Shown: positions 1 to 64,000 of the stretch, in pieces
Numbering within the stretch: the stretch's first letter is position 1
How the letters are laid out: each line of letters opens with the position of its first letter
Source of the DNA: Chloroflexus sp. Y-396-1
GTDB taxonomy: Bacteria > Chloroflexota > Chloroflexia > Chloroflexales > Chloroflexaceae
Reading direction: 5' to 3'
Assembly (NCBI RefSeq): GCF_000516515.1
Contig: NZ_KI911784.1
Location: 3,696,633 to 3,760,632, forward strand
Length of the DNA stretch: 64,000 nt
Position numbers and translations under genes: made by a program
Notes under the pieces: model-generated
What the model was told of the DNA's origin: nothing
What the model saw: only the letters and a program-made list of their open reading frames with translations
Databases searched by the model: none

Positions 1-162
1 GCTTATCTCGAAGCAGCCGATGAGATGCTGTTGCGTACCAGTACACCATATGCGCCGTGGACCATTGTTGAGGCGGAAGATAAGAAATATGCACGGATTA
101 AGGTGTTGCGTACTGCGGTCGAGGTGCTTGAAGCTGAATTGGGTCTGGTGAAGTTAGCGTAG
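1..162 (+). CDS. Polyphosphate kinase 2 family protein, C-terminal end (partial)
   Basis: Only the last 53 codons are in the window; the gene begins upstream and stops with TAG at 160-162. The visible tail contains APWTIVEAEDKKYARIKVL followed by a helical end. This matches the conserved C-terminus of PPK2-type polyphosphate:nucleotide phosphotransferases, where the WxxVEAxDKxxAR segment follows the kinase core. Members transfer phosphate between polyphosphate and AMP, ADP or GDP in the cytoplasm. The P-loop and lid are outside the window, so the nucleotide preference cannot be judged. It has no evident link to the polysaccharide genes downstream. Confidence 0.8.
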   Translation, partial: AYLEAADEMLLRTSTPYAPWTIVEAEDKKYARIKVLRTAVEVLEAELGLVKLA

Positions 163-165
163 GGG

Positions 166-594
166 ATGGGTATGAAGGGGCGATGGTTGTTTTGGCTTGG
201 GTTTGCGGTTGTTACATTGCTGGTTGCCCTCACGCTAGAGATAGGGCTTGGTAGTGGTGGCGCAGCGATGGGTATTGCTCTGAGTATCGTTATCGGAGGG
301 TTGATTCGACACTGGAAGGAGCGGATCGCCTTTTCGTGCCGGCTTAATGGGCCAGGACTGCATCCGTTGCAGGTGAGTGCGTTCGGCGTGATGGCGCTTG
401 GTGTGCAATGGTATTATGGGTTGGGAAGGGGCGCCGTTGCAACGTTGAGCGCATACTGGCCAGTGTTGGGTAGCTCGTGGTTTCCTTTACTGTTGGTCGT
501 TGCCGGTGTAAGCTGGCTAGGTATCCTTAGCGTGAAGAGCAGTTGTCGTGATGAACAATTGCTGGCGATGATGGGTGAACACCATCGGCAGTAA
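166..594 (+). CDS. Small hypothetical membrane protein
   Basis: The 142-residue product has hydrophobic segments at about residues 6-26 and 33-47, and again near 68-84 and 104-122, suggesting three or four membrane spans. No family is recognised. The start is 3 nt after the PPK2 stop, and a second ATG two codons later (172) is better spaced from the purine-rich AGGGGATGGG sequence and may be the true start. The close spacing suggests co-transcription with the PPK2 gene. The C-terminal tail is short and polar, ending in HHRQ. Confidence 0.6.
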   Translation: MGMKGRWLFWLGFAVVTLLVALTLEIGLGSGGAAMGIALSIVIGGLIRHWKERIAFSCRLNGPGLHPLQVSAFGVMALGVQWYYGLGRGAVATLSAYWPVLGSSWFPLLLVVAGVSWLGILSVKSSCRDEQLLAMMGEHHRQ

Positions 595-664
595 TACGAA
601 ATGAACCTGGGAAGGCCGGTACGTGTCGGCTGGGTAAACGGTTGTACAACGTTTGAGGCTTATC

Positions 665-2233
665 ATGATGAACACAATCTGGCATGCGCTTGAAGAGCAG
701 GCAGAACGGCGACCTGATCGGATTTTGCTCAGGTTTGCCGACCAGCAGTGGCGTTATGCAGAAGCGGCGAGGTTAGCACGTCAGGCAGCCGGTGTGTTGC
801 GTGATCTTGGTGTACGACCAGGTGATCGAGTGGGGCTGATGCTCGGCAACACGCCAGACTATCTCTGGGCGTGGTTTGGGTGTGCCTGTCTTGGCGCAGT
901 AGTGGTGCCGATCAACATCCACTTGAAGGGTGATGTGCTCCACTACATTCTTGACCATGCTGGTGCAACGGTGCTCATTATTGAGCCGCATTTGTATGAA
1001 CGGATTACTACGTTGCGCAACCAGTTGCCGACATTGCAACACGTGCTCGTGCGGGGTGATGGTGAACCGCTGCCCGACGCAATCGTCTGGAATCAGGCAC
1101 TTACTTCTGCGCAACCCGCCGATCCTTCACCTGGTAATGCTACCGATTTGCACAGTATTCTCTATACTTCTGGGACTACCGGTCCACCCAAAGGTGTGAT
1201 GCTCAATCATCATGCGTATCTCCATTCGGCAGCGCTATTTGCCGATGTCATGATTGGTGCGACCGCCGATGATGTGTTTGGTACAAGTTTGCCGCTGTTT
1301 CACATTAATGCGCAGGCGCATACGGTGTTACCCGCCATCCATCGCGGCACGACCATCGCCCTGATCGAGCAGTTCAGCGCCTCGCGTTACTGGCGACAAC
1401 TGGCCGATCTGGGAGCGACCGTGTGCAATCTGTTGGCGGCAATGATTCCGATCTTAATGAAGCAACCACCTTCGCCCGATGATCGGTCGCACCGGGTGCG
1501 GATCGCCGCCTGTGCGGCTACCCCACCTGATCTGTGGCGAGCATTTGAAGAGCGGTTTGGCCTGACGATTATTGAAGGGTATGGGTTAACTGAGACTACC
1601 GGTTTTTGTGTGGCTAATCCACGGTATGCAGTACGAGTCGGTACGTTTGGCAAGCCGATGCCAGGCTTTGAGTTGGCCATTTTCGGCGCCGACGATACCC
1701 CGCTACCGGCAGGTGTTCCCGGCGAGATCGTTATTCGTCCGCAACGAGAACATCTCATAATGATGGGCTATTATCGTCAGCCTGAGCAAACGGCAACCGC
1801 ACTCCGGGGGGGATGGTTTCATACCGGTGATCTGGGTCAGCTTGACGAGGCTGGGTACGCGGTCTTCATTGATCGGCTCAAGCAGTCGATTCGTCGTCGC
1901 GGCGAGAACATCTCCTCGTGGGAGGTCGAGCGGGCAGTGAATGCACATCCAGCCGTGCTCGAAAGTGCTGCAATAGGCGTGCCCAGTGAATTAGGCGAGG
2001 AAGAGGTCAAGGTTGTGGTCGTGTTGCGCCCCGGTGCAACACTTGATCCGCTTGATCTGGTGCGCTGGTGTGAAGAGCGGTTGGCCTACTACGCGGTACC
2101 ACGTTACATCGAGTTCCGCGAGAGCCTGCCCAAGACGGCGACTGAACGGGTTGAGAAGTACAAACTCAAAGCTGAAGGGATCGGTCAGGCATGGGATCGT
2201 GAGGCCGCCGGTTATCGGGTGAAGCGTTCGTGA
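665..2233 (+). CDS. AMP-binding acyl-CoA ligase (CaiC-like)
   Basis: The product of about 522 residues belongs to the ANL superfamily (acyl-adenylate-forming ligases), which activates a carboxylic acid with ATP and usually passes it to CoA. Core motifs are in order: the P-loop-like YTSGTTGPPKGVM (A3), EGYGLTETTGF (A5), the FHTGDLG aspartate motif (A7) followed by RRRGENISSWEVE at the hinge, and a C-terminal PKTATERVEKYKL where a lysine would serve adenylation. The hinge resembles crotonobetaine/carnitine-CoA ligases, but the substrate cannot be assigned. An upstream in-frame TTG (653) is possible; ATG 665 is preferred because GAGG (655-658) lies 6 nt before it. A strong hairpin follows the gene. 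Confidence 0.85.
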   Translation: MMNTIWHALEEQAERRPDRILLRFADQQWRYAEAARLARQAAGVLRDLGVRPGDRVGLMLGNTPDYLWAWFGCACLGAVVVPINIHLKGDVLHYILDHAGATVLIIEPHLYERITTLRNQLPTLQHVLVRGDGEPLPDAIVWNQALTSAQPADPSPGNATDLHSILYTSGTTGPPKGVMLNHHAYLHSAALFADVMIGATADDVFGTSLPLFHINAQAHTVLPAIHRGTTIALIEQFSASRYWRQLADLGATVCNLLAAMIPILMKQPPSPDDRSHRVRIAACAATPPDLWRAFEERFGLTIIEGYGLTETTGFCVANPRYAVRVGTFGKPMPGFELAIFGADDTPLPAGVPGEIVIRPQREHLIMMGYYRQPEQTATALRGGWFHTGDLGQLDEAGYAVFIDRLKQSIRRRGENISSWEVERAVNAHPAVLESAAIGVPSELGEEEVKVVVVLRPGATLDPLDLVRWCEERLAYYAVPRYIEFRESLPKTATERVEKYKLKAEGIGQAWDREAAGYRVKRS

Positions 2234-2259
2234 CATAAGGTAGTCTTCATCTTTCGTTG

Positions 2260-2296
2260 CCCCCTCTTGTTCTCACCAGATGAGAGCAAGAGGGGG
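2260..2296 (+). terminator. Rho-independent-like terminator after the acyl-CoA ligase
   Basis: Two 15-base arms, CCCCCTCTTGTTCTC (2260-2274) and GAGAGCAAGAGGGGG (2282-2296), pair fully with one G-T wobble around a 7-nt loop, and TTGGCTTTTC follows. It sits 26 nt after the ligase stop and separates that gene from the surface-polysaccharide region. Confidence 0.75.
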
Positions 2297-2731
2297 TTGG
2301 CTTTTCAGAAAGGAACGGGTCCCGTACCTCCAACCTCCCCCCTTCCTCTTCTCATTGTGGGAGGCAGGAGAGAGAGTCAAACGTGATCCATAGCAAGCAA
2401 ATTGAACTGCTGAAGCATAGCTTCGGGAGTCTACAAAATAAAGCGCGCTAACAGCATAGGTGTTGGGGGCGACGTTTGCGAGTGGTAAGGTTTCCGTCAC
2501 AATCAGAGCTGACAAAAGATGACAAAGCTATCATTGTTCTCTTCTTCTTTTTATAAAGCGTCGTCATACCTGTTTGGTAGGGTATGACTGTCTGACAAAC
2601 GCTGGAATGGTGAAAAGATCGCATAAGTGTTCTGCACGATACCACAATGGAAGCCCCGGCAGAAGTAGGGTATTTGCGTAGACGGTGAGGCTATTGTTTA
2701 CGCAGATCAAACCGCCAAACATCAGCACCAG
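2297..2731. other. Intergenic spacer without a recognised gene
   Basis: About 435 bp between the terminator and the AT-rich glycosyltransferase gene. It includes a purine/pyrimidine-skewed stretch near 2330-2380 and becomes AT-richer near 2520-2560, including a TATAAA (2552-2557) without a convincing -35 partner. No ORF with coding character, tRNA or insertion-sequence end was recognised. A promoter for the next gene is expected here but not located. Confidence 0.5.
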
Positions 2732-4366
2732 ATGGTTGGCATGAACCGAAGAAGGAGCAAGTTAGTGCACAATCAGAAGACGGTCGCCAATCAGCCATTT
2801 GCCGAGACAGGTGTTATGGTAAAGTGGAATACTTACGGGTGGCGCATTTATTTATTATTAGTACTGTTCATAGCCGCTGTGCTCAGACTTAGTTTACTCT
2901 CAATGATGGAGTTTCGCCATGACTCGGCATACTGGGCACTTGATGGGTATCGCATCTTGCAGGGAGATTATTATCCGTTAGTCGGTCAACAGGTTGGAAG
3001 TGTTCGTTCACCGCTATATAACGGTCCCGCTCTATCCTACATAACAGCAATTGTATTTGCAGTATTCGGTTACAAGCCGTTCTTCGTTTCGGCACTTATT
3101 GCGACGCTAAATGTATTTGGCGTCTATTTAGTTTATCTTGTAGGGTGTCGTCTTTATTCGCGCAATGTTGGCCTGATAATGGTAACGCTTGCCAGCGTGT
3201 CACCATGGATTGTGTTGTACAGTCGCATGTTCTGGCCGCAGTCGCTGTTCCCCTTTCTCATTCCGCTGGTGTTATTGTGCTTGATCAATGCGCTCGAAAA
3301 AGATAGGGTTATTGATTACACTTTGACCGGTATTTTACTTGGTCTAGGCCTCCAGTTGCACCTTTCAGTGCTAGCAATTGTAGGGACAAGTATGTTGATT
3401 TTGCTTATCTATAGTAAAACAAAATGGCAAGTATCATTTTACACTTTCGGTGTTGCTGTAGGGTATGCGCCCAATATTATCTACGACCTGACTTCAGATT
3501 TTGTTCACATCAAAAGTATCATGTTGCTTCCTTCTCTCCATGCTGTCGATGAGCCAAGAATCTTTCACTTCGCCAAAACGATATGGAATTTTTCCAATGT
3601 CCTATCAGGGCAAGGATTGTGGGTAAGTAAATTATCGAAGTCTCAGCACCTGCCGTCATTTATCGATTGGGGTCAAGGTGTTTTGTATTCGCTAGTATTT
3701 ATGATTTGTCTCGCTGCTATATTGTACTACATCGCCGGTGATTCACAGGCTAATCGGTTGCGTTTTAGAATTTCATATAAAGATGCAATAGTGCTGCTAT
3801 TCTTACTTTTACCTCTGGCCTATCTCTTTTTTTCAAGAAGTTTGATTCAGCGGCACTACTTCCTCTTTATCTATCCGTTGCCGCTGCTGGTGATAGCAAG
3901 AGGGTTTGAGATATTGAGTTCAAGGATTTTCCTCAAGAAAGATACTGTAAAAGTAAGATCGATCTTTTTGGTAGTTCTGACAATCATGTGTTTACTTAAT
4001 TTAATAACAATAGGGTACGCAGCGCGTTTTCTAGAACAGACAGGTGGTCAAGGAGAATATGGGACGGTTTTTGTTAACAAGGAGCGGGTGGCGAGTTATA
4101 TTGTCGAACATTCTAGTGGTGAATACATCGTCGATCTCAGTCATGTACAGGAGTCGTTACCGTATGTATTTCTCTTTCAGTCTCGTGGAAAGATTATTAT
4201 TGATGGTGATCATATGATTGCCGATACAATTCAATCTTATCCACCATCTCATCGATCACTGAAGTATCGTATCGTCGAGACTTATTACCATCCAGTCGTT
4301 GTCGAACCGGGAGAACAAATCGTATTTCAGGTACAAGGTATTGTTGTTCTGGCACGTGGTAGTTAG
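2732..4366 (+). CDS. GT39/ArnT-like polytopic membrane glycosyltransferase, AT-rich
   Basis: The 544-residue protein has a short basic N-terminus, then many hydrophobic helices from about residue 36 to residue 440 and a C-terminal domain of about 100 residues outside the membrane. The first extracellular loop carries EFRHDSAYWALDGYRILQG, with an acidic residue and an Asp after the first helix. This is typical of GT-C enzymes of the PMT/ArnT type, which use lipid-phosphate sugars as donors. The start is uncertain: 2732, 2741 and 2816 are all ATG, and 2816 would place the first helix right at the N-terminus. Codon use is visibly AT-richer (many TTA, ATT, GTA) than neighbours, suggesting acquisition or divergence. 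Acceptor and sugar are unknown. Confidence 0.7.
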   Translation: MVGMNRRRSKLVHNQKTVANQPFAETGVMVKWNTYGWRIYLLLVLFIAAVLRLSLLSMMEFRHDSAYWALDGYRILQGDYYPLVGQQVGSVRSPLYNGPALSYITAIVFAVFGYKPFFVSALIATLNVFGVYLVYLVGCRLYSRNVGLIMVTLASVSPWIVLYSRMFWPQSLFPFLIPLVLLCLINALEKDRVIDYTLTGILLGLGLQLHLSVLAIVGTSMLILLIYSKTKWQVSFYTFGVAVGYAPNIIYDLTSDFVHIKSIMLLPSLHAVDEPRIFHFAKTIWNFSNVLSGQGLWVSKLSKSQHLPSFIDWGQGVLYSLVFMICLAAILYYIAGDSQANRLRFRISYKDAIVLLFLLLPLAYLFFSRSLIQRHYFLFIYPLPLLVIARGFEILSSRIFLKKDTVKVRSIFLVVLTIMCLLNLITIGYAARFLEQTGGQGEYGTVFVNKERVASYIVEHSSGEYIVDLSHVQESLPYVFLFQSRGKIIIDGDHMIADTIQSYPPSHRSLKYRIVETYYHPVVVEPGEQIVFQVQGIVVLARGS

Positions 4367-4432
4367 TGGAGAGAGGCACGGACACGACTTTCATCTCTCT
4401 CAACAAGATCCTTCGGCGAGACTTGACGGTTA

Positions 4433-4456
4433 TGACATAATGACATAATGACATAA
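4433..4456. repeat. Three tandem copies of TGACATAA
   Basis: Perfect direct repeats of the 8-mer TGACATAA at 4433-4440, 4441-4448 and 4449-4456, about 85 bp before the start of the large propeller protein. An 8-bp period does not match one helical turn. The repeat may be a binding site or simple slippage; nothing in the sequence decides this. Confidence 0.85.
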
Positions 4457-4529
4457 TTCTCACCTTCACCCCTGTCACGTTCAAAGGTTGTTCAGGTTTT
4501 CTCTTTAGACTGGCGGTACCAGATATGCA

Positions 4530-4537
4530 GGGGGGGG
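4530..4537 (+). promoter_or_regulatory. G8 homopolymer acting as Shine-Dalgarno region
   Basis: A run of eight G residues ends 4 nt before the GTG start at 4542. No other purine-rich site is present, so the run presumably supplies the ribosome contact. A length change in the run would alter spacing rather than reading frame. Confidence 0.55.
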
Positions 4538-4541
4538 AACT

Positions 4542-7500
4542 GTGCAATCTACACAGAATGCTCGGTACTGGATACGGCTAACCGGTTCGTTTGCGATTAC
4601 ATTACTGCTACTCCTGCTCGTTGCTAATCTATTTCCACCCACACCGGTTTCGGCAACGATCCCTAATCGTCAGACGTGGTCTCACCAGCCAGGAAGCTGT
4701 CCACCAGCTCTGGAAGGAGCTGTATTTGGTCTTGCTGGCGATGCTTGCGGTGGTAGTGGTACCGGCTTCGATACCACCCAGATTTACGGTCATTCAATTA
4801 TCCGTGATAACTCATCGCCTGTTGCACCCTGCGAAGGTGGACGAACAACTGGAGTCTGTTACCGAATGTGGTACACCGGTTTCGATGCCTTTGGCGTTCG
4901 CCGTATCGGTCTTGCACTCTCTCCTGATGGCATTACCTGGACCCGTGTCGTGGGTCCTGGACCAAGTGGCAGTGTTCTCGGTCCTGGCCCATCTGGAAAC
5001 TTTGACAGTACCAATGTTTCCTTCCCTAGTGTCATTCGCACTGCGACCGGCTACCTGATGTGGTATACCGGTGGTGATGGCAGTACTTTTTCTATTGGAC
5101 TAGCTACCTCTTCTGATGGCGTGACCTGGAGTCGTGTTCCCGGCCCACTCAGCGGTGGGGCCGTGCTGCGACCGTCTGGTGTAGCCGGTACGTTCGATCA
5201 GAGTATCGTTGCGGCCTCGCGCGTGATCCGTGATCTTGCTACCACTACTGCACCCTGCGAGACTGGCCGCACTACCGGCCTATGCTACCGCATGTGGTAC
5301 CAGGGTATCGATAGTAGCAATCGCTTCTTCATTGGCTACGCCGTTTCACCAGATGGCTTGAACTGGACCCGTATCCCCGGGCCGGGAACCAATGATAGTG
5401 TGATTGGTGAAGGTCCAACCGGAACTTTTGATGCCCGCAACGCTGCTGTTGCTGCTGTTGTGAAGGATGGGCTGCGTTATCGAATGTGGTACAGCGCCCA
5501 GGATGCCAGTGGCGCTCATCGGATTGGGCACGTCGTTTCCCTCGATGGGGTAAACTGGGTGCGCCCACAACCAAACGATCCGGTCTGGAGTGGTAGCGAC
5601 GATCCCGGTACACTAAGCCCAGACAATGTCTGGAGTCCGTTTGTGATCAAAGAGGGGCTAAGCTACCGCATGTGGTACAACCATACCACTCGTGAAAATT
5701 CGCGTCGGGTGGGATTAGCCCAGATGACACCAGGCACACCACTGAGCGCCGTTGGCTTGAGCGGTCTAGGGACGGTCTATACAATAACATTTACAACTGC
5801 TGCACCAATTCCAGCCACCGGATACGTTCTCATCAGTCTACCGGCAAGTGTTGCAACATCAACGATTATACCGGTTAGCTTAAGCGGCTTTGGTAGCGGT
5901 GCAACGCTGACAGTAGAGGAGGGGATGCTCACCGATGCTGAATCAGGGGGAGATGCACGCGGAGCGTTATTGGTACGTCTAAGTGCTGATGCAGCTCCTG
6001 GTCCTAAGAGTATTACCTTTTCAATAAGCCCTCCGCCTGATGATGATACCACTGTTCTCGTGCAAACCTTCGACAGTCGTGAAGTACTCGAGTACGCTAG
6101 TATGACGATTGGGGCCGGTGGTGTAGCGCCGACGCCGACCAACACGCCAGCACCAACGGATACACCGACACCCACCAATACCCCGACGGCGACGAGCACG
6201 CCGACCAATACCCCGACGGCGACGAACACACCGACCAGTACAGCTACTGCTACCAACACGCCAACCAATACACCGGGACCGTCACCAACGCCTACACCAC
6301 CACCCGATCCAGCCCCAAACAGTCAACCATGGACGCAGGTAAATGGGCCATGCGCCGATGGCGCAATCTTCGGTGATGTGGACAGTGGCTGCGGTGGCGG
6401 CGGCACCAATTTCGATACTGAAGAAATCTTTCCACCAAGCGTCATACGAGACGAGGCATCAACTCTCCGTCCGTGTGAAGGTGGTCGTACTAGTGGTATC
6501 TGTTATCGAATGTGGTACGTTGGAGTCGATAATCCTACCGATGCCAATCGTCGGATCGGTTATGCGGTTTCACCCGACGGGATTACCTGGACTCGTGTGC
6601 CTGGCCCACTAACCGATGGGGCCGTCTTTGCAGGTTCTGGTATCTCTGGTCGCTTCGACGAATTTGGTGTCTCTACGATGTACGTCATTCGATATGGCAG
6701 TGTCTTTCGCATGTACTATACTGGATTTTCGGCTCGTGGGGTAATTGATAGCATCGGTCTTGCGGAATCAACGGATGGTATCAATTGGACACGAGTAAAC
6801 GGCCCTTTCTCTAACGGTGCAGTTGTAGCACCATCCAGGATTATTGGACAATTTGACACCAGTTATGTAGTCGCGCCAGTCGTGCTAGTCGATAATGCCT
6901 CGCCGATAGCTCCGTGTGAGAGTGGACGAACCAGCGGGGTATGCCATCGGATGTGGTTTGAAGGGGTCACAACTTCCCCCAGTTACACCTTCCGCATTGG
7001 CTACGCTGTCTCGCCTGATGGCATTAATTGGACCCGTATGCCGCTTTACAGCGACGGATCGGTCGTTCAACCTGGCCCCTTCGGTGACTTTGATGACAAT
7101 AACGTTGGTGTGCCAATGGTTATCAAAGACGGAGCCATCTACCGAATGTGGTTTGAAGCGAATGGCTATACCGCTGGCTACACCACCGGCTACCTCGTTT
7201 CCACCGATGGACGTAACTGGATTCGGGCCACACCTAACACGCCAGTCTGGACCGGGACAATGGATAGCATCAACGTTGGGACACCTGATGAGGTCTGGGC
7301 AGTGCGTGTCCTGAAAGAAGGCCCATCTTACCGGATGTATTACACCACCAGTACTCGCCCTAATGCCCGTCGTTTTGCTTTGGCAACAATGACGCCGGGT
7401 AGTCCTTTAGGGGTCAGTGTTGAGCAAACAGGAACAACTTATACGCTGTCATTTACGACAGGGTCTATTCCGGCTGGTGGAAGCGTTTTGATCACCTTAC

Positions 7501-9467
7501 CGCCGAACATTCCGCTCAGTGCAGTAAGTATCGGGGCAGTCAGTGGGTTTGGTAGTGGTGCAGCATTCGTTGCTGATCCGGCGGCAGTGACTGATGCAGT
7601 CACGGCAGGTGTAGCCCGTGGCGCGTTACTGCTTCGTCTCCCGGCCGGTGCGCCTGCTGGGGATAAGAGCATTACTTTTACCCTGAGCGGATTAAGCTCC
7701 GATACCTCAGCTCTGGTGCAGGTCTTTAATGCCCGTGAAGTAATTGGGTATGAAGCAGTAGAGTTGCCTCTCATACCGCCAAGTCCGACCCCGACCAACA
7801 CGCCGACGGCGACGAACACGCCCACGCCGACCGAGACCCCGACCAACACCCCGACGGCGACCAACACGCCGACGGCGACCAATACCCCGACCAGTACACC
7901 GACGGCGACGAACACGCCCACGCCGACCGAGACCCCGACCAACACGCCGACGGAGACCAACACGCCGACCAACACACCGACGGCGACCAACACGCCGACC
8001 AGCACCCCGACGGCGACTAATACGCCGACCAGTACACCGACGGCGACGAACACGCCGACGGCGACCAACACACCGACCAGCACCCCGACGGCGACGAACA
8101 CGCCGACGGCGACCAATACCCCGACCAGTACACCGACGGCGACGAACACGCCGACCAGCACCCCGACGGCGACCAGTACGCCGACGGCGACCAACACGCC
8201 GACGGTGACCGACACGCCCACGCCGACCGAGACCCCGACCAACACGCCGACGGCGACCAACACGCCGACGGCGACCAACACGCCGACCAACACGCCGACG
8301 GCGACCAACACGCCGACCAACACGCCGACGGCGACCAACACGCCGACGGCGACCAACACGCCGACGGTGACCGACACGCCGACGGTGACCGACACGCCCA
8401 CGCCGACCGAGACCCCGACCAACACGCCGACGGCGACGAACACGCCGACGGTGACCAACACGCCGACCAACACGCCGACGGCGACCAACACGCCGACCAG
8501 CACCCCGACGGCGACGAACACGCCGACGGCGACCAACACGCCGACCAACACGCCGACGGCGACCAATACCCCGACCAACACACCGACGGCGACGAACACG
8601 CCGACCAGCACGCCGACGGCGACGAACACGCCCACGCCGACCGAGACCCCGACCAACACACCGACGGCGACCAACACGCCGACGGTGACCAGTACGCCGA
8701 CCAACACCCCGACGGCGACGAACACGCCCACGCCGACCGAGACCCCGACCAACACGCTGACGGCGACGAACACGCCGACGGTGACCAATACCCCGACCAA
8801 CACGCCGACGGCGACCAACACGCCGACCAAAACGCCGACGGCGACCGAGACCCCGACCAACACACCGACGGCGACAAACACGCCGACCAGCACCCCGACG
8901 GCGACCAGTACGCCGACGGCGACCAACACGCCGACCAGTACGCCGACGGCGACCAACACGCCGACCAACACACCGACGGCAACCAGTACGCCGACCAACA
9001 CACCGACGGCGACCAGTACGCCGACGGCGACCAACACGCCGACCAGCACCCCGACGGCGACGAACACGCCGACGGCGACCAACACGCCGACCAACACGCC
9101 GACGGCGACCAACACACCGACCAACACACCGACGGCGACAAACACGCCGACCAACACACCGACGGCGACGAACACGCCGACCAGCACCCCGACGGCGACC
9201 AGTACGCCGACGGCGACCAATGCGCCGACCAACACGCCGACGGTGACGAACACACCGGCCAACACGCCGACGGCGACCAGCACCCCGACCAACACGCCGA
9301 CGGCGACCAACATACCAGTGCCAACGGTTGTTTCAGCGCCGGCTGTTTACCGATACTACATACCGATAATGTTCAATAGCTATAGCCGCTATCTGGTTAT
9401 TGATGAACGTTCGCAATTAACAACTATCCCAAGGAGTATTTGTCCAGAACCTGTTTGCCCGAACTAG
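4542..9467 (+). CDS. Giant secreted protein: two five-blade propeller modules on Thr-Pro-rich stalks
   Basis: The 1641-residue product starts with GTG and a signal peptide (hydrophobic core about residues 14-29). Two related modules follow, at about 40-525 and 590-1080. Each has five blades marked by a YRMWY-type motif ([37 protein letters not shown] in the first) paired with DGxxWTR segments. Five blades fit the GH43/GH32/GH68-like propeller fold, but no catalytic set was identified, so glycan binding is as likely as hydrolysis. Each propeller is followed by a beta-rich domain of about 120 residues and a Thr-Pro-rich linker: a short one at 529-590 and a very long one at 1080-1590. The C-terminus holds [10 protein letters not shown], a short aromatic/hydrophobic motif that may anchor it. 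A terminator-like hairpin follows. Confidence 0.85.
6126..6297 (+). repeat. Short Thr-Pro-coding tandem repeat (first stalk)
   Basis: Degenerate tandem units of the kind ACGCCGACCAATACC encode a stalk of about 60 residues between the two propeller modules. Unit lengths are multiples of 3, so gain or loss of units keeps the frame. Confidence 0.8.
7786..9312 (+). repeat. 1.5-kb Thr-Pro-coding tandem repeat (second stalk)
   Basis: About 1.5 kb built from ACGCCGACGGCGACCAAC-like 18-bp units and 12-bp derivatives, encoding TPTATN-type peptides with interspersed TPTPTET and TPTVTDT variants. The array has no stop codon in several frames on either strand, which creates long spurious antisense ORFs. 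Units stay in frame, so recombination should change stalk length without breaking the protein. Confidence 0.95.
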
Positions 9468-9472
9468 CAACA

Positions 9473-9501
9473 AGAGGGGCGAAAGCCGCATTCGCCCCTC
9501 T
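9473..9501 (+). terminator. Hairpin after the propeller protein gene
   Basis: Perfect 11-bp arms AGAGGGGCGAA (9473-9483) and TTCGCCCCTCT (9491-9501) enclose a 7-nt loop, 5 nt after the stop codon. The T-tract is missing, so it may act as a terminator, an mRNA stabiliser, or both. It implies a separate promoter for the next gene between 9502 and 9788. TTGGCA (9526-9531) and TATAGA (9552-9557) are there, but the 20-bp spacing is poor. Confidence 0.65.
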
Positions 9502-9788
9502 GTCACCACCTAAACGACATGGTGATTGGCAAACAACAGCACTTTGTTCACTATAGATAACCGATTGATTTAGTAGCTATTCAACCGATTCTGCTGGGTT
9601 AAAGGTGTCAAGTGTCTCGTTATCGTCATTATCAACGGGGTAACACTTGCTTAGCAAGACCACAACACATGTCAGTTGAAGAATATAGATGGTACCATTT
9701 CTTCTATATGGGTGCACATCCCGGCTCAGTCGATGTCGAAAAGTTTCGGACAAACGCAGTGATGTTCACTCCAGAACGGAGCGGGCGA

Positions 9789-11249
9789 ATGGGATGCTAT
9801 GAGGTGTCCCCATGGTATTACAGAACGTTCAGCTTCACGCTATCAGGTCTGTTGGTCACAGTATTCCTGTTTGGAGTAGTCCAGTCTACGCATGTAACCC
9901 AGGCGCAAAATGGGTATTCGGTGCGCTTTTACGGTAGCGATACCAATGACGGTGATCGGGTCAAAATACCATTGGGATTGATTGACAGTAATGGACGAAT
10001 GACCACTTCGTACCCGATCAATCTGGTTAACGCATTCACTATTGAGTTCTGGATGAAAGCAACTGCCTCTGACAACAGTGCTCCTGCGTGTTCTAATGGA
10101 TGGTATACCGGGAATATCATCCTTGATCGCGATGTCTTTGGAGAAGGTGACTACGGAGATTACGGGGTTGCCATCTGTGATCAACGCTTGGTCGTTGGGG
10201 TTAGCGTTGGCAATGATGATCGACTATTGATCGGTAGAACGGTAGTTACTGACGGACTCTGGCATCATATCGCGATCACCCGTGCAGAGAGCGGTCGGAT
10301 CCGACTATTTATAGACGGGCAACTTGATGGGGAATTAAACGGTGCAACAGGCCGGATCGATTATCGGCAACATCGATCAACCAGTTATCCGAGCAGCGAC
10401 CCGTATTTGGTGCTCGGAGCGGAAAAACATGACTACCCCGGTAGTCGTTATTACAGTGGTTTGCTCGACGATCTACGTTTCTCGAACGTGGTGCGCTACA
10501 CGACGACTTTTGTCCGTCCAACTACCCCACACCCTCTCGATGCTGATACTGTCGCTCTTTATCGTTTTGATGAAGGGTCGGGGGTTCGTATCGGCGATAG
10601 TGCACCTGGTGGGGTGAATACTGGCGAGTTAAAGCCCCGATCAGGTGGTGCAGCACAACACTGGTCGACTGACACACCCTTTAGTAATACGGCTCCTACG
10701 AGTACGATTGCGCCCACGGCAACCGGCACGAACACGCCGACTGCAATCGCCCCATCGCCCACGGCAACCGGTACGAACACGCCGACTGCAATCGTCCCAT
10801 CGCCCACGGCAACCGGCGCGAACACGCCGACTGCAATCGCCCCATCGCCCACGGCAACCGGCACGAACACGCCGACTGCAATCGTCCCATCGCCCACGGC
10901 AACCGGCACGAACACGCCGACTGCAATCGTCCCATCGCCCACGGCAACCGGCACGAACACGCCGACTGCAATCGTCCCATCGCCCACGGCAACCGGTACG
11001 AACACGCCGACTGCAATCGTCCCATCGCCCACGGCAACCGGCACGAACACGCCGACTGCAATCGCCCCATCGCCCACGGCAATCAGCGCCACGTTACCAA
11101 CGGCGACCTACACCATCGTTCCAACCGCATCTCAGACACCATCAGCTATGCCGTCGATTGGTAACGCACCGATAGTACCTACACCACACATCCGGGTCTA
11201 TGTTCCACTGATCACATATGTAATCGGCAATAGGAGTAACGAAATATGA
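9789..11249 (+). CDS. Secreted LamG-like lectin-fold protein with 15-residue Thr-Pro repeats
   Basis: From ATG 9789 the product has about 486 residues. An n-region is followed by a hydrophobic core (FSFTLSGLLVTVFLFGVV) and probable cleavage near AQA/Q. The next 230 or so residues have the pattern of a LamG/concanavalin-like jelly roll: AFTIEFWMKA, DGLWHHIAITR, GRIRLFIDGQLDG, LDDLRFSNVVRY and a closing ALYRFDEGSG. Then come eight 15-residue PSPTATGTNTPTAIA units and a C-terminal IRVYVPLITYV motif. The reading frame is open upstream to a GTG at 9612, but that would put 60 residues before the signal peptide. GGAG (9778-9781) supports 9789. Its stop overlaps the ACP start by 4 nt. Confidence 0.75.
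   Translation: MGCYEVSPWYYRTFSFTLSGLLVTVFLFGVVQSTHVTQAQNGYSVRFYGSDTNDGDRVKIPLGLIDSNGRMTTSYPINLVNAFTIEFWMKATASDNSAPACSNGWYTGNIILDRDVFGEGDYGDYGVAICDQRLVVGVSVGNDDRLLIGRTVVTDGLWHHIAITRAESGRIRLFIDGQLDGELNGATGRIDYRQHRSTSYPSSDPYLVLGAEKHDYPGSRYYSGLLDDLRFSNVVRYTTTFVRPTTPHPLDADTVALYRFDEGSGVRIGDSAPGGVNTGELKPRSGGAAQHWSTDTPFSNTAPTSTIAPTATGTNTPTAIAPSPTATGTNTPTAIVPSPTATGANTPTAIAPSPTATGTNTPTAIVPSPTATGTNTPTAIVPSPTATGTNTPTAIVPSPTATGTNTPTAIVPSPTATGTNTPTAIAPSPTAISATLPTATYTIVPTASQTPSAMPSIGNAPIVPTPHIRVYVPLITYVIGNRSNEI
10713..11072 (+). repeat. Eight tandem 45-bp units coding a Thr-Pro stalk
   Basis: Eight near-identical 45-bp units start with CCCACGGCAACCGG and encode PTATGTNTPTAIxPS. Variation is limited to a few sites (Ala or Val near the end, one Gly-Ala change). 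Such homogeneity points to recent unit amplification, and the length is in frame. Confidence 0.95.
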
Positions 11250-11569
11250 CGAGTCTACCCATTTCGCGAGCTGAACTGAGCAACTTGGTCATCGACGGTC
11301 TGCGCGACATCCTTGAGCAAAGTGACCGCCCCATACCCGCAACGCTTGATGAACAAACGCTTCTGTTTGGCAAAGGGGCACTGCTCGACTCGTTGGCTCT
11401 GGTCACGCTGGTAGTCGACCTTGAACAGCGTCTTGAAGAGCAGTTTGGCTTGACCCTCACGCTGGCCGATGATCGGGCAATGTCGCAGCGTCATAGCCCG
11501 TTCCGGAGTGTTGGTACGCTGGTCGATTACCTTGAACAACTTATCAGCGAGGAGTCGGGCCGTGACTGA
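11246..11569 (+). CDS. Acyl carrier protein
   Basis: The 107-residue product is an ACP/PCP-type carrier. The attachment motif is LLDSLALVTLV, with Ser49 in the DSL triad as the likely 4'-phosphopantetheine site. The helix after it (VVDLEQRLEEQFG) is acidic, as usual for helix II and III of ACPs. The start ATG overlaps the TGA of the LamG gene, and GGAG in TAGGAGTAAC lies about 9 nt upstream. It is followed, with an 8-nt overlap, by an SDR reductase and then an AMP-forming ligase. It therefore probably serves a small dedicated acyl pathway rather than bulk fatty acid synthesis. Confidence 0.9.
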   Translation: MTSLPISRAELSNLVIDGLRDILEQSDRPIPATLDEQTLLFGKGALLDSLALVTLVVDLEQRLEEQFGLTLTLADDRAMSQRHSPFRSVGTLVDYLEQLISEESGRD

Positions 11570-12266
11570 ACGGGAGGTCGTCCTCATCACGGGCAGTAGT
11601 CGCGGGATTGGGCACTTTCTGGTTGACCATTTTCTCGGACGTGGAGCGCTGGTAGAAGGGTGTGCCCGTCATCCGGTTGATTGGGAACGGCCCGGCTATA
11701 CCCATCATTGTGTTGATGTGACCGATGAGAGTCAGGTCAAAGCGATGCTGAGTTCTATTCACCGTCGGCACGGACGGCTCGATATTGCCATCAACAATGC
11801 CGGGATTGCCGCAATGAACCACGCGCTGTTGATGCCGGGTGATACGGCGCGTCAGATTCTGCATGTCAATGTCTTAGGCAGTTTTCTCGTCTGTCGCGAA
11901 GCAGCCAAACTCATGCGCCGACGGAACTACGGGCGGATTGTTAACTTTAGCACCATTGCAGTGCCGTTGCGTCTCGAAGGGGAAGCGCTGTATGCCGCAG
12001 CCAAGAGTGCCGTTGAGATGTTGACCCGCGTGCTGGCACGGGAGTTTGCTCCGTTCGGGATCACCGTGAACGCCATTGGCCCAACGCCCATCGAGACCGA
12101 TTTGATCCGAGGCGTACCGCGTGAAAAACTGCAACAGATCATCGACCATCTGGCTATTCGTCGCTTTGGAATGTTTCGTGATGTTGCCCACGTGATTGAT
12201 TTCTTCGTGCATCCGGCCAGCGACAACATTACCGGTCAGGTCCTCTATCTTGGCGGTGGTGGGTGA
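11562..12266 (+). CDS. SDR-family oxidoreductase (FabG-like, 3-oxoacyl-ACP reductase type)
   Basis: The 234-residue protein has the classical SDR signature: ITGSSRGIG nucleotide-binding loop (9-17), INNAG (78-81 region), Ser130 and a YAAAK active site with Tyr144 and Lys148. GTG 11562 is chosen because the cofactor loop then sits at the normal distance from the N-terminus, and GAGGAG lies about 8 nt upstream; the longer frame from 11469 would add an unrelated leader read inside the ACP gene. The family reduces 3-oxoacyl thioesters or sugar/alcohol ketones with NAD(P)H. Sitting between an ACP and an acyl ligase, reduction of an ACP-bound 3-oxoacyl group is the natural guess. Confidence 0.85.
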   Translation: MTEREVVLITGSSRGIGHFLVDHFLGRGALVEGCARHPVDWERPGYTHHCVDVTDESQVKAMLSSIHRRHGRLDIAINNAGIAAMNHALLMPGDTARQILHVNVLGSFLVCREAAKLMRRRNYGRIVNFSTIAVPLRLEGEALYAAAKSAVEMLTRVLAREFAPFGITVNAIGPTPIETDLIRGVPREKLQQIIDHLAIRRFGMFRDVAHVIDFFVHPASDNITGQVLYLGGGG

Positions 12267-12292
12267 TTGGAAGCACCACATGGAGGTTTGTG

Positions 12293-13639
12293 ATGAGCAT
12301 TGGATGGCTCTATGAACGAATGGCCCAATGGGCGTCGCATCCGGCAATTGTTTGGCACGATCATCCATACACCTATCACGATCTGCTCTCGCGCATCAAG
12401 ACCTGGCACGACACGCTTGATCACCACGACGTTGGTCCTGGTCAAGTGGTCACCATTGAAGGTGATTATTCCCCGAACGCTGTGAGTCTGCTCTTAGCGT
12501 TGATCGAGCGAAACGATATTGTCGTGCCCCTCACGCCGAGTGTGGCTGCGCAGCGCGAGGAATTTCTGGCGATTGCCGAAGTGCAGGTCGTGGTACGCTT
12601 CACCGATGATGATCACTGGCAGATCGAGCGACGCCCGATACCGGTGACTAATCCGTTGACGTTGCAATTGATTGCACGCCAGCATCCGGGATTGGTGCTC
12701 TTCTCGTCTGGTTCAACCGGCAAGAGCAAGGCGGCCCTCCACGATTTCATCCTGCTCCTCGAAAAGTTCAAAGTTCCCCGTCATCGGCGTGTGACGCTGA
12801 CCTTCTTACTCCTCGATCACATCGGCGGGATCAACACGCTCTTTTATACGCTGGCAAACGGTGGTACGGTGGTGTCCGTTCCCTCACGCGATCCTGATGT
12901 CGTCTGTCGCGCCATTGAAACGCACCGTGTGCAAACCCTGCCGACCTCGCCAACGTTTCTCAATCTGCTGTTGATCTCGGAAGCCTATCAACGCTACGAC
13001 CTCTCATCGCTCGAGTTGATTACCTATGGGACGGAAGTGATGCCGGAAAGCACGCTGCACCGGATTCACGAAGTGTTTCCGCACGTGCAACTCTTGCAGA
13101 CCTACGGTCTTTCTGAGCTGGGCATTCTACGCTCGAAATCACGTGATTCCAATTCCCTGTGGGTCAAGATCGGTGGCGAAGGGTTTGAGACCAAAGTGGT
13201 CGATGGGGTCTTGTGGATACGGGCCAGATCGGCGATGCTTGGCTATTTGAATGCACCTAGTCCCTTCGATGAGGAAGGATGGATGAATACTCAGGATGTG
13301 GTCGAAGTTGATGGGGAATACATTCGCATCTTAGGCCGACGGAGCGAGATCATCAACGTAGGCGGACAAAAGGTATACCCGGCGGAAGTGGAGAGTGTTT
13401 TGTTACAGCTACCGAATATCAAAGATGTCGCAGTGATTGGTGAACGGCATCCGATCACCGGCCAGATTGTGACAGCGCGCATTAATCTGTTTGAGCCGGA
13501 AGACCTAACCGAGTTGAAGCGACGAGTCCGCGCATTCTGTCGCGAACGACTGGCACCGTACAAGATTCCGGTCAAGATTGTGATTACCGACCAAGAACAG
13601 CACAGTGCTCGCTTTAAGAAGATGCGGAAACCGTCGTAG
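12293..13639 (+). CDS. AMP-forming acyl ligase (ACP- or CoA-loading)
   Basis: About 448 residues, shorter than typical acyl-CoA synthetases. ANL motifs are present: VLFSSGSTGKSKA (A3, with Ser where Thr is common), TYGLSELG (A5), the MNTQDVVEV aspartate region, GRRSEIINVGGQKVYPAEVE (hinge) and a basic C-terminal SARFKKMRK where the catalytic lysine would be. GGAGG (12282-12286) 6 nt before ATG 12293 fixes the start, giving a 26-nt gap after the SDR gene. It may load an acyl group onto the adjacent ACP; whether the acceptor is ACP or CoA is inference. Confidence 0.8.
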   Translation: MSIGWLYERMAQWASHPAIVWHDHPYTYHDLLSRIKTWHDTLDHHDVGPGQVVTIEGDYSPNAVSLLLALIERNDIVVPLTPSVAAQREEFLAIAEVQVVVRFTDDDHWQIERRPIPVTNPLTLQLIARQHPGLVLFSSGSTGKSKAALHDFILLLEKFKVPRHRRVTLTFLLLDHIGGINTLFYTLANGGTVVSVPSRDPDVVCRAIETHRVQTLPTSPTFLNLLLISEAYQRYDLSSLELITYGTEVMPESTLHRIHEVFPHVQLLQTYGLSELGILRSKSRDSNSLWVKIGGEGFETKVVDGVLWIRARSAMLGYLNAPSPFDEEGWMNTQDVVEVDGEYIRILGRRSEIINVGGQKVYPAEVESVLLQLPNIKDVAVIGERHPITGQIVTARINLFEPEDLTELKRRVRAFCRERLAPYKIPVKIVITDQEQHSARFKKMRKPS

Positions 13640-13661
13640 CCGTTGTGTGGACGAACCTGGA

Positions 13662-15173
13662 ATGTCTATGATACCGATTGTTCATCTGGCAATCGATCCG
13701 GCGCTAGCACCACAACGCCCTGAAATCACCTATACCTGGCGCACCTTGCTAACCGGTATGGGGTATGGCTGGCAGGAACTCCCGTGGAATGCCTCAGCGG
13801 TAACAATTGCCTACGCCGCCGATCCATTGCAGGTGCCATCGGCCCAGATAGTGATTCATGCTCAGCCTGAACGTTGGACCAACCCTCAGCAGGTTCGTCT
13901 GATTGGCCATACACAATGTCACGGCTACACCTTGCCGCGTCTGGAAGGCGATACCCCGCAGGCATACCCACAGGTAGTTAATGGCAGTCTACACATTGTC
14001 AATGACCCAATTTTTGCTGCGTTTTGGCTGCTCAGTGGGTACGAAGAAGATCAATACCCAACCCTCAAACACGGCTATCGTGATTTGAGTGGTTCGCCAA
14101 TGCTCACCGCAGGCTTGCTACGCCGCGGATTAGCGTCGGCGATTGGCTGCTGGCTGACAGACATGCTACAGCGATGTGGATTGCCGCACGGATTACCTCG
14201 TTGGCCCAATGGGGCTATGCTAGCAGCTTCTTGTGGTCACGATGTTGATTACCCAGAGATTGTGCGCTGGCTAGAACCACTGCGTATTCTGCATCGACAG
14301 GGCATCAGAGGGCTACGGGCTGCATTTGATGTGGTACGTGGTCGGCGCAACCACTGGCATTTTCACTCATGGATGGCGCTCGAAGAACAACTCGGTACCC
14401 GTTCGGCGTTCTACTTCGTAGCCCGCCAGGGTTCGTTGCTGGAATATGCAACCGGTCGGCCTGATCCCTTCTACGATGTACAGGCTCCTCACTTCCGCCA
14501 ACTCTTTCGTGAATTGAGTACTGCGGGCTGGGAAATTGGTCTTCATGCCAGCTATTTGGCCTACACCGACCGCAGTATCCTCGCCGCCGAACGCGAGCGA
14601 CTGGCTACGTCTAGTGGTCAACCTATTGAGGGGAATCGCCATCACTATTGGCATCTTAATCCCTGCCAACCAGAACAAACACTCCTTCTGCACGAACAGG
14701 TTGGCTTTCAATACGATGCTTCGCTGACCCATAACCGTTATATGGGCTGGCGACGGAGCAGTACTTGGCCCTTCTTTCCGTGGCATCGCAAACTCCGGCG
14801 GGCGGTCCGGACTCTGCAACTGCCTACAGGCTGGATGGACGATCATCTGTTTGGGCAGAAACAATACAATCCTGGTGAGCGCCACGGTTTGTTGGATGAA
14901 TTACGTGACACGGTTACGGAACAGGGAGGTCTGCTGCTGGTCGATGTGCATGACTATGTCTATGATGATGTCCTCTTCCCCGGCTGGGCAGCGACCTATC
15001 GTGCATTGTGGGAAGACCTTGCCGCACGTGGGCGTGTCTGGTTTGCCACCCCAGCAGCGATTGCCAGACACTGGATAACACGAGCAAATCAGCTTGCAGC
15101 CGTCAGTACCGGTCTAAATGAAGAAGCGATGAACCAACCGCTCTCCTTGAAGACTTCATCACAGTCGATATGA
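13662..15173 (+). CDS. Polysaccharide deacetylase-like protein (DUF7033/CE4-type)
   Basis: About 503 residues in two parts. The N-terminal 180 residues resemble the DUF7033 domain often fused to deacetylases in polysaccharide loci. The C-terminal NodB-like part carries SCGHDVDYPE (metal-site Asp), GWEIGLHASY and GNRHHYWHLN, and ends with LLLVDVHDYVYDD. It probably acts on an N-acetylated sugar or oligosaccharide. No signal peptide is visible, suggesting a cytoplasmic substrate. ATG 13662 or 13668 is chosen over the extension from 13605, which overlaps the ligase gene. The stop overlaps the next start (ATGA). Confidence 0.75.
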   Translation: MSMIPIVHLAIDPALAPQRPEITYTWRTLLTGMGYGWQELPWNASAVTIAYAADPLQVPSAQIVIHAQPERWTNPQQVRLIGHTQCHGYTLPRLEGDTPQAYPQVVNGSLHIVNDPIFAAFWLLSGYEEDQYPTLKHGYRDLSGSPMLTAGLLRRGLASAIGCWLTDMLQRCGLPHGLPRWPNGAMLAASCGHDVDYPEIVRWLEPLRILHRQGIRGLRAAFDVVRGRRNHWHFHSWMALEEQLGTRSAFYFVARQGSLLEYATGRPDPFYDVQAPHFRQLFRELSTAGWEIGLHASYLAYTDRSILAAERERLATSSGQPIEGNRHHYWHLNPCQPEQTLLLHEQVGFQYDASLTHNRYMGWRRSSTWPFFPWHRKLRRAVRTLQLPTGWMDDHLFGQKQYNPGERHGLLDELRDTVTEQGGLLLVDVHDYVYDDVLFPGWAATYRALWEDLAARGRVWFATPAAIARHWITRANQLAAVSTGLNEEAMNQPLSLKTSSQSI

Positions 15174-16132
15174 ACATCTTGCGAACTGTCATTTTTGGGT
15201 TGCTCTTTATTATGCCACCGGCGTTCAAGCCGATGATCTTACGCATTGCTTGCGGTGCCCGGATCGGGCGGGGGGTATCGATTGGCTGGTTCAGCACGGT
15301 GATGGGCCGTCATATCAGTATCGGTGATTACAGCGCCATTCGTCCGCTGACGGTTATTCATTGCGGTGGTGATCTCAGAATTGGACGCTACAGCATTATC
15401 AGCAGTTTCACGCTGGTTTACGGTGCTGCCGGGATGTGGATTGGCGATCACTGCTACATCGGCCCGCAATCGCTCATTAACACCGAAGAAGAGGTGCGAA
15501 TGGGTGATTGGAGTGCACTTGGGGCGCGTTGTATGGTCTACACGCACGGATCATTCTTGCCTTACACGGAAGGTTACTGGGTACAGTTCGCACCGGTGGT
15601 CATCGGTCAGCGGGTTTGGTGTGCAGCCGGTGTCTTTCTCCATCCTGGCACAACGATTGGTGATAACAGCTTTGTAAACTCGCGTTCAGTTGTCAGTGGC
15701 GAAATCCCGGGCGACTCGATTGTCGAAGGCTATCCGGCGCAGGTTGTGAATACGATAAGTCGGATGCGGCGCACGATTACCCCACGCCGACTTGAGGCAA
15801 TCGCTGCGCAGATGTTGCGCCACTTTCTGAATATTGCCGTGCATCAAGGTGACCTGCGACTGCTATCTGGGGAACCGCATCCACTGGTTCAAGTTGGTCG
15901 GCATACCTACCGAATCATGCTGGCGCCGGCAAGTGGTGACATCCCCGCAGCCGATCCTGATCAACCAACCCTCTGGATCATCTGTCGGCATCATTGGCGT
16001 CCAGCTCAGTCAACCCTCTGGCTTGATTTAAGCTCCAACCGACGTAGTGCTGATCATAACGCAGTGCTCGACACACTATGCACGTTTTTACAGCGCTATT
16101 ACGGCATTCAACTCGAATACGAAGAGAGGTAA
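15170..16132 (+). CDS. Hexapeptide-repeat acyltransferase (WcaF-like) with C-terminal extension
   Basis: A 320-residue protein. The first 190 or so residues contain left-handed beta-helix hexapeptide repeats, such as IGRGVSIGW, ISIGDYSAI, LRIGRYSII and IGDNSFVNSRSVV, followed by EGYPAQVV. These are typical of O- or N-acetyltransferases that modify sugars with acetyl-CoA. The last 120 residues are not part of the repeat fold and are not recognised. Start ATG overlaps the preceding TGA by 4 nt, so the deacetylase-like protein and the acyltransferase are translationally coupled. Confidence 0.8.
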   Translation: MNILRTVIFGLLFIMPPAFKPMILRIACGARIGRGVSIGWFSTVMGRHISIGDYSAIRPLTVIHCGGDLRIGRYSIISSFTLVYGAAGMWIGDHCYIGPQSLINTEEEVRMGDWSALGARCMVYTHGSFLPYTEGYWVQFAPVVIGQRVWCAAGVFLHPGTTIGDNSFVNSRSVVSGEIPGDSIVEGYPAQVVNTISRMRRTITPRRLEAIAAQMLRHFLNIAVHQGDLRLLSGEPHPLVQVGRHTYRIMLAPASGDIPAADPDQPTLWIICRHHWRPAQSTLWLDLSSNRRSADHNAVLDTLCTFLQRYYGIQLEYEER

Positions 16133-16135
16133 ACG

Positions 16136-17221
16136 ATGGCCCGCGTTCTGACCGTCCTCGGCACTCGACCTGAGATTATTAAACTTTCACCGCTCATCCC
16201 ACTTCTCGAAGAGCGTTTCGACCATATTCTGGTTCATTCTGGTCAGCACTATTCGTATGAAGTTGATGCCATCTTTTTTGAAGAACTCAACCTCCCGCGT
16301 CCGCGTTACATGCTTGGCGTCGGTTCAGCCCAACACGGAGAACAGACAGCCCGTATTCTTTCGCGCCTAGAGCCGATCTTGCTGCAAGAGCAGCCCGATC
16401 TCGTTCTAGTTCAGGGCGACACCAACACTACTATGGCCGGCGCGCTCTGTGCGGCGAAACTCGGCTTTCCGGTGGTGCATCTGGAGGCGGGCGGGCGTTC
16501 GTTTAACCGGGCGATGCCCGAAGAACTGAACCGCATCATTGTCGATCATATCGCTGAAATTCTGTTGGCTGCCGACGAAATAGCTGCGGCGAACTTACGC
16601 GCTGAAGGGCTACCGGAAGAGCGGATCCACGTCATTGGCTCGACAGCAATCGATGCGGCGCTTCGGCATCGCGAGCGCGCAGCGAAGAGCACAATTCTGC
16701 AACAACTGGAAGTAACACCGGGTGAGTATCTGGTCTTAACGTTACATCGCGCCGAAAATACCGAACCAGATACGCTGCCGGGGATTGTTCGTGCCTTTAA
16801 CGAGCTGGCCGAAACCTACCGGATAGTCTTTCCGGTGCATCCACGCACTGCGGCCGCGCTTGAACGACAGGGTTTACAGCTCTCGCCACGGATTCTGGCG
16901 ATCCGTCCGCTGGGTTATCTTGACACCCTCTGTCTGGTACAGTCGGCGCAGGCCCTGCTCACCGACTCAGGTGGTCTCCAGGAAGAGGCAGCCGTCTTAG
17001 GTACACCCATCCTGCTGGTGCGCAACGAAACGGAATGGCGCTATCTGGTTGAGGCTGGAGTTGCCGTTCTTATTGGTAACACCTACGAGCGCATTCTTGA
17101 AGGCACCGCAACCTGGCTCAGTCCTCCTGGCTTAAGTCGTCTTCACAATGCTCGCTCCCCTATCGTTAGTGGGGCAGCCGAACGTGCAGTTGCGATTATG
17201 GAAGCATCTATTAGTAGATAA
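16136..17221 (+). CDS. wecB: UDP-N-acetylglucosamine 2-epimerase (non-hydrolysing)
   Basis: The 361-residue product matches WecB/MnaA in length and motifs: VLGTRPEIIKLSPL near the N-terminus, HSGQHY, VQGDTNTTMAG, HLEAGGRSFNRAMPEELNR, LTLHRAENT and the DSGGLQEEA motif that binds the UDP moiety. The family interconverts UDP-GlcNAc and UDP-ManNAc or epimerises related UDP-2,3-diacetamido sugars (WbpI type). The Gly-Gly in EAGGRS differs from the more common EAGLRS. It starts 3 nt after the acyltransferase gene, with a GAGAGGTAAACG ribosome site. Given the aminotransferase and dehydrogenase downstream, a WbpI-like role is possible. Confidence 0.88.
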   Translation: MARVLTVLGTRPEIIKLSPLIPLLEERFDHILVHSGQHYSYEVDAIFFEELNLPRPRYMLGVGSAQHGEQTARILSRLEPILLQEQPDLVLVQGDTNTTMAGALCAAKLGFPVVHLEAGGRSFNRAMPEELNRIIVDHIAEILLAADEIAAANLRAEGLPEERIHVIGSTAIDAALRHRERAAKSTILQQLEVTPGEYLVLTLHRAENTEPDTLPGIVRAFNELAETYRIVFPVHPRTAAALERQGLQLSPRILAIRPLGYLDTLCLVQSAQALLTDSGGLQEEAAVLGTPILLVRNETEWRYLVEAGVAVLIGNTYERILEGTATWLSPPGLSRLHNARSPIVSGAAERAVAIMEASISR

Positions 17222-17322
17222 TTATTTTTTTGTCACCAACATATCCATTAATCGTTAGTCAATATTCAGACCTATCAACTATTCTACAAACGCCCAGTGC
17301 TCGAATGAGCTTTAGGATACCT

Positions 17323-18054
17323 ATGGATGAGCGACTACGTCTCTATTTGAGTCGACAAGCAAGCTCACTAACCCGCTACATCAGCGAGCAGGTCGTGCAA
17401 AGTATTTGTGGTTGGATACCTGGCCTCGTTGGGATTGGCTTACGGGCGTTAGTGTACCGGACGCTGATGCACATCGACGGGATCGTTGCTATCGAAGACG
17501 GCGTTCGGATCCGCTTTGCCGACAATGTTCGCTTAGGGAAAGGAGTGTACCTTGATCACGGGGTCTATCTGCACGCTTGCCCTGGCGGAATCACGATTGG
17601 CGACGAGAGTATGGTGATGAAAAACGCCATCCTGCATGTGTACAACTTTCGCAATCTTCCGCACAGTCACATCACCGTTGGCAGACGTTCACTTATCGGT
17701 GAAGGTTGTATCTTACGTGGGCAAGGCGGTATCACCATCGGCGATGATGTGTATCTGGGTACACTGGTGCAGATATTGGCCGTCAATCACGTCTTCCACG
17801 ATACGACTCGCCCGATCAGTATGCAGGGGATCACGGCGCAAGGGATCAGCATTGGTCATGGATCGTGGATCGGGAGCGGCGCAATTATTCTCGATGGCGT
17901 GCGGATCGGATGTAACGTTGTTGTGGGGGCTGGGGCAGTCGTAACCAGAGATATTCCCGATTACTGCATCGCGGTGGGAAATCCGGCTCGGGTCATTCGT
18001 AATCTACGCACTGATCCATTCCCACACGAACAACATTCTGTGCCGGTCTACTGA
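17323..18054 (+). CDS. Hexapeptide-repeat O-acetyltransferase (CysE/LacA/LpxA-type fold)
   Basis: About 243 residues. The repeats run through IRLGKGVYLDHGVYL, GITIGDESMV, ITVGRRSLIGEGC, ITIGDDVYLG, then NHVFHD, GISIGHGSWIGSG, GVRIGCNVVVGAGAVVTRDIPD and the closing GNPARVIRNL. The His in NHVFHD is at the place of the catalytic histidine of maltose/galactoside acetyltransferases. Of several starts (TTG 17230, ATG 17305, ATG 17323), ATG 17323 is chosen for the AGGA 5 nt before it. The 101 bp before it are AT-rich with no evident hairpin. Confidence 0.8.
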   Translation: MDERLRLYLSRQASSLTRYISEQVVQSICGWIPGLVGIGLRALVYRTLMHIDGIVAIEDGVRIRFADNVRLGKGVYLDHGVYLHACPGGITIGDESMVMKNAILHVYNFRNLPHSHITVGRRSLIGEGCILRGQGGITIGDDVYLGTLVQILAVNHVFHDTTRPISMQGITAQGISIGHGSWIGSGAIILDGVRIGCNVVVGAGAVVTRDIPDYCIAVGNPARVIRNLRTDPFPHEQHSVPVY

Positions 18055-18085
18055 GGGGGTTATATCAGCAGGGGGAGGGGAACAC

Positions 18086-19321
18086 ATGACGACACTTTCC
18101 GTTGTGATACCGGCGTACAACGAAGAAGATGGAATTGCGGCTATTATCGAGCGAGTACTTGCTATCCGCCCGGCACTGAAAGAGGTTGGGATCGACGATC
18201 TCGAGTGTATTGTCGTTGACGATGGCTCGAAAGATCGAACTGCGGCAATTGTGCAGGGTTTCGGTGATCAAGTACGGCTGATTCGGCAGCAGAATCGCGG
18301 TTATGGTGGCGCACTGAAGACTGGCTTCAGCCAAGCGCGCGGAGAGCTGATCGGATTTCTCGATGCCGATAGTACCTATCCTCCCGAATACTTTCCCGCT
18401 ATGTGTAAAGTTGCTCTCGCGGGAGCAGATATTGTGATCGGTAGCCGGATGGCTGGCGAGCACAGCGAAATGCCATTGGTGCGTCGGATTGGGAATCTGA
18501 TCTTTGCCACGATGCTCTCGCTGGTAGCGGGTGTACGGATCAGTGACAGTGCAAGTGGTCAGCGCGTTTTACGCAGATCGATTCTCCCTATAATCTATCC
18601 ACTGCCAAACACCCTCGATTTTACACCGGCTATGAGTACCCGTGCCCTTCATGAAGGGCTACGCATGGTCGAGATTCCCATTCCCTACAAAGAGCGCGCC
18701 GGACGGAGCAAACTACACGTGATTCGCGACGGTCTCCGCTTCACTAAATCGATTGTCTGGACGGCACTAACGTATAATCCGGTGCGCATCTTCGGCGGAA
18801 TCGGTCTCTTGCTATTGCTGTTAGCCGGACTGATCATTGGGGGGCAGAGCCTTGGCATCGCCCTTGGCTTCCTGGGTGGTTGGTCATTCCCTCAACTCTT
18901 TGGCGCACTGGTGTTGGCTGTCGCCGGTGTGACCCTCTACACCACCGGTACCTCGTTTAGCTACCTGGTCACGCTGTTCCATAAACGGGCCATTCGCCAA
19001 GGTTTGTTCGGCCGGCGTGGTAACGGGCGACGGATCGAGCGCCACTACTGGTGGTTGGGATTACTGGCAATAGGTGGTGGACTCACAACTTATGTGGCGG
19101 CGGTTGCTTTTGATCTGACCAACCCTACCCTAGCACACTCGTGGTTTGCACCGGTTGTCAGTGCCATGCTCGTCTTGATGGGCGTTCAACTGGTCAGTGC
19201 CTGGGGTCTGGTGCGAGTTTTGGCCGAGCTAAGCCGACGTGAGATCGAGCAGGAAGCCGATCTGAATTGGACTTACACACCGCTCACGACACCGGTCGAA
19301 GCAGCAGCCCAGACAGCGTAA
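18086..19321 (+). CDS. GT2 glycosyltransferase with C-terminal membrane helices (DPM/ArnC-like)
   Basis: A 411-residue protein. The N-terminal GT-A domain has SVVIPAYNEEDGI, VVDDGSKDRT and a FLDADSTYPP (DxD) motif. A second half with hydrophobic segments near 235-260, 268-295 and 318-370 places it in the membrane. Such enzymes transfer a nucleotide sugar to polyprenyl phosphate, producing donors for GT39-type enzymes like those encoded at 21654 and 23196. A strong GGGGGAGGGG site is 5 nt upstream of the ATG. The TAA overlaps the ATG of the next gene by one base. Confidence 0.85.
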   Translation: MTTLSVVIPAYNEEDGIAAIIERVLAIRPALKEVGIDDLECIVVDDGSKDRTAAIVQGFGDQVRLIRQQNRGYGGALKTGFSQARGELIGFLDADSTYPPEYFPAMCKVALAGADIVIGSRMAGEHSEMPLVRRIGNLIFATMLSLVAGVRISDSASGQRVLRRSILPIIYPLPNTLDFTPAMSTRALHEGLRMVEIPIPYKERAGRSKLHVIRDGLRFTKSIVWTALTYNPVRIFGGIGLLLLLLAGLIIGGQSLGIALGFLGGWSFPQLFGALVLAVAGVTLYTTGTSFSYLVTLFHKRAIRQGLFGRRGNGRRIERHYWWLGLLAIGGGLTTYVAAVAFDLTNPTLAHSWFAPVVSAMLVLMGVQLVSAWGLVRVLAELSRREIEQEADLNWTYTPLTTPVEAAAQTA

Positions 19322-19863
19322 TGAAGGAAGCATCCGTGGAACCATTCTTCAGATGGAGCGAACAACATCTTGGCCAGAGCCACTATGTTCTCGGTTATCT
19401 GATAGTCTTGGTTAGCCACAACTGGCCGATCATCTTCGCGCTGGGGTCAGCACTATGGTTGAGTATTCGGCTCTACCGGACACCTACCCGTGCCAATGCG
19501 GTGTGGCTTTTTAGCGCATTGCTCTTTGGCTTAGGGTACGAATATGAAAAACACGTTGCCGGTGAACTCCACCAAGTCATCGATATGCTATTTGGCTACG
19601 AGATTGCCGGGTGGAATCGGCCTCTCCATATCCTGGTTGGGCCAGTGATTAACACTGGTTTCGTCTTAATGACACTCACTATGGTATTGCATGGTCTGCA
19701 ACTCTCGTTTGGATCGGCATTGACGACGCAACTCCGCCGTTTGTATCCTGCCCGCGTGAATAACACATCCGGCGGTATGACATTTTGTAAATCAGAAAAG
19801 GAAGAGGGGAGCAATGAGCGAGCAGGAAATGACTCCGGTTCAACCCAAGAAAGCACCAGGTGA
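19321..19863 (+). CDS. Small membrane protein of unknown function, coupled to the radical SAM gene
   Basis: About 180 residues with three or four hydrophobic segments (about 23-48, 60-75, 101-130), an acidic/aromatic loop (GYEYEKHVAGELHQVIDMLFGYE) and a hydrophilic C-terminus. No family is recognised. ATG 19321 overlaps the preceding TAA by one base. Its last 50 nt overlap the start of the radical SAM gene, and the residues coded there (GSNERAGNDSGSTQEST) are low-complexity, suggesting that the end is under weak selection. It may serve as a membrane partner of either neighbour, which is inference. Confidence 0.65.
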   Translation: MKEASVEPFFRWSEQHLGQSHYVLGYLIVLVSHNWPIIFALGSALWLSIRLYRTPTRANAVWLFSALLFGLGYEYEKHVAGELHQVIDMLFGYEIAGWNRPLHILVGPVINTGFVLMTLTMVLHGLQLSFGSALTTQLRRLYPARVNNTSGGMTFCKSEKEEGSNERAGNDSGSTQESTR

Positions 19864-21568
19864 CAAGCCGACAGGTATCAAGCTTGTGGCGCCTGCCCGT
19901 CCACATGAACGGGCAGGCGAGATCCGCTTTGTCGAAATGCCGCGTGAAAAGACTCCGCGGCTCGACGTGTTGGTGCTCAACCCACCATCACCTGACGGCG
20001 ATCTCTTCTTACGGGACATTGCCCGTGTCGGTCGTCGCACCCGTGACGGCATTATTTGGCCGCAAACCGCATTGGCCCAGATCGCCGCGGTCGTGAAAGA
20101 GGCTGGCTATACGGTCGAAGTCATTGATGCAATCGGGCTGATGATGGATTGGAAATCGTTCGAGAAATACATGTGGGAGAAGAAGCCGCGCTATATGATT
20201 ATCCACGCAACGGCTCCCACTTTAACGAACGACATGCGCACGACCTTCATCGGCAAAGCAGTGGGGACCATCACGATGGCGATCGGCACCCACGTCACCC
20301 CAATGACCCGTGAGACGCTTGAGGCGTACCCAACGCTCGACATCGTGGTACGTGGCGAGCCAGAATTAACCATTGTTGACGTCATTCGCACAATTGATCG
20401 GGTTGTCGAACAAGAGCGTGCTACCGAGACGGTAGCAGTTGGCAATCCCGATCTCACGCCACCGTGGCGCAAATTGCCCTTTCCCGATGCTTCCTATCTG
20501 ACAACACGCGGTCGATTTTTAGGTGTGCATCCCAAAATTATTGCCAAAGCACTCCGCGAAACTCTCGGCGTTGGCTACCGCGACGAACACGGTGAAGTGC
20601 GGATCAATCCCGACCGACCATTCATCGAAGACCTCGACACCCTACCCATTCCGCTTCACGATCAGTTACCGTGGCAACGTTACAAAGTTCCAATTGTTGG
20701 TGGCCCCTATACCTTCGTTCTCACCAGTCGCGGTTGCCCGGCCGGTTGCCGTTACTGTATCAAACATGTGACCTATCAGTCGAGTGTGCGTCATCGTAGC
20801 CCGCATCACGTCTTGCAAGAGATGGTGATGCTGAAGGAAATGGGGATGAAGCACATTCACTTTGAGGCTGACCTGTTTACCGTTAAAAAAGAGTTCGTCT
20901 ACGATCTCTGTCATACGATCATCAAAGAGGGTTTAAAGCTGCGCTGGAGCTGCAATAGCCGGGTAGATTTTGTTGATGAAGACGAGCTGCGTTTAATGCG
21001 CAAGGCTGGTTGTTTTATGATTGCCTGGGGATTGGAGAGTGGGAGTGAAGAGATTTTGAAGCGTGCTCGCAAAGGTACAACGGTAAAGCGGATCGAAGAG
21101 ACGATTGCTGCCAGTCATCGCGCCGGAATTATGAACTGGGGGTACTTTATCATTGGCCTACCCGGTGAGACGGTGGAAACGATTCAGCAGACCATTGCAC
21201 TCTCGAAGCGGCTGCCGCTCGATATTGCGCTTTTCCACATTGCCACCCCCTACCCCGGCACGCCATTCTATTACGAAGCCGTAGCTAATGGCTGGATTCG
21301 GATGAATCAGTGGGAAGACTATGATATGTACTCCCACACCGTCTTAAATTATCCCCACCTTAGTTCGTCCGATCTTGAGTATTGGGCCAAACGTGCTGCG
21401 CGTGAGTGGTCGTTACGGCCACGACCAATCATGACCTTCCTGAAGGGCGCCGCAAACCCAGAAACCTGGGGACAGCTCTGGCAAATCGGTGTCAATCACT
21501 TGAAGTGGATCGGTGCCAGCTTACACAATGAAGGACTGCGTCGGTTGAGCGGTAGCGGCACGATATAG
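19814..21568 (+). CDS. B12-binding radical SAM protein
   Basis: The 584-residue protein has an N-terminal cobalamin-binding-like domain (about 50-200, with VLVLNPPSPDGDLFLRD and an Rossmann-like VVRGEPELTIVDV) and a radical SAM core. The cluster-binding cysteines are Cys308, Cys312 and Cys315 in RGCPAGCRYC, the CxxxCxxC pattern. GLESGSEEILKRARKGTT and GYFIIGLPGET are conserved core segments. Class B radical SAM enzymes often methylate or rearrange unactivated carbons. In a polysaccharide cluster a sugar or polyprenyl-linked substrate is possible but not shown. AAGAGGGGAGCA precedes the ATG. Confidence 0.88.
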   Translation: MSEQEMTPVQPKKAPGDKPTGIKLVAPARPHERAGEIRFVEMPREKTPRLDVLVLNPPSPDGDLFLRDIARVGRRTRDGIIWPQTALAQIAAVVKEAGYTVEVIDAIGLMMDWKSFEKYMWEKKPRYMIIHATAPTLTNDMRTTFIGKAVGTITMAIGTHVTPMTRETLEAYPTLDIVVRGEPELTIVDVIRTIDRVVEQERATETVAVGNPDLTPPWRKLPFPDASYLTTRGRFLGVHPKIIAKALRETLGVGYRDEHGEVRINPDRPFIEDLDTLPIPLHDQLPWQRYKVPIVGGPYTFVLTSRGCPAGCRYCIKHVTYQSSVRHRSPHHVLQEMVMLKEMGMKHIHFEADLFTVKKEFVYDLCHTIIKEGLKLRWSCNSRVDFVDEDELRLMRKAGCFMIAWGLESGSEEILKRARKGTTVKRIEETIAASHRAGIMNWGYFIIGLPGETVETIQQTIALSKRLPLDIALFHIATPYPGTPFYYEAVANGWIRMNQWEDYDMYSHTVLNYPHLSSSDLEYWAKRAAREWSLRPRPIMTFLKGAANPETWGQLWQIGVNHLKWIGASLHNEGLRRLSGSGTI

Positions 21569-21653
21569 AGCGACTCGTATCAACTATCTCGTACTCCGTG
21601 GCTGGCGCGCTATGTCGCCACGCCACTGGGTTGTTGTTGGCTTCGGAGACACT

Positions 21654-23177
21654 ATGGGCAGGCAGCTTTCCACCAACACGTTCAACCCAGTGTCAATATT
21701 GGTGCATGCTGGTGAACGAGTTGCCGCACTCGTGCTGATCGTTACCATTGTTATGCTGGCATTCGTTAATCTTCCGTATGCACCACGTACATGGTTTGAT
21801 GAAGGATCACATCTGCACGTCCCCGAGACGTTGATCCGCTATGGTGTCTATGCCGACATTAGCAGCGAAGGGTTCCGTTACTTCGGACCGACAATCGGGG
21901 TTGGACCGACGGTTATGATCCCGATTGCTCTGGTCTTTCGCCTTGTCGGGATTGATCTGCTGGCGGCACGCCTGGTGATCGTGGTGTATTTGTTGGCTGC
22001 CCTCTGGATCTTTTACCGGCTTGCACACCGTCTACACGGCAAGTCCCTTGCTTTATTGACTGTCTTGCTCTTAATCGCGTCACGTACCCGTGGATTTGAG
22101 GGCATGATCGAGTACGGACGTCAGGTATTAGGCGAAGTACCAGGACTGGCCTGGCTTGGCGTAGGGTTGCTGGCGTACACCGGTGCAGTGTTGCATCCAG
22201 AGCATCGCCGTCGCAATGCACTACTTGCCGGAATCGGCTTTGGACTGGCCTTGATCACGAAAAACCAATTTGCTCTGGTTGTTGCCCCATCGCTTTTGTT
22301 GTTAGCGTTTCTTGACTGGCGATTTTTTCGCGTTGGTGACTGGTGGTTACGCCTTGCACCGCCGATCATCGCCGGTAGCATGTTTGCTGGTTGGATGCTG
22401 ATCATGCTCGTTTTTCTTGGCCCGGCTGATTTCAGTGCCAATCTGGGTAAAACGCGCCAGGCAGCAGGTGGGGCCATCTTTGTCTTTGCCATTGACGCCA
22501 GTGCACGAGCGATCCGCTATCTGGTGCAAGTGTACGGTGGTTTACTCATTCCGGCACTATTGTACAGTCTCTGGCGTTGTCGTCAGCGCAATGCCAGGGC
22601 CTTCGCCGAACTAGTACCAACATTGCTTGCCGTCCTCTGGCTGAGCTGGTACCTGGTTTCTCTTGGCTGGCCCCGTTATGCCTTTCCAGCCGTTGCGCTC
22701 GGTGCACCAGCAGTAGCCCGCATGATTGGTGATCTGCTGAACTGGCTCTGGAATCGCCGTCAACCTCTGTTCGCTGCGGCGATCGGCATGTATCTCATCC
22801 TGGTCGTTGGCTTCTCGCTCAGCTTAACTGCTCAGGTTGTCTTTCGTCCAGATGACTCAGCCCAACGCATGGCAGCTTTTCTCAATCAGCATGTGCCTAC
22901 CACGGTCATTATTGAGACGTGGGAACCAGAGCTAGCCGTCTTTACCGATCACAACTATCACTACGTTCCAACTGAACTGCTGGATGGAGCCGTTCGTCAT
23001 GCCTGGTTGGGTGGGCCACCGGTTATCTACGACGGTTTAGCCAACAGGCCACCGTATGTTCTTACCGGCGCCTTTAGCACGTATACCGGAATCTACAACA
23101 ATGAACACTTGCAACGTGACTATATCCCGCTTTACAGGGTCGGGCCTTACACCCTGTGGCAGCGAAGGGCACCCTGA
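21654..23177 (+). CDS. GT39-like polytopic membrane glycosyltransferase
   Basis: About 507 residues with many membrane spans and the GT-C signature in the first loop, APRTWFDEGSHLHVPETLI, where Asp-Glu would be the catalytic acids. The C-terminal 120 residues form a soluble tail (PTTVIIETWEPELAVF... LYRVGPYTLWQR). ATG 21654 is chosen because GGAG ends 5 nt before it; ATG 21612 would add 14 residues. The segment LIPALLYSLWRCRQ closely resembles the start of the truncated copy at 35670, so that remnant is a relative of this protein. It presumably takes lipid-phosphate sugar from a GT2 enzyme and acts on the outer face. Confidence 0.8.
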   Translation: MGRQLSTNTFNPVSILVHAGERVAALVLIVTIVMLAFVNLPYAPRTWFDEGSHLHVPETLIRYGVYADISSEGFRYFGPTIGVGPTVMIPIALVFRLVGIDLLAARLVIVVYLLAALWIFYRLAHRLHGKSLALLTVLLLIASRTRGFEGMIEYGRQVLGEVPGLAWLGVGLLAYTGAVLHPEHRRRNALLAGIGFGLALITKNQFALVVAPSLLLLAFLDWRFFRVGDWWLRLAPPIIAGSMFAGWMLIMLVFLGPADFSANLGKTRQAAGGAIFVFAIDASARAIRYLVQVYGGLLIPALLYSLWRCRQRNARAFAELVPTLLAVLWLSWYLVSLGWPRYAFPAVALGAPAVARMIGDLLNWLWNRRQPLFAAAIGMYLILVVGFSLSLTAQVVFRPDDSAQRMAAFLNQHVPTTVIIETWEPELAVFTDHNYHYVPTELLDGAVRHAWLGGPPVIYDGLANRPPYVLTGAFSTYTGIYNNEHLQRDYIPLYRVGPYTLWQRRAP

Positions 23178-23195
23178 GCAGGAAAAGGAACGTCG

Positions 23196-24686
23196 ATGTA
23201 TCGGTTTTGGCTTATTGTAGTGCTGCTCTTTTGTAGCTACGCTTACGTCTTACCACGTTGGTCAGACTGGAATCAGAATTCACGCTTAAATCTGGTGCTG
23301 GCCCTGGTTGACGATGGCAGCCCACGGATCGACCGTTATGTCGAAAATACGGGGGATTATGCGATATACAACGGTCATGCCTATACTGATAAGCCACCGG
23401 GTCTGTCATTTTTGGGTGTGCCAATCTACGTGATGATGCGACCACTTCTCGATGCGCCACCGGTACGAACACAGTTAGAGCGAATCGGTGCTCGGTTCGA
23501 GAAGACCCTGAATCCAGAGGGTAGTGGCTTACGGATTGATAAGATTCGTTTTGCCCTGATCCAGTATGCGCTAACGCTTGTTCTCGTCGCGTTACCATCC
23601 GCTTTGTTTGGTGGTCTTTTCTTTCTCGTCTTACGACGGCTAGGCGTCGCTCCAATTCCAGCCAGCGTTGGCACTCTTGCCTATGGGTTGGCAACTAGTG
23701 CTGCCCCTTACGCTGGTAATTTCTACGCGCACCAACTGGTGGCAGTGCTACTCTTCACCGCCTTCATCCTGTCCTGGTCACCACCATCAGGTTGGTCACC
23801 CGTTGTTAGCGGTGTAGTAGTGGGGCTGCTACTGGGTTGGGCTGTGATCAGTGAATATCCGACTGCACCGGCAGCAGCAGTTATAGGGCTGTACGCAGTC
23901 TACCGACATGGATGGCGCTGGCTGGTCTCGCTGACCCTGGGCGGATCGTTCCCTATTGCACTGCTGGTAATGTACGATCTTGCCGCCTTCGGCACACCAT
24001 GGCCAATAGGCTATGCCTATTCGGCGCTCTGGCAAGAGCAGCACCATACCGGATTTATGAGTCTGGTCGGACCACAGTGGGAGGCGATCTGGGGACTGAC
24101 CTTCAGTGATTTTCGTGGTCTATTCTTTCGGGCGCCGTGGTTGTTACTGGCGATCCCTGCCTACTGGATCGGATGGAGACAAAGAACGCATCGTGCCGAG
24201 TGGTGGGTACTCTTGCTGGTGCCGCTCAGCTTCCTGCTCTTTTACGGCTCGTCGATCATGTGGTGGGGTGGTTTTGCAGCCGGACCACGCTATATTGTGC
24301 CGATGATCCCTTTCCTTGCCCTCCTGGCTATGCTCTTTATTGCATCGGTCTGGTCTCATCCTGGATGGTGTACTGGCATCTTGATCCTGATGGCCTCCTC
24401 GTTTGGGTTGATCTGGATGGAGGCAACCGCTACACAGCTCTTCCCCACCGACTCAATCCGTTCGCCCTGGTCTGACTATGTCATTCCAGCGTGGAGGAGG
24501 GGCGATATTGCCCGTAATCTGGGCATGGTTCTGCAATTGGAAGGGCCATGGAGTCTGGCGCCACTCCTGCTGCTGATCACAACTGGTGTCATTGTCCTCT
24601 TCCGCTCGCTACCCGGAGATCGGCCCACTGCCACGACGATGCAACCAACGCTCGTATCGCTACCTATCGTACCGCCACAGGGGTGA
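23196..24686 (+). CDS. Polytopic membrane glycosyltransferase (GT39-like)
   Basis: A 496-residue membrane protein. After a signal-anchor-like helix (FWLIVVLLFCSYAYVL) the first loop contains QNSRLNLVLALVDDGS, then GHAYTDKPPGLSFLGVP, a motif shared by a subgroup of GT39 proteins. About ten further hydrophobic segments follow. Start ATG has AAGGAA about 6 nt upstream and is 18 nt after the preceding gene, so the two membrane transferases are co-transcribed. Donor and acceptor are unknown. Confidence 0.75.
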   Translation: MYRFWLIVVLLFCSYAYVLPRWSDWNQNSRLNLVLALVDDGSPRIDRYVENTGDYAIYNGHAYTDKPPGLSFLGVPIYVMMRPLLDAPPVRTQLERIGARFEKTLNPEGSGLRIDKIRFALIQYALTLVLVALPSALFGGLFFLVLRRLGVAPIPASVGTLAYGLATSAAPYAGNFYAHQLVAVLLFTAFILSWSPPSGWSPVVSGVVVGLLLGWAVISEYPTAPAAAVIGLYAVYRHGWRWLVSLTLGGSFPIALLVMYDLAAFGTPWPIGYAYSALWQEQHHTGFMSLVGPQWEAIWGLTFSDFRGLFFRAPWLLLAIPAYWIGWRQRTHRAEWWVLLLVPLSFLLFYGSSIMWWGGFAAGPRYIVPMIPFLALLAMLFIASVWSHPGWCTGILILMASSFGLIWMEATATQLFPTDSIRSPWSDYVIPAWRRGDIARNLGMVLQLEGPWSLAPLLLLITTGVIVLFRSLPGDRPTATTMQPTLVSLPIVPPQG

Positions 24687-24690
24687 ACGT

Positions 24691-25926
24691 ATGCGGATTT
24701 TGTTGTTAACCCTGATCGCGCCCTATCCACCTGACAGTGGTCCCAAAATCAAGACCTACAACGTCTTGCAATACCTTTGTGAACGACATGAGGTCACACT
24801 GGTCTCGCTGGTACGTAGCGTTCAAGAACAGGTAAACGCCGAATCGCTACGTCGGATCTGTCGTGAGGTGTACACAGTTCCCTTTCGCCGCTCACGCTGG
24901 AAAGATGCGCGTTTTCTGGCGATCAGTGCACTCACGGGCGCCTCGTTTATTCTCAGTCGAGATGCCTCACCCGAACTACAGCGACTCCTCCACAGACTGA
25001 CAACGCGAGAACATTTTGACATTATCCACGCCGACCAGCTCAATATGGCTCCTTTCGCCGTCGATCTGCCCGGTGGCGCCCGCATCGTCGATCAACATAA
25101 TGCCGTGTGGACTATCGTGGCGCGGATGGCAGCTCGCTCACATCTGGTGCAACGGATCGGGTTACAGATCGAGGCCCGTCGGTTGCGCCGTGCCGAGGCA
25201 CGGCTGTGCGCCCGTTTCGACGGGATGCTAACGGTGAGTGAGCCAGATTACACTTTTCTTAAGTTAGCGGCGGCTGAATCTGGCGTAACCTTGCCACCAA
25301 CAGCGATTATTCCCATCGCTATCGATACTCGCGAAGAGGTGTTTGTTCATCGCAATGCGTACCCTGACACTATTCTGAGCATGGCTACGATGTTCTGGCC
25401 ACCAAATGTTGATGGTGTCCTCTGGTTTGCCCGGGAAGTATGGCCGCTGGTCAAACAGGTAGTCCCAAACGCCAGAGTAGCGCTGGTCGGCGCACGACCA
25501 CCGGCAGCCGTACAGCGTCTGACTGCCGATCCGGCTATTGAAGTGCCGGGCTATGTTGCCGATCCACGTCCATACTTTGCCCGAACGGCAGCTCTCATTG
25601 TGCCGGTCCATGCTGGCGGTGGTATGCGGGTCAAAATCCTGGAGGCGTTGGCCCGTGGTCTACCAATCGTCTCGACCACCATTGGTTACGAGGGGATTGA
25701 TGTCGTTCCTGGTCAGCATCTCCTCGTAGGTGATAACCCGACCACATTCGCCGGCGCGTTGATTCAACTCCTCCGGCGCCCTGAACTAGGCAGACAGTTG
25801 GCCGAGCAGGGGCGAAGATTAGCCATCGAGCGTTACGATTGGCGGGTTGTTTGTCCGGCGATTGATCACCTGTATGCAACTGCATTGCAACGAGCGCATA
25901 GTGTAGCAAGTGGGTCATTACGATGA
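24691..25926 (+). CDS. GT4-family glycosyltransferase
   Basis: About 411 residues with the GT-B two-domain pattern: MRILLLTLIAPYPPDSGPK at the N-terminus, HADQLNMAPF, then TILSMATMFWPPNVDGVLWF and a C-terminal VPVHAGGGMRVKILEALARGLPIVSTTIGYEGI donor-binding stretch with the typical E-x7-E region. ATG 24691 is only 4 nt after the previous stop; the frame open from 24586 overlaps that gene and lacks the usual start of the fold. The stop overlaps the next start (ATGA), and both are related GT4 enzymes, as in sequential sugar addition. Confidence 0.85.
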   Translation: MRILLLTLIAPYPPDSGPKIKTYNVLQYLCERHEVTLVSLVRSVQEQVNAESLRRICREVYTVPFRRSRWKDARFLAISALTGASFILSRDASPELQRLLHRLTTREHFDIIHADQLNMAPFAVDLPGGARIVDQHNAVWTIVARMAARSHLVQRIGLQIEARRLRRAEARLCARFDGMLTVSEPDYTFLKLAAAESGVTLPPTAIIPIAIDTREEVFVHRNAYPDTILSMATMFWPPNVDGVLWFAREVWPLVKQVVPNARVALVGARPPAAVQRLTADPAIEVPGYVADPRPYFARTAALIVPVHAGGGMRVKILEALARGLPIVSTTIGYEGIDVVPGQHLLVGDNPTTFAGALIQLLRRPELGRQLAEQGRRLAIERYDWRVVCPAIDHLYATALQRAHSVASGSLR

Positions 25927-27131
25927 AAATCCTTTTTGTCGCACCATACACACCCTCGCCAATTCGAGTACGACCCTACCAGTTTATTCGCCATCTGGCC
26001 CAACGCGGACATGTCATCACGTTAGTTTGTGTCGCCGATAACATTTCAGCTTTGAACGAACTACGCTCTTTCTGTTGGCGAGTGGTTAGCGTACCGATAC
26101 ACGCAAGAGATCACATACTGGCCTATATACGGGCCCTTCCCTCTCCATTACCGTTTCAGGCTGCCCATTGTTTGGCGCCGGCGATGATTACCGCAGTGGT
26201 TCGAGAGCTACAGCGTACTGACTATGATCTGATCCACATTGAACATCTCCGCGCCGCCGAAATTGGCCTGGCAGCGTTACGACGATGCAGTTTCGGCCCG
26301 CCTATCGTGCTTGACGCCGTAGATAGTATCGGCCTGTTATTTGAACGCACATTTCGTCGTAGCAGCAGCCTGAGCGGTCGCTTACGGGCACTGATTGATC
26401 TGGCGCGCACGCGCCACTACGAAGCGGCGTATACCCATCGCTTTGCAACAGTATTCGTCACCTCCCCTGAAGACGCTTGGGCGCTAAAAACACTCAACCG
26501 GTCGCTGACCGATACCGGCAACGCACCGGTGATCGTCGTACCGAATGGAGTCGATCTCAACTACTTTCAACCGTATACCGGCCCACGTCAGCCGGCGAAC
26601 CTGGTTTTCACCGGTAAGATGAGCTATCACGCCAATGAGGCTGCCGCCCGCTATTTGATTGAAGCGATTATGCCGCGGGTCTGGGCGGTTCGGCCTGAGA
26701 TTACCGTTACGCTGGCCGGTGCTGAACCAGGAGCGCGAATTCGCGCATATGCCACCGATCCACGGATCACCGTCACTGGGGCAGTGCCCGATTTACGGCC
26801 CTACCTGAATCAGGCTACCATCGCAGTGGCCCCCATTCGTTACGGCGTTGGTGTGCAAAACAAAGTGCTTGAGGCAATGGCAACCGCAACTCCGGTCGTT
26901 GCGGCGCGTCAGGCTACAGTGGCTCTGCACGTGGAGCCAGGTCGTGACCTGATCGTAGCCGATGAGGCTGATGAATTTGCCCGTGCCATTCTGAGCTTGC
27001 TTACCGACCATGAACGACGTGTCAGGCTCGGCTACGCCGGAAGAGCGTATGTCGAACAACATCATGACTGGCAACAGAGCGTTGCTCAACTGGAAGATAG
27101 CTACTGCGCAATTACCCGTAGAGTACTATAA
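25923..27131 (+). CDS. GT4-family glycosyltransferase
   Basis: 402 residues, a GT-B fold: MKILFVAPYTPSPIRVRPY, DLIHIEHLRAAE, VVPNGVDLNYF, LVFTGKMSYHANEAAARYL and VAPIRYGVGVQNKVLEAMATATPVVA. It resembles the preceding gene product and overlaps it by 4 nt, so the pair probably arose by duplication or acts in sequence. The substrate is unknown. A 136-bp gap follows, the first in this stretch large enough for an internal promoter, but no clear -10/-35 pair was seen. Confidence 0.85.
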   Translation: MKILFVAPYTPSPIRVRPYQFIRHLAQRGHVITLVCVADNISALNELRSFCWRVVSVPIHARDHILAYIRALPSPLPFQAAHCLAPAMITAVVRELQRTDYDLIHIEHLRAAEIGLAALRRCSFGPPIVLDAVDSIGLLFERTFRRSSSLSGRLRALIDLARTRHYEAAYTHRFATVFVTSPEDAWALKTLNRSLTDTGNAPVIVVPNGVDLNYFQPYTGPRQPANLVFTGKMSYHANEAAARYLIEAIMPRVWAVRPEITVTLAGAEPGARIRAYATDPRITVTGAVPDLRPYLNQATIAVAPIRYGVGVQNKVLEAMATATPVVAARQATVALHVEPGRDLIVADEADEFARAILSLLTDHERRVRLGYAGRAYVEQHHDWQQSVAQLEDSYCAITRRVL

Positions 27132-27267
27132 AGAAATTCTCATATAACGGTCACACATTTTTAGAGGAACTTTAGTTTGGACGTAGATAATCTAACCAGC
27201 ATTCTAATCACTCTTCCATCTTGCCATCATACCTCCAAGCAGTTTACTCTTTCGGTAGGAGCTAGCT

Positions 27268-28020
27268 GTGGCACACTACGATATTTCCATTGTCATTCCC
27301 TGTTATAACGAAGCCGAAGGCTTATCGGTCATGCGTGACCGGCTCGTGCAGGCATTGCCTCTCGTGGGTGAACGCGGACGGGTACAACTGGTATTGGTCA
27401 ATGACGGTAGTCGTGACAGAACGGGCGAGTTGCTGGAACAGACCTTTGGTTCCTGGCCCGATACCGTGATCGTCCATCACGCAACAAACCGAGGCCTTGG
27501 CGCTGCCCTGCGTACCGGTTTCGCCCATGCCACCGGTGAGATCATTGTCACCTGTGACAGTGATGGCACCTACCCGTTTAGTGAAATACCTGCCCTCCTG
27601 GATCATCTCACACCTGATGTCGATCTGGTAACTGCTTCACCGTACCATCCTGGCGGCGGTATCGAGAATGTGCCTGCATACCGGGTCTTCATCAGCAAAT
27701 CGGCCTCGCTCTGTTATCGATTGCTGGTTGATGCGCGTATTCATACCTACACTGCCCTCTTCCGTGCCTGCCGCCGCCATGTCATCGATCACATTACCAC
27801 CCATGCAGATGGCTTTCTGATGGTCACTGAGTGGCTGGTTGAAGCTCTGCTCAGCGGGTATCGTGTTGCTGAATATCCGACTACGCTACGGGTTCGGCAA
27901 TACGGGCAATCGAAAGCACGGGTCTGGCAAATCACGAAAACGCACATTCGCTATATGACCGGCATTCTCCAGCGTCGCTTGATTCAACCACGAACAAAGG
28001 CCATTTCACACGGTGGATAA
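27268..28020 (+). CDS. GT2 glycosyltransferase (polyprenyl-phosphate sugar synthase type)
   Basis: 250 residues with the GT-A motifs DISIVIPCYNEAEGL, LVNDGSRDRT, GLGAALRTGFAHATG and TCDSDGTYPFSEI (DxD). The C-terminal half contains ECPTTLR-like AEYPTTLRVRQYGQSKA, as in dolichol-phosphate mannose synthases without membrane helices. The start is GTG with AGGAG (27257-27261) 6 nt upstream. Its next neighbour is an ArnE/F-like small transporter, a pairing typical of lipid-linked sugar synthesis followed by flipping. Confidence 0.85.
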   Translation: MAHYDISIVIPCYNEAEGLSVMRDRLVQALPLVGERGRVQLVLVNDGSRDRTGELLEQTFGSWPDTVIVHHATNRGLGAALRTGFAHATGEIIVTCDSDGTYPFSEIPALLDHLTPDVDLVTASPYHPGGGIENVPAYRVFISKSASLCYRLLVDARIHTYTALFRACRRHVIDHITTHADGFLMVTEWLVEALLSGYRVAEYPTTLRVRQYGQSKARVWQITKTHIRYMTGILQRRLIQPRTKAISHGG

Positions 28021-28046
28021 AGTGATCATCACCAATGAGGGATTCA

Positions 28047-28505
28047 ATGCAACAGGCTGAAGAAAACGTTATGAGACACAGCCCGCCAACAATTACCGCT
28101 GACATCGAGCAGCCAACGCGACGGAAGGGTTCACTGGCAATGAGCACAATTATGTTGATCTTGATCGCGACCGCACTAGGAGTCATCGGTCAAATGATGC
28201 TCAAGCAAGGTATGGGTGCAATGGGGCCACTGGCTTTAAGTCTGGAGACGACACCGGGTATTATCTGGCGCATTGTTACCTCACCAATGGTCATTGGTGG
28301 CCTGCTGGTATACGGCATCGGTACCTTCTTCTGGCTAATTACACTCTCGCGAATCGATCTCAGTGTTGCGTACCCCTTTGTTAGCCTCAACCACATTATC
28401 ATCTTCCTCCTGGCATGGCTGGTCCTTCACGAGCAGGTGAATCCATTGCGGGCTGCGGGTGTCATCGTTATTTGTGCCGGTATGTTGATGGTTGCACGTT
28501 CGTAA
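28047..28505 (+). CDS. Small EamA/SMR-type membrane protein (ArnE/ArnF-like flippase subunit)
   Basis: About 152 residues: a hydrophilic N-terminus of about 30 residues, then four hydrophobic helices (STIMLILIATALGVIGQMML, VIGGLLVYGIGTFFWL, VAYPFVSLNHIIIFLLAWLV and AAGVIVICAGMLMVA). The pattern matches half-size transporters of the DMT superfamily such as ArnE/ArnF, which move aminoarabinose-phosphoundecaprenol across the membrane. ATG 28047 is preferred because GAGGG (28037-28041) lies 5 nt upstream; ATG 28035 is the alternative. It likely works with the GT2 enzyme before it, by analogy. Confidence 0.75.
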   Translation: MQQAEENVMRHSPPTITADIEQPTRRKGSLAMSTIMLILIATALGVIGQMMLKQGMGAMGPLALSLETTPGIIWRIVTSPMVIGGLLVYGIGTFFWLITLSRIDLSVAYPFVSLNHIIIFLLAWLVLHEQVNPLRAAGVIVICAGMLMVARS

Positions 28506-28533
28506 ATCGATGTTGAGCAATTGGGGAGGGGTT

Positions 28534-29142
28534 ATGAATCATCTTGCGTCGTATGTCGTACAGACGTGCCAGACTCTTGAGCAATTACCACTGATTGAAT
28601 TACAGCAGATAGCCGATGCTATCTGGGATGCATATCAGCGTGATGCGACGATCTTCATCTGCGGGAACGGTGGTAGTGCCGCAACGGCCTCGCACTTTGC
28701 TTGTGATCTCGCCAAATGGACGATTAATCCTCAGACGCGCCGGGTGCGAGCAATTGCGTTAACTGACAACATTCCCCTCATCACCGCCTGGTCCAACGAT
28801 CAAAGCTATGCCGATGTGTTCGTTGAGCAATTGCAATCCCTCTACCGGGATGGCGACATCATCATTGCGATTTCCGGTAGCGGTAACTCTGCCAATGTCG
28901 TGCGGGCTATCGAATGGGGCAACAGCGTTGGTGCAGTCACCATCGGGATTACCGGTTACGATGGCGGCAAACTGTACCGCATTGCCCGAATTGGACTGCA
29001 CATCAAAAACCACTTTATGCCTCTGGTTGAAGATATTCATAGTGTTATCTGTCACGCATTGGCAGTTAATCTGGGTCGCCAGATAGAAGACGCTCTACAA
29101 TCAGCGACATTGCAGGCCAGAGAAGTAGGAGGTCGGCGATGA
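28534..29142 (+). CDS. gmhA: Sedoheptulose-7-phosphate isomerase (SIS domain)
   Basis: 202 residues with a single SIS domain. FICGNGGSAATASHFACDL and ISGSGNSANVVRAI bind the sugar phosphate, and the C-terminal EDIHSVICHALA carries the acid/base pair region of GmhA. It converts sedoheptulose 7-phosphate to D-glycero-D-manno-heptose 7-phosphate, the first step to nucleotide-activated heptose. ATG 28534 has a strong GGGGAGGGG upstream; the frame from 28492 is a read-through of the preceding end. The partners GmhB and HddA are coded 30 kb away at 58159 and 58941. Stop overlaps the next ATG. Confidence 0.88.
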   Translation: MNHLASYVVQTCQTLEQLPLIELQQIADAIWDAYQRDATIFICGNGGSAATASHFACDLAKWTINPQTRRVRAIALTDNIPLITAWSNDQSYADVFVEQLQSLYRDGDIIIAISGSGNSANVVRAIEWGNSVGAVTIGITGYDGGKLYRIARIGLHIKNHFMPLVEDIHSVICHALAVNLGRQIEDALQSATLQAREVGGRR

Positions 29143-30236
29143 TTCCGATTTCCCGACCGCTGATTGGCCCTGAGGAAGAAGAGGCCGTTTTGGCAGTGTT
29201 ACGCTCAGGGATGATTGCGCAAGGGCCGGAAGTTGAGCGTTTTGAAGCCGAATTTGCCACCCTGTGCGGCACTCGTTATGCCGTTGCTGTGATGAATGGC
29301 ACCACTGCGCTCTACCTGGCGTTGCTGGCTCACAATATTGGGCCAGGAGACGAAGTCATTACTACTCCCTTCAGTTTTATTGCTACAGCTAACAGTATTT
29401 TAATGACGGGTGCGACACCGGTTTTTGTTGATATTGATCCCAGAACCTACAACATGAACCCCGATCTGATTGCAGCCGCGATTACCTCACGGACACGAGC
29501 GATTATGCCGGTACATCTGTACGGTCAACCGGCAGACATGGCGCCGATTGTCGAAATTGCTCGACGATACCATCTAGCAATTATCGAAGATGCAGCGCAG
29601 GCAGTTGGCGCAACCTATCGCCAGCAACCGGTCGGTAGTTTTGGGGTGGGGTGCTTCTCGCTCTACGCGACCAAGAATGTTACCAGCGGCGAGGGCGGTA
29701 TGATTACAACAAATGATCCGGCGATTGCCGACCGCCTGCGTCTCTTGCGCAGCCACGGTAGTCGCATTCGCTACTACCACGAAATACTTGGCTACAACTT
29801 CCGCATGACCGATCTGCAAGCGGCTATTGGCCGTGCCCAACTAGCGAAATGCGAACGGTTTACGGCGCAGCGGATTGCCAATGCGACGTTTCTCAGTGAA
29901 CACATTCGCCATCCGGCGGTGATTAAGCCGTATGTACGACCAGATGTGCGTCACGTCTTTCATCAATATACGATCCGAGTGATCGGCAACCGTGATGCTG
30001 CGATCAAACAGTTGAATGCAGCCGGTGTTGGTACGGCAATCTTTTACCCTCTACCAATTCCACAGCAACCCCTCTACCGCAAGTTGGGAATTGAGGCAGA
30101 AACGCCGGTCGCTGAGCGGATAGCACGTGAAATTATCGCCTTGCCAGTACACCCGGCGCTCAATGCTGACGAGCTGAACCAGATCGCTGCCGCAGTGAAT
30201 GCACTGACCGTAAATGAGCCGGTGCTGGTTGCCTGA
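29139..30236 (+). CDS. DegT/DnrJ/EryC1/StrS aminotransferase
   Basis: 365 residues, the usual length. It has the PLP fold with VMNGTTALYLAL, IIEDAAQAVGA (Asp binding the pyridine nitrogen) and FSLYATKNVTSGEGG, with Lys179 as the Schiff-base lysine. These enzymes aminate keto-sugar nucleotides at C3 or C4. ATG overlaps the gmhA stop by 4 nt. Together with a WecB-type epimerase, an acyltransferase and a Gfo/Idh dehydrogenase in the same cluster, a C3-amination as in the WbpE pathway is possible; a 4-amination (PseC/ArnB) cannot be excluded from sequence. Confidence 0.88.
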   Translation: MIPISRPLIGPEEEEAVLAVLRSGMIAQGPEVERFEAEFATLCGTRYAVAVMNGTTALYLALLAHNIGPGDEVITTPFSFIATANSILMTGATPVFVDIDPRTYNMNPDLIAAAITSRTRAIMPVHLYGQPADMAPIVEIARRYHLAIIEDAAQAVGATYRQQPVGSFGVGCFSLYATKNVTSGEGGMITTNDPAIADRLRLLRSHGSRIRYYHEILGYNFRMTDLQAAIGRAQLAKCERFTAQRIANATFLSEHIRHPAVIKPYVRPDVRHVFHQYTIRVIGNRDAAIKQLNAAGVGTAIFYPLPIPQQPLYRKLGIEAETPVAERIAREIIALPVHPALNADELNQIAAAVNALTVNEPVLVA

Positions 30237-30256
30237 AATCGAATATTGGGGGGAGT

Positions 30257-31603
30257 ATGGTTGATATTATCGGCGGTGGCATTCTTGGCCTCAGCCTAGC
30301 CTACGAGTTGCTGAAACGCGACATATCGGTGCGAGTGTGGGAACGCGCATCAACACTAGGTGGTCTGATGGGGCGTACCCGTTTCCCTGAACTTGGTGGG
30401 CTAGAGTGTGATCGCTACTATCACGCAATCTTGAGTAGCGATCGCACCTTGATGAGCCTGTTCGATGAATTAGGACTACGTCAGCGCCTGCACTACACAG
30501 CGACCAAGATGGGCTTCTACCACAACGGTCACATCTATCCAATGTCCACGCCGCTCGAATTTCTTCGTTTCCCGCCCCTGCGCTTAATCGACCGACTGCG
30601 ACTCGCTTATACCATTCTTGTCTGCCGTCGTATCACAGACTGGCGGAGCCTCGAACAGATACCCGTTGCCGAATGGCTGACCCGTCTCAGCGGCGAGCGC
30701 ACGGTACGCCAGGTCTGGGCGCCGCTCCTGCGGGCGAAATTTGATGGCGATTTCAGTCACGTACCGGCAACCTATATCTGGTCGCGATTAGTACGGACTA
30801 CCGACACTCGCACCAAAGGCGGTAGTCGAGAGGTGATGTGTTACCTGCCCAACGGCTATCAGGAGCTGATCGATGCCCTGGCAGTCGCCATTCGGCAGCG
30901 TGGTGGGCAGATCGAGTTAAACGCCGCCGTCGAAACGCTTCGAGTAGAAGACAATCGGATAACCGGCCTAGTTGTGAATGGTCAAGAGATTCCGGCCAGC
31001 AATATTGTGATCACCGCGCAAACCCCGATTGCCCGTCGTCTGTTGCCACCAGAAGCGGCGATGGTTTCTGAGCGTTGGGGTCAGCTCGATGGCTTTCTGG
31101 GTATTGTCTGCATGCTTCTGGTGATGCGGCGACGGTTGACGCCCTACTACACGCTCAATATCACCGACGAGCGCATTCCTTTTACAGGTGTAATCGAAAC
31201 CACAAATCTGATCGATCCCCAGTATGTCGGCGGTTACCACCTTGTCTACCTGCCCAAATATGTCGCCGCAACTAGCCCGTTTGCTCGTATGCCCGATGAT
31301 GAACTGCGCACGGTCTTTCTCAGCTACCTGCGCCATATGTTCCCCGACATTCGCGACGAAGACATTGTTGCCATCCGCATCGGTCGCGAACGGTACGTTG
31401 AACCAATCCATCCCGTCGGTGCGACTGATCGTATTCCGCCGATCACCAGTGATATTGAGGGTCTCTTTCTGGCAAACACTGGTCAGATTTATCCGCAACT
31501 GACTAATGGCGAGTCTGTCTGTGCATTTGCCCGTTCTGTAGCAACGCAGATTCTTCCTCTGGTCAGGAGCAAACCATCGGCCGCAATATTATCAGTTTCT
31601 TGA
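30257..31603 (+). CDS. FAD-dependent oxidoreductase, amine-oxidase/protoporphyrinogen-oxidase-like
   Basis: 448 residues. The N-terminus has the Rossmann FAD motif VDIIGGGILGLSLAYELLKR followed by VWERASTLGGLMG. The C-terminus has the second FAD signature GLFLANTGQIYPQLTNGE. Members of this group occur in many polysaccharide clusters and include proteins related to UDP-galactopyranose mutase, but the reaction here is unknown. GGGGGGAGT precedes ATG 30257. It is 20 nt after the aminotransferase and 7 nt before the sugar transferase, so these genes are one transcript. Confidence 0.8.
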   Translation: MVDIIGGGILGLSLAYELLKRDISVRVWERASTLGGLMGRTRFPELGGLECDRYYHAILSSDRTLMSLFDELGLRQRLHYTATKMGFYHNGHIYPMSTPLEFLRFPPLRLIDRLRLAYTILVCRRITDWRSLEQIPVAEWLTRLSGERTVRQVWAPLLRAKFDGDFSHVPATYIWSRLVRTTDTRTKGGSREVMCYLPNGYQELIDALAVAIRQRGGQIELNAAVETLRVEDNRITGLVVNGQEIPASNIVITAQTPIARRLLPPEAAMVSERWGQLDGFLGIVCMLLVMRRRLTPYYTLNITDERIPFTGVIETTNLIDPQYVGGYHLVYLPKYVAATSPFARMPDDELRTVFLSYLRHMFPDIRDEDIVAIRIGRERYVEPIHPVGATDRIPPITSDIEGLFLANTGQIYPQLTNGESVCAFARSVATQILPLVRSKPSAAILSVS

Positions 31604-31610
31604 GGTTGCT

Positions 31611-33089
31611 ATGAGCATGACCAGCATTGAACTAACTCCTGTGGCTTATGAACATTCCCATCATCAGACCACAGAATCTCAGAAGATAGCACTTCTCGTT
31701 GCTCTGATCCTGGGCGATGCCCTGGTGGTTGCGACTAGCTTTGTGCTCGCCTACATTGTTCGTTTCTTCACCAATCTCCCGATCTTTGTCGAAGGCGCCA
31801 TGCAACCGGAGTTCTACATACCTTTCATCGCAATCCTCGTCCCGTCCTGGATCGTGATTTTTGCTCTGCATGGCTTGTACCAACAAAAGACCATATTCAA
31901 CGGTACTCAAGAATATCATCAAATCTTTAATGCGTCGAGTAAGGGGATGCTCTTAGTGGTTACCCTGACCTTCTTCGTACCCGACATTGTTATTGCCCGT
32001 GGCTGGCTGATCATAAGTTGGATTCTTAGCTTCAGCCTGACCATTCTGTGGCGGTTTAGCTTTCGGCGCATCGTTTATCGGTTTCGTGAACGTGGTTATC
32101 TAACTGAGCGTGTCTTGATTATTGGTGCGACCGAAGAGGGGCAGGCCATTGCCGAGCAGTTATGTACCGAACGGCGGGCTGGGGCCCAGATTATCGGTTT
32201 TGTTGATGATCGGCTACCGGTGGGCAGCAACGTAGGGACAGCCCACCTTCGCGTATTGGGAACGACTGGCGATTTTGTTCGCCTGGTTGAGCAATACGCC
32301 ATTGAGGCGATCATTGTTGCCGACACGAACTTGATTCGCGAGCGCCTGATCAATCTTGATGGCGCAATGGATGTGCTTAATCGCCTCGAAGTTCGACTGG
32401 CCCCTGGGTTGTTCGACCTGCTCACCATTGGGGTTCAGGTTCGTGAACAGGGCGCAGTGCCTCTGTTGAGTCTGAATAAAACGCGCATTACCGGCATTCA
32501 CGCTGTTGGTAAATGGCTCATCGACAGATTGGGAGCATTGTGCGGTCTGATTCTGTTGGCCCCGCTTTTCCTGGTTGTCGCGATAGCCATTCGGCTCGAT
32601 AGCCCCGGCAGCATCTTCCACCGGCGGCGCGTGATGGGTGTCGGATACCGTCAGTTTGATGCGTTCAAGTTCCGCACGATGTATATCGATGGCGATCAGC
32701 GCCTAACGCCAGCCCAACGTGAAGAACTGGCCCGTTGTGGAAAGCTCAAAGACGATCCGCGTGTGACCCGTGTTGGTAAGTTTCTGCGGCGCACCAGTAT
32801 TGATGAATTACCGCAATTAATCAATGTCTTGCTCGGTCAGATGAGTCTGGTTGGGCCAAGAATGATTACAGCCGCCGAAATGCATCATTTCGGGCGCTGG
32901 CAACACAATCTCCTCACAGTACGTCCCGGCTTAACCGGATTATGGCAGATCAGTGGCCGCAGCAACCTTGGCTATGCCGATCGCGTCCGACTTGACATGC
33001 ACTATATCCGCAATTACTCAATCTGGCTCGACCTGTTGATTATCTATCGCACGATTCCGGCCCTCTTGAAGGGGGAAGGAGCATATTGA
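31611..33089 (+). CDS. Polyprenyl-phosphate sugar phosphotransferase (initiating enzyme, WbaP/CpsE-like)
   Basis: 492 residues in the classical order: four N-terminal membrane helices, a CoA-binding-like Rossmann domain (RVLIIGATEEGQAIAEQL), a fifth helix (LGALCGLILLAPLFLVVAI) and a bacterial sugar-transferase domain. The catalytic part shows FKFRTMY, RRTSIDELPQL, MSLVGPR and RPGLTGLWQISGRS. It moves a hexose- or amino-sugar 1-phosphate to undecaprenyl phosphate, starting repeat-unit assembly. GAGG lies 5 nt before ATG. The flippase, polymerase and chain-length regulator that would use its product are on the other strand at 45986, 40107 and 54637. Confidence 0.9.
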   Translation: MSMTSIELTPVAYEHSHHQTTESQKIALLVALILGDALVVATSFVLAYIVRFFTNLPIFVEGAMQPEFYIPFIAILVPSWIVIFALHGLYQQKTIFNGTQEYHQIFNASSKGMLLVVTLTFFVPDIVIARGWLIISWILSFSLTILWRFSFRRIVYRFRERGYLTERVLIIGATEEGQAIAEQLCTERRAGAQIIGFVDDRLPVGSNVGTAHLRVLGTTGDFVRLVEQYAIEAIIVADTNLIRERLINLDGAMDVLNRLEVRLAPGLFDLLTIGVQVREQGAVPLLSLNKTRITGIHAVGKWLIDRLGALCGLILLAPLFLVVAIAIRLDSPGSIFHRRRVMGVGYRQFDAFKFRTMYIDGDQRLTPAQREELARCGKLKDDPRVTRVGKFLRRTSIDELPQLINVLLGQMSLVGPRMITAAEMHHFGRWQHNLLTVRPGLTGLWQISGRSNLGYADRVRLDMHYIRNYSIWLDLLIIYRTIPALLKGEGAY

Positions 33090-33119
33090 GTTCGTTTTAA
33101 CCAGAGGGGGAGGGGAGCG

Positions 33120-34154
33120 ATGTCACGCCACATTCTTCGTGCTGCGGTTATTGGCGTAGGCAGTATGGGCCGTAATCATGCCCGTGTCTATGCGAGTATG
33201 CCCGACGTTGAACTGGTTGCAGTCTGTGATACCGATTATGCTGCGGCTACCAGTCTGGCTAACATTTACCGTTGTCGCATCTATAGCGATTACCGTGATA
33301 TGATGGCAAGCGAGGAGCTTGATCTGGTCTCGGTTGTAGTTCCCACCAAATATCACTTTGCCGTTGCCAGTGCTGCAATTGCGCGTGGTATTCATGTGCT
33401 GGTGGAAAAGCCCATTGCTGCTACCGTCGAACAGGGCTGGTTGCTGATTGAAGCGGCGCGTCGCCAGGGAGTGATTCTCACTGTCGGCCATATCGAACGC
33501 TTTAATCCGGCAATTATTGCCTTGAAAGAACAGCTCGACAAGCACGAGCTGGGGAACCTCTTCCAGATTATATCGCGTCGGGTCGGGCCATTTCCAGGAA
33601 GAATTAGAGATGTTGGCGTTGCCATGGATCTGGCAACGCATGAAGTAGACATTCTCAACTACCTGATCGGCTCGCCAATTGTTCGCATGCATGTTGAATT
33701 ACACCGTCACCTTCACCAAAGCCATGAAGATATTATTTCCGTATTACTCCGGTTTGAAAACGGTGTCATTGGCATCCTCGACATCAACTGGCTCACACCG
33801 ACGAAGATTCGCGAGTTGAGTGTTATCGGTGAGCGGGGCATGTTCGTTGCTAACTATTTAACCCAAGACCTGACCTTTTACGAGAACGATTCGTGTCAGG
33901 GACAGGCTTGGCCGGAGCTGGCCCTGCTTGGAGTCAGTGAAGGGCGAAGCATTCGCTTGAAGATTGCACGCCGTGAACCACTGTACGAAGAGCTGCGTAG
34001 CTTCTGCGAAGCAGTTCGTTATGGTAGGGCGCCGGTGGTTAGCGGTGAAGCGGGAGTGGCTGCGCTTGCAATCGCGAACCAGATTGTCGAGGTTGGGTTG
34101 CGCGGACAACCAGCCTCTGAGTTGATCGAACGGGCACTGGCGGTCGGTGGGTGA
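33120..34154 (+). CDS. Gfo/Idh/MocA-family oxidoreductase
   Basis: 344 residues. AAVIGVGSMGRNHARVY is the N-terminal NAD(P) motif, VSVVVPTKYHFAVA and VLVEKPIAA (EKP, the catalytic lysine region) follow, and the C-terminal domain contains DLATHEVDILNYLIG with the conserved His. The family oxidises or reduces sugar rings; WbpB-type members act on UDP-GlcNAc derivatives at C3. GAGGGGGAGGGG is upstream of the ATG. It is the last gene of the plus-strand run and faces a convergent hydrolase gene 133 bp away. Confidence 0.85.
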   Translation: MSRHILRAAVIGVGSMGRNHARVYASMPDVELVAVCDTDYAAATSLANIYRCRIYSDYRDMMASEELDLVSVVVPTKYHFAVASAAIARGIHVLVEKPIAATVEQGWLLIEAARRQGVILTVGHIERFNPAIIALKEQLDKHELGNLFQIISRRVGPFPGRIRDVGVAMDLATHEVDILNYLIGSPIVRMHVELHRHLHQSHEDIISVLLRFENGVIGILDINWLTPTKIRELSVIGERGMFVANYLTQDLTFYENDSCQGQAWPELALLGVSEGRSIRLKIARREPLYEELRSFCEAVRYGRAPVVSGEAGVAALAIANQIVEVGLRGQPASELIERALAVGG

Positions 34155-34287
34155 AGGGGGCTTTTCTGCTCGGCCGTGCATGTAGAGGCAGGTTCAGTCT
34201 TCTCACCTGCTCGCCAGGGCTTTTCAACGTTTTCATCCCACCCAACAGCGATGAGGAGGCGAGTGGAGAGGAAGCGAAGCGCGTCGC

Positions 34288-35127
34288 TCATAGTACGGGC
34301 GCAGCACCGCTGCGCCCCGACCGATCTTCTTCTGATGTCCCAGGTTCCTCTGGTGGGCATTGCCGTTCGTCCAACCATTCTATCAGGCTTGCCATTGCAC
34401 CGCGATGGTAACGATGAACCCAGTTTGGATCACTCCAATCAATCGGACCATCCCGGATGTCGAACAGCGTATGCTCGGCTCCTTCAGCGATGTAGAGGCT
34501 GGCTCCGTATGACCAGTGTGCGTTATGGGCAGCCACTGCGGCTGAACCAATCCGCTGCAACTCCGGTTCACTGTCGGCAACGATCACATGCACGGGTGCT
34601 GCAATCGCAATAATCTCTGCTGGTCCTAACAAATTCGAGAGCAGGGCGACGCCGCAAGGTGGGGTTGCCGCAACATATTCGCTGAATAATTCAGCGACGT
34701 AGCGTGTACCGATACTCTGGGCAACGATGAATACTCGTTGGGGGTCAATACCGGTCTGATTGACGGCAGCATGATAAGCGGCCAGCGCATCAGTCGCTTC
34801 ACAACAACCATACGTACCGGCGCTCGCGCCGGTGCCGCGTTTATCGAAGCGGAAAACGGCATAGCCGTCGGCTACCAGCAATTCGGCCAGATAACCGTAG
34901 GCATCACGGTCGACCGGTCCTGAGTGATGAATGATCACAACCAGCGCCGGAAGGGCCTGTTTCCGTGGGAAAGTTAACTCACCGGCCAGGGTTGTGCCAT
35001 CATCAGCCATAAAGCGCACTTCGCGTCGTTCGGCACTGATCGGATCGAGCGCCGGGGTAGGTCGTGCTTCCGGTTGGTGCGATACGGCACAACCCATAAC
35101 CAGGAACATGATCAGGCTTATCGCCAT
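34288..35127 (-). CDS. Alpha/beta hydrolase, probable lipoprotein
   Basis: About 279 residues from the ATG at 35127. The N-terminus [17 protein letters not shown] has a lipobox-like LVMGC, so lipid attachment is likely, though the n-region is short. Starting at ATG 35175 would add a basic stretch (LRNRLPSHR) that makes a better signal peptide but would overlap the upstream remnant. The hydrolase fold shows [18 protein letters not shown] (oxyanion side), [13 protein letters not shown], and [13 protein letters not shown] as the nucleophile elbow (Ser in AQSIG). GAEHTLFD gives the C-terminal His. Substrate is unknown; peptidase or esterase activity is possible. Strand is minus, with its start 2 nt after the stop of the propeller remnant. 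Confidence 0.75.
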
Positions 35128-35128
35128 T

Positions 35129-35671
35129 CTATGGGACGGTAGCCTGTTGCGGAGCCAGTGCAATAATTGCGCCATCAACACTCTTCCAGTAGAGAATGCC
35201 ATTTTCATCAATCGCCGGTCCGAATACCGGTGGGGTGAAGAACAAGTCGTAAACCTGCATCGTGTAGAAGTAGATGTAGAATCCTGGATCGAGCAGGTAG
35301 CCACGACCGGGGTCTTCGTGCCTTGTTCCACAGTAGTGTTGAGCGCTATTGAGCTGATCGCATGTGACAGGCATAAGCGTATTGGTCACACCGACCAGTT
35401 TCGTGGTGAGAATTGGATTGCTCGCACTATTTCCACGACTCGGTGAACGATCAGTGATCTTCACTCCGGCCATAGCCATCCAGTGAGAGTAAAAAAGTGC
35501 ATCGCCCGCCATCGTCATTGAACCCAATTCATCAACCGGCATCCGCCATTGCCAGCCATTTTTATCAACATCGATAAAGCGAATATTGCCTGTGCTGAGA
35601 TCCATCTCGCCCACGGCGCCTTCTTCAAGGCTATCACAATTCGTTGGCGAGAGTGGCGTATTAATCGTCAT
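35129..35671 (-). pseudogene. C-terminal remnant of a PQQ-type beta-propeller protein (5' end lost)
   Basis: 180 codons remain. The sequence has [39 protein letters not shown] and a closing [16 protein letters not shown], the repeat pattern of PQQ-like beta-propellers. No signal peptide or upstream blades are present: an in-frame stop lies about 30 nt before the first Met (35671), and the sequence beyond belongs to another gene on the opposite strand. The remnant ends 2 nt before the lipoprotein hydrolase start, as an intact operon partner would. It was probably a full-length extracellular protein before the rearrangement. Whether the fragment is expressed is unknown. Confidence 0.75.
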
Positions 35672-36329
35672 TCCGGCTGCCTTGTATGTAGCGTTTCTTC
35701 GTCAATGTAAGCCAAAGCCAACCTTCTTGATTTTGCCATTCTCCCTTTTCATCTGGTCGGTCTGGTATGCGATATTTTCTATAGGATGGCCACGCTATGC
35801 ATATCCCATTTGGGCCATTGGGGGTGTGTTGCTGTCTGTGGTGATGAGTGACATCGCTAAACAATGGTATACGATGATTAACGAACAGAGTGTATTACAG
35901 CGTGTTTTGTATCTTATATGCGTAGCCATGGGTCTGTCTATCGTGGTGTTATGGCCAGCACAAAATACGATTCGCCGTTTGACTGAACAGCTCAATAGCG
36001 ATGCGCCAGCGATGGCTTGGTATATTGATACGAGCATTCCACATCATGCCAGAATCGTATCCGGTCAATGGGAGGTATCGTTCTACAGTTCGCGAACATA
36101 TATCCCGATTCCTGATGAGTATTACGAAGCAAAGATCGCTGAACAATCGAAGCGATCCTTCACGATCACGCATTTTACAAGTATGAACGACTTGAATGCC
36201 GAGTACATTCTCGATGGTTCAGAAAATCGCATTGTCGAAATGGTACCGGTTCATGTGCTGCAACGTGACTATAAGCCGGTTTTTCAAAACGATTCGTATT
36301 GTTTATATCGCTTGAGAAATGTGAAATAG
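35670..36329 (+). pseudogene. C-terminal remnant of a GT39-like membrane glycosyltransferase (5' end lost)
   Basis: 220 codons. The fragment opens with IPAALYVAFLRQCKPK, which aligns with LIPALLYSLWRCRQRN in the enzyme coded at 21654, then SIGWPRYAYPIWAIGG against SLGWPRYAFPAVALGA. The C-terminal soluble tail is also shared (PVHVLQRDYKPVF... CLYRL). Everything upstream of residue I is antisense to the propeller remnant, so the N-terminal half including the catalytic loop is gone. An in-frame ATG at 35586 gives an ORF of 247 codons, but the first 28 are antisense read-through. Codon use is AT-rich, similar to the gene at 2732. Confidence 0.8.
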
Positions 36330-36488
36330 TAATTTAATCCTATAATGTTTCTTGTAATGCATGAAAAATTGTTCGTAAAACGTCTTGCAGATGTCTGCTT
36401 CTGAACAACAATCTGCAACTTCCCTCGTGTCCTCCTCATCATAGTCAGAATAGTCAGAAAGCGAACCAATGTAGCATATTTGACTTCA
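36330..36488. other. AT-rich spacer after the glycosyltransferase remnant
   Basis: AT-rich DNA with TATAAT at 36342-36347 but no suitable -35. No ORF or RNA gene recognised. It leads into the inverted repeat element. Confidence 0.4.
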
Positions 36489-36547
36489 CTGCAAAAAGGC
36501 AATCGTCTCACCACAGAGACCACAGAGACCACAGAGATCACAGAGAC
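36489..36547 (+). repeat. CTGCAAAAA... ACCACAGAG element, arm 1, with four CACAGAGAC units
   Basis: The arm begins with ACTGCAAAAAGG and contains four tandem 9-mers CACAGAGAC (36512-36520, 36521-36529, 36530-36538 ending in T, 36539-36547). CACAGAG-type repeats are a widespread class of intergenic repeats in bacteria. The reverse-complement form occurs about 100 bp downstream, so this is one arm of an inverted pair. Confidence 0.8.
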
Positions 36548-36634
36548 TAAAGATAGATTTATCTTCTGTGCAAAATAGAGTGTAAAAATTTTTCTTATAT
36601 GCCTTAAAAGGTTGAAAAAATGACCCTTTTCCTT

Positions 36635-36777
36635 ATAAATCTTGCACGCTCTGCGCGCCCTATGTGCTCCATGATGAGTTTTTGCAGTAGACCCATCCTT
36701 TTATTCATAAACCTTACACGCTCTATGTACTCTGTGTGCTCCGTGGTAAGTTTTTGCAGTGCACTCATATTTTATTT
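36635..36777 (-). repeat. Arm 2: two imperfect 72-bp copies in inverted orientation
   Basis: Two tandem copies (36635-36706 and 36707-36777) with 72-bp period each run ATAAAyCTTrCACGCTCT ... GTGCTCCrTGrTrAG TTTTTGCAG. Read on the minus strand each gives CTGCAAAAA... CACGGAG... CACAGAG, matching arm 1. The second copy ends at the stop codon of the membrane protein gene coded on the minus strand at 36776. Confidence 0.8.
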
Positions 36778-38449
36778 ATCGTGCTCTGAAACGGTAGATC
36801 GATACGGTTGCGTTTTCATACACCGGCTCTAAATCGCTAGCACTCTGCCTACCAAACGCGACCCGATCACCATCGCGATCACGCATCACTACATACGAGA
36901 CATGAAATTCTTCAAGCAATTGACGACGTTTGTCAGCAGGGGTGTTCGGATCGAGCACAATTCGCGAGTTTTCGCGCTTGGTGAAGAAGTCAAGTGTCCC
37001 TGCCCAGTGGGCGACGTAAGCACGAGCATCACTCCAGACCGGTACAAATTGGCCAAACTCGATGTCGGCCAACACCACATCTTCGGCGGTTGCCTGTGAT
37101 TGAAGCCACTGCAACGCGGCTATTTCGTCGTAAGTCAGGTACAGTGGTTGTTCGTAGCGTGACAGGTAAACGAAACGCCATCCCTGGATGTAAATGCTGG
37201 TGATGATGCTTAATCCGAAAACCGCAATGAGACCTGTGTACAGTGCCCGGCGACCTCGTTGACGTAACGCCGGTATCAGACGTTCGTCAATGGCGATGGC
37301 GGCCAGGATCATCATCGGTACTTGCAGGCCGAGCAGCATATGAATTTGAAATTTGAGTGGTAGATACATCAAGCCGAAGTGAGTCACAAACCACGAGACC
37401 AGAAAGATCTGTCGATCATCGGCGCTACGAAACATCTCACGCCGTAGCCCAGCTATCGCTAGTAAGAGGGGAACACCCAGCAGGATGACAAGCAGGATCG
37501 GATTGGGCGTAAACACGCCGGCATTGTCAAACTGTTCGAGCTTGCGCCCCCATGTTGGTTCATTTGTGACCAGAAAGGCCAGGTAGAGTGCTCCGGGTGC
37601 TGAGAGCAGTACCAGGATGACACCGTGCCGAAACAGTAATGTCGGAAAACGCCGATCACGCCACCAGATGAGAAGCCCAAACACACCGAGCGCACTATAG
37701 ATGATGAGCAGATCGTAAGCATGCTGGAGAGCCAGGATAGCGCCAACAAAGCCAGCAGCAACAGCGTACCGTGATTGTTTGTTACGCCATGCCAATAGCA
37801 TCAAGCTGAAAATGGTGATGATCAATGCCAGCGCCATAGTAAAATGCGGAAAGGCTTGCATGATCATCAATGTGTTCGGTTCGGCGGTGTAGATGCTGAT
37901 TGGAAAGGGGGCCTCTGGTAAGCCAACTGCATATTTGACAAATATCCAGATCACGCCTAACCCGCCACTTGTCACAATCAGCCAGAAGGCGATCTGACGT
38001 TGCCGAGGCCGATCGTTGATCAGGCTGAGGAAAAATAGCAGGCTGAAGAGGAGGGTGAGGATGGCGATCAGTCGGAGCATCGTATAAGCAGTAATGTATG
38101 ATACGCCGGTTATGACGCTAAAGCGAGCAGTTACCCACCAGAGCAGATTAAAGAAGGCTGGTTCGTTGGCTTCCGGCGTCAGTCGATTGGCAGCCAGGTT
38201 GCTTTGAGTGAAGCTCCGCATCCAGGCGAAATACTGATTATGATCGGCTACTCCATCGATAACGCCCATAAATTGCCGGTCAGGTGGCGCGGTGACAAAG
38301 GCAAAGATAATAGGCGCCCAGATGATAAGCTGTAGGCCAAGGATAACCAGACCGTAAAAGCGCCATTCAGCAGTTTGTAAATTCACGATTGGATACCGGG
38401 TAGTGATCTGAGCAGTTTTAGTCGTATCTGCTGAGGGGATTGTTGCCAT
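36776..38449 (-). CDS. Large polytopic membrane protein, GT-C-like
   Basis: About 557 residues with roughly eleven hydrophobic helices and a soluble C-terminus (AYVAHWAGTLDFF... VSIYRFRAR). After the first helix it has DGVADHNQYFAWMRSF, an acidic loop in the position of the catalytic aspartates of GT-C enzymes, and later LQHAYDLLIIYSALG. It is not a clear member of a named family; a membrane glycosyltransferase is the best guess. ATG 38449 is chosen because GGAG lies 6 nt upstream. ATG 38470, which overlaps the stop of the upstream BNR gene as ATGA, is the alternative. It is the last gene of the minus-strand run before the repeats. Confidence 0.65.
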   Translation of the reverse strand: MATIPSADTTKTAQITTRYPIVNLQTAEWRFYGLVILGLQLIIWAPIIFAFVTAPPDRQFMGVIDGVADHNQYFAWMRSFTQSNLAANRLTPEANEPAFFNLLWWVTARFSVITGVSYITAYTMLRLIAILTLLFSLLFFLSLINDRPRQRQIAFWLIVTSGGLGVIWIFVKYAVGLPEAPFPISIYTAEPNTLMIMQAFPHFTMALALIITIFSLMLLAWRNKQSRYAVAAGFVGAILALQHAYDLLIIYSALGVFGLLIWWRDRRFPTLLFRHGVILVLLSAPGALYLAFLVTNEPTWGRKLEQFDNAGVFTPNPILLVILLGVPLLLAIAGLRREMFRSADDRQIFLVSWFVTHFGLMYLPLKFQIHMLLGLQVPMMILAAIAIDERLIPALRQRGRRALYTGLIAVFGLSIITSIYIQGWRFVYLSRYEQPLYLTYDEIAALQWLQSQATAEDVVLADIEFGQFVPVWSDARAYVAHWAGTLDFFTKRENSRIVLDPNTPADKRRQLLEEFHVSYVVMRDRDGDRVAFGRQSASDLEPVYENATVSIYRFRAR

Positions 38450-38466
38450 AGCATACTCCTGCCAGA

Positions 38467-40110
38467 TCAATACGGTCGTGAGCGAATCCAGACGATCAAC
38501 CCGCCAATGATGCCGATAAGACTGATACTGACGGCAAGGGCAATACCGATGGTTGATAATCCTCGTAATTCCCAGTTCATTGGTTCTTGCAGCACCGGTG
38601 CATTCCGTATTTCTTCAGGTAATACGACAGGTGTAGGCGTTGGTAATGGCGCTATACCTGCCGCTTTAGTTGGTGCTGGAGGAAGCGGCGTGGGTGTGAA
38701 GAGTGGTATTCCTGGACGCGCTGGCAGGTTGAGTCGGGCAGTGCTATACCAGATCTGATGAATTGGTCGGTCTTGTGGTCGATCACCTTCAAACAGCCGT
38801 GAACGGGTAAACCAGACTGCATGAAGCTGATTTCCGTTGTAGATTGCCAACCGCGGCAATTCGGGATAGAGTTGGTTTTGCATAATAATGCGTGGTGGCA
38901 GCCAGCGGGTGCCGTCAAATACGATGTGAATAAGCGCTGGTGGAGTGTCAGTCGTGGTTGTTGCTGTAAACCCAACCATCAATAGGTGGATATTATTTGC
39001 TCCATCAGCAGCAAGGCTATAATAATCGAGATTGTTGTCGTTAATATCCCGTGCCCGCACGTAAGGTAACTCAACCGCCGGTGTCCAGGTATCGCCGCCA
39101 TCGAGGGAGCGTTGGAAGTACAGCCGATTGTTGTGTACACCACGATAGACTACAAACGGATTTCCCTCGCCATCGACTGTCAATGCCGTTTGTTGGACCG
39201 CTTCGAGGGGTGGCTCGGTTCCTTCGTTCGGGGTTCGTCGGCGTTGTTGTCGTAATACTTGCACAACGGCTGATGGTAAACTGAATCGAACCGGAGCTGT
39301 CCATGTTAGCCCACCATCATCTGAGCGTCGGTAGACACCGTAATGCGGTTGACCCTGACCGGTGTACCAGTCTGCTCCCTCATCCCAGACGAGATGAATC
39401 CGGTTACGGTGATCAACCCGTACCTGTGGTCGATTGTCGCCTAAATCGCTTTGTGAAACAGCAACAACCGGTGACCAGGTAACACCATTATCTGTTGAAC
39501 GTCGGTAGAAAAGGTCTCCACACTGAAAGCACGCAGGGTTATTATTTTCGGTTACCCCGTCACTCCAGAACGCATGCAGGCCGCCGTCGAGATCGGCTGC
39601 TAACGCGACGTAATAACCGCCATCACTGATAGTTCGTGGTTCTGACCACGTGGTTGGTTGCTGGGCTACGTCCCAGGGTGCATGAGCGTAGACAATTCTA
39701 ATCCCTGCCCGGTAGAGAAGATGAAGATTTCCATCACGTCCTAATGTGATGCTAGTTCGCACGGTATATCCTCCGGTGCCTGGCGCCATTAATTCCCTGA
39801 CCGGCTCCCAACTCCCATCCGCATTGCGCCGTCGGTACATGAGCAAATCAATGGTGCCACCTTCGCGCTGCTCAACAATAAGGCCTCCATACCAGACGAC
39901 ATGGACACTTCCATCAGGGCCGAGGGTCATGTCGGGCAACCATGACCAGCCGTACCGACGGTCAAGCTGATCGAGTGGTACCTGGCCGTACTGTGGCGGG
40001 GAGAGTTCAATCGGTTGTGTCCACAATCCTTGCCCACGTGCAGCAGGATCGGCGCTAAAACTGCATGCAATGGCAATTACAACTGCAACGAGGGCGAATC
40101 GCACCTTCAT
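38467..40110 (-). CDS. Secreted BNR/Asp-box propeller protein with C-terminal membrane anchor
   Basis: About 547 residues. A signal peptide (KVRFALVAVVIAIACSF) leads a sialidase-like propeller with Asp-box motifs RSTDNGVTW, RSDDGGLTW and RSLDGGDTW and several HLVW/HVVW strands. Then comes a Pro-Thr linker (TPTPLPPAPTK, LPTPTPVV) and a C-terminal helix (IGIALAVSISLIGIIGGLIVWIRSR), giving a membrane-anchored outward-facing protein. No sialidase Arg triad was assigned, so binding rather than cleavage is equally possible. ATG 40110 overlaps the stop of the polymerase gene (ATGA), so it is translationally coupled to Wzy. Confidence 0.8.
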   Translation of the reverse strand: MKVRFALVAVVIAIACSFSADPAARGQGLWTQPIELSPPQYGQVPLDQLDRRYGWSWLPDMTLGPDGSVHVVWYGGLIVEQREGGTIDLLMYRRRNADGSWEPVRELMAPGTGGYTVRTSITLGRDGNLHLLYRAGIRIVYAHAPWDVAQQPTTWSEPRTISDGGYYVALAADLDGGLHAFWSDGVTENNNPACFQCGDLFYRRSTDNGVTWSPVVAVSQSDLGDNRPQVRVDHRNRIHLVWDEGADWYTGQGQPHYGVYRRSDDGGLTWTAPVRFSLPSAVVQVLRQQRRRTPNEGTEPPLEAVQQTALTVDGEGNPFVVYRGVHNNRLYFQRSLDGGDTWTPAVELPYVRARDINDNNLDYYSLAADGANNIHLLMVGFTATTTTDTPPALIHIVFDGTRWLPPRIIMQNQLYPELPRLAIYNGNQLHAVWFTRSRLFEGDRPQDRPIHQIWYSTARLNLPARPGIPLFTPTPLPPAPTKAAGIAPLPTPTPVVLPEEIRNAPVLQEPMNWELRGLSTIGIALAVSISLIGIIGGLIVWIRSRPY

Positions 40111-41519
40111 GTCTCTGTCTGCCTCTTTATCAGGTGTCGGATGCTGATTAGCAAACCAACGAAGATCCAACTGTACATGGTGTATCTATAGCCAGGTACT
40201 CCCTGGTTGTAGAGAAAAGGTAATACCCAATCACCTAGCATCATCGAGAACTGGGCGGCTGCCCAGCCACTCGTTGCCACAATCGCCGTTGTGCGCAGGA
40301 TACCGACCGGGGCCATCCGAATGGTTTGCCAGCCGTAATATAGGCTTACTATCGCAAGCCAGAGCCAGATTCCTGAGCCCACGACCCCGAATTGAGCTAG
40401 AATATCGAAGTAGTTGTTATGTGTCGAACGGGCATCGTAACGGAAATAGGTCATGTTGTAAGGAGCGTAGCCCCCAACACCGGTACCAAAAAGCCAGTGT
40501 TGCTGTGCCACCCAGAGATTCCGTGCCCAGATGTCGAGTCGATCTAATCCACCCTCTTGAACGTTGTCATTAACAACCTGCTCGATGTAATGTTTGCCCG
40601 GTCCTACTGTTAGATTCATGGCAACCAGGAGCAATAGAATAAAAAAGATACGGCGTGAGGTGAGCAACGCCATGAGCAGTAACCCAACGATCGTTGGTAG
40701 CCAGCCCGAAATCCAGAGTGAGTTCCGCAGGGCTACCAGCCAGATATGCCAAATCAGGATTGTCGTGCCGAACAATCGCCATCCCCAGGGTATACCCGGT
40801 TGCAAATAGATGACGCCGGCTAATGGTAACGCAAACCAGAGACCCCATAACCCCATGTCGGTCAGGATCACGTGATTAATCCCGAAGGTCTGCGCTGCTG
40901 TCATGAGAAAGCCGCATACGATAAACATTCCCAGGTAGGCTCTAATCTGCCACTCGTGTTGGATGAAACGTCCGACTAGTAACGGAATACTTAACAATCC
41001 CAGCAATGAAAGGAGGGAGGCGATCTGAGCCATCCGAAAATTACCCATAATCCACCAGTCAAGGATCGGATCCGCCCAGAGGATGCCCCACGGAACTGAG
41101 AATATACAGATCGCCATCATTGCTAACAGTGGTTTGTTGAGCGGTGACGGCACCAGTTGCCAGGTACGGCGATGGATCATACTCAGAATCCAAATCCCGC
41201 TCAGGGCCAGCGTTAAGAGCATACTGATCGGTAATTCACTCCCGTTGCCGGCTGGAACTGCCAGTGGACGCATTGCCAGCCCGGTGAGGGGCAAGATCAG
41301 CACAAACCACTCAAACCGATACATCAGGAGGGTTAATCCGATGATCCCGAATGGTATGGCCAGGAGGGCTAATCCGATCAGTTGGCGATTAGTACCAAAC
41401 ATGATACCGATCAGCGAGCTGTAGACGAGCAGCCCTCCAAGGATGCCCCCTAACACGAGCGGTCGTGGTAGACGCTCGATCCATGGGGGTGTTTCAATAT
41501 GACGCAAGAACGATTGCAT
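40107..41519 (-). CDS. O-antigen polymerase/ligase-like membrane protein (Wzy/WaaL fold)
   Basis: 470 residues, about 11-12 hydrophobic helices and one large periplasm-side loop with GTGVGGYAPYNMTYF and RSTHNNYFDILAQFGVVG. The HNN in this loop is the hallmark of the Wzy_C/WaaL family. In a cluster with Wzx, Wzz and an initiating transferase it is most likely the polymerase that joins repeat units, though ligase function is possible. The start is 9 nt after the preceding GT2 gene. Confidence 0.8.
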   Translation of the reverse strand: MQSFLRHIETPPWIERLPRPLVLGGILGGLLVYSSLIGIMFGTNRQLIGLALLAIPFGIIGLTLLMYRFEWFVLILPLTGLAMRPLAVPAGNGSELPISMLLTLALSGIWILSMIHRRTWQLVPSPLNKPLLAMMAICIFSVPWGILWADPILDWWIMGNFRMAQIASLLSLLGLLSIPLLVGRFIQHEWQIRAYLGMFIVCGFLMTAAQTFGINHVILTDMGLWGLWFALPLAGVIYLQPGIPWGWRLFGTTILIWHIWLVALRNSLWISGWLPTIVGLLLMALLTSRRIFFILLLLVAMNLTVGPGKHYIEQVVNDNVQEGGLDRLDIWARNLWVAQQHWLFGTGVGGYAPYNMTYFRYDARSTHNNYFDILAQFGVVGSGIWLWLAIVSLYYGWQTIRMAPVGILRTTAIVATSGWAAAQFSMMLGDWVLPFLYNQGVPGYRYTMYSWIFVGLLISIRHLIKRQTET

Positions 41520-41528
41520 CGCCGTATC

Positions 41529-42470
41529 CTAGAATGTTTCGGCTAACACTGGCTGTTTCAGTTTGCGGCCAATAGCCGCCCAGAGCAAGCCGCCATCACG
41601 CACAAATTGTTCCCCAACCGGATGGTGTCCACCGTTCCAGGCAATCACGATACTCCCGATGGCCACTTTGATAAGAAAAATCGTCTGGAGTCCGTACCCG
41701 AGTAAGCGCGCAGTTCCCTGGCCGTAGTGTTTGGCGAAGAAACGCAATTTACTAAAGTAAAGCTCTGCCTTCATGCGGGTTGCAGCTTGTTTACTGCTTT
41801 GCCCTCCAAAGTGAATAATGCTGGCAGTAGGCAGATAGCAGATTGGCCAGCCAGCACGCTTGATCCGGTAGCACCAGTCAACTTCTTCAGTATACATAAA
41901 ATATGCTTCATCGAGCAGGCCAACGTGGGTCAATACTTCACGCCGCAAGAGCAGCGCTGCGCCATCCAACCAGTCGGTCTCGTAAGCTAGCGAACCGTCG
42001 CGGGTTGGATACCGACGCCGCCAGCGTATCTTTTTCCCGGTTAGTTCGGTCAATAGGTTCGGGAAACAGGCCCACGATGGTTGCAATGAGCCATCAGCGT
42101 TGAGGAGTTGTGGCCCAACAACACCAACCATGGGGTGGATGTCGAGGAAATGAACCAGACGACTGATCGAGGCGGGTTGGGCAATCGTATCACTGTTCAG
42201 CAACATAACGTAGCGTCCACTACTGGCCCGGATCGCCTGGTTGTTGGCAGTGGCAAAGCCTCGATTATCAGGGTTGGCAATGATGAATACATCTGGGAAG
42301 TATCGTTGGACAGCATCCACACTGCCATCACGTGAACCGTTATCGACTACCCAGATTTCGGGTTCCAGGCCATCGGTTGCTGCCGGTAGCACAGCCAGAC
42401 AGTCAAGCAGGAGTTGACGTGTGTTCCAATTGACAATGATGATACTGACATCAGGCTTCGACCAGGTCAT
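41529..42470 (-). CDS. GT2 glycosyltransferase (rhamnosyltransferase-like)
   Basis: 313 residues. GT-A motifs: SIIIVNWNTRQLLLDCL, VVDNGSRDGSVDAV, NRGFATANNQAI, MLLNSDTIAQP (DxD-like), GAALLLRREVL and MYTEEVDWCYRIKRAGW. These are typical of WbbL-type rhamnosyl- or related transferases. The C-terminus has an amphipathic segment that may touch the membrane. Its ATG lies inside the end of the previous gene (20-nt overlap). Confidence 0.85.
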   Translation of the reverse strand: MTWSKPDVSIIIVNWNTRQLLLDCLAVLPAATDGLEPEIWVVDNGSRDGSVDAVQRYFPDVFIIANPDNRGFATANNQAIRASSGRYVMLLNSDTIAQPASISRLVHFLDIHPMVGVVGPQLLNADGSLQPSWACFPNLLTELTGKKIRWRRRYPTRDGSLAYETDWLDGAALLLRREVLTHVGLLDEAYFMYTEEVDWCYRIKRAGWPICYLPTASIIHFGGQSSKQAATRMKAELYFSKLRFFAKHYGQGTARLLGYGLQTIFLIKVAIGSIVIAWNGGHHPVGEQFVRDGGLLWAAIGRKLKQPVLAETF

Positions 42471-43668
42471 AACGTCTCGTCCTTTGTTTGGTGACCTCTG
42501 TCAAGACTTCCTCTAAACGAGGGATGATTACCTGCCAGTCGTAATGGGCCAGTACAGCTTGCCGTCCAGCTTCGCCAAGGTGGCGAGCGAGCGGTGGATC
42601 GCTAAGCAGGCGGCTAGTAGCCAGGGCAAAATCCATCGGTGTATCGGCTAACAGCAGATGTTTGCCGTTGCTGAGGTTCAGGCCTTCTGCACCCTTGGTA
42701 GTGCTAACGACCGGTACCCCCAAGGCCAGTGCCTCTAGAATCTTGAGCCGAGTTCCACCACCTTCCCGAATAGGGCAAACCTCAACCGCATGACGTGCGA
42801 TCACAGCCCGAATATCATCAACGTAACCGGTAAATTCAACACCATTTGCCGCTGGAAGTAATGCCCGCTGTTCAGCAGTTACCTTACCGGTAATCCGGAG
42901 ACGTGCTAGTGGATGGCGAGCACGGATCAAGGGCCAGATACGATAGAGAAAGTAGCTAACCGCATCAAGATTGGCGCTATACGAGAGTGCACCAGGGTAG
43001 ATGAGGGTGTCGGGTTCGGGACAATACGTGTAGGCAGTACAGGTCTTACCATCGATCCCATTGGGAATAACAACCAGCGGCGGGGTTCGTGGGCCGGTAA
43101 TCTGCCGTACCAGGTCTGCCTCTTTTTCAGAAACCGTCGTAACAGTGGCAAAGTGGGGAAGGATTGTCGCAATATAGCGCCGATGCTGTATCGCAGTCAA
43201 GAGGCTGCGTAATCGGTGTAACCCGTGCTTGTTGCGGTAATCCTCTAGGATGGCAGCCAGTTCTAGCTCTTCAAGGACTCGTGGTATCTGGGGAACCAGA
43301 CAGGCATAAGGGGCAACATCGATCTGCAAGGCCAAGACAACATCAGGTTGCCATCGGTTCGCAGCATCTAGCACTGCCTGGGCAAAGGCGGTACTCCAAC
43401 GCACCCGTACCGAAGCCGGTTTGCTGCTCATCAGGCTGCCGAGTCGATCACGGAGGGAGAGCGGTCGATCAGGTCGTTCAAACACCTGCCATGAACGACA
43501 CAGACGACTAATCTCGGTTGTTCGTATGGTTGTGGTCGGCTCCTGGCTAAATGCGATGAGGTGGAGCTGATGTCGTTCGGCTAATCCACGGAGAATCGCC
43601 ATTGCCCGTAATCGTGAACCGTTGTCGTCCGGTTCAGGCCACCAGGTTGAGAGCACAAGGATGCGCAT
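42451..43668 (-). CDS. GT4-family glycosyltransferase
   Basis: About 405 residues, GT-B. Key segments are MRILVLSTWWPEPDDNGSRLR, VVIPNGIDGKTC, LIYPGALSYSANLDAVSYF and VCPIREGGGTRLKILEALALGVPVVSTTKGAEGL (donor-site region). It is close in pattern to the enzymes at 24691 and 25923. ATG 43668 has AGGTAAAGGGCC upstream; the extended frame to 43710 adds an unlikely leader. Confidence 0.85.
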   Translation of the reverse strand: MRILVLSTWWPEPDDNGSRLRAMAILRGLAERHQLHLIAFSQEPTTTIRTTEISRLCRSWQVFERPDRPLSLRDRLGSLMSSKPASVRVRWSTAFAQAVLDAANRWQPDVVLALQIDVAPYACLVPQIPRVLEELELAAILEDYRNKHGLHRLRSLLTAIQHRRYIATILPHFATVTTVSEKEADLVRQITGPRTPPLVVIPNGIDGKTCTAYTYCPEPDTLIYPGALSYSANLDAVSYFLYRIWPLIRARHPLARLRITGKVTAEQRALLPAANGVEFTGYVDDIRAVIARHAVEVCPIREGGGTRLKILEALALGVPVVSTTKGAEGLNLSNGKHLLLADTPMDFALATSRLLSDPPLARHLGEAGRQAVLAHYDWQVIIPRLEEVLTEVTKQRTRRYDLVEA

Positions 43669-43742
43669 AGGCCCTTTACCTTTCCAGGCGCACGTTTGCA
43701 AACCATACACTCATCTGATTAACTTTCATCGACCCTCAACGT

Positions 43743-44654
43743 TTAATCGCTCAGCACCGGCGCCGATCCAAATCGACCACGCCAGAAGTCGATCCACGCC
43801 AGCCGCATACCGATACGTCCTTTGCGGGTACGCCATTTCGGACGGAGACAAAGACTCAGGTAGGTACGCAGGTCTTGGACAATAAGTACATGCAACCAGG
43901 TACGCCAACTGGCTCCAGTTGCCCGTAGGAAGAGAAGTCGGTTGCGGGTCATGTAGTAAGCGAGATATTCCCGATCAAAGCGGGCGTTGAGCGGAATCTT
44001 GTGCCAGACTTTGGCTGCTGGTGTGAAGAAACAGGAATAGCCTGCCCGTCTGGCTCTAACACACCATTCCGTCTCTTCAAAGTACATAAAAAATCGCTCA
44101 TCGAACAACCCGATGCGTTGCAATGCCGCGACCCGTATCAGCATAGTGCAGCCAGTGATGAAATCGACCGTGCGGGGGACGTATTGCCCGCAGTCCTCCT
44201 CTTCACCCGCCATTCGACAAAGCCCATGCCGCCAATCGATGCTGCCCCCTGCCGACCAGACCCGTCTAGGGGCCGCGTGATAGTAGATGATCGGCCCAAC
44301 CGCCGCGATTCGCCGGTCTGTTTCAGCAGCATTCACCAGGTGATCGAGCATATCAGGAGCAACTTCGGTGTCATTGTTGAGCAAGAGCACGTAGTCATAA
44401 CCGTGCGCCTGGGCGTAGCGTAAACCCACATTGTTGCCGGCGGCAAAGCCCAGATTCGTATTATTTTCAATCACAATTGTGCGTGGAAATGCTGTCCGTA
44501 CTTTTGCCGGTGTCTCATCCTGTGAGGCATTATCAACAACGACTACATCGTAGCGCTCGACCGGATATGCCAGTCGGTCAAGTGATTGCAGACATGCGAG
44601 GGTGTCATGTATACCGTTGTAGGTCAGCACCACAATCGCAACTCTTGGTTTCAT
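43743..44654 (-). CDS. GT2 glycosyltransferase (rhamnosyltransferase-like)
   Basis: 303 residues. RVAIVVLTYNGIHDTLACL, VVVDNASQDET, NTNLGFAAGNNVGL, LLLNNDTEVAPD (DxD-like), GCTMLIRVAAL and MYFEETEWCVRARRAGY are the usual motifs. It resembles the enzyme at 41529. ATG 44654 overlaps the stop of the upstream GT4 gene by 4 nt. Confidence 0.85.
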   Translation of the reverse strand: MKPRVAIVVLTYNGIHDTLACLQSLDRLAYPVERYDVVVVDNASQDETPAKVRTAFPRTIVIENNTNLGFAAGNNVGLRYAQAHGYDYVLLLNNDTEVAPDMLDHLVNAAETDRRIAAVGPIIYYHAAPRRVWSAGGSIDWRHGLCRMAGEEEDCGQYVPRTVDFITGCTMLIRVAALQRIGLFDERFFMYFEETEWCVRARRAGYSCFFTPAAKVWHKIPLNARFDREYLAYYMTRNRLLFLRATGASWRTWLHVLIVQDLRTYLSLCLRPKWRTRKGRIGMRLAWIDFWRGRFGSAPVLSD

Positions 44655-45973
44655 CCAATTCCTCGTGACGCGGTACGCCGCCCTACCAGGGCAGTGTAGT
44701 GTTGGAAGATGGTCTGTATTTCCTCATCAAGCAATGGTGGTGGTTGAATACCGTCACGCAGTCGTTCCAATAAACCGGGTTCAGTCCGCAGCCGTTGTAA
44801 TTGGCGTGCTAGATCGCGGCTGTCACCTGCGGTGAACAGCAGCCCGTCTACCTCATCCTGTACGAGTTCGACCAATCCACCTGATCGTGAGGCAATAACC
44901 GGGCGACCGGACGCATGTGCTTCAAGAACAACTATCGGGCTGTTCTCATACCAGATTGATGGCACCACTAAGACATCGATCTGTCCTAACACGTGGGCGA
45001 TCTGATCAGAACGAAACTTTCCGACCAGGTGAATGTTGGGGGCGCCGTCGATCAGATGGCGTAAGGCGCGGGTATATGCTGGATGCTGATCGAGGTTCCC
45101 GAATATTCTCAATTCGATGGATTTCCCATTGGCTGGCAAACGTTTAAGTGCCCTGATCAGAAGATGGACACCTTTATGAGGCGCAATTTGGCCAATATAC
45201 CCCAACCGTACCGTTGAACCTGCCTGCACTGGTGGAACGCTGGCGAATGGTTCGTGCGGTAGGCCCAGGCGAATGGTCTGAACCGGTATATGCCATTCCT
45301 TAAACAGATTGGCCAAAAACTGTGAGGGTGAAGTAACGAGATCGGCTTGGGCCAATGCTGCGCGTAACGTGTCGCGTCGTGCCTGTTGCTCGGTACGCTC
45401 TGTCTGCCCCGCAAGAGCGATCCAGACCTTCCCTGCCAGACCGGCGCTGAACCGGGCCGGCCAACGGTAACGCCGTTGATCCAGGTGGAGACACCAGGCA
45501 CATTCGGCAGGATCGGTAGGTGGCTGCGGGCATAGTGAACCATCTCCGCGCAGCAATGTAATCCGTGGGCAGAGAAACCAGTAATCGTGGAGTGTAACAA
45601 CCGTAGGGATACCTTGAGCGTGAGCTGCCCTAACTGCGCCAATACCGATCAAATAACCGCTATGCAAATGCACGATGTCAGGTTGAGATAACTGTACCTG
45701 CTGCTCAAACCAGGCAGCAATAGCTGGATTATCGTAGCTCCACTGTGCTGGTGCACCTTTCAAGCCGAGATGTAAGCGCCAGACCGGTATCCCCGCGTAT
45801 TGATCAAGCGCGACATCGACACCGAATGGTTTCGTTACATCGATTGTCTCGACACAAACAACTTCGGCTTGATGGCCGTGCTGCAAGAGTTCACGCGCCA
45901 ACCGCAGCACGTACAATTCGGCGCCGGCGCTGTATCGCGGCGGAAAGTGGTGAACTGCCAGCAGTACTCTCAT
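44651..45973 (-). CDS. GT4-family glycosyltransferase
   Basis: 440 residues. MRVLLAVHHFPPRYSAGAELYVL, DIVHLHSGYLIG, TLHDYWFLCPR with a nearby cysteine-rich loop (CPQPPTDPAECAWCLHL), GYIGQIAPHKGVHLLI and PSIWYENSPIVVLEAHASGRPV form the standard pattern. The Cys loop near residues 150-170 is seen in a subset of GT4 enzymes and may bind metal. GAGGAGAG precedes the ATG. Confidence 0.88.
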   Translation of the reverse strand: MRVLLAVHHFPPRYSAGAELYVLRLARELLQHGHQAEVVCVETIDVTKPFGVDVALDQYAGIPVWRLHLGLKGAPAQWSYDNPAIAAWFEQQVQLSQPDIVHLHSGYLIGIGAVRAAHAQGIPTVVTLHDYWFLCPRITLLRGDGSLCPQPPTDPAECAWCLHLDQRRYRWPARFSAGLAGKVWIALAGQTERTEQQARRDTLRAALAQADLVTSPSQFLANLFKEWHIPVQTIRLGLPHEPFASVPPVQAGSTVRLGYIGQIAPHKGVHLLIRALKRLPANGKSIELRIFGNLDQHPAYTRALRHLIDGAPNIHLVGKFRSDQIAHVLGQIDVLVVPSIWYENSPIVVLEAHASGRPVIASRSGGLVELVQDEVDGLLFTAGDSRDLARQLQRLRTEPGLLERLRDGIQPPPLLDEEIQTIFQHYTALVGRRTASRGIG

Positions 45974-45985
45974 CGTCAGCTCTCC

Positions 45986-47431
45986 TCATCGCTGTGTGGT
46001 AAGCAGGTTTCGGACAAACGATAGTTCCTCTGCCCCGATAGCCCGTAGACCGACCAGTAGTCCACCATAGATGATGCCTCCAGACCCAATGACCAGCCAT
46101 ACCGGCCATTCACGTACCAGATAAACAACACTCGTCATCAAGCATACAGCGATGGCGGTACGATACAGAGCCTGCCAGCGCATACGACGCAATTGATCAC
46201 GCAAGAGCCAGATATATTGTCCTGCCAGGACTGCCTCAGTGATGACGGTAATAATTCCTGCGGAGGTTGCTCCGTAACGCGAAGTGAAGATAAGGTTAGC
46301 GATGACATTAACGCCACTGCTGATCATTATCGAACGCGCCACCAACGATTCGCGATCGGCAATCACCACTACATAACCAAGAAATTCGGTCAAAAACATC
46401 AGCGGTAGTGTCCAGATCAGTATCGCCAGTAAGGGAGCAGTTGCCGCGTATTGCTCACCAAAAAGAAAGAGCGTCAGTGGTTCGGCAAGGATAAATCCAC
46501 CAGCGGTTATAGGTAGCGCCACCATCAGGAGGTAGCTCATGATACGTTCGTAGATTTGCGGCAGGTGCATTGGGTCTATTTTGGACTGACGCGATAACGA
46601 GGGATAGAGGGCAGTATTCAGGACGTTCGAGAGAGTGACCAATGAGAAGATTAGGTTATACGCTGCGTTGTAGTAACCGGTTTCGCTGTCACCGAAGCTG
46701 ATATTGAGGACGACCGTATCAAACCGATACGAAAGCCCTAATGTCAGACCAATTACTCCAAACGGAAAAGCCGCTCGCAGCAGATGCAGCCAGCGCTCGC
46801 GTTGCCAGCGTCCTGGTTTTGCCCCCAGTCGCCACAAGGCTCGCACCACCAGCCCGGTCATCACTGCCACGCCAATCATTGTCGCGACGATCAGACCGTA
46901 GTAACCTAGTCCCAACCATAGCGCCAGTCCGCCTAGCGTCACGAAGATCAGTTGATTCACCACCTGTATTCCGGCGGTCACATCGAGCCGTTCGTAGCCG
47001 GCCAGAACAGCTTCACTACTACCGTGTACGGCATATATGAGCAATGTTAACCCATTGAGGGCAATAGCGCCGATCATCAGCAGCGGTCGTGCGGTGATGA
47101 TTGCTGCGCTGACGACCAACACACCGGCAATGAGCGCCAGCACGAGACGTAGGCCAAGCACATCAGCATAGAGGTCGCGGATTTTTTCCAGATTATGCGG
47201 CTCGCTACGCAGACGGGCTACTTCGCGCACTGTGTATGGTGCCAGCCCAAGATCGGCGATAAAGAGAAAGACGCTCCCGAAGCCAATGACGGCTGCGTAT
47301 TGACCAAAGTCACTGGCGCCAAGTTGTCGCACAATGAAGATCGAAAAACAAAACGAGAGGAGTTTGATCGCTACCTGCGCGATCATGCCGACGACTGAGT
47401 TGCGAAGGATTGTTCCAGCAAGTTGACTCAT
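45986..47431 (-). CDS. Polysaccharide flippase (Wzx/MATE-like)
   Basis: 481 residues with about 14 hydrophobic helices and the N-terminal NSVVGMIAQVAIKLLSF ... RQLGASDFGQYAAVIGF pattern common to Wzx/RfbX proteins of the MOP superfamily. It would carry undecaprenyl-linked repeat units outward. It is 6 nt after the upstream GT4 gene, placed between glycosyltransferases as in other Wzy-type clusters. Confidence 0.88.
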   Translation of the reverse strand: MSQLAGTILRNSVVGMIAQVAIKLLSFCFSIFIVRQLGASDFGQYAAVIGFGSVFLFIADLGLAPYTVREVARLRSEPHNLEKIRDLYADVLGLRLVLALIAGVLVVSAAIITARPLLMIGAIALNGLTLLIYAVHGSSEAVLAGYERLDVTAGIQVVNQLIFVTLGGLALWLGLGYYGLIVATMIGVAVMTGLVVRALWRLGAKPGRWQRERWLHLLRAAFPFGVIGLTLGLSYRFDTVVLNISFGDSETGYYNAAYNLIFSLVTLSNVLNTALYPSLSRQSKIDPMHLPQIYERIMSYLLMVALPITAGGFILAEPLTLFLFGEQYAATAPLLAILIWTLPLMFLTEFLGYVVVIADRESLVARSIMISSGVNVIANLIFTSRYGATSAGIITVITEAVLAGQYIWLLRDQLRRMRWQALYRTAIAVCLMTSVVYLVREWPVWLVIGSGGIIYGGLLVGLRAIGAEELSFVRNLLTTQR

Positions 47432-47437
47432 GTTCCA

Positions 47438-48517
47438 TCACTTCAATGTCGGATGTTCGACCATCCAGCGTGTTAACTCTTCAACTCGATCAAGCCAACG
47501 GTCAATTGTGAAGGACTCTTCCATCAGTCGGCGTCCAGCCTTTCCCATCTGTTCAGCCCGGTCTGGATCGTCCCACAAGCTGGCAATTGCTGTTGCCAGC
47601 TCCTCAACATTTCCTGGTTCGACCAGCAGTGCAGTTTCGCCCTCGATCACGTATTCAGCTAACCCTGGTCGGCGGGTAGCAATCACCGGTCGGCCCATCG
47701 CCTGTGCGATTTGCACTGATGTGCATCCGGCGCTCCATTGCGTACTGGCACGAATAGGCACCACCACGATGCGACTCTGGAGGTAGCAGAGGCGCAGGTG
47801 ATCTGGGGGAACAAATGGTTGCAGGCTAACATTAGCCGGCAATATGTCACGTTTGAGAACATTAGAGCCACTCACCCAACTGCTACCAATCCGGAGATGG
47901 CAGGGAATATGCGGGAGCTGGCTCATTGCCCGAATGAAGGTTTCGTAATCGCGGTGTGATACGCCTAAACTCTGGACGACAGTGGCTTTCTGAGTGCTTA
48001 TGGTTGGGCAGAAGAAGTCGGTGTCAACCGGTGTGTGCAGGGCTACGACTCGATCGCTCGCTAAGCCGAGTTCGCTCTGCATACCGTTAGCTTCGGCTTG
48101 ACTGATCGCTGCCACAATGTCCCACCGTTGTTGTAATCTCAGAGCTAATATCAATCGTAGTTTCTGCCTCGACATCCCGTGATGAAAGATCACGAGGTGA
48201 CGTATTCTTGGTGGTAGCACGAGGGCCAGTGGAATACCTACCCGCTCCGAGAGACTGATAACAACCTGATAATCTCTACATCGTACTAGTTGCGCTACCT
48301 GCAATGCTAACCGCAGATCTAACCGTATCAGCGATTCAAGATAGTGTAAGGGCCGATGAGGTCGTACTAGGCCATAATCGACATAACAACTCTTGAATCT
48401 GCTGGCAAGTTCAAGGTAATCGACCCGCTGATGGGTACCAGCCTGAACCGCTGCTTCTAGCCCCGGTACTGATGTGCTGGTTGCCACTACCAGAGTACGT
48501 GGTACAGGTGTTTGCAT
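47438..48517 (-). CDS. GT4-like glycosyltransferase
   Basis: About 359 residues. The fold is GT-B: VVISLSERVGIPLAL, VIFHHGMSRQKLRL, VALHTPVDTDFF, VVVPIRASTQWSAGCTSVQIAQAMGRPVIATRRPG and EGETALLVEPGNVEELA. The Ser-Ala-Gly-Cys in the donor site replaces the usual EGxP pattern, so specificity may differ. ATG 48517 is chosen; an in-frame GTG five codons upstream is possible. It is the first gene of the left part of the minus-strand run, after a 406-bp spacer. Confidence 0.78.
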   Translation of the reverse strand: MQTPVPRTLVVATSTSVPGLEAAVQAGTHQRVDYLELASRFKSCYVDYGLVRPHRPLHYLESLIRLDLRLALQVAQLVRCRDYQVVISLSERVGIPLALVLPPRIRHLVIFHHGMSRQKLRLILALRLQQRWDIVAAISQAEANGMQSELGLASDRVVALHTPVDTDFFCPTISTQKATVVQSLGVSHRDYETFIRAMSQLPHIPCHLRIGSSWVSGSNVLKRDILPANVSLQPFVPPDHLRLCYLQSRIVVVPIRASTQWSAGCTSVQIAQAMGRPVIATRRPGLAEYVIEGETALLVEPGNVEELATAIASLWDDPDRAEQMGKAGRRLMEESFTIDRWLDRVEELTRWMVEHPTLK

Positions 48518-48923
48518 AAGCCACTCTATCACGAAAGGCTGACAGTCTCTTAAACAGCGTATCGTAGCTAGATGAAACCATCTTCATTCTTGCTAGATGC
48601 TGGATTAAGGTCGTATCTGAACATTGCGTTTCTGACGGCTGCCTGTTGCCACACCTCCTTCCTCTCGTTCTCGGTCATTCACGCCGGGGTTAGGAGAATG
48701 ACGCTACTCACCGAGCATTCCCATCACTGTACCCAGAGGGATGAGTTCTGCTGCGGTGTGTAATACGTTCTATGACTCTCGTAAAAATGCGAACCAGAGG
48801 CTTGCGTCTCCAGAGCACAGGAACTTTGTTTTCAGACACGTTCTAGCTGCGTGTTCCAAGAAGGGGCGCCGACGCTCGCCTTGCCCCCTTCTACCTCCGG
48901 CAAAGGCCTCTTCACCCATACGG
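48518..48923. other. Intergenic spacer between two minus-strand gene groups
   Basis: About 400 bp. Near its right end is a GC-rich hairpin likely to end the upstream group. GCTAGATG occurs twice near 48569-48600. No convincing ORF, RNA gene or promoter pair was recognised, though a promoter for the GT4-wzx group is expected. Confidence 0.45.
48859..48892 (-). terminator. Hairpin downstream of the HGSNAT-like gene
   Basis: Perfect 8-bp arms AGAAGGGG (48859-48866) and CCCCTTCT (48885-48892) with an 18-nt GC-rich loop, 32 nt after the stop of the minus-strand gene. No T-tract follows. It may separate the two minus-strand transcripts. Confidence 0.45.
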
Positions 48924-50090
48924 TTAGAGATAACGCAACACCTGCGGATACCGCTTGCGTTGCCGCCGATACCAGAAACCGAGCGGGATCAGTATGATCA
49001 ACCCACTTACCCAGGCAAGATACCCCCAAATGATACGTGGTCCGTAGAGTGGAAACTGATTCATGACCAGAGCGATAAAATGGTAGACGATAATATGTGT
49101 CACATAGAAGAAGAGCGAGACCTGCCCAACCATTGGGAGCCAGCGCAAAGAGCCGCTGGACAAGATGTTTGGTCTGGCATAGGCCGCTGCCAGGATGAAT
49201 GCGGCGATCCCAAGATTGAAGGCAAAGTAGCTCAGACTGGGTGGTGCTTTGCTCATTACCAGAATATGGGCTGGTGTACTGCCAATGGTACCAAATGATC
49301 CCAGATCACCGAAGCCGCCAATGATGCGCAAGATGCACCAACAAATCAGGAGACCTGCTCCAATCTGTAGCCAACGTTGTGGTTGCTGTAGAGAGGTTTG
49401 GTGATGATGGTAACCAACGGCGTACCCCAGCCAGAGCAGTGGCCCCCAGCCCAGCACGGCAAAGCCAATTGCTGGTTGGGTCTCGTAGCTGTAGGTAAGC
49501 CAGAATGCTTGCCAGAACGGTTGTGGCGTATTGTTCATCAATTCAGGGGCCAGCCCTCCGATCCAAAGTTGATGCAGCAAGAGGGTGATCACTGCCGCGA
49601 TCCCGATCTGTTGTGACGTTAAGAATTGGCGCAGACCAGCGAGCACGATCATTGCAGCGGCTATGCTGGTGAGGACGTGCACATACGGCGTGGCGCCCCG
49701 CCAAAACCAGGCGCAGATCGTGAGATCAAGGATCAGAATAACCAATGCCCGAATTAGGATAAAGCGGGTTGTATCCTGTACTGGTCGACCACGACGGTGC
49801 TGAGCGGCGGCATACAATGCCAGGCTATACCCGCCCAGCCAGAAGAAGATAGGTGAAGCCAGATTGGTTAGTAGTCCACTCAGCCAGTACGCAGGACTTT
49901 GTAATGTCACCATCTGACCACCGTATGACTCGGCCTGCAAACCTGCTCCGATGAAGAATGCACTGTGATCAAGCGCCATCAAGATCAGCGCAACGCCTCG
50001 TAATGTGTCAATCGCAACGATCCGCTCGCTGCTGGCGTGCTGGTCAACCACAGTGGGGCGGGCTTCAGTCGTTATGCTTACAGTGCGCAT
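48924..50090 (-). CDS. HGSNAT-like (DUF1624-type) membrane acyltransferase
   Basis: 388 residues with about ten hydrophobic helices. The N-terminus SSERIVAIDTLRGVALILMALDHSAFF is the signature of the heparan-alpha-glucosaminide N-acetyltransferase catalytic family, with the DHS histidine as the probable active site. Such proteins move an acetyl group from cytosolic acetyl-CoA across the membrane onto a sugar amine. A target in the exported polysaccharide is likely, particularly after a deacetylase. It is 80 bp after the spermidine-synthase-like gene. Confidence 0.8.
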   Translation of the reverse strand: MRTVSITTEARPTVVDQHASSERIVAIDTLRGVALILMALDHSAFFIGAGLQAESYGGQMVTLQSPAYWLSGLLTNLASPIFFWLGGYSLALYAAAQHRRGRPVQDTTRFILIRALVILILDLTICAWFWRGATPYVHVLTSIAAAMIVLAGLRQFLTSQQIGIAAVITLLLHQLWIGGLAPELMNNTPQPFWQAFWLTYSYETQPAIGFAVLGWGPLLWLGYAVGYHHHQTSLQQPQRWLQIGAGLLICWCILRIIGGFGDLGSFGTIGSTPAHILVMSKAPPSLSYFAFNLGIAAFILAAAYARPNILSSGSLRWLPMVGQVSLFFYVTHIIVYHFIALVMNQFPLYGPRIIWGYLAWVSGLIILIPLGFWYRRQRKRYPQVLRYL

Positions 50091-50170
50091 GTGCTCTCTC
50101 CTTCAGCATGTTTACCGCTGCGATAATGGCACTGGTACTGTCGTGGATGTGATTTGTTTGTCGCACAGTG

Positions 50171-52648
50171 CTATGACAATGGTGTCTGGATCGATGTCTT
50201 GCTGAGCTTGATCGGTGTAACAACCGTCTCACCTTGAACAGCTACCTGCCAAAGTGCCTTTCCAACTAGAGCTGCTCCGCTGTATCCAGCCGCTCCCCAA
50301 AGCATCGCAACAGTGAAAGTACTGCTCATACTGATGATGATGACCAAGACAGACCCCAATACCGAAAAGACGCCATTCATGCCCCATGCCCAGACCACCA
50401 ACTCTGGTGCTCGGGCACCAAGCTGGCGTAAGCCGGTAGGGAAGGGGATGCCCATCAGGGTAGCAAGTGGCGCAATGATAAGCATACTGACGACAATTCG
50501 CGCCGGGTCTGACCAATGCATCCAGGCGCTAAATAGTCGTGGAAGCGCAACGATGTAGATTACCGTTAGGAAGGCGATACTGATGAGTATCAGCCGTAAG
50601 GCACCAACACTCCGGATGTGCTTGCTGATGATCAGACTGCCAATTGCAGCAAAGGCCAACATACTGGCAATGGTTGTGGTCGTCGCATGGATTGGATAGC
50701 CGATGAAGAGGGTAAACCGCTGGATCAGCACAATTTGAATAAACATATAGGCAGCACCTAGCAGGCTAAAATAAGTCAGGGTCGGCAAAGAGCCGGGTAG
50801 GCGTATCCCATCGCGCTGATAGCGGACTAAGGGAGCAATGATGAAGACGAACGCCGCACCGACAGCCAGGAGCGCCATGGTCAGTAAGATCAGATTACCA
50901 ATCGGAAAGCGATTCAGCCGCCCTTCATACGCCCTATCAAAGTGTAGGTTTTCCCAACGGAAATAGTTATAGAAAAAAGGATTATCGTCAGTTACTGGGA
51001 AAATCTGGAACATGTAGGCCTGTTCAAAGGCTCGCGGATCGCTCGCATAGAGATAATCGGCAAAGGGTGTGTTCAGTCGCTCAAAGGGATCATGCAGCAG
51101 GGTGAAGTTGTTTTCAGCCCCCCACCGGCGCAATTGTTGAATCTGTTCTGACCGGAACGGTGTTCGGCTAACCAGTAGGGTTGCATTGACACCGCGTTCA
51201 TTAGCAATGATTGTAATGTGAGCTGCCGGATCACGCACTCCCATGCGACGGAGTGCTTCGGCGGCCAATCCCGTCAGGCGTAGCATCTCGCGAGGTGGAT
51301 TGTTGACATCGCGCGTCCACGAGAAGATACCGTTTGGAGTAAGGGCGCTAATTGCCTGTTCGAGGGCTTCAACCGTGTAGAGGTATGACTCGGCCAACAC
51401 ATACGCTCCTCCTGACAAGGCCGCTAGGTTGTCAAGCCCAATGCCTTGGATAACGTCATACTGCTCGGTCGTGCGACTGAGGAAACTACGGCCTTCGGCA
51501 ATGATGAGTTCTGTTGAAGGATGCTCGGCCAGTCTTCCGGTGTAATCGGCGTAGCGTCCCTTTAAGAGCTGAACAATGGTTGGGTTTAGTTCAATGGCCG
51601 TGATCTGCGAGGCTTTGTAGAAACGGGCCAGGAGAATGTCAAGCCCACCGCCAACCCCAATGAGTAGTGTTCGTGGATGTTTCTTAGCGACGTGGTAGGC
51701 TGCACTGATAATCGCGTGATCGAAGAAGCGAAATCGTTCAAGATCGGTATCACTCCCATCAAACTGGTACATCCCGGTCATCGAGCTGCCGTCAATCGTA
51801 ACCAGTTTCAGCGGTAGGGCTGCACGAGATTCCACACCATAGCTTGAACTGACTGCTCCTACGATCATCGGCTCAGTAACGATAATTTCTGGCATGACAT
51901 CAACCCGACCTACAGCATCCCAACGGGTAAATTCGGGTCCAGTTTGCTGAGCTTGCATAGCCCAACCCAGTTCCTTTGAGCTTGGTACTGCCAGCGTTGG
52001 CGGAAAGATAACCATCACGCCGAGCAGAACGGTTTCGCCAATGATGGTTATTGCCGCTAGCCAGCGTTGCCAGCCGCGCACTTCGTGGTCGAGCAATAGT
52101 GCCGATACTGCGCCGATAAGCCCGATTAATGCAATGATTGCCGGTCCGCCGATAAGCTGTATTACCTGTAACACGGTGATTGTGGCTACGCCCGCTCCCA
52201 GCAGGTCGGCAAAGTAGAGCCGGTGTGAAGCGCCAGCCCAACGCCCAAAGATCGCTGCGATAACCAAACCACCGCTAAAGAAGGTGCTGAACAGATAGAT
52301 AAAATAGATACTAAGTCCAGCAATTACCCAACCGATTTGGGCGGCGCGTAGCGGGTCAATTGCAATCGTATTGATAGCGACCAGGTTACTCAAACTGGTG
52401 AAACTGAATAAGAGCGCTAGCTGACCTAACCGTTGCTGAAGTTTGGTCGGTCCCCAGCGCCGCACGGCAAGGAATGTACCGGCTGCGCCGCCACCCAGCA
52501 ACGCAATACCGATCACCATGTAGGTGAAGTGGTGCCAGATCATCAACGAGAAGATACGGGTGAAGGTGATCTGGAGGGCAAGAATACTACCGCTGATAAT
52601 GGTTAGGCCGAGATATTTACTAATCGATTGCTGAAATGGAATGGTCAT
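50171..52648 (-). CDS. Spermidine-synthase-like membrane protein (SpeE domain between membrane domains)
   Basis: 825 residues: an N-terminal block of about seven helices (GLTIISGSILALQITFTRIF onward), a central SAM-methyltransferase-like SpeE domain with LLIGVGGGLDILLARF, AIELNP, EGRSFL and YDVIQGIGLDNLA, and a C-terminal block of about six helices. The family is widespread and its reaction is not established; the usual aminopropyltransferase DxxD residues were not confirmed here. In this place it lies between a Tat-exported deacetylase-like protein and an HGSNAT-like acyltransferase, suggesting work on the same surface polymer. Confidence 0.8.
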   Translation of the reverse strand: MTIPFQQSISKYLGLTIISGSILALQITFTRIFSLMIWHHFTYMVIGIALLGGGAAGTFLAVRRWGPTKLQQRLGQLALLFSFTSLSNLVAINTIAIDPLRAAQIGWVIAGLSIYFIYLFSTFFSGGLVIAAIFGRWAGASHRLYFADLLGAGVATITVLQVIQLIGGPAIIALIGLIGAVSALLLDHEVRGWQRWLAAITIIGETVLLGVMVIFPPTLAVPSSKELGWAMQAQQTGPEFTRWDAVGRVDVMPEIIVTEPMIVGAVSSSYGVESRAALPLKLVTIDGSSMTGMYQFDGSDTDLERFRFFDHAIISAAYHVAKKHPRTLLIGVGGGLDILLARFYKASQITAIELNPTIVQLLKGRYADYTGRLAEHPSTELIIAEGRSFLSRTTEQYDVIQGIGLDNLAALSGGAYVLAESYLYTVEALEQAISALTPNGIFSWTRDVNNPPREMLRLTGLAAEALRRMGVRDPAAHITIIANERGVNATLLVSRTPFRSEQIQQLRRWGAENNFTLLHDPFERLNTPFADYLYASDPRAFEQAYMFQIFPVTDDNPFFYNYFRWENLHFDRAYEGRLNRFPIGNLILLTMALLAVGAAFVFIIAPLVRYQRDGIRLPGSLPTLTYFSLLGAAYMFIQIVLIQRFTLFIGYPIHATTTTIASMLAFAAIGSLIISKHIRSVGALRLILISIAFLTVIYIVALPRLFSAWMHWSDPARIVVSMLIIAPLATLMGIPFPTGLRQLGARAPELVVWAWGMNGVFSVLGSVLVIIISMSSTFTVAMLWGAAGYSGAALVGKALWQVAVQGETVVTPIKLSKTSIQTPLS

Positions 52649-52673
52649 ACCATTACTCTCTTTGTTTGCAGTG

Positions 52674-54626
52674 TTATAACGAGGCGTAATCGGCGATCAT
52701 CTGTTGTTGACCGCCACGGAGCCTGAGCACCCGATAGGTTTTGCCGGCGATCTGACGTTGCTGTAGTGGAATACGCTCAGTGTTGAGATGAATCGTTCGT
52801 AAATGTGTTTTGCGGTGTGTTTCAGGGACAAGCAGCGTTAGCGAGAGTCGTGATGGAGGAGCGCTGATGGTCGTAGTGAGTCGTTGACCATTCCAGTTCA
52901 CATCGAACAAATCACTTGCCTGGCGGGCATCAATAAAGTTAAGCCAGCGTTCGGCAGTCATGATCGGTAGACCCATCCCGGCCGCATAGCCAAGCGTCTG
53001 ATCAAGCCAGCGAGCTACCTCTTGGGCGATTGGGCCACCGATCAGAAAGGGATCGACGTGGCACTGGAGACCTAGCGCAGCCGGATAGCGATCAATACTG
53101 GCTGCAATCTGAGCTATGCTCTGGATAGCCGCACGTGCTCCGTCGAGACCAACGTCGAAACCGGTTTGAAATACCGGCATCAGGTGTTCATCAACCAGAT
53201 GCGTTGCCTGCTGATACACATCGATGACCGTCCCATCGTCGCTCACAAAGCGGAGTGGCAGGCCGCTGCCATTCAGATAGCCCATGGTCCACGTTCCATC
53301 AGGTTTACGCACAGCCGGGCCACTATGGTAGTGGTCGAGGTTCATACGAATACCGTATGCTGCCTGCACAATCGCATTGTCTACCCAGCCGTGCCAGAGA
53401 ATGCGATGGGTACGTACTGTTGGGGGTAGTGGGCCATAGCCGAGTTTAATAAACTCACACCAATGTTGGTAATAACCGGCCTCCAGCCCCGCTTCTACGT
53501 AAGGATGCATCCCGAATTCATGACCACGATCCCGCCATTCACGCACGTGATGTGGTCCTGGCAATGGATCATCGCCAGCGATAGCTGCCCCGATCAGCGG
53601 TGTTCGGCTTAGTGTCCAGCGTAGTTTGCGCGTTAGCCGACCGGCAGTATTTGCTGGTGGCGGTGTGTAATAGATCGATGCTAGGCCAGCATGGCGTTCG
53701 ATAATGCTCAACCACTGCTCAATATGGCTCACTCGACTACCGTGGGCATCGCCGGTAGCAATAATCGCACTGGCGGCGTTATCGGGGAAGTACCATAGCC
53801 GGGGTATCGGCATTGGACTTACTTCATCGATCATTCGACTCAGCAGACGCTGGTGTTCATCGGCCTGCGGAATAGCAATCCGTTCCAGATCGATCCAGTC
53901 CACAAAGAGATCACTTGCGCGCAACCCTTCCATCAGGTCGCGTTCCTGGTTTATCCATACCGGATTGCCTTGTCGGATGAGCGCAATCGTTTGCGCCAGA
54001 TCAAATGTCCATAATGCAGCTCTGCCGGCGCCGAATTGGTGAATCGTCACCAATGGATCGCCGTAGCTACTGCTTGCCACAGGTTCTGCGCTGCGTAGAC
54101 GTACCCGGTCGTATACCGTGTGTAGTTGGAGGGGGCCAGCGATCCCGGTTGAGGGCAAAGGATAGAGCGAGTCGTCGCGCTGCACCACTCCCGAATAGGC
54201 AACACCGAACATCTCGGCCAATGCTGGATCGGGACGGATACCGATCAGGCCACCACCGCTACGAACGAATTGGTATAACCATTCCACACTCTCTTTCGGC
54301 AGTGGAGCCGAACCAACGATAATCACTGCACCATTGATGTCGCTGTTAATCTGCCGCAGACTGATTTGACGCAGACCAAAAAAACCTTCCGCCCGTAAGA
54401 TTTCAGCGAGGTATGCAGTAAAATCCGGCTGTGGCGCCCGATCTTGTGCCAGCAACAATGGTGCAAAACCACGCGCTTGAGGTAGTGGAGGAGCTTTTAT
54501 GTTGGTCGTAGGCGCCGACAACGGCCACTGTTCAATGCCAAAAGCCACCATTCCACCTAACCCGGTAGCGGCCAGCATACCGGATAGAAATGCTCGTCGT
54601 GTTATCGGTCGCTGTACGTAGTGCAT
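52674..54626 (-). CDS. Tat-exported polysaccharide deacetylase-like protein
   Basis: 650 residues. A twin-arginine signal (PITRRAFLSGMLAATGLGG, Arg10-Arg11) starts the protein. Residues of about 50-270 look like a glutamine-amidotransferase-like/trimerisation domain (GGLIGIRPDPALAEMFG). The second half resembles NodB deacetylases: IIATGDAHGSRVSHIEQW, EFGMHPYVEAGL and LQCHVDPFLIGG carry candidate metal ligands, though the motif order differs from classical CE4. C-terminal 70 residues are beta-rich. It may trim acetyl groups from exported glycan. It lies 10 nt after the Wzz-like gene. Confidence 0.75.
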   Translation of the reverse strand: MHYVQRPITRRAFLSGMLAATGLGGMVAFGIEQWPLSAPTTNIKAPPLPQARGFAPLLLAQDRAPQPDFTAYLAEILRAEGFFGLRQISLRQINSDINGAVIIVGSAPLPKESVEWLYQFVRSGGGLIGIRPDPALAEMFGVAYSGVVQRDDSLYPLPSTGIAGPLQLHTVYDRVRLRSAEPVASSSYGDPLVTIHQFGAGRAALWTFDLAQTIALIRQGNPVWINQERDLMEGLRASDLFVDWIDLERIAIPQADEHQRLLSRMIDEVSPMPIPRLWYFPDNAASAIIATGDAHGSRVSHIEQWLSIIERHAGLASIYYTPPPANTAGRLTRKLRWTLSRTPLIGAAIAGDDPLPGPHHVREWRDRGHEFGMHPYVEAGLEAGYYQHWCEFIKLGYGPLPPTVRTHRILWHGWVDNAIVQAAYGIRMNLDHYHSGPAVRKPDGTWTMGYLNGSGLPLRFVSDDGTVIDVYQQATHLVDEHLMPVFQTGFDVGLDGARAAIQSIAQIAASIDRYPAALGLQCHVDPFLIGGPIAQEVARWLDQTLGYAAGMGLPIMTAERWLNFIDARQASDLFDVNWNGQRLTTTISAPPSRLSLTLLVPETHRKTHLRTIHLNTERIPLQQRQIAGKTYRVLRLRGGQQQMIADYASL

Positions 54627-54636
54627 GGAATGACAC

Positions 54637-56571
54637 TCATCCTCGTCGCCGACGGCTAATCATTGAACGACGTCGCGGCGGCCGTCTGGCCGGTGCTGAT
54701 CGGCGTTCGTCTTGCTGATGATCGATTATGAGTGGTGGTTCACCAACCGCCCGTTCATAACCCGCTTCGGTGGCAATAGGTGGTGCGGTAACAATTGGTT
54801 GGCTGCTATCGGCTGGCGGGGTGATAATGACTCTGGGTGTTCTTATCTCTGCTTCAGGCGGAGAATATCGTTTATCAGTATCATCACGATGAGGGCCGGG
54901 CGTAGTCGCCGAGCGCGCTGGCCGAGGTTCATTATCCGTTCGTGTAGCGTCTCTTGCCTGATTGCCCTTTCCAGGATTCAGCAACCGTAACGGCCCTACG
55001 CTAAGGAGGTGGTGTAAACTGTTGAGCGGCAAGCGCGGTCGTTCGGGTTTTCCTGATAGGGTAGATGTATCAGCCAGCATAACTGCCCCTAGCACACTGT
55101 CGGATCGCTTCAACTTCAACCGCTTCAAGCTTTGTTGAATATCCCGACTGCTGTCTTCGATGGGTTTTAGGGCCAGGACAACGCCATCAACCGTTGGGGC
55201 CAGCAAGGCGGCCTCTACTCCACTGAGCGTTGATGGGCCATCAAAGATCAAAATGTCGGCGGCTCGTTGCAGACCATCGACTAGAGCTGGCCATGGCTGC
55301 GAAGGGGGTAGGGGACGGCCATCTTCGTCAGTATTACGGGCCAGCAGTAACACGTTTTTCAAGGGTGTGATTCGTAAACTTGACCAGACCTGCGCTTCAC
55401 CATCAATCGTAATCGGTTGTAGCACTGCATCTGGATTAGAGAACAGTTCACTGAGGATCGCCCTTTCAGTTTCTGCGTCGACCAACAGTACCCGATACCC
55501 CGCCAGGGTGTAACAATGAGCCAGATCAACGACCAGCGCACTCCGTTCGTCTGAAGGACGTGGCCCGCTGACCATCAGAATCCGGGCATTACGGGGAAGT
55601 CCGGCCAGAACGATCTGGGTGTACGCCTCTTTGACGGCTTGCAGACGCTGTCTGGCTTCTTCTTCGTTGAGTTCGATCAGTGGCCGCTTCCCCGGTACAG
55701 TACCGAGAAAGTTCAGCCCAAAGCGGCTCCGCAGGTCATTATGATTACGCCAGCGGGTATCGATAATTTCCAGGCCAAAAGCAGCTATTATTCCTAACAA
55801 TAATCCACTCAGGGCGGCAATAGCGACGGTCAGATTTCGTTTGTTTGGTAATGGTGAAGTTGGTACTTTCGCTGCCTCGAAGATTGCCAGACTACTAATC
55901 AGACTGGTATTCTGTAACCGTAGCAACTGCGCGTAGGTATTTTGTGCTGTATCACGCGCCAGCTCCAACTCTTGGAGACGATTACGCGCTTCGCGGAGAT
56001 CGGTGGCACTGGTTGCCTGAGCTAACATTGCTCGTGCCTGTTCAATCTGGCGATCAAGGTGATCTATTTCAGCCTGTGATCGTGCAATCTGTTCGTTAAG
56101 CAGATTACGCTGTTCTGCCACTTTTTCCGGCGAGTTTGGGCCAAAACGAATTAATTCCTCGGCAACTGCGTTAGCAATTGCTGCTGCCCGCTGGGGATTG
56201 GTGTCAGTGATCGTGATGTCAAGGAGACTGGCTTGCCGATTGACGCTGGTCGTCAGCATGTACGTGCTAATCACTTGCCACGGGAATGGCAGCTTGAGTT
56301 GTTCGACAACCGGCGCCAGAATGACCTCACGGCGCGCCATTTCAGCATAAAAACCGGCAACAGTAGTGCTTAAGCCAAACGTCTGGGGATCAGGTATGGC
56401 AGCGAGGGACTCGCCCACCCGCAATGTCACCCGACTCACATAGTAATCAGGTTGACGAAGAGTAAAGATCAGTGCCGCTCCGCCGGCTGTAGCCGCTGCT
56501 AGGCATACTACCCACCACCAGCGCAACACGATGCGGAGGTAAGACCATATATCGCTCCAGGTGAGCATCAT
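54637..56571 (-). CDS. Wzz/BY-kinase-like polysaccharide co-polymerase with degenerate P-loop
   Basis: 644 residues: TM1 (about 20-38), Wzz domain with coiled coil (150-225), PNK-type segment SPLPNKRNLTV and TM2 (249-268), then a cytoplasmic CpsD-like domain. The Walker A position reads VSGPRPSDERSALVV (334-348) and lacks the GKS/T lysine, whereas Walker A' VLLVDAE (361-367) and Walker B ILIFDGPS (440-447) are retained. The C-terminus has no tyrosine cluster and ends in a Pro/Arg-rich tail (RRPPRRRSMISRRRRG). It is therefore expected to regulate chain length without tyrosine kinase activity. GGAG lies 5 nt upstream of ATG. Confidence 0.82.
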   Translation of the reverse strand: MMLTWSDIWSYLRIVLRWWWVVCLAAATAGGAALIFTLRQPDYYVSRVTLRVGESLAAIPDPQTFGLSTTVAGFYAEMARREVILAPVVEQLKLPFPWQVISTYMLTTSVNRQASLLDITITDTNPQRAAAIANAVAEELIRFGPNSPEKVAEQRNLLNEQIARSQAEIDHLDRQIEQARAMLAQATSATDLREARNRLQELELARDTAQNTYAQLLRLQNTSLISSLAIFEAAKVPTSPLPNKRNLTVAIAALSGLLLGIIAAFGLEIIDTRWRNHNDLRSRFGLNFLGTVPGKRPLIELNEEEARQRLQAVKEAYTQIVLAGLPRNARILMVSGPRPSDERSALVVDLAHCYTLAGYRVLLVDAETERAILSELFSNPDAVLQPITIDGEAQVWSSLRITPLKNVLLLARNTDEDGRPLPPSQPWPALVDGLQRAADILIFDGPSTLSGVEAALLAPTVDGVVLALKPIEDSSRDIQQSLKRLKLKRSDSVLGAVMLADTSTLSGKPERPRLPLNSLHHLLSVGPLRLLNPGKGNQARDATRTDNEPRPARSATTPGPHRDDTDKRYSPPEAEIRTPRVIITPPADSSQPIVTAPPIATEAGYERAVGEPPLIIDHQQDERRSAPARRPPRRRSMISRRRRG

Positions 56572-56583
56572 GTAAGCTCCTTA

Positions 56584-58146
56584 CTATTGCGCAGGCAAAA
56601 TCACGAGATCACCTGCTTCCAGCCCGCTCAAAATTTCAACCTTACCATCAACAACCAAACCGGTTTGAACTTCTACCCGCTGCGGGCCGTTGTCACCCGG
56701 CACTAAGACATAGATCCCGCCATCACGACGAATTGCCTCGACGGGTAACCAGCGCACGTTTTCGCGTTGGCCGAAATCAATGGTAACCAATGCCGGATCA
56801 CCAACTGCTAATGGAATGTCACGGGCATTGTAGATGATATGGAGTTCTGGTGTTGGAAGGGTGGACATGCCGGTAGGTTTGCGTACCACGCCCTGAAATG
56901 TGCGACCAGGATAACGGACAAAAGAGATTTCAACCGGCGTTCTATCAGGAATACGCTCGAGATCGGAGCTATTTATCGAGTTGACGGTGATCTGTAAGCC
57001 TGAATTGTCCATCAACCGAATGACCGGCGTTTCAGCTTGCACAGGCAGGCCGACCAGAGCATCAATGGCCGTCACTGAACCATCGAAGGGCGCATAAATC
57101 CGGCGGGCTTCGATCTGCTGCTCGATCTCTTTGATCCTGAGTTCTGAAGCCGCCAGACTCTTCACCAGCGCAGGATCGGGAGTTGTGCGCTGCCGGGCAG
57201 CATCGAGTTGAATCTGCGCCTGTTCCACTGCACGCTGTGCAGCAATGACGTCAAACTGATTTGGCCCGCTGAGAAGCCGCTCAAGACGGGCACGGGCCAG
57301 TTCGACATCGGCTTCCGCAGCCTGCACTGCCGCAATTTCATTCCCCCGCGCCGTATCTAGTTCGATTTGAGCCAGCGCCACCGCACTTTCTGCGGCTTGC
57401 AGCTCAACCGCAAGCCGGTCAACGAGTGCACGTACTTCTGGCGTATCTTCTATCTCTAGTCGAGCGCGGGCTTCGCCGTAGGCGGCTTGCACACGTTGCA
57501 ATGCTGCTACTCGGTCGGCAAGTGCCCGTTCAGCGCGGGTCTTTACGGCTGAAGCGTCATTGCGCGTGCGAGCCAGCGCCGACTCAGCGCGCTGTAATGC
57601 AGCTCGTGCCTCGGCAATGTCGCTTGCCGAAGCAGGAGTCGTGAGTTGTGCCAGTCGGTCACGAGCCGCAGCCAGTGCTACTTCGGCTGCCCGAACGTCA
57701 ATCTGCGCACGGGCGATAACTTGCTCAATCATTCGTCGATCTTGATCGGCATTGATCTGCGCCTGACGTAGCTGATGTTCAAGTGTGCCCAAATCGATTT
57801 CGGCTAAGAGTTGCCCGACCTTTACTTGCGCCCCTACTTCGACGTACAGGTTGCGCAAAATACCACTCTCACGAAACGCCAGACCACGTTCAAGAATTGG
57901 CGTGACCTGACCACTAAACTCACGCCGGTCGTGAAAGGTTCCCAGCGCAACGGCAACGGTCTTTTGTACCGGTACTGTCGTTGTTGCCGTTGGTGCGATT
58001 GCTACCACAGTCGGTTCCGGTGTTGGTGGTGGTGTCCAGGGTTCAGGTGTCGGTGCGCCAACCAGCGCACTGATACTACAACTACTTAGACCGAATGCAA
58101 TACCCAAGATTAGGATCATGGGCCAGACAAGTCTTCGGTGTCCCAT
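56584..58146 (-). CDS. HlyD/MFP-family adaptor lipoprotein
   Basis: 520 residues. An N-terminal lipobox (GLSSC, Cys23) is followed by a Pro-Thr stretch and a barrel-sandwich half (VEVGAQVKVGQLLAEIDLG), a long alpha-helical hairpin (about 130-330, rich in Ala/Glu/Arg), the second half (IYAPFDGSVTAIDALVGLPV) and beta-barrel domains ending ILSGLEAGDLVILPAQ. Such adaptors join an inner-membrane pump to an exit duct. No ABC or RND partner is in the window, and the gene is 12 nt before the Wzz-like gene, so a role in polysaccharide export is plausible. Confidence 0.82.
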   Translation of the reverse strand: MGHRRLVWPMILILGIAFGLSSCSISALVGAPTPEPWTPPPTPEPTVVAIAPTATTTVPVQKTVAVALGTFHDRREFSGQVTPILERGLAFRESGILRNLYVEVGAQVKVGQLLAEIDLGTLEHQLRQAQINADQDRRMIEQVIARAQIDVRAAEVALAAARDRLAQLTTPASASDIAEARAALQRAESALARTRNDASAVKTRAERALADRVAALQRVQAAYGEARARLEIEDTPEVRALVDRLAVELQAAESAVALAQIELDTARGNEIAAVQAAEADVELARARLERLLSGPNQFDVIAAQRAVEQAQIQLDAARQRTTPDPALVKSLAASELRIKEIEQQIEARRIYAPFDGSVTAIDALVGLPVQAETPVIRLMDNSGLQITVNSINSSDLERIPDRTPVEISFVRYPGRTFQGVVRKPTGMSTLPTPELHIIYNARDIPLAVGDPALVTIDFGQRENVRWLPVEAIRRDGGIYVLVPGDNGPQRVEVQTGLVVDGKVEILSGLEAGDLVILPAQ

Positions 58147-58158
58147 ACATCCCCCAGC

Positions 58159-58761
58159 CTAATGTGTCACTGCCAACGCACCGGTCAATGGTACGCTGAC
58201 AGCCGGTACTTGCACTGCCTCTTGCCTCAGAATCCATCTACTGGCGGCCAGCAGATCATCGGCGATGTACGTAGGCTGAAACCGCCGCAGTTCAGTCTTC
58301 TGCAATTCAGCAGTACCACGGCCACTCTTGACCAGAATCGTCTGACATCCCATCTGTTGGCCGGCAGCAATATCGGTGAGGGCATCCCCGATGAGGAAGG
58401 TCTCTCGGCAATCGATCCGGTATTGCCTGGCGATCTCCTCGATCATCCCTGGTTGCGGTTTCCGGCAATGACAACGCTCTTCGGGGGTGTGGGGACAATA
58501 GCGGATGTCTTCGATATGTGCACCGTGGTTATATGCAACAGCACGCAATCGGGCGTGAACGTCTTCCAATGCATCTAGGCTCATCAGACCTCGCCCAACT
58601 GCTGCCTGGTTGGTAATGATAAAGATACGAAACCCAGCGTTTGTCAACAGACGCAACGCCGTCAGTGCGCCAGGCAAAAATTGAAATTCCGCCCAGCTCT
58701 TAACGTGGTCTGCCCGGTTGTAATTGATCACTCCATCGCGGTCGAGAAATACAGCGCGCAT
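58159..58761 (-). CDS. gmhB: D-glycero-D-manno-heptose-1,7-bisphosphate 7-phosphatase
   Basis: 200 residues, HAD superfamily. MRAVFLDRDGVINY has the two catalytic Asp residues, FIITNQAAVGRG is motif II, and CPHTPEERCHCRKPQPGM contains the Cys/His zinc site specific to GmhB. FLIGDALTDIAAGQQMG is motif IV. It removes the 7-phosphate from heptose 1,7-bisphosphate made by HddA. GGAGGGG is 3 nt before ATG 58761; the longer frame to 58857 adds an unrelated leader. It is the first gene of the long minus-strand run, divergent from hddA. Confidence 0.9.
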   Translation of the reverse strand: MRAVFLDRDGVINYNRADHVKSWAEFQFLPGALTALRLLTNAGFRIFIITNQAAVGRGLMSLDALEDVHARLRAVAYNHGAHIEDIRYCPHTPEERCHCRKPQPGMIEEIARQYRIDCRETFLIGDALTDIAAGQQMGCQTILVKSGRGTAELQKTELRRFQPTYIADDLLAASRWILRQEAVQVPAVSVPLTGALAVTH

Positions 58762-58858
58762 AAGCCCCTCCCCCTGGCGCTGCCCTGATGGCGTAAGCGG
58801 ATAATGACGATAGTGACATAGGTACAGTACACGTTGTTGCTGACGATATGCTAACAAA

Positions 58859-58895
58859 AATGAAGGGGATTTATAAAAATCCTGTCAGCTTCATT
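58859..58895. promoter_or_regulatory. Stem-loop in the divergent gmhB/hddA promoter region
   Basis: Nested inverted repeats: outer arms AATGAAG (58859-58865) and CTTCATT (58889-58895), inner arms GGATTT (58867-58872) and AAATCC (58877-58882). The dyad lies in the only space available for two divergent promoters (58762-58940), so an operator or attenuation role is possible. Confidence 0.45.
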
Positions 58896-58940
58896 TGCTA
58901 ATGTGCGTGCATGCAAAGGATGAAGTTGAAGGGGGAAGGT

Positions 58941-59927
58941 ATGATTATCTCACGCACGCCTTTACGAGTCAGTTTTGTTGGCGGTGGTAGTGATTTACCG
59001 GCGTACTACCGTCATGAGCCAGGCGCAGTTGTCAGCACTGCTATTAACAAGTATATCTACATTACGGTGAACGAGAAGTTTGATCGGCAGATTCGGGCCA
59101 GTTATTCGGTAACAGAAATTGTCGAGCGGGTTGATGATCTCAAGCACCAACTTATTCGTGAGGCGTTACGGCTGGTTGGCCGAACACACTCCATCGAGAT
59201 TACTTCAATCTCTGATATTCCCTCGCAAGGTACCGGTCTAGGTTCATCGAGTACCTATACCGTTGGCCTGTTGAATGCGCTCTATGCCTTCGTTGGCCGT
59301 TTCGCCGGCGCCGAACGGTTGGCACGAGAGGCGTGTTACATCGAAATCGAACGTTGTGGTGCTCCTATCGGTAAGCAGGATCAGTATATTGCAGCGTTTG
59401 GTGGTTTTCAGTTTATTCAGTTTAATCCTGATGAGACGGTGTTTGTCGATCCGATCATCTGTCGGAGCGAGACGAAACGATTGTTGCAGCAACGCTTACT
59501 GATGTTGTATACCGGTGCCACCCGTAAAGCCGATGATGTGTTGCGTGAACAGCGGGAGAATACTGAACGCGATGCGTCGCGTCGTCGTCATTTGCGCCGT
59601 ATGGTAGAGCTGGCTCACGATCTCCGCATTGCCCTGCATCACGATAATCTTGATGCGTTCGGCGAGATTTTACACGAGGGCTGGATGCGCAAACGCGAAT
59701 TGGCCAGCAGCATCTCTAATTCCCAGATTGATGATTGGTATGAGCGAGCCCGTGCTGCTGGCGCTATTGGCGGTAAAATCTTGGGTGCTGGTGGTGGTGG
59801 CTTCTTACTCCTCTATGCGCCCGAAGAACGCCACCAGGCGATCCGCGCCGTGTTGCCGGAATTGCGCCACGTGCCGATTCAGTTTGAACCGCAAGGCAGT
59901 AAAATTATCTATGTTGAAGAGCGGTAG
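58941..59927 (+). CDS. hddA: D-glycero-D-manno-heptose 7-phosphate kinase (GHMP family)
   Basis: About 328 residues. RTPLRVSFVGGGSDLPAYY (motif 1), GTGLGSSSTYTVGLLNAL (ATP loop, motif 2) and GGKILGAGGGGFLLLY (motif 3) mark a GHMP kinase, and the N-terminal GGGSDLPAYY is typical of HddA-type heptose kinases. It phosphorylates D-glycero-D-manno-heptose 7-phosphate at C1. ATG 58941 is preferred to the ATG at 58911 since GGGGGAAGG immediately precedes it. With gmhA (28534) and gmhB it covers three steps toward GDP-heptose. A second paralogue starts at 63880. Confidence 0.85.
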   Translation: MIISRTPLRVSFVGGGSDLPAYYRHEPGAVVSTAINKYIYITVNEKFDRQIRASYSVTEIVERVDDLKHQLIREALRLVGRTHSIEITSISDIPSQGTGLGSSSTYTVGLLNALYAFVGRFAGAERLAREACYIEIERCGAPIGKQDQYIAAFGGFQFIQFNPDETVFVDPIICRSETKRLLQQRLLMLYTGATRKADDVLREQRENTERDASRRRHLRRMVELAHDLRIALHHDNLDAFGEILHEGWMRKRELASSISNSQIDDWYERARAAGAIGGKILGAGGGGFLLLYAPEERHQAIRAVLPELRHVPIQFEPQGSKIIYVEER

Positions 59928-60015
59928 CTCTTCTTGGTAGTAGGTGCAGGGTGGTACTCACGAGGTGGGAACTGCATAAGAAGGTATTATTGTTGTCTAA
60001 GAGCATGAACAAAAA
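59928..60015. other. Spacer between hddA and the repeat array
   Basis: Short spacer without coding character; no clear terminator hairpin. Confidence 0.4.
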
Positions 60016-61688
60016 GTTGCACTGGTGTCAGCGCTGGTACTGCGGCGCACGCCTAGCGGCCCTCACCTTCCCCCCAGCCCCCTTCCTCTCCCCCGCTGGG
60101 GGCGAGGAAGGGGGAGGGCGCTGCCTCCCCTTCCCCCTCGCCCCTTCACCGCTTCGCTCGTCGCCTGGCGTGCTTGTTCCCACACCGGTAGGAGCAGGTT
60201 CCCAACCCGCCCGTTGGGCGGCCGGATGCGACGGGCACATGAGGATTGTCGGCGTCGCTGCCTCCCCTTCCCCTGGCTCCCTTCCGCTCCCCCGCTGGGG
60301 GCGAGGAAGGGGGGATGGTGGGGGTCTGCTGAAGAGAAAGAACGCCGGAAATTGCTCACGCAATGGTTGCGTGCTGGAAGCGCGGGCCTCTGGCCCGCAT
60401 CTTGATGGATGGAACAGGGATGCACTGGTTGCAGTGCCGGTACTGCGGCGCACGCCTAGCGGCCCTCACCTTCCCCCCAGCCCCCTTCCGCTCCCCCGCT
60501 GGGGGCGAGGAAGGGGGAGGGCGCTGCCTCCCCTTCCCCCAGCCTCCTCCCGCTCCTCCATGGGGGGGCGAGGAAGGGGGAGGGCGCTGCCTCCCCTTCC
60601 CCCAGCCTCCTTCAGCTCCTCCATGGGGGGGCGAGGAAGGGGGAGGGCGCTGCCTCCCCTTCCCCCAGCCTCCTCCCGCTCCTCCATGGGGGGGCGAGGA
60701 AGGGGGAGGGCGCTGCCTCCCCTTCCCCCAGCCTCCTCCCGCTCCTCCATGGGGGGGCGAGGAAGGGGGAGGGCGCTGCCTCCCCTTCCCCCTCGCCCCT
60801 TCCGCTCCCCCGCTGGGGGCGAGGAAGGGGGAGGGCGCTGCCTCCCCTTCCCCCTCGCCCCTTCCGCTCCTCTAAGGGGCGAGGAAGGGGGAGGGCGCTG
60901 CCTCCCCTTCCCCCTGGCTCCCTTCCGCTCCTCTAAGGGGCGAGGAAGGGGGAGGGCGCTGCCTCCCCTTCCCCCTGGCTCCCTTCCGCTTCCCCGCTGG
61001 GGGCGAGGAAGGGGGAGGGTGGGGGGCTGAAGAGAAAGAACGCCGGAAATTGCTCACGCAATGGTTGCGTGCTGGGAGCGCGGGTCTCTGGCCCGCATCT
61101 TGATGGATGGAACAGGGGGGCACCGGTTGCAGCGCCGGTGCTGGGAGCGCACGCCTGGCGGCCCTCCCCTTCCCCCTCGCCCCCTTCCGCTCCCCCGCTG
61201 GGGGCGAGGAAGGGGGAGGGCACTGCCTCCCCTTCCCCCTCGCCCCTTCACCGCTTCGCTCGTCGCCTGGCGTGCTTGTTCCCACACCGGTAGGAGCAGG
61301 TTCCCAACCCGCCCGTTGGGCGGCTGGATGCGACGGGCACATGAGGATTGTCGGCGTCGCTGTCTCCCCTTCCCCTGGCTCCCTTCCGCTCCCCCGCTGG
61401 GGGCGAGGAAGGGGGGATGGTGGGGGGCTGAAGAGAAAGAACGCCGGAAATTGCTCACGCAATGGTTGCGTGCTAGGAGCGCGGGCCTCTGGCCCGCATC
61501 TTGATGGATGGAACAGGGGTGCACTGGTTGCAGCGCCGGTGCTGGGAGCGCACGCCTGGCGGCCCTCCCCTTCCCCCTGGCCCCTTCCTCTCCCCCGCTG
61601 GGGGCGAGGAAGGGGGAGGGCGCTGCCTCTCCTTCCCCCTGGCCCCTTCACCGCTTCGCTCGTCGCTCGGCGTGCTCGTTCCCTCCCC
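60016..61688. repeat. 1.7-kb nested GC-rich hairpin repeat array, non-coding
   Basis: Three kinds of block are interleaved. Gamma: 60-63 bp units with GCGAGGAAGGGGGAGGGCGC then TGCCTCCCCTTCC, which fold into a near-perfect hairpin; four consecutive copies at 60541, 60604, 60667 and 60730 have an exact 63-bp period. Alpha: starts AGAGAAAGAACGCCGG, at about 60331, 61029 and 61430, with hairpins CACGCAA-TGG-TTGCGTG and GCGGGCC-TCT-GGCCCGC. Beta: GCTTCGCTCG to GTCGGCGTCGC at 60151 and 61253, with CCGCCC-GTT-GGGCGG, truncated at about 61650. A segment of about 440 bp (about 60040-60480) is repeated about 1.1 kb later. The open frames through it are compositional artefacts. Confidence 0.9.
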
Positions 61689-61893
61689 TACCATACACTG
61701 ACGACCTGATCGACGAGCGAAGCGTGGCGTGGGGAGACCGCTGATGGAACGGGAAATGTCACACCGCTGCCCGTGCTACGGAATAGGCGAGTAACCCGCA
61801 TCTTCTTCACGCTTCTATTTCCTTTCCCTTCTCTACGCACCTCTGCCAGGTATGATGAAAACTTTGAAAAGTCCCACTCTCGAATTAGGAATG
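61689..61893. other. Upstream leader of the DNRLRE-protein promoter
   Basis: Ordinary intergenic DNA; no gene recognised. The GC-rich repeat ends near its left edge. Confidence 0.4.
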
Positions 61894-61924
61894 TTGACAC
61901 TCTCATTGACGATACCGGTATAAT
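61894..61924 (+). promoter_or_regulatory. Sigma-70-type promoter
   Basis: TTGACA (61894-61899) and TATAAT (61919-61924) are both perfect consensus hexamers, separated by 19 bp, slightly long. Transcription would start near 61931, leaving a leader of about 55 nt before the GTG at 61986. Confidence 0.7.
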
Positions 61925-61985
61925 CGAGGTAGATGCGCTGTCGTTGATATACCATCTGGTGTATTCCTCGTAAGGAGAAATCCGC

Positions 61986-63422
61986 GTGATCCACCGCTCC
62001 CCACATAAGCAAATTGTCATTCTTGTCATTCTGTGGTGTGTTCTCCCTTTCACGATCACGATTGCCAACAATCCTCCTTTCCGACAATGGCTGCCGGTTG
62101 TTTTTGGGCCTTCATCTGACCCAGAATATCTCATCAACGCACCATACTTTCCTGTCGCCAACGTGACCGGTGAGCGTTTCGAGCAGATGGCGATCTTCTG
62201 GTTCGGGCAACTGAGTCGTGATACGAACTACACCGATGTTCGGATTGGCTATAACGACACGGCACTGTATCTGTACCTTGCCAGTTTTGACCGGCAACTC
62301 TGGTACGATACCACTCCTTCACCTGCCGATCTAACTGCATGGGATGCTGCTACCCTCTTCATCGACACTGCCAACGGTACTCGGCTCAGTGCTACCAGTT
62401 TCCGCTTTATTGCTCAGTTACGAGGTGATCCTGAGCCTGATCCAAATTATCAGTTGAGTCAGCGAGCTACCGGTGGAAGCTGGTCAACGACTGCTGTTGT
62501 CTTCTCGTCAATTCCCGGCTGGCGCGGGGATCGACTGAACGACAACAATGACAGCGAGGATCGAGGCTGGGCGATGACGTTCCGGATCCCATTTACCAGT
62601 CTCGGGCTGAGCGGTCGTCCATCCGATGGCACACGCTGGCGGATAGCGCTGATCCTGCATGACCGCGACAATGCAGCCGGTTCTCCATCAATCCCCAACC
62701 AGATGTGGCCACCTGGGATGAATGCTGATCTGCCATCCACATGGGGAGGGATCAGGTTTGGTATCCCAGTGTATACGCCTCCGTCCACTAGTTCAGTTCA
62801 GGAGTTTCTGATCCGCCATCGCTTGAATGGAATCACCGTGGTTGATGCTGGGATTGGTGGGGTCAATCCCTACATGTGCGATGATAGTGGTGATTACTGG
62901 AATACCTGGGGTAATCGGCCCCGACCTTCAGAGCAGGGCGACGTTAGCATTCAGAATCAATCTGATATTGCCGACTGGCCCTGCTTCGCGAAGTACTATA
63001 TCACCTTTCCGCTCAACACCTTGCCTGCGGGTCGTACCGTTATTTCAGCCAGGTTGGTTCTGAGCCAGATGGGGAATGCTGAACCCAGCCAGGCCCAACG
63101 CTCTTTAATCCAGGCCTTACTGGTTGGTGATGATTGGAACCCGGCAACTCTGACCTGGAATAATGCTCCGTTAGTGCGCGAAAATGTTGGTTCGGGCTGG
63201 GTTGATCCGATTCCCCAATTCCCAGGTTGGGAAAACCTTCCCAAGCGCGAGATCGATGTAACGTGGGGTTTTGTGCAGGCCTATACTCGCGGTCAACCGC
63301 TGCGTCTGGCCCTCTATTCTGCCGATAGCGCGTATCACAGTGGGAAATACTTTGTTTCGAGCAACACAGGTGATTGGAATGCAGAGAATCGTCCGACGTT
63401 GGTCGTGCGGCTGTCTCCGTAG
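61986..63422 (+). CDS. Secreted protein with CBM9/DOMON-like and DNRLRE-type domains
   Basis: 478 residues. GTG start with GGAG 8 nt upstream; signal peptide or anchor KQIVILVILWCVLPFTITIA. Residues of about 48-260 resemble the carbohydrate-binding CBM9/DOMON-like fold (DVRIGYNDTALYLYLASFDR, WDAATLFIDTANG, GWAMTFRIPFTSLGL). The C-terminal 190 residues are DNRLRE-like: FLIRHRLNGITVVDAGI, TVISARLVL, TWNNAPLV, and FVSSNTGDWNAENRPTLVV. Just after the signal is QWLPVVFG, similar to the C-terminal motifs of the stalk proteins. It probably binds surface glycan. It has its own promoter. Confidence 0.8.
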   Translation: MIHRSPHKQIVILVILWCVLPFTITIANNPPFRQWLPVVFGPSSDPEYLINAPYFPVANVTGERFEQMAIFWFGQLSRDTNYTDVRIGYNDTALYLYLASFDRQLWYDTTPSPADLTAWDAATLFIDTANGTRLSATSFRFIAQLRGDPEPDPNYQLSQRATGGSWSTTAVVFSSIPGWRGDRLNDNNDSEDRGWAMTFRIPFTSLGLSGRPSDGTRWRIALILHDRDNAAGSPSIPNQMWPPGMNADLPSTWGGIRFGIPVYTPPSTSSVQEFLIRHRLNGITVVDAGIGGVNPYMCDDSGDYWNTWGNRPRPSEQGDVSIQNQSDIADWPCFAKYYITFPLNTLPAGRTVISARLVLSQMGNAEPSQAQRSLIQALLVGDDWNPATLTWNNAPLVRENVGSGWVDPIPQFPGWENLPKREIDVTWGFVQAYTRGQPLRLALYSADSAYHSGKYFVSSNTGDWNAENRPTLVVRLSP

Positions 63423-63835
63423 TGAGTGTTTGCGCAAGTTCTATCCCATACGGGGTGAGGAAGGGGGCTGAGGGAAAGGTGAAAATCGCATACTGCACAA
63501 CGTGGGCCACAGGTTCGCGCTCCCAGGGAAACTGCGTGGGTAGGGGATGATCGTAAGCTCGTGCGTGATGTTTTTCGGTGTCACCCCACTTTTGTATCGT
63601 CCGGTCATCGAAGGTGATCCAAAGCTGGGAACGTAGTGAACCCCTACTCAATAACCCATGTCCCGGCATCGCTGGGGTAAGGCGCCGCCTTACCTCTACT
63701 GGATAGCCTGAGAGGCCTGAATGTGGTTTTATATTTGACATAACAATTCGCGGAATGACGCTACGACATCCTTGAGATCCAACCAGCATTCCCAACTAGG
63801 GCGGCATCCTTATTTCACCCTGGTATGCTGTCTTC
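63423..63835. other. Intergenic region with a palindrome and a solo repeat fragment
   Basis: Near 63451-63480 there is GGGGTGAGGAAGGGGGCTGAG, reduced here to GGTGAGGAAGGGGGCTGAG, which resembles the gamma unit of the large array. A perfect palindrome GGTAAGGCG-C-CGCCTTACC lies at 63676-63694 and may terminate transcription. TTGACA (63735-63740) has no good -10. The minus-strand frame 63040-63795 shows no recognisable protein. Confidence 0.5.
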
Positions 63836-63844
63836 TGCTATACT
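63836..63844 (+). promoter_or_regulatory. Extended -10 promoter element
   Basis: TGCTATACT gives an extended -10 (TG-N-TATACT, hexamer at 63839-63844). The upstream -35 is weak. Transcription would start near 63851, 29 nt before the kinase ATG at 63880. Confidence 0.5.
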
Positions 63845-63879
63845 GGCGCAGCGGCATTCAACGTTGGCCGGAGGAACCA

Positions 63880-64000
63880 ATGAAAATCTATAAAGCTCGT
63901 GCACCAATGCGGATCGGTTTTTTCGGCGGGGGTACTGACGTCAGTCCTTACGCTGAAGAGTACGGTGGGAAAGTACTCAACTGTACGATTAATCTCTATG
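63880..64000 (+). CDS. GHMP sugar kinase, second HddA-like protein (partial, N-terminus)
   Basis: Only the first 40 codons are present. [20 protein letters not shown] is GHMP motif 1 in the form used by HddA-type heptose kinases, and it resembles RTPLRVSFVGGGSDLPAYY of the gene at 58941. GGAGG (63870-63874) is 5 nt before the ATG. The rest is outside the window. A role in heptose or another sugar 1-phosphate is expected by family. Confidence 0.8.

Follow-up and report, generated by a model that had tools for sequence, protein, structure and literature searches.

The locus and its genes

The window analysed in this work, a stretch of 64,000 nucleotides of Chloroflexus sp. Y-396-1, contains at 9789-13639 a head-to-tail run of genes coding for a LamG protein, an acyl carrier protein (ACP), an SDR and an AMP-forming ligase (Table 1); the last three are referred to here as the trio. 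The close coupling of the four genes described in the initial annotation was confirmed at each junction. The LamG ORF, read from the ATG at 9789 (its longest frame starts at GTG 9612) to the stop TGA at 11247-11249, overlaps the ACP gene by the four bases ATGA. At its longest, the SDR frame opens at 11469; the orthologues agree on a later start, GTG 11562, which gives an 8-base overlap with the ACP gene, and the ligase starts in the orthologues at ATG 12293, 26 nt past the SDR stop, with an alternative GTG upstream at 12263. The two hexapeptide acyltransferases expected downstream are also present (HEX1 and HEX2).

Table 1. Positions and family assignments of the window genes
Gene product	Coordinates	Strand	Basis of assignment
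LamG-domain protein, secreted, Thr/Pro repeats	9789..11249	+	Laminin_G_3 E 2.5e-14
Divergent ACP	11246..11569	+	alignment, weak PF00550, co-carriage with SDR and ligase
FabG-superfamily SDR, separate clade	11562..12266	+	alignment and tree
AMP-forming ligase, family including the pTML1 (thiomarinol plasmid) ligase	12293..13639	+	PF00501 3.9e-35
Polysaccharide-deacetylase-fold protein, next in the conserved order	13662..15173	+	NCBIfam VimE E 2.7e-16, Foldseek
HEX1, left-handed beta-helix acyltransferase, C-terminal alpha/beta extension	15170..16132	+	Hexapep 5.7e-14, alignment
WecB-type UDP-GlcNAc 2-epimerase	16136..17221	+	TIGR00236 328 bits, cut-off 210 exceeded
HEX2, second hexapeptide transferase	17230..18054	+	WbbJ/NeuD-like, under both cut-offs
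DegT/PseC-like aminotransferase	29139..30236	+	PF01041 6.6e-127; PseC 324 bits, below cut-off 423.5
Bacterial sugar transferase, initiating, WbaP type	31611..33089	+	PF02397 1.3e-58
GFO/IDH/MocA oxidoreductase, UDP-GlcNAc 3-dehydrogenase-like	33120..34154	+	NF040723 329 bits, below cut-off 450

The Pfam scan of the window comprised 30 ORFs, among which there was neither a 3-ketoacyl-ACP synthase gene nor a WbpA-type UDP-GlcNAc 6-dehydrogenase. The deacetylase matched pdb 3rxz (E 4.5e-9) and ArnD 8t0j (6.1e-6) in Foldseek, and scored 59.2 bits against its nearest NCBIfam model, the VimE equivalog, far under the cut-off of 440. HEX1 was below the cut-off of the LpxD model (36.8 against 242.5 bits), and its predicted model (pLDDT 73) was too weak to find a structural match at E<=0.001. 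The LamG protein ends in ...RVYVPLI..., and its secretion is read from a hydrophobic N-terminus. It belongs to a subfamily that spans Chloroflexota and some Gammaproteobacteria, with 40-79% identity in the alignment. A YLPLV-like tail was considered as a genome-wide sorting tag and rejected, as 378 ORFs (464 kb of the own genome) held 2 matches, LamG itself and one other, with about 1.5 expected. As far as seen, this tail is kept only within this LamG subfamily, and in some paralogues a C-terminal transmembrane helix takes its place.

Conservation of the trio and of its surroundings

Orthologues of the ligase (at least 64% identity) are present in 27 of 61 genomes, and the ACP in the same 27. 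The order LamG-ACP-SDR-ligase-deacetylase-hexapeptide transferase-WecB is shared between two Chloroflexales families and is not unique to this strain. LamG lies 5΄ of the ACP gene in 15 of the 27 orthologue loci. The four-base overlap between them is peculiar to the window genome, and the junction is loose elsewhere: in the 15 loci that have both genes, the distance from the LamG stop to the start of the ACP profile ranges from -47 to +771 bases; the spacing is -11 to +14 between ACP and SDR and -1 to +32 between SDR and ligase (21 loci). Two genomes (G033 and G011, loci L190 and L191) carry LamG-deacetylase-HEX1-WecB with no trio in between, and the arrangement in G011 indicates that those enzymes can work without the trio.

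The survey across about 13 phyla retained 80 ligase loci, 57 of them non-Chloroflexales and 23 Chloroflexales-like. ACP-SDR-ligase follow one another in this order and on one strand in 71 of the 80, as expected of the minimal acyl cassette (load, reduce, carry) that had been put forward, and two more loci hold all three genes in another order, so that the genes are adjacent in 73. Fused SDR-ligase proteins at three loci (L114, L118 and L119) were discarded as ORF artefacts, the SDR lying on a separate overlapping frame. LamG was found in 17 of the 80 loci, and no LamG of this subfamily in 48 of the 57 distant trio genomes. The trio without LamG is thus a mobile and common cassette, and the surprise expressed at finding such a pathway behind a surface protein gene goes too far for the trio itself; the link to LamG does recur, three Anaerolineales and four Gammaproteobacteria loci having a LamG of this subfamily close to the trio, although it is uncommon in these groups (1 of 147 genomes in the order to which G423 belongs). 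A polysaccharide deacetylase is the gene directly 5΄ of ACP in L125, L130 and L140, whereas the window deacetylase follows the ligase. The proposed association with hexapeptide acyltransferases is borne out by clustering: hexapeptide ORFs lie within 3 kb of the trio in 24 of the 57 non-Chloroflexales and 18 of the 23 Chloroflexales-like loci; distal sequence, by comparison, has 3 such ORFs over 316 kb, and the own genome 1 over 400 kb. A DNA search gave no match in E. coli genomes, and no description of an ACP-SDR-ligase trio in glycan loci was found among the open-licence papers that the literature searches listed.

Relatives of the ligase, the SDR and the ACP

The window ligase shares 42% identity over 446 aa (full length; E 2e-120) with the pTML1 ligase, which is named 'fatty acid--CoA ligase family protein' in its record and which we take to be TmlQ, and both carry the motifs DHIGG, PTxPTFLN, YGxEVMP and QTYGxSELG. 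In the ligase tree, where the pTML1 row carries a long-branch warning, the AMP-ligases of the own genome (acyl-CoA ligases) split from the group of trio ligases and pTML1 with a support of 100, and all 75 rows with a window-type SDR fall in one 79-row branch (SH-aLRT 98). The assignment to the MupQ/TmlQ family was made with the pTML1 ligase, not MupQ, as reference. Kinship with the pTML1/MupQ ligases makes the hydroxyacyl product suggested in the initial annotation plausible.

The SDR and the ACP are of other lineages than those of pTML1; here too, the comparison was with the pTML1 proteins and not with MupS or MacpD. The SDR is 27% identical to the pTML1 SDR, and in the SDR tree the window-type clade stands apart from both pTML1-type and FabG-type SDRs at 100/100. 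Asn103, Tyr144 and Lys148 are invariant, and Thr131 (alignment numbering) occupies the place of the catalytic Ser of FabG in 24 of 24 sequences. The ACP had no Pfam match at 0.001; the window protein reaches PF00550 at E 0.024, and 14 of 19 orthologues match it weakly, while the Ser of the DSL motif (Ser49) is invariant in all 19, within a family with the signature ADDRAMSQ..SPF. BLAST did not align it with the ACP of pTML1 (profile 9.9 bits), and it scored below the cut-off of the DltC equivalog of DltA/DltC D-alanylation (17.5 against 68 bits). A housekeeping ACP is encoded next to FabG at 4.62 Mb of the genome, and the window ACP is a second one.

A proposed role in glycan acylation

We propose, with about even confidence, that the role of the trio is to supply a short hydroxyacyl-ACP, from which a surface-glycan sugar is acylated. 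The ligase would activate a short acid by adenylation of its carboxylate and attach it to the phosphopantetheine of the dedicated ACP, and the SDR would reduce a carbonyl of the ACP-bound group. With MupQ-like ligase chemistry, the reacting acid would be the carboxylate that is free in malonyl-CoA or succinyl-CoA, giving 3-hydroxypropionyl- or 4-hydroxybutyryl-ACP. HEX1, a candidate acceptor of the ACP cargo, or HEX2 would then acylate a nucleotide sugar on an amine or a hydroxyl; the likely site would be an amine exposed by the deacetylase, which may be on a 2,3-diamino-hexose. The acylated sugar would enter the glycan built by the downstream glycosyltransferases. Since two genomes keep LamG with the deacetylase, the transferase and WecB where the trio is gone, LamG may be a surface protein associated with the glycan, a client of its locus and not part of the acyl pathway.

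Parallels exist for parts of this scheme. In lipid A synthesis, LpxC frees an amine and the hexapeptide enzyme LpxD adds a hydroxyacyl group from ACP, which resembles the working proposed for the window deacetylase and HEX1, LpxC itself being likened by role alone. The rfbKLMNO genes of V. cholerae O1 are tetronate genes; no paper on them was found in the open-licence literature. Three adjacent genes for an AMP-forming ligase, an SDR and an ACP occur also in pTML1 and in the mupirocin set MupQ/MupS/MacpD, which is reported to convert malonyl-CoA to 3-hydroxypropionate as hydroxyacyl-ACP by the same load-then-reduce logic (PMC10098928). The order is LIG-SDR-ACP in pTML1 and ACP-SDR-LIG in the window, which has hexapeptide transferases and no KS/PKS next door, unlike the MupQ-type/pTML1 cassette. 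The wfpC-G R-group genes of Flavobacterium psychrophilum, predicted from gene content to place 3,5-dihydroxyhexanoyl on UDP-Qui2NAc4N, likewise combine a dedicated ACP, a ketoacyl-ACP reductase and a hexapeptide (PglD-like) acyltransferase in a polysaccharide locus; that system uses two KAS enzymes, of which none was found in the scanned window ORFs, and the main text of the paper names no AMP-ligase ('ligase' occurs 0 times there) (PMC6519341). In the Wbp/Vim pathway for the P. gingivalis linking sugar, a diaminosugar is deacetylated and then re-acylated, and VimE gives the NCBIfam model nearest to the window deacetylase; the group proposed for transfer by VimA is an amino acid, and 'acyl carrier' occurs 0 times in that paper (PMC7468200).

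Other readings have to be weighed against glycan acylation by a MupQ-like route. The ligase could load a free 3-oxo or 3-hydroxy acid (e.g. acetoacetate), from which a FabG-like SDR would give an ordinary 3-hydroxyacyl-ACP to be put on the sugar, with no CoA bis-thioester chemistry. The SDR profile does find its best match among solved structures in FabGs (7emg, E 6e-50), the SDR is not of the pTML1 type, and 3-hydroxybutanoyl amino sugars are described in other surface glycans; however, the grouping of the ligase with pTML1 apart from the own-genome acyl-CoA ligases and the uniform Thr for Ser replacement make this route unlikely in our view. A lipid or polyketide product, with the position in a glycan locus incidental, is possible because KASIII lies near the trio in L127, L138 and L146 and because related ligases stand beside PKS in LIG-SDR-ACP-PKS sets on three plasmids (Bradyrhizobium, Burkholderia and pTML1). 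We consider it improbable, as the Pfam-scanned window ORFs between 13.6 and 34 kb include no PKS/KAS, the placement of the trio between LamG and the deacetylase is kept in two families, and hexapeptide ORFs are enriched around it. Finally, the trio might be dedicated to modifying a surface protein, with LamG or its glycan anchor as the site of acylation, a role to which the recurrence of LamG 5΄ of ACP, and near the trio in Anaerolineales and Gammaproteobacteria, would be suited. The persistence of LamG beside deacetylase-HEX1-WecB in L190 and L191, and the many distant trio genomes that lack it, render this very improbable and do not support the idea of LamG as substrate or core part.

Malonyl-CoA and succinyl-CoA are central to the carbon-fixation cycle of Chloroflexus-type photoautotrophs. 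Extending the proposed glycan acylation, we suggest, quite tentatively and with well under even confidence, that such an organism diverts them via a MupQ-type ligase and a separately recruited Thr-type SDR to 3-hydroxypropionyl- or 4-hydroxybutyryl-ACP, to be hung on a surface amino sugar, and that this kit has spread through the glycan loci of about 13 phyla. To our knowledge, a ligase-SDR-ACP kit of this type has so far been known only from antibiotic polyketides. If this is true, short hydroxyacyl groups would be present on an entire class of bacterial surface glycans, where they are unpredictable today because annotation gives the trio genes no more than the generic names ligase, SDR and ACP; the trio would be a testable genome marker for hydroxyacylated glycans, and the chemistry of antibiotic starter units would be connected to the decoration of glycans.

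The four genes and their locus

All four genes that the initial annotation had read as a possible system decorating glycan or protein with a hydroxyacyl group, coding for LamG, an acyl carrier protein (ACP), a FabG-superfamily reductase (SDR) and an AMP-forming ligase (LIG), were found where it had placed them. The ACP is divergent, matching PF00550 weakly and in 14 of 19 aligned sequences, yet the attachment Ser is kept in all 19. The genome is a single contig of 4.89 Mb, in which the window occupies 3.70-3.76 Mb; in the genome scan and tree the nearest named relatives of the ligase are from Chloroflexus.

Features of the window
Feature	Position	Strand	Remarks
Second PMT-type protein	2732-4366		upstream of the four genes
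Secreted protein, 1641 aa	4542-9467		very long Thr/Pro (TPTATNTPT) repeat; YYIPIM-like motif close to C-terminus
Antisense ORF, 624 aa	7439-9313		probably a repeat artefact
LamG	9789-11249	+	overlaps ACP gene by ATGA
ACP	11246-11569	+	8-base overlap with SDR gene
SDR	11562-12266	+	start GTG 11562, backed by profile matches
Ligase	from ATG 12293	+	26 bases beyond SDR; start backed by orthologue alignments
B12-dependent radical SAM protein	19814-21568		HpnJ/BchE-like, below cut-offs; 84-97% conserved at same locus in relatives

Downstream of the ACP-SDR-LIG trio are genes for a deacetylase-fold protein, a hexapeptide transferase (HEX1), WecB, a second hexapeptide transferase (HEX2) and a GT2 protein, followed by the B12-radical-SAM protein, a PMT-type protein, several GT1/GT2 proteins, a SIS protein and DegT; an amine-oxidase-like protein, a sugar-1-P transferase and a GFO oxidoreductase also belong to this set. 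The window gene set is a surface-polysaccharide locus. Since the GFO (UDP-GlcNAc 3-dehydrogenase-like) and DegT proteins score under their curated cut-offs, a 2,3-diamino sugar can be proposed only tentatively as its product.

Conservation of the trio

The gene order is not unique to this strain, as the initial annotation required: the order ACP-SDR-LIG-deacetylase-HEX1-(GT2)-WecB is common to loci of two families, the Chloroflexus and the Roseiflexus relatives, and LamG lies upstream of ACP in 15 of the 27 neighbourhoods examined (own genome counted). Six of these 27 are affected by a contig end or masking (L064, L066, L069, L070, L073 and L074), and no LamG was seen in neighbourhoods L051-L055 and L071. 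Because the genomes are related, the following counts are non-independent: 27 of 61 relatives have a ligase orthologue, with the ACP in exactly the same 27, and among 400 genomes of the phylum 33 have the LamG subfamily, 21 the ligase family and 20 both, the two lying by coordinates at most 5 kb apart in 13 of these 20.

Scanning one genome per species gave at least 481 ligase relatives, and the best 80 loci of these show ACP-SDR-LIG in 71, SDR-LIG-ACP in two, SDR-LIG in two and, by our own thresholds, the ligase without either partner in five, three of which (L105, L142, L152) have a weaker SDR match adjoining the ligase. One 79-row tree branch, obtained by a quick method, unites ligases from about 13 named phyla whose SDRs carry Thr in place of the catalytic Ser of FabG. 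Within the same best 80, hexapeptide ORFs lie at most 3 kb from the trio in 24 of the 57 loci outside Chloroflexales, against controls of three such ORFs in 316 kb of more distal sequence at these loci and one in 400 kb of the window's own genome. Pfam assignments for 111 co-directional neighbours included hexapeptide (15), KASIII (5), deacetylase (4), GFO (4) and DegT (4), others besides.

The place of LamG

The LamG subfamily ranges over Chloroflexota and Gammaproteobacteria, at 40-79% identity to the window protein, and occurs in 17 of the best 80 loci from at least 481 ligase relatives (10 Chloroflexales, 3 Anaerolineales, 4 Gammaproteobacteria). These loci had been picked for the ligase; in the order of one LamG-bearing gammaproteobacterium, LamG is present in 1 of 147 genomes and the ligase in 3 of 147, and thus a chance link there is unlikely. 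We assign LamG to the glycan and not to the acyl pathway, because it is absent from 48 of 57 distant trio genomes (in one batch of 13 of these, seven were chosen because LamG had been seen) and is kept without the trio at L190 and L191 (genomes G033 and G011), where LamG-deacetylase-HEX1-WecB-HEX2 stand together and the trio is elsewhere or absent. Judged by these two loci, the trio seems to be an insert that can be lost from the glycan locus.

LamG paralogues (L049, L060, L191, L193, L194) end in a YLPLV-like tail or in a transmembrane helix with basic residues, suggesting alternative anchoring. A second own-genome copy (L176, G000:C1:3008124-3008903) adjoins an amine-oxidase-like gene away from the trio, and copies of this type are found in other Chloroflexus genomes too.

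Relation to mupirocin-type cassettes and proposed role

Plasmid tblastn found ten records. The thiomarinol plasmid pTML1 (Pseudoalteromonas SANK 73390) carries a ligase 42% identical to the window ligase, then SDR, ACP and polyketide synthase genes; on Bradyrhizobium and Burkholderia plasmids, ligase and SDR genes are accompanied by one short gene of ACP size and one large gene of PKS type. As described in PMC10098928, MupQ, an adenylating enzyme, and MupS, a malonyl-CoA/ACP reductase, build 3-hydroxypropionyl on MacpD in mupirocin synthesis, and thiomarinol has 4-hydroxybutanoyl in its place. The window trio has the ligase and the architecture in common with this MupQ/pTML1-type cassette, but its SDR and ACP are of lineages other than those of pTML1, so that, judged by sequence, the trio as a whole is not a member.

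Thr replaces Ser in every one of the 24 window-type rows of the SDR tree, whereas the residue is Ser, save one Ala, in the SDRs of pTML1 type, myxobacterial origin, FabG type, Rhizobium and the window's own genome. An SDR-ligase pair of intermediate type, on a plasmid of Rhizobium sp. T1470 (L219), adjoins a CmlS-like halogenase gene; its SDR scores 248 bits to the window profile, yet carries Ser. In the window's own genome, an open frame of 1231 aa (G000:C1:3025701-3027980) contains two SDR regions, and its size and make-up are in keeping with malonyl-CoA reductase of the 3-hydroxypropionate cycle.

A MupQ-type, omega-hydroxy product of the trio, the bold form of our reading, seems rather doubtful. 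What we hold most likely, with confidence evenly balanced, is that the trio supplies a short hydroxyacyl-ACP for sugar acylation.

Follow-up and report, generated by a model that had tools for sequence, protein, structure and literature searches.

On balance, the evidence favours the view that a block of five minus-strand genes in Chloroflexus sp. Y-396-1 forms the extracytoplasmic modification section of a Chloroflexales surface polysaccharide locus of the Wzx/Wzy type, and that the five products probably act outside the membrane, where they remove groups from the polymer or add groups to it. The genes encode an RND_mfp membrane-fusion lipoprotein (HLYD), a Wzz-type protein with a degenerate kinase domain (WZZ), a putative polysaccharide de-N-acetylase (DAC), a large membrane protein with an inserted SpeE-like domain (SPEE) and a transmembrane acyltransferase (ACYL). 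As judged from gene order and co-inheritance, DAC-SPEE-ACYL is the conserved core of the block. Literature searches on this locus and on Chloroflexus cell-wall sugars returned nothing specific, and no earlier account of such a section in Chloroflexales was found in the literature searched.

The block lies in a 64,000-nucleotide stretch of DNA, hereafter the window, which belongs to a complete 4.89 Mb genome. The five minus-strand genes with short gaps described in the original prediction were all recovered as ORFs (Table 1), and the intergenic gaps from ACYL through SPEE, DAC and WZZ to HLYD are 80, 25, 10 and 12 bp. The co-directional run comprises six genes and is led by a GmhB-like HAD gene located 12 bp upstream of HLYD, whose true start is likely near 58761 and which is kept upstream of WZZ/HLYD in relatives. 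A promoter scan came out below shuffle expectation and was set aside. A flippase, a polymerase, a PCP and an initiating PGT, the set that marks a Wzx/Wzy-dependent locus, are all encoded in the window, together with a UDP-GlcNAc 2-epimerase, a DegT aminotransferase, a UDP-GlcNAc 3-dehydrogenase-like oxidoreductase, hexapeptide acyltransferases and GmhA/HddA/GmhB-like heptose genes. Given this company of Wzx, Wzy-like, PGT and amino-sugar genes, the block sits within a surface glycan locus, which bears out the membership first proposed for it; the idea that a NodB-fold hydrolase, predicted to be exported by Tat, is encoded next to a membrane-embedded acyltransferase suited to modifying exported glycan likewise held up. 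The product of the locus is probably an amino-sugar polymer, the sugar of which we infer.

Table 1. Features of the block and of the surrounding glycan locus (window coordinates).
Feature	Coordinates	Strand	Basis or remark
ACYL: TmAT/AT3-type transmembrane acyltransferase	48924..50090	-	Acyl_transf_3, HGSNAT_cat and OpgC_C Pfam matches
SPEE: MFS-fold 14-TM protein with inserted SpeE-like domain	50171..52648	-	
SPEE, SpeE-like central domain (residues ~215-585)	50894..52006	-	predicted extracytoplasmic: positive-inside counts, no Cys
DAC: Tat-signal NodB-fold hydrolase	52674..54626	-	probable polysaccharide de-N-acetylase, variant metal site
DAC, N-terminal GATase1-like alpha/beta domain (residues ~44-275)	53802..54497	-	analogous to CBM87 of Agd3
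DAC, NodB-like catalytic domain (residues ~283-570)	52917..53780	-	fold match 3qbu and motifs
WZZ: PCP (Wzz/GNVR) with degenerate BY-kinase domain, pseudokinase	54637..56571	-	
HLYD: RND_mfp membrane-fusion lipoprotein, glycan-locus clade	56584..58146	-	TIGR01730, lipobox LSSC, tree
HAD: GmhB-like heptose bisphosphate phosphatase, first in run	58159..58857	-	NF006506, 190 bits (cutoff 178)
GHMP kinase (HddA-like), divergent neighbour kept in relatives	58911..59927	+	
GT4 glycosyltransferase, kept downstream of ACYL	47438..48532	-	
Wzx-type flippase	45986..47431	-	Polysacc_synt, 92 bits; position conserved
Wzy/O-antigen-ligase-like polymerase	40107..41519	-	Wzy_C, 36.6 bits (cutoff 31.7)
Polyprenyl glycosylphosphotransferase (PGT), initiating enzyme	31611..33089	+	TIGR03025, 411 bits (cutoff 295.6)

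SPEE looks like a transporter with an enzyme-like part outside the cell. Its hydropathy profile shows a central domain of ~371 residues flanked by seven helices on each side, and the membrane part of the AF2 model matches the MFS structure 6zgs (Z 30.1, 338 residues aligned, 3.1 Å, model range 7-801), with the 12 core helices in two halves that define this fold, in a model of mean pLDDT only 62. The central domain, mostly below pLDDT 50 and too poor for a fold search, shows profile similarity to the SpeE structures 3o4f and 1uir. The whole protein scored 22.6 against PF01564 (cutoff 22.9), and in the genome search a stretch of it scored 25.9, over the cutoff; the name SpeE-like needs the qualification that the protein taken as a whole is sub-threshold in Pfam. 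Ile403 occupies the position of the catalytic Asp of DxTD, where none of 23 family members has Asp, and Gly334 that of the Asp of GGGDG. A GxGxG SAM-type loop and an acidic ribose residue are retained and are invariant in the Chloroflexales orthologs, and D286, R387, E420, R446, R457, D554 and P557 are invariant in the 23 family members; in part of the family the glycine loop is degenerate. SpeE2 of the Pseudomonas ISS locus is also a membrane SpeE-like protein with altered spermidine-synthase catalytic residues (PMC7298707). It shares with SPEE the membrane segments and a SpeE-like domain devoid of those catalytic residues, whereas in SPEE the domain is flanked by MFS segments on either side, the substitutions are others and the gene resides in a glycan locus. 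A literature search on fused MFS/spermidine synthase proteins found nothing specific.

A gene for an isoaspartate methyltransferase (PIMT) is found close by in 14 of 32 MFS-SpeE loci of distant relatives elsewhere in Chloroflexota. PIMT requires SAM, and so for a secreted PIMT, SAM would have to be present outside the membrane. The paired PIMTs exceed 200 bits against PF01135 in the six tested and most have lipoprotein or membrane signals; for each of the 22 PIMTs closest to one such lipoprotein, an MFS-SpeE gene lies no more than ~350 bp away, which is not so for the eight that rank next, and L227, on a short contig, may be secreted too. The PIMT-paired MFS-SpeE proteins mostly lack the SAM-type glycine loop, and the unpaired ones, the glycan-locus orthologs included, keep it. 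The association between pairing and loop decay (Fisher test, P 1.5e-5) was discounted because the paired members form one deep clade, so that loop loss and pairing represent one event and not independent evidence. SPEE falls in a different clade and has no PIMT neighbour, hence its reading as part of a methylation system is by analogy; a clear PIMT was absent from the genome that contains the window. On that analogy, MFS-SpeE proteins could be SAM exporters, methylation outside the membrane being performed by the paired secreted PIMT in the one clade and by the protein's own SpeE-like domain in the Chloroflexales glycan loci, a suggestion we offer tentatively and consider rather unlikely to hold. 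SPEE acting on a surface glycan would be, as proposed here, the methyl counterpart of the transmembrane acyltransferases. It is a serious possibility, if one short of an even chance, that SPEE is instead an MFS-type transporter or flippase of another substrate (a glycan precursor, a lipid or a metabolite), and that its SpeE-like domain serves binding, gating or scaffolding and is non-catalytic. The strong MFS fold is in keeping with such a transporter, and the loss of the SpeE catalytic residues, the decay of the glycine loop in part of the family and the nonetheless invariant D286, R387, E420, R446 and D554 are in keeping with such a domain; against it stand the SAM-type loop and acidic residue that the Chloroflexales orthologs never lose and the PIMT pairing of relatives, which points to SAM.

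Orthologous loci were compared from 20 genomes, and named genomes gave a like result; near relatives include Chloroflexus islandicus, other Chloroflexus MAGs, Candidatus Chloroploca and Roseiflexus. The order HAD-(HLYD)-WZZ-...-DAC-SPEE-ACYL-GT4-WZX is held across Chloroflexaceae, with further glycan genes inserted in Roseiflexus, and the order DAC-SPEE-ACYL is common to Chloroflexaceae and Roseiflexaceae. Among 150 genomes of the class, orthologs of SPEE, DAC and ACYL occur in 20, 23 and 25, respectively, and these sets nest, SPEE within DAC and DAC within ACYL (P ~2e-5 and ~7e-7 for the two overlaps, calculated for the family minus the genus with the tree ignored). In 20/20 loci for which both genes were scored, DAC immediately precedes SPEE on one strand, an adjacency that persists even where protein identity has fallen to 42-59% and that far exceeds what chance would give. 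The five genes do not always travel together. Three genomes with DAC and ACYL lack SPEE, Anaerolineae glycan loci have DAC without ACYL, WZZ, although upstream of the core, is often apart from it, and in Roseiflexus HLYD is several genes off and 3-4 kb of other glycan genes separate WZZ from DAC. Thus, the five genes are a section of a locus and not an obligate unit.

These data bear on the suggestion, made in the original prediction, that the five genes are a candidate machine for polysaccharide export and modification, in which the adaptor lipoprotein and the Wzz protein see to passage and N-acyl groups on the glycan could be swapped. Co-inheritance of the deacetylase-fold and acyltransferase genes, adjacent via SPEE, speaks for such a machine, as does the presence of HLYD and WZZ in the same run as DAC-SPEE-ACYL in Chloroflexus and Chloroploca, and the search of relatives upheld the three-gene part of the proposed order. 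However, HLYD and WZZ proved separable in Roseiflexus, SPEE and ACYL are each missing from some of the genomes or loci named above, and the Wzx flippase, the Wzy-like polymerase and the PGT of the locus offer a simpler explanation of export. An N-acyl swap is possible, but AT3 enzymes are known chiefly for sugar O-acylation (PMC7448272). A dedicated five-gene machine hence appears to us improbable, and we favour the modification section of a Wzx/Wzy-type locus.

Within that section, WZZ and HLYD were named correctly as a Wzz pseudokinase and a HlyD-type lipoprotein. The GNVR and BY-kinase profile matches of WZZ fall below cutoffs, and in all orthologs an SxPxPSExRSA-type motif replaces the Walker A GK(S/T), R343 being invariant and S344 and A345 nearly so; this indicates a long-standing pseudokinase and not a recent loss. 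WZZ resembles the Wzc/Wzz co-polymerases in having an extracytoplasmic Wzz/GNVR region plus a BY-kinase-like domain, and differs from them in that the Walker A Lys and Ser/Thr are replaced and the genome offers no Wza partner. Chloroflexales are reported to be single-membraned. A profile search of the genome found no Poly_export/Wza (PF02563), as expected for a monoderm and in agreement with the published lack of outer-membrane genes (bamA and lpx) in Chloroflexi (PMC5826079).

HLYD scores 128.3 bits against TIGR01730 (RND_mfp, cutoff 94.9) and carries the lipobox. Among 30 relatives, 11 are located beside ABC genes, in most cases FtsX and a pair of ATPases; 14 are in glycan/Wzz contexts, where 6 kb of neighbourhood held no ABC genes; none is in both contexts, and five were left unassigned. 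In the tree, the ABC-linked and glycan-linked relatives form separate groups (100/99); some unassigned rows fall into either group, and one row flanked by ABC genes (L135) is placed with the glycan-linked ones. On this tree HLYD belongs to a glycan-locus clade that left its ABC exporter. It shares the RND_mfp family and the lipoprotein form with MacA-like fusion proteins of FtsX/ABC exporters, which in contrast make up the other, ABC-linked clade. An ABC or RND partner for HLYD was sought near the block and none was seen; MacB-like genes are found elsewhere in the genome. We infer a helper role for HLYD with WZZ. The clade would constitute a group of membrane-fusion proteins tied to polysaccharide loci, and not to ABC export, in single-membrane bacteria.

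DAC is likely a polysaccharide de-N-acetylase with a variant metal site, as far as its model can tell (AF2, pLDDT 88, pTM 0.89). Searches of DAC against Pfam and NCBIfam found no deacetylase family match, and at the sequence level a search against solved deacetylases including Agd3 gave no match to them, only the N-terminal domain being picked up. Foldseek returned mostly glycosidase accessory domains matching that N-terminal domain, and the deacetylases and Agd3 emerged through structure alignment with VIA. By this method the NodB fold matches 3qbu (Z 16.0, 229 aligned, 2.9 Å), the N-terminal domain matches 7bob_C (Z 17.8, 185 aligned, 2.7 Å) and the GATase1-like 3rht (Z 15.2), and the whole chain matches Agd3 6nwz_A (Z 15.0, 475 aligned over 53-650) at an rmsd of 10.3, which means that the domain positions differ. 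Agd3, a fungal galactosaminogalactan deacetylase (CE18/CBM87), has the same order of GATase1-like, NodB-like and C-terminal beta domains, is likewise found in a glycan biosynthesis context and has equivalents of the conserved Arg and catalytic-acid His; an N-terminal alpha/beta domain combined with a deacetylase barrel is also the arrangement of PelA (CE21) and human NDST1. The DAC motifs are TGDxH, GHEFGxHPYVE, TVRTHR and H523, with D293, H374, R405 and H523 invariant. In place of the CM1 Asp-Asp of Agd3 there is an Asp-x-His (T291-G-D293-A-H295; TGDxH in nearly all relatives), and in place of the HxxxH metal motif of CE18 and CE4 an H-x-x-x-E/D (H374-P-Y-V-E378; almost every relative has E or D where the second His would be). 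With these differences we do not file DAC as CE18, and de-N-acetylation is not assured. The twin-Arg at 10-11 is invariant across Chloroflexales orthologs, which indicates Tat export. The deacetylase in the name Tat deacetylase derives from fold and not from a family match. NodB folds also serve other enzymes, such as PuuE allantoinase, and DAC could in principle be another amidohydrolase of this fold, to which its variant metal triad and the presence of allantoinase 3cl6 among its fold matches lend some colour; we think this unlikely in view of the glycan-locus context of DAC in Chloroflexia and most Anaerolineae loci, its Agd3-like domain arrangement and its four invariant residues. Read as a de-N-acetylase, DAC would add an Agd3/PelA-like group of deacetylase type with an altered metal site.

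ACYL had been called HGSNAT-like. The three Pfam families that it matches are all members of the TmAT superfamily, and AT3/TmAT is the better name. In 10 orthologs D28, R31 and H42 of DxxR-x10-H are invariant, as are F82xxxxG87, R109/R114 in TMH3 and S325xxxY329, except that S325 is nearly invariant. By sequence, this is the full TmAT/AT3 motif set, i.e., DxxR in TMH1 with the AT3-type DxxRx10H, FxxxxG in TMH2, the TMH3 Arg and SxxxY in TMH9 (PMC12423673). ACYL has these motifs in common with AT3 proteins (OafB/OacB) and HGSNAT and differs from them in having no fused SGNH or beta-HGSNAT domain. TmAT enzymes draw on acyl-CoA in the cytosol to acylate acceptors on the other side of the membrane, and the acceptor of ACYL may be presumed to be the glycan.

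Taken as a modification section, the block would work as follows. The glycan would be flipped by Wzx and then polymerised by the Wzy-like protein, WZZ would set chain length with HLYD as an outer-leaflet helper, the Tat-exported DAC would hydrolyse hexosamine N-acetyl groups, and ACYL would transfer acyl groups through the membrane, from acyl-CoA in the cytosol to the glycan. In the least certain step, SPEE would carry out or supply one more modification outside the membrane, of which methylation with exported S-adenosylmethionine is the likeliest kind. SPEE-type enzyme chemistry outside the cell would be unusual, and to our knowledge extracytoplasmic SAM-dependent methylation has no dedicated supply route; if the step is real, the block offers a defined set of genes in which such methylation can be tested.

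The SpeE-like domain of SPEE is predicted to be extracytoplasmic. In 13 orthologs the even loops hold 17-23 Lys plus Arg and the odd loops 3-4, and five distant homologs are alike; Cys is missing from the central domain of all these 18 proteins and present in the membrane parts of most of them, and in a wider set a single central-domain Cys occurs in 6/23. The positive-inside counts, the lack of Cys and the canonical N-in/C-in arrangement of MFS proteins together place the domain outside. That SPEE is a membrane-anchored SAM enzyme facing the cytosol (a methyltransferase or an aminopropyltransferase) is, for all its profile similarity to 3o4f and 1uir and its retained GxGxG and acidic residue, very unlikely given this topology, the loss of two diagnostic Asp and the missing AdoMet decarboxylase. 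The decarboxylase profile (PF02675) found nothing in the genome and was found in 8/14 controls, and SPEE scores 24.7 bits against TIGR00417 (cutoff 249.6). A polyamine role for SPEE was rejected on the low SpeE scores, the two lost Asp and the absent decarboxylase, and the tie to polyamine metabolism that would have counted against the original prediction was not found. If so, annotations of these large membrane proteins as 'spermidine synthase' are wrong.

The GmhA-, GmhB- and HddA-like genes belong to one locus, and their joint presence suggests, from the gene content, that a surface glycan contains heptose, in a bacterium thought to be without LPS. The HddA-like gene and a gene for a DNRLRE protein flank a GC-rich tandem array, and the spurious long ORFs in this stretch are produced by the array. 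A B12-binding radical SAM protein encoded in the window was highly conserved, at 82-84%, in the same loci of relatives, and in Roseiflexus its gene is placed between those for the MFS-fold, SpeE-like membrane protein and the TmAT/AT3-type acyltransferase.

The genome encodes a second SpeE-like membrane protein, which has seven helices followed by a C-terminal SpeE-like domain and lacks a second membrane half. In Chloroflexota outside Chloroflexales, genes for MFS-SpeE proteins were paired with genes for secreted or lipoprotein protein-isoaspartate methyltransferases (PIMT). Relatives of the HlyD lipoprotein were encoded in compact operons whose other products are a large FtsX-like protein and a pair of ABC ATPases. 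This arrangement appears to be ancestral or sister to that of the glycan-locus HlyD.

Locations of the features (L, compared loci)
Feature	Location	Remarks
GmhA-like gene	window 28492-29142	
GmhB-like gene	window 58159-58857	
HddA-like gene	window 58911-59927	
Tandem array	window 60464-61619	8.9 copies of a 63-bp unit with 91% match, overlapped by 3.3 copies of a 201-bp unit
B12-binding radical SAM protein	window 19814-21568	HpnJ-like, score below cutoff
Second SpeE-like membrane protein	L112:8107-9828	own genome
PIMT/MFS-SpeE pairs	L107, L109, L174, L176, L177, L179, L180, L181-L183, L186, L187, L190, L192, L200-L221	
HlyD/FtsX-like/ABC operons	L130, L131, L133, L136, L137, L142, L145, L147, L148, L153
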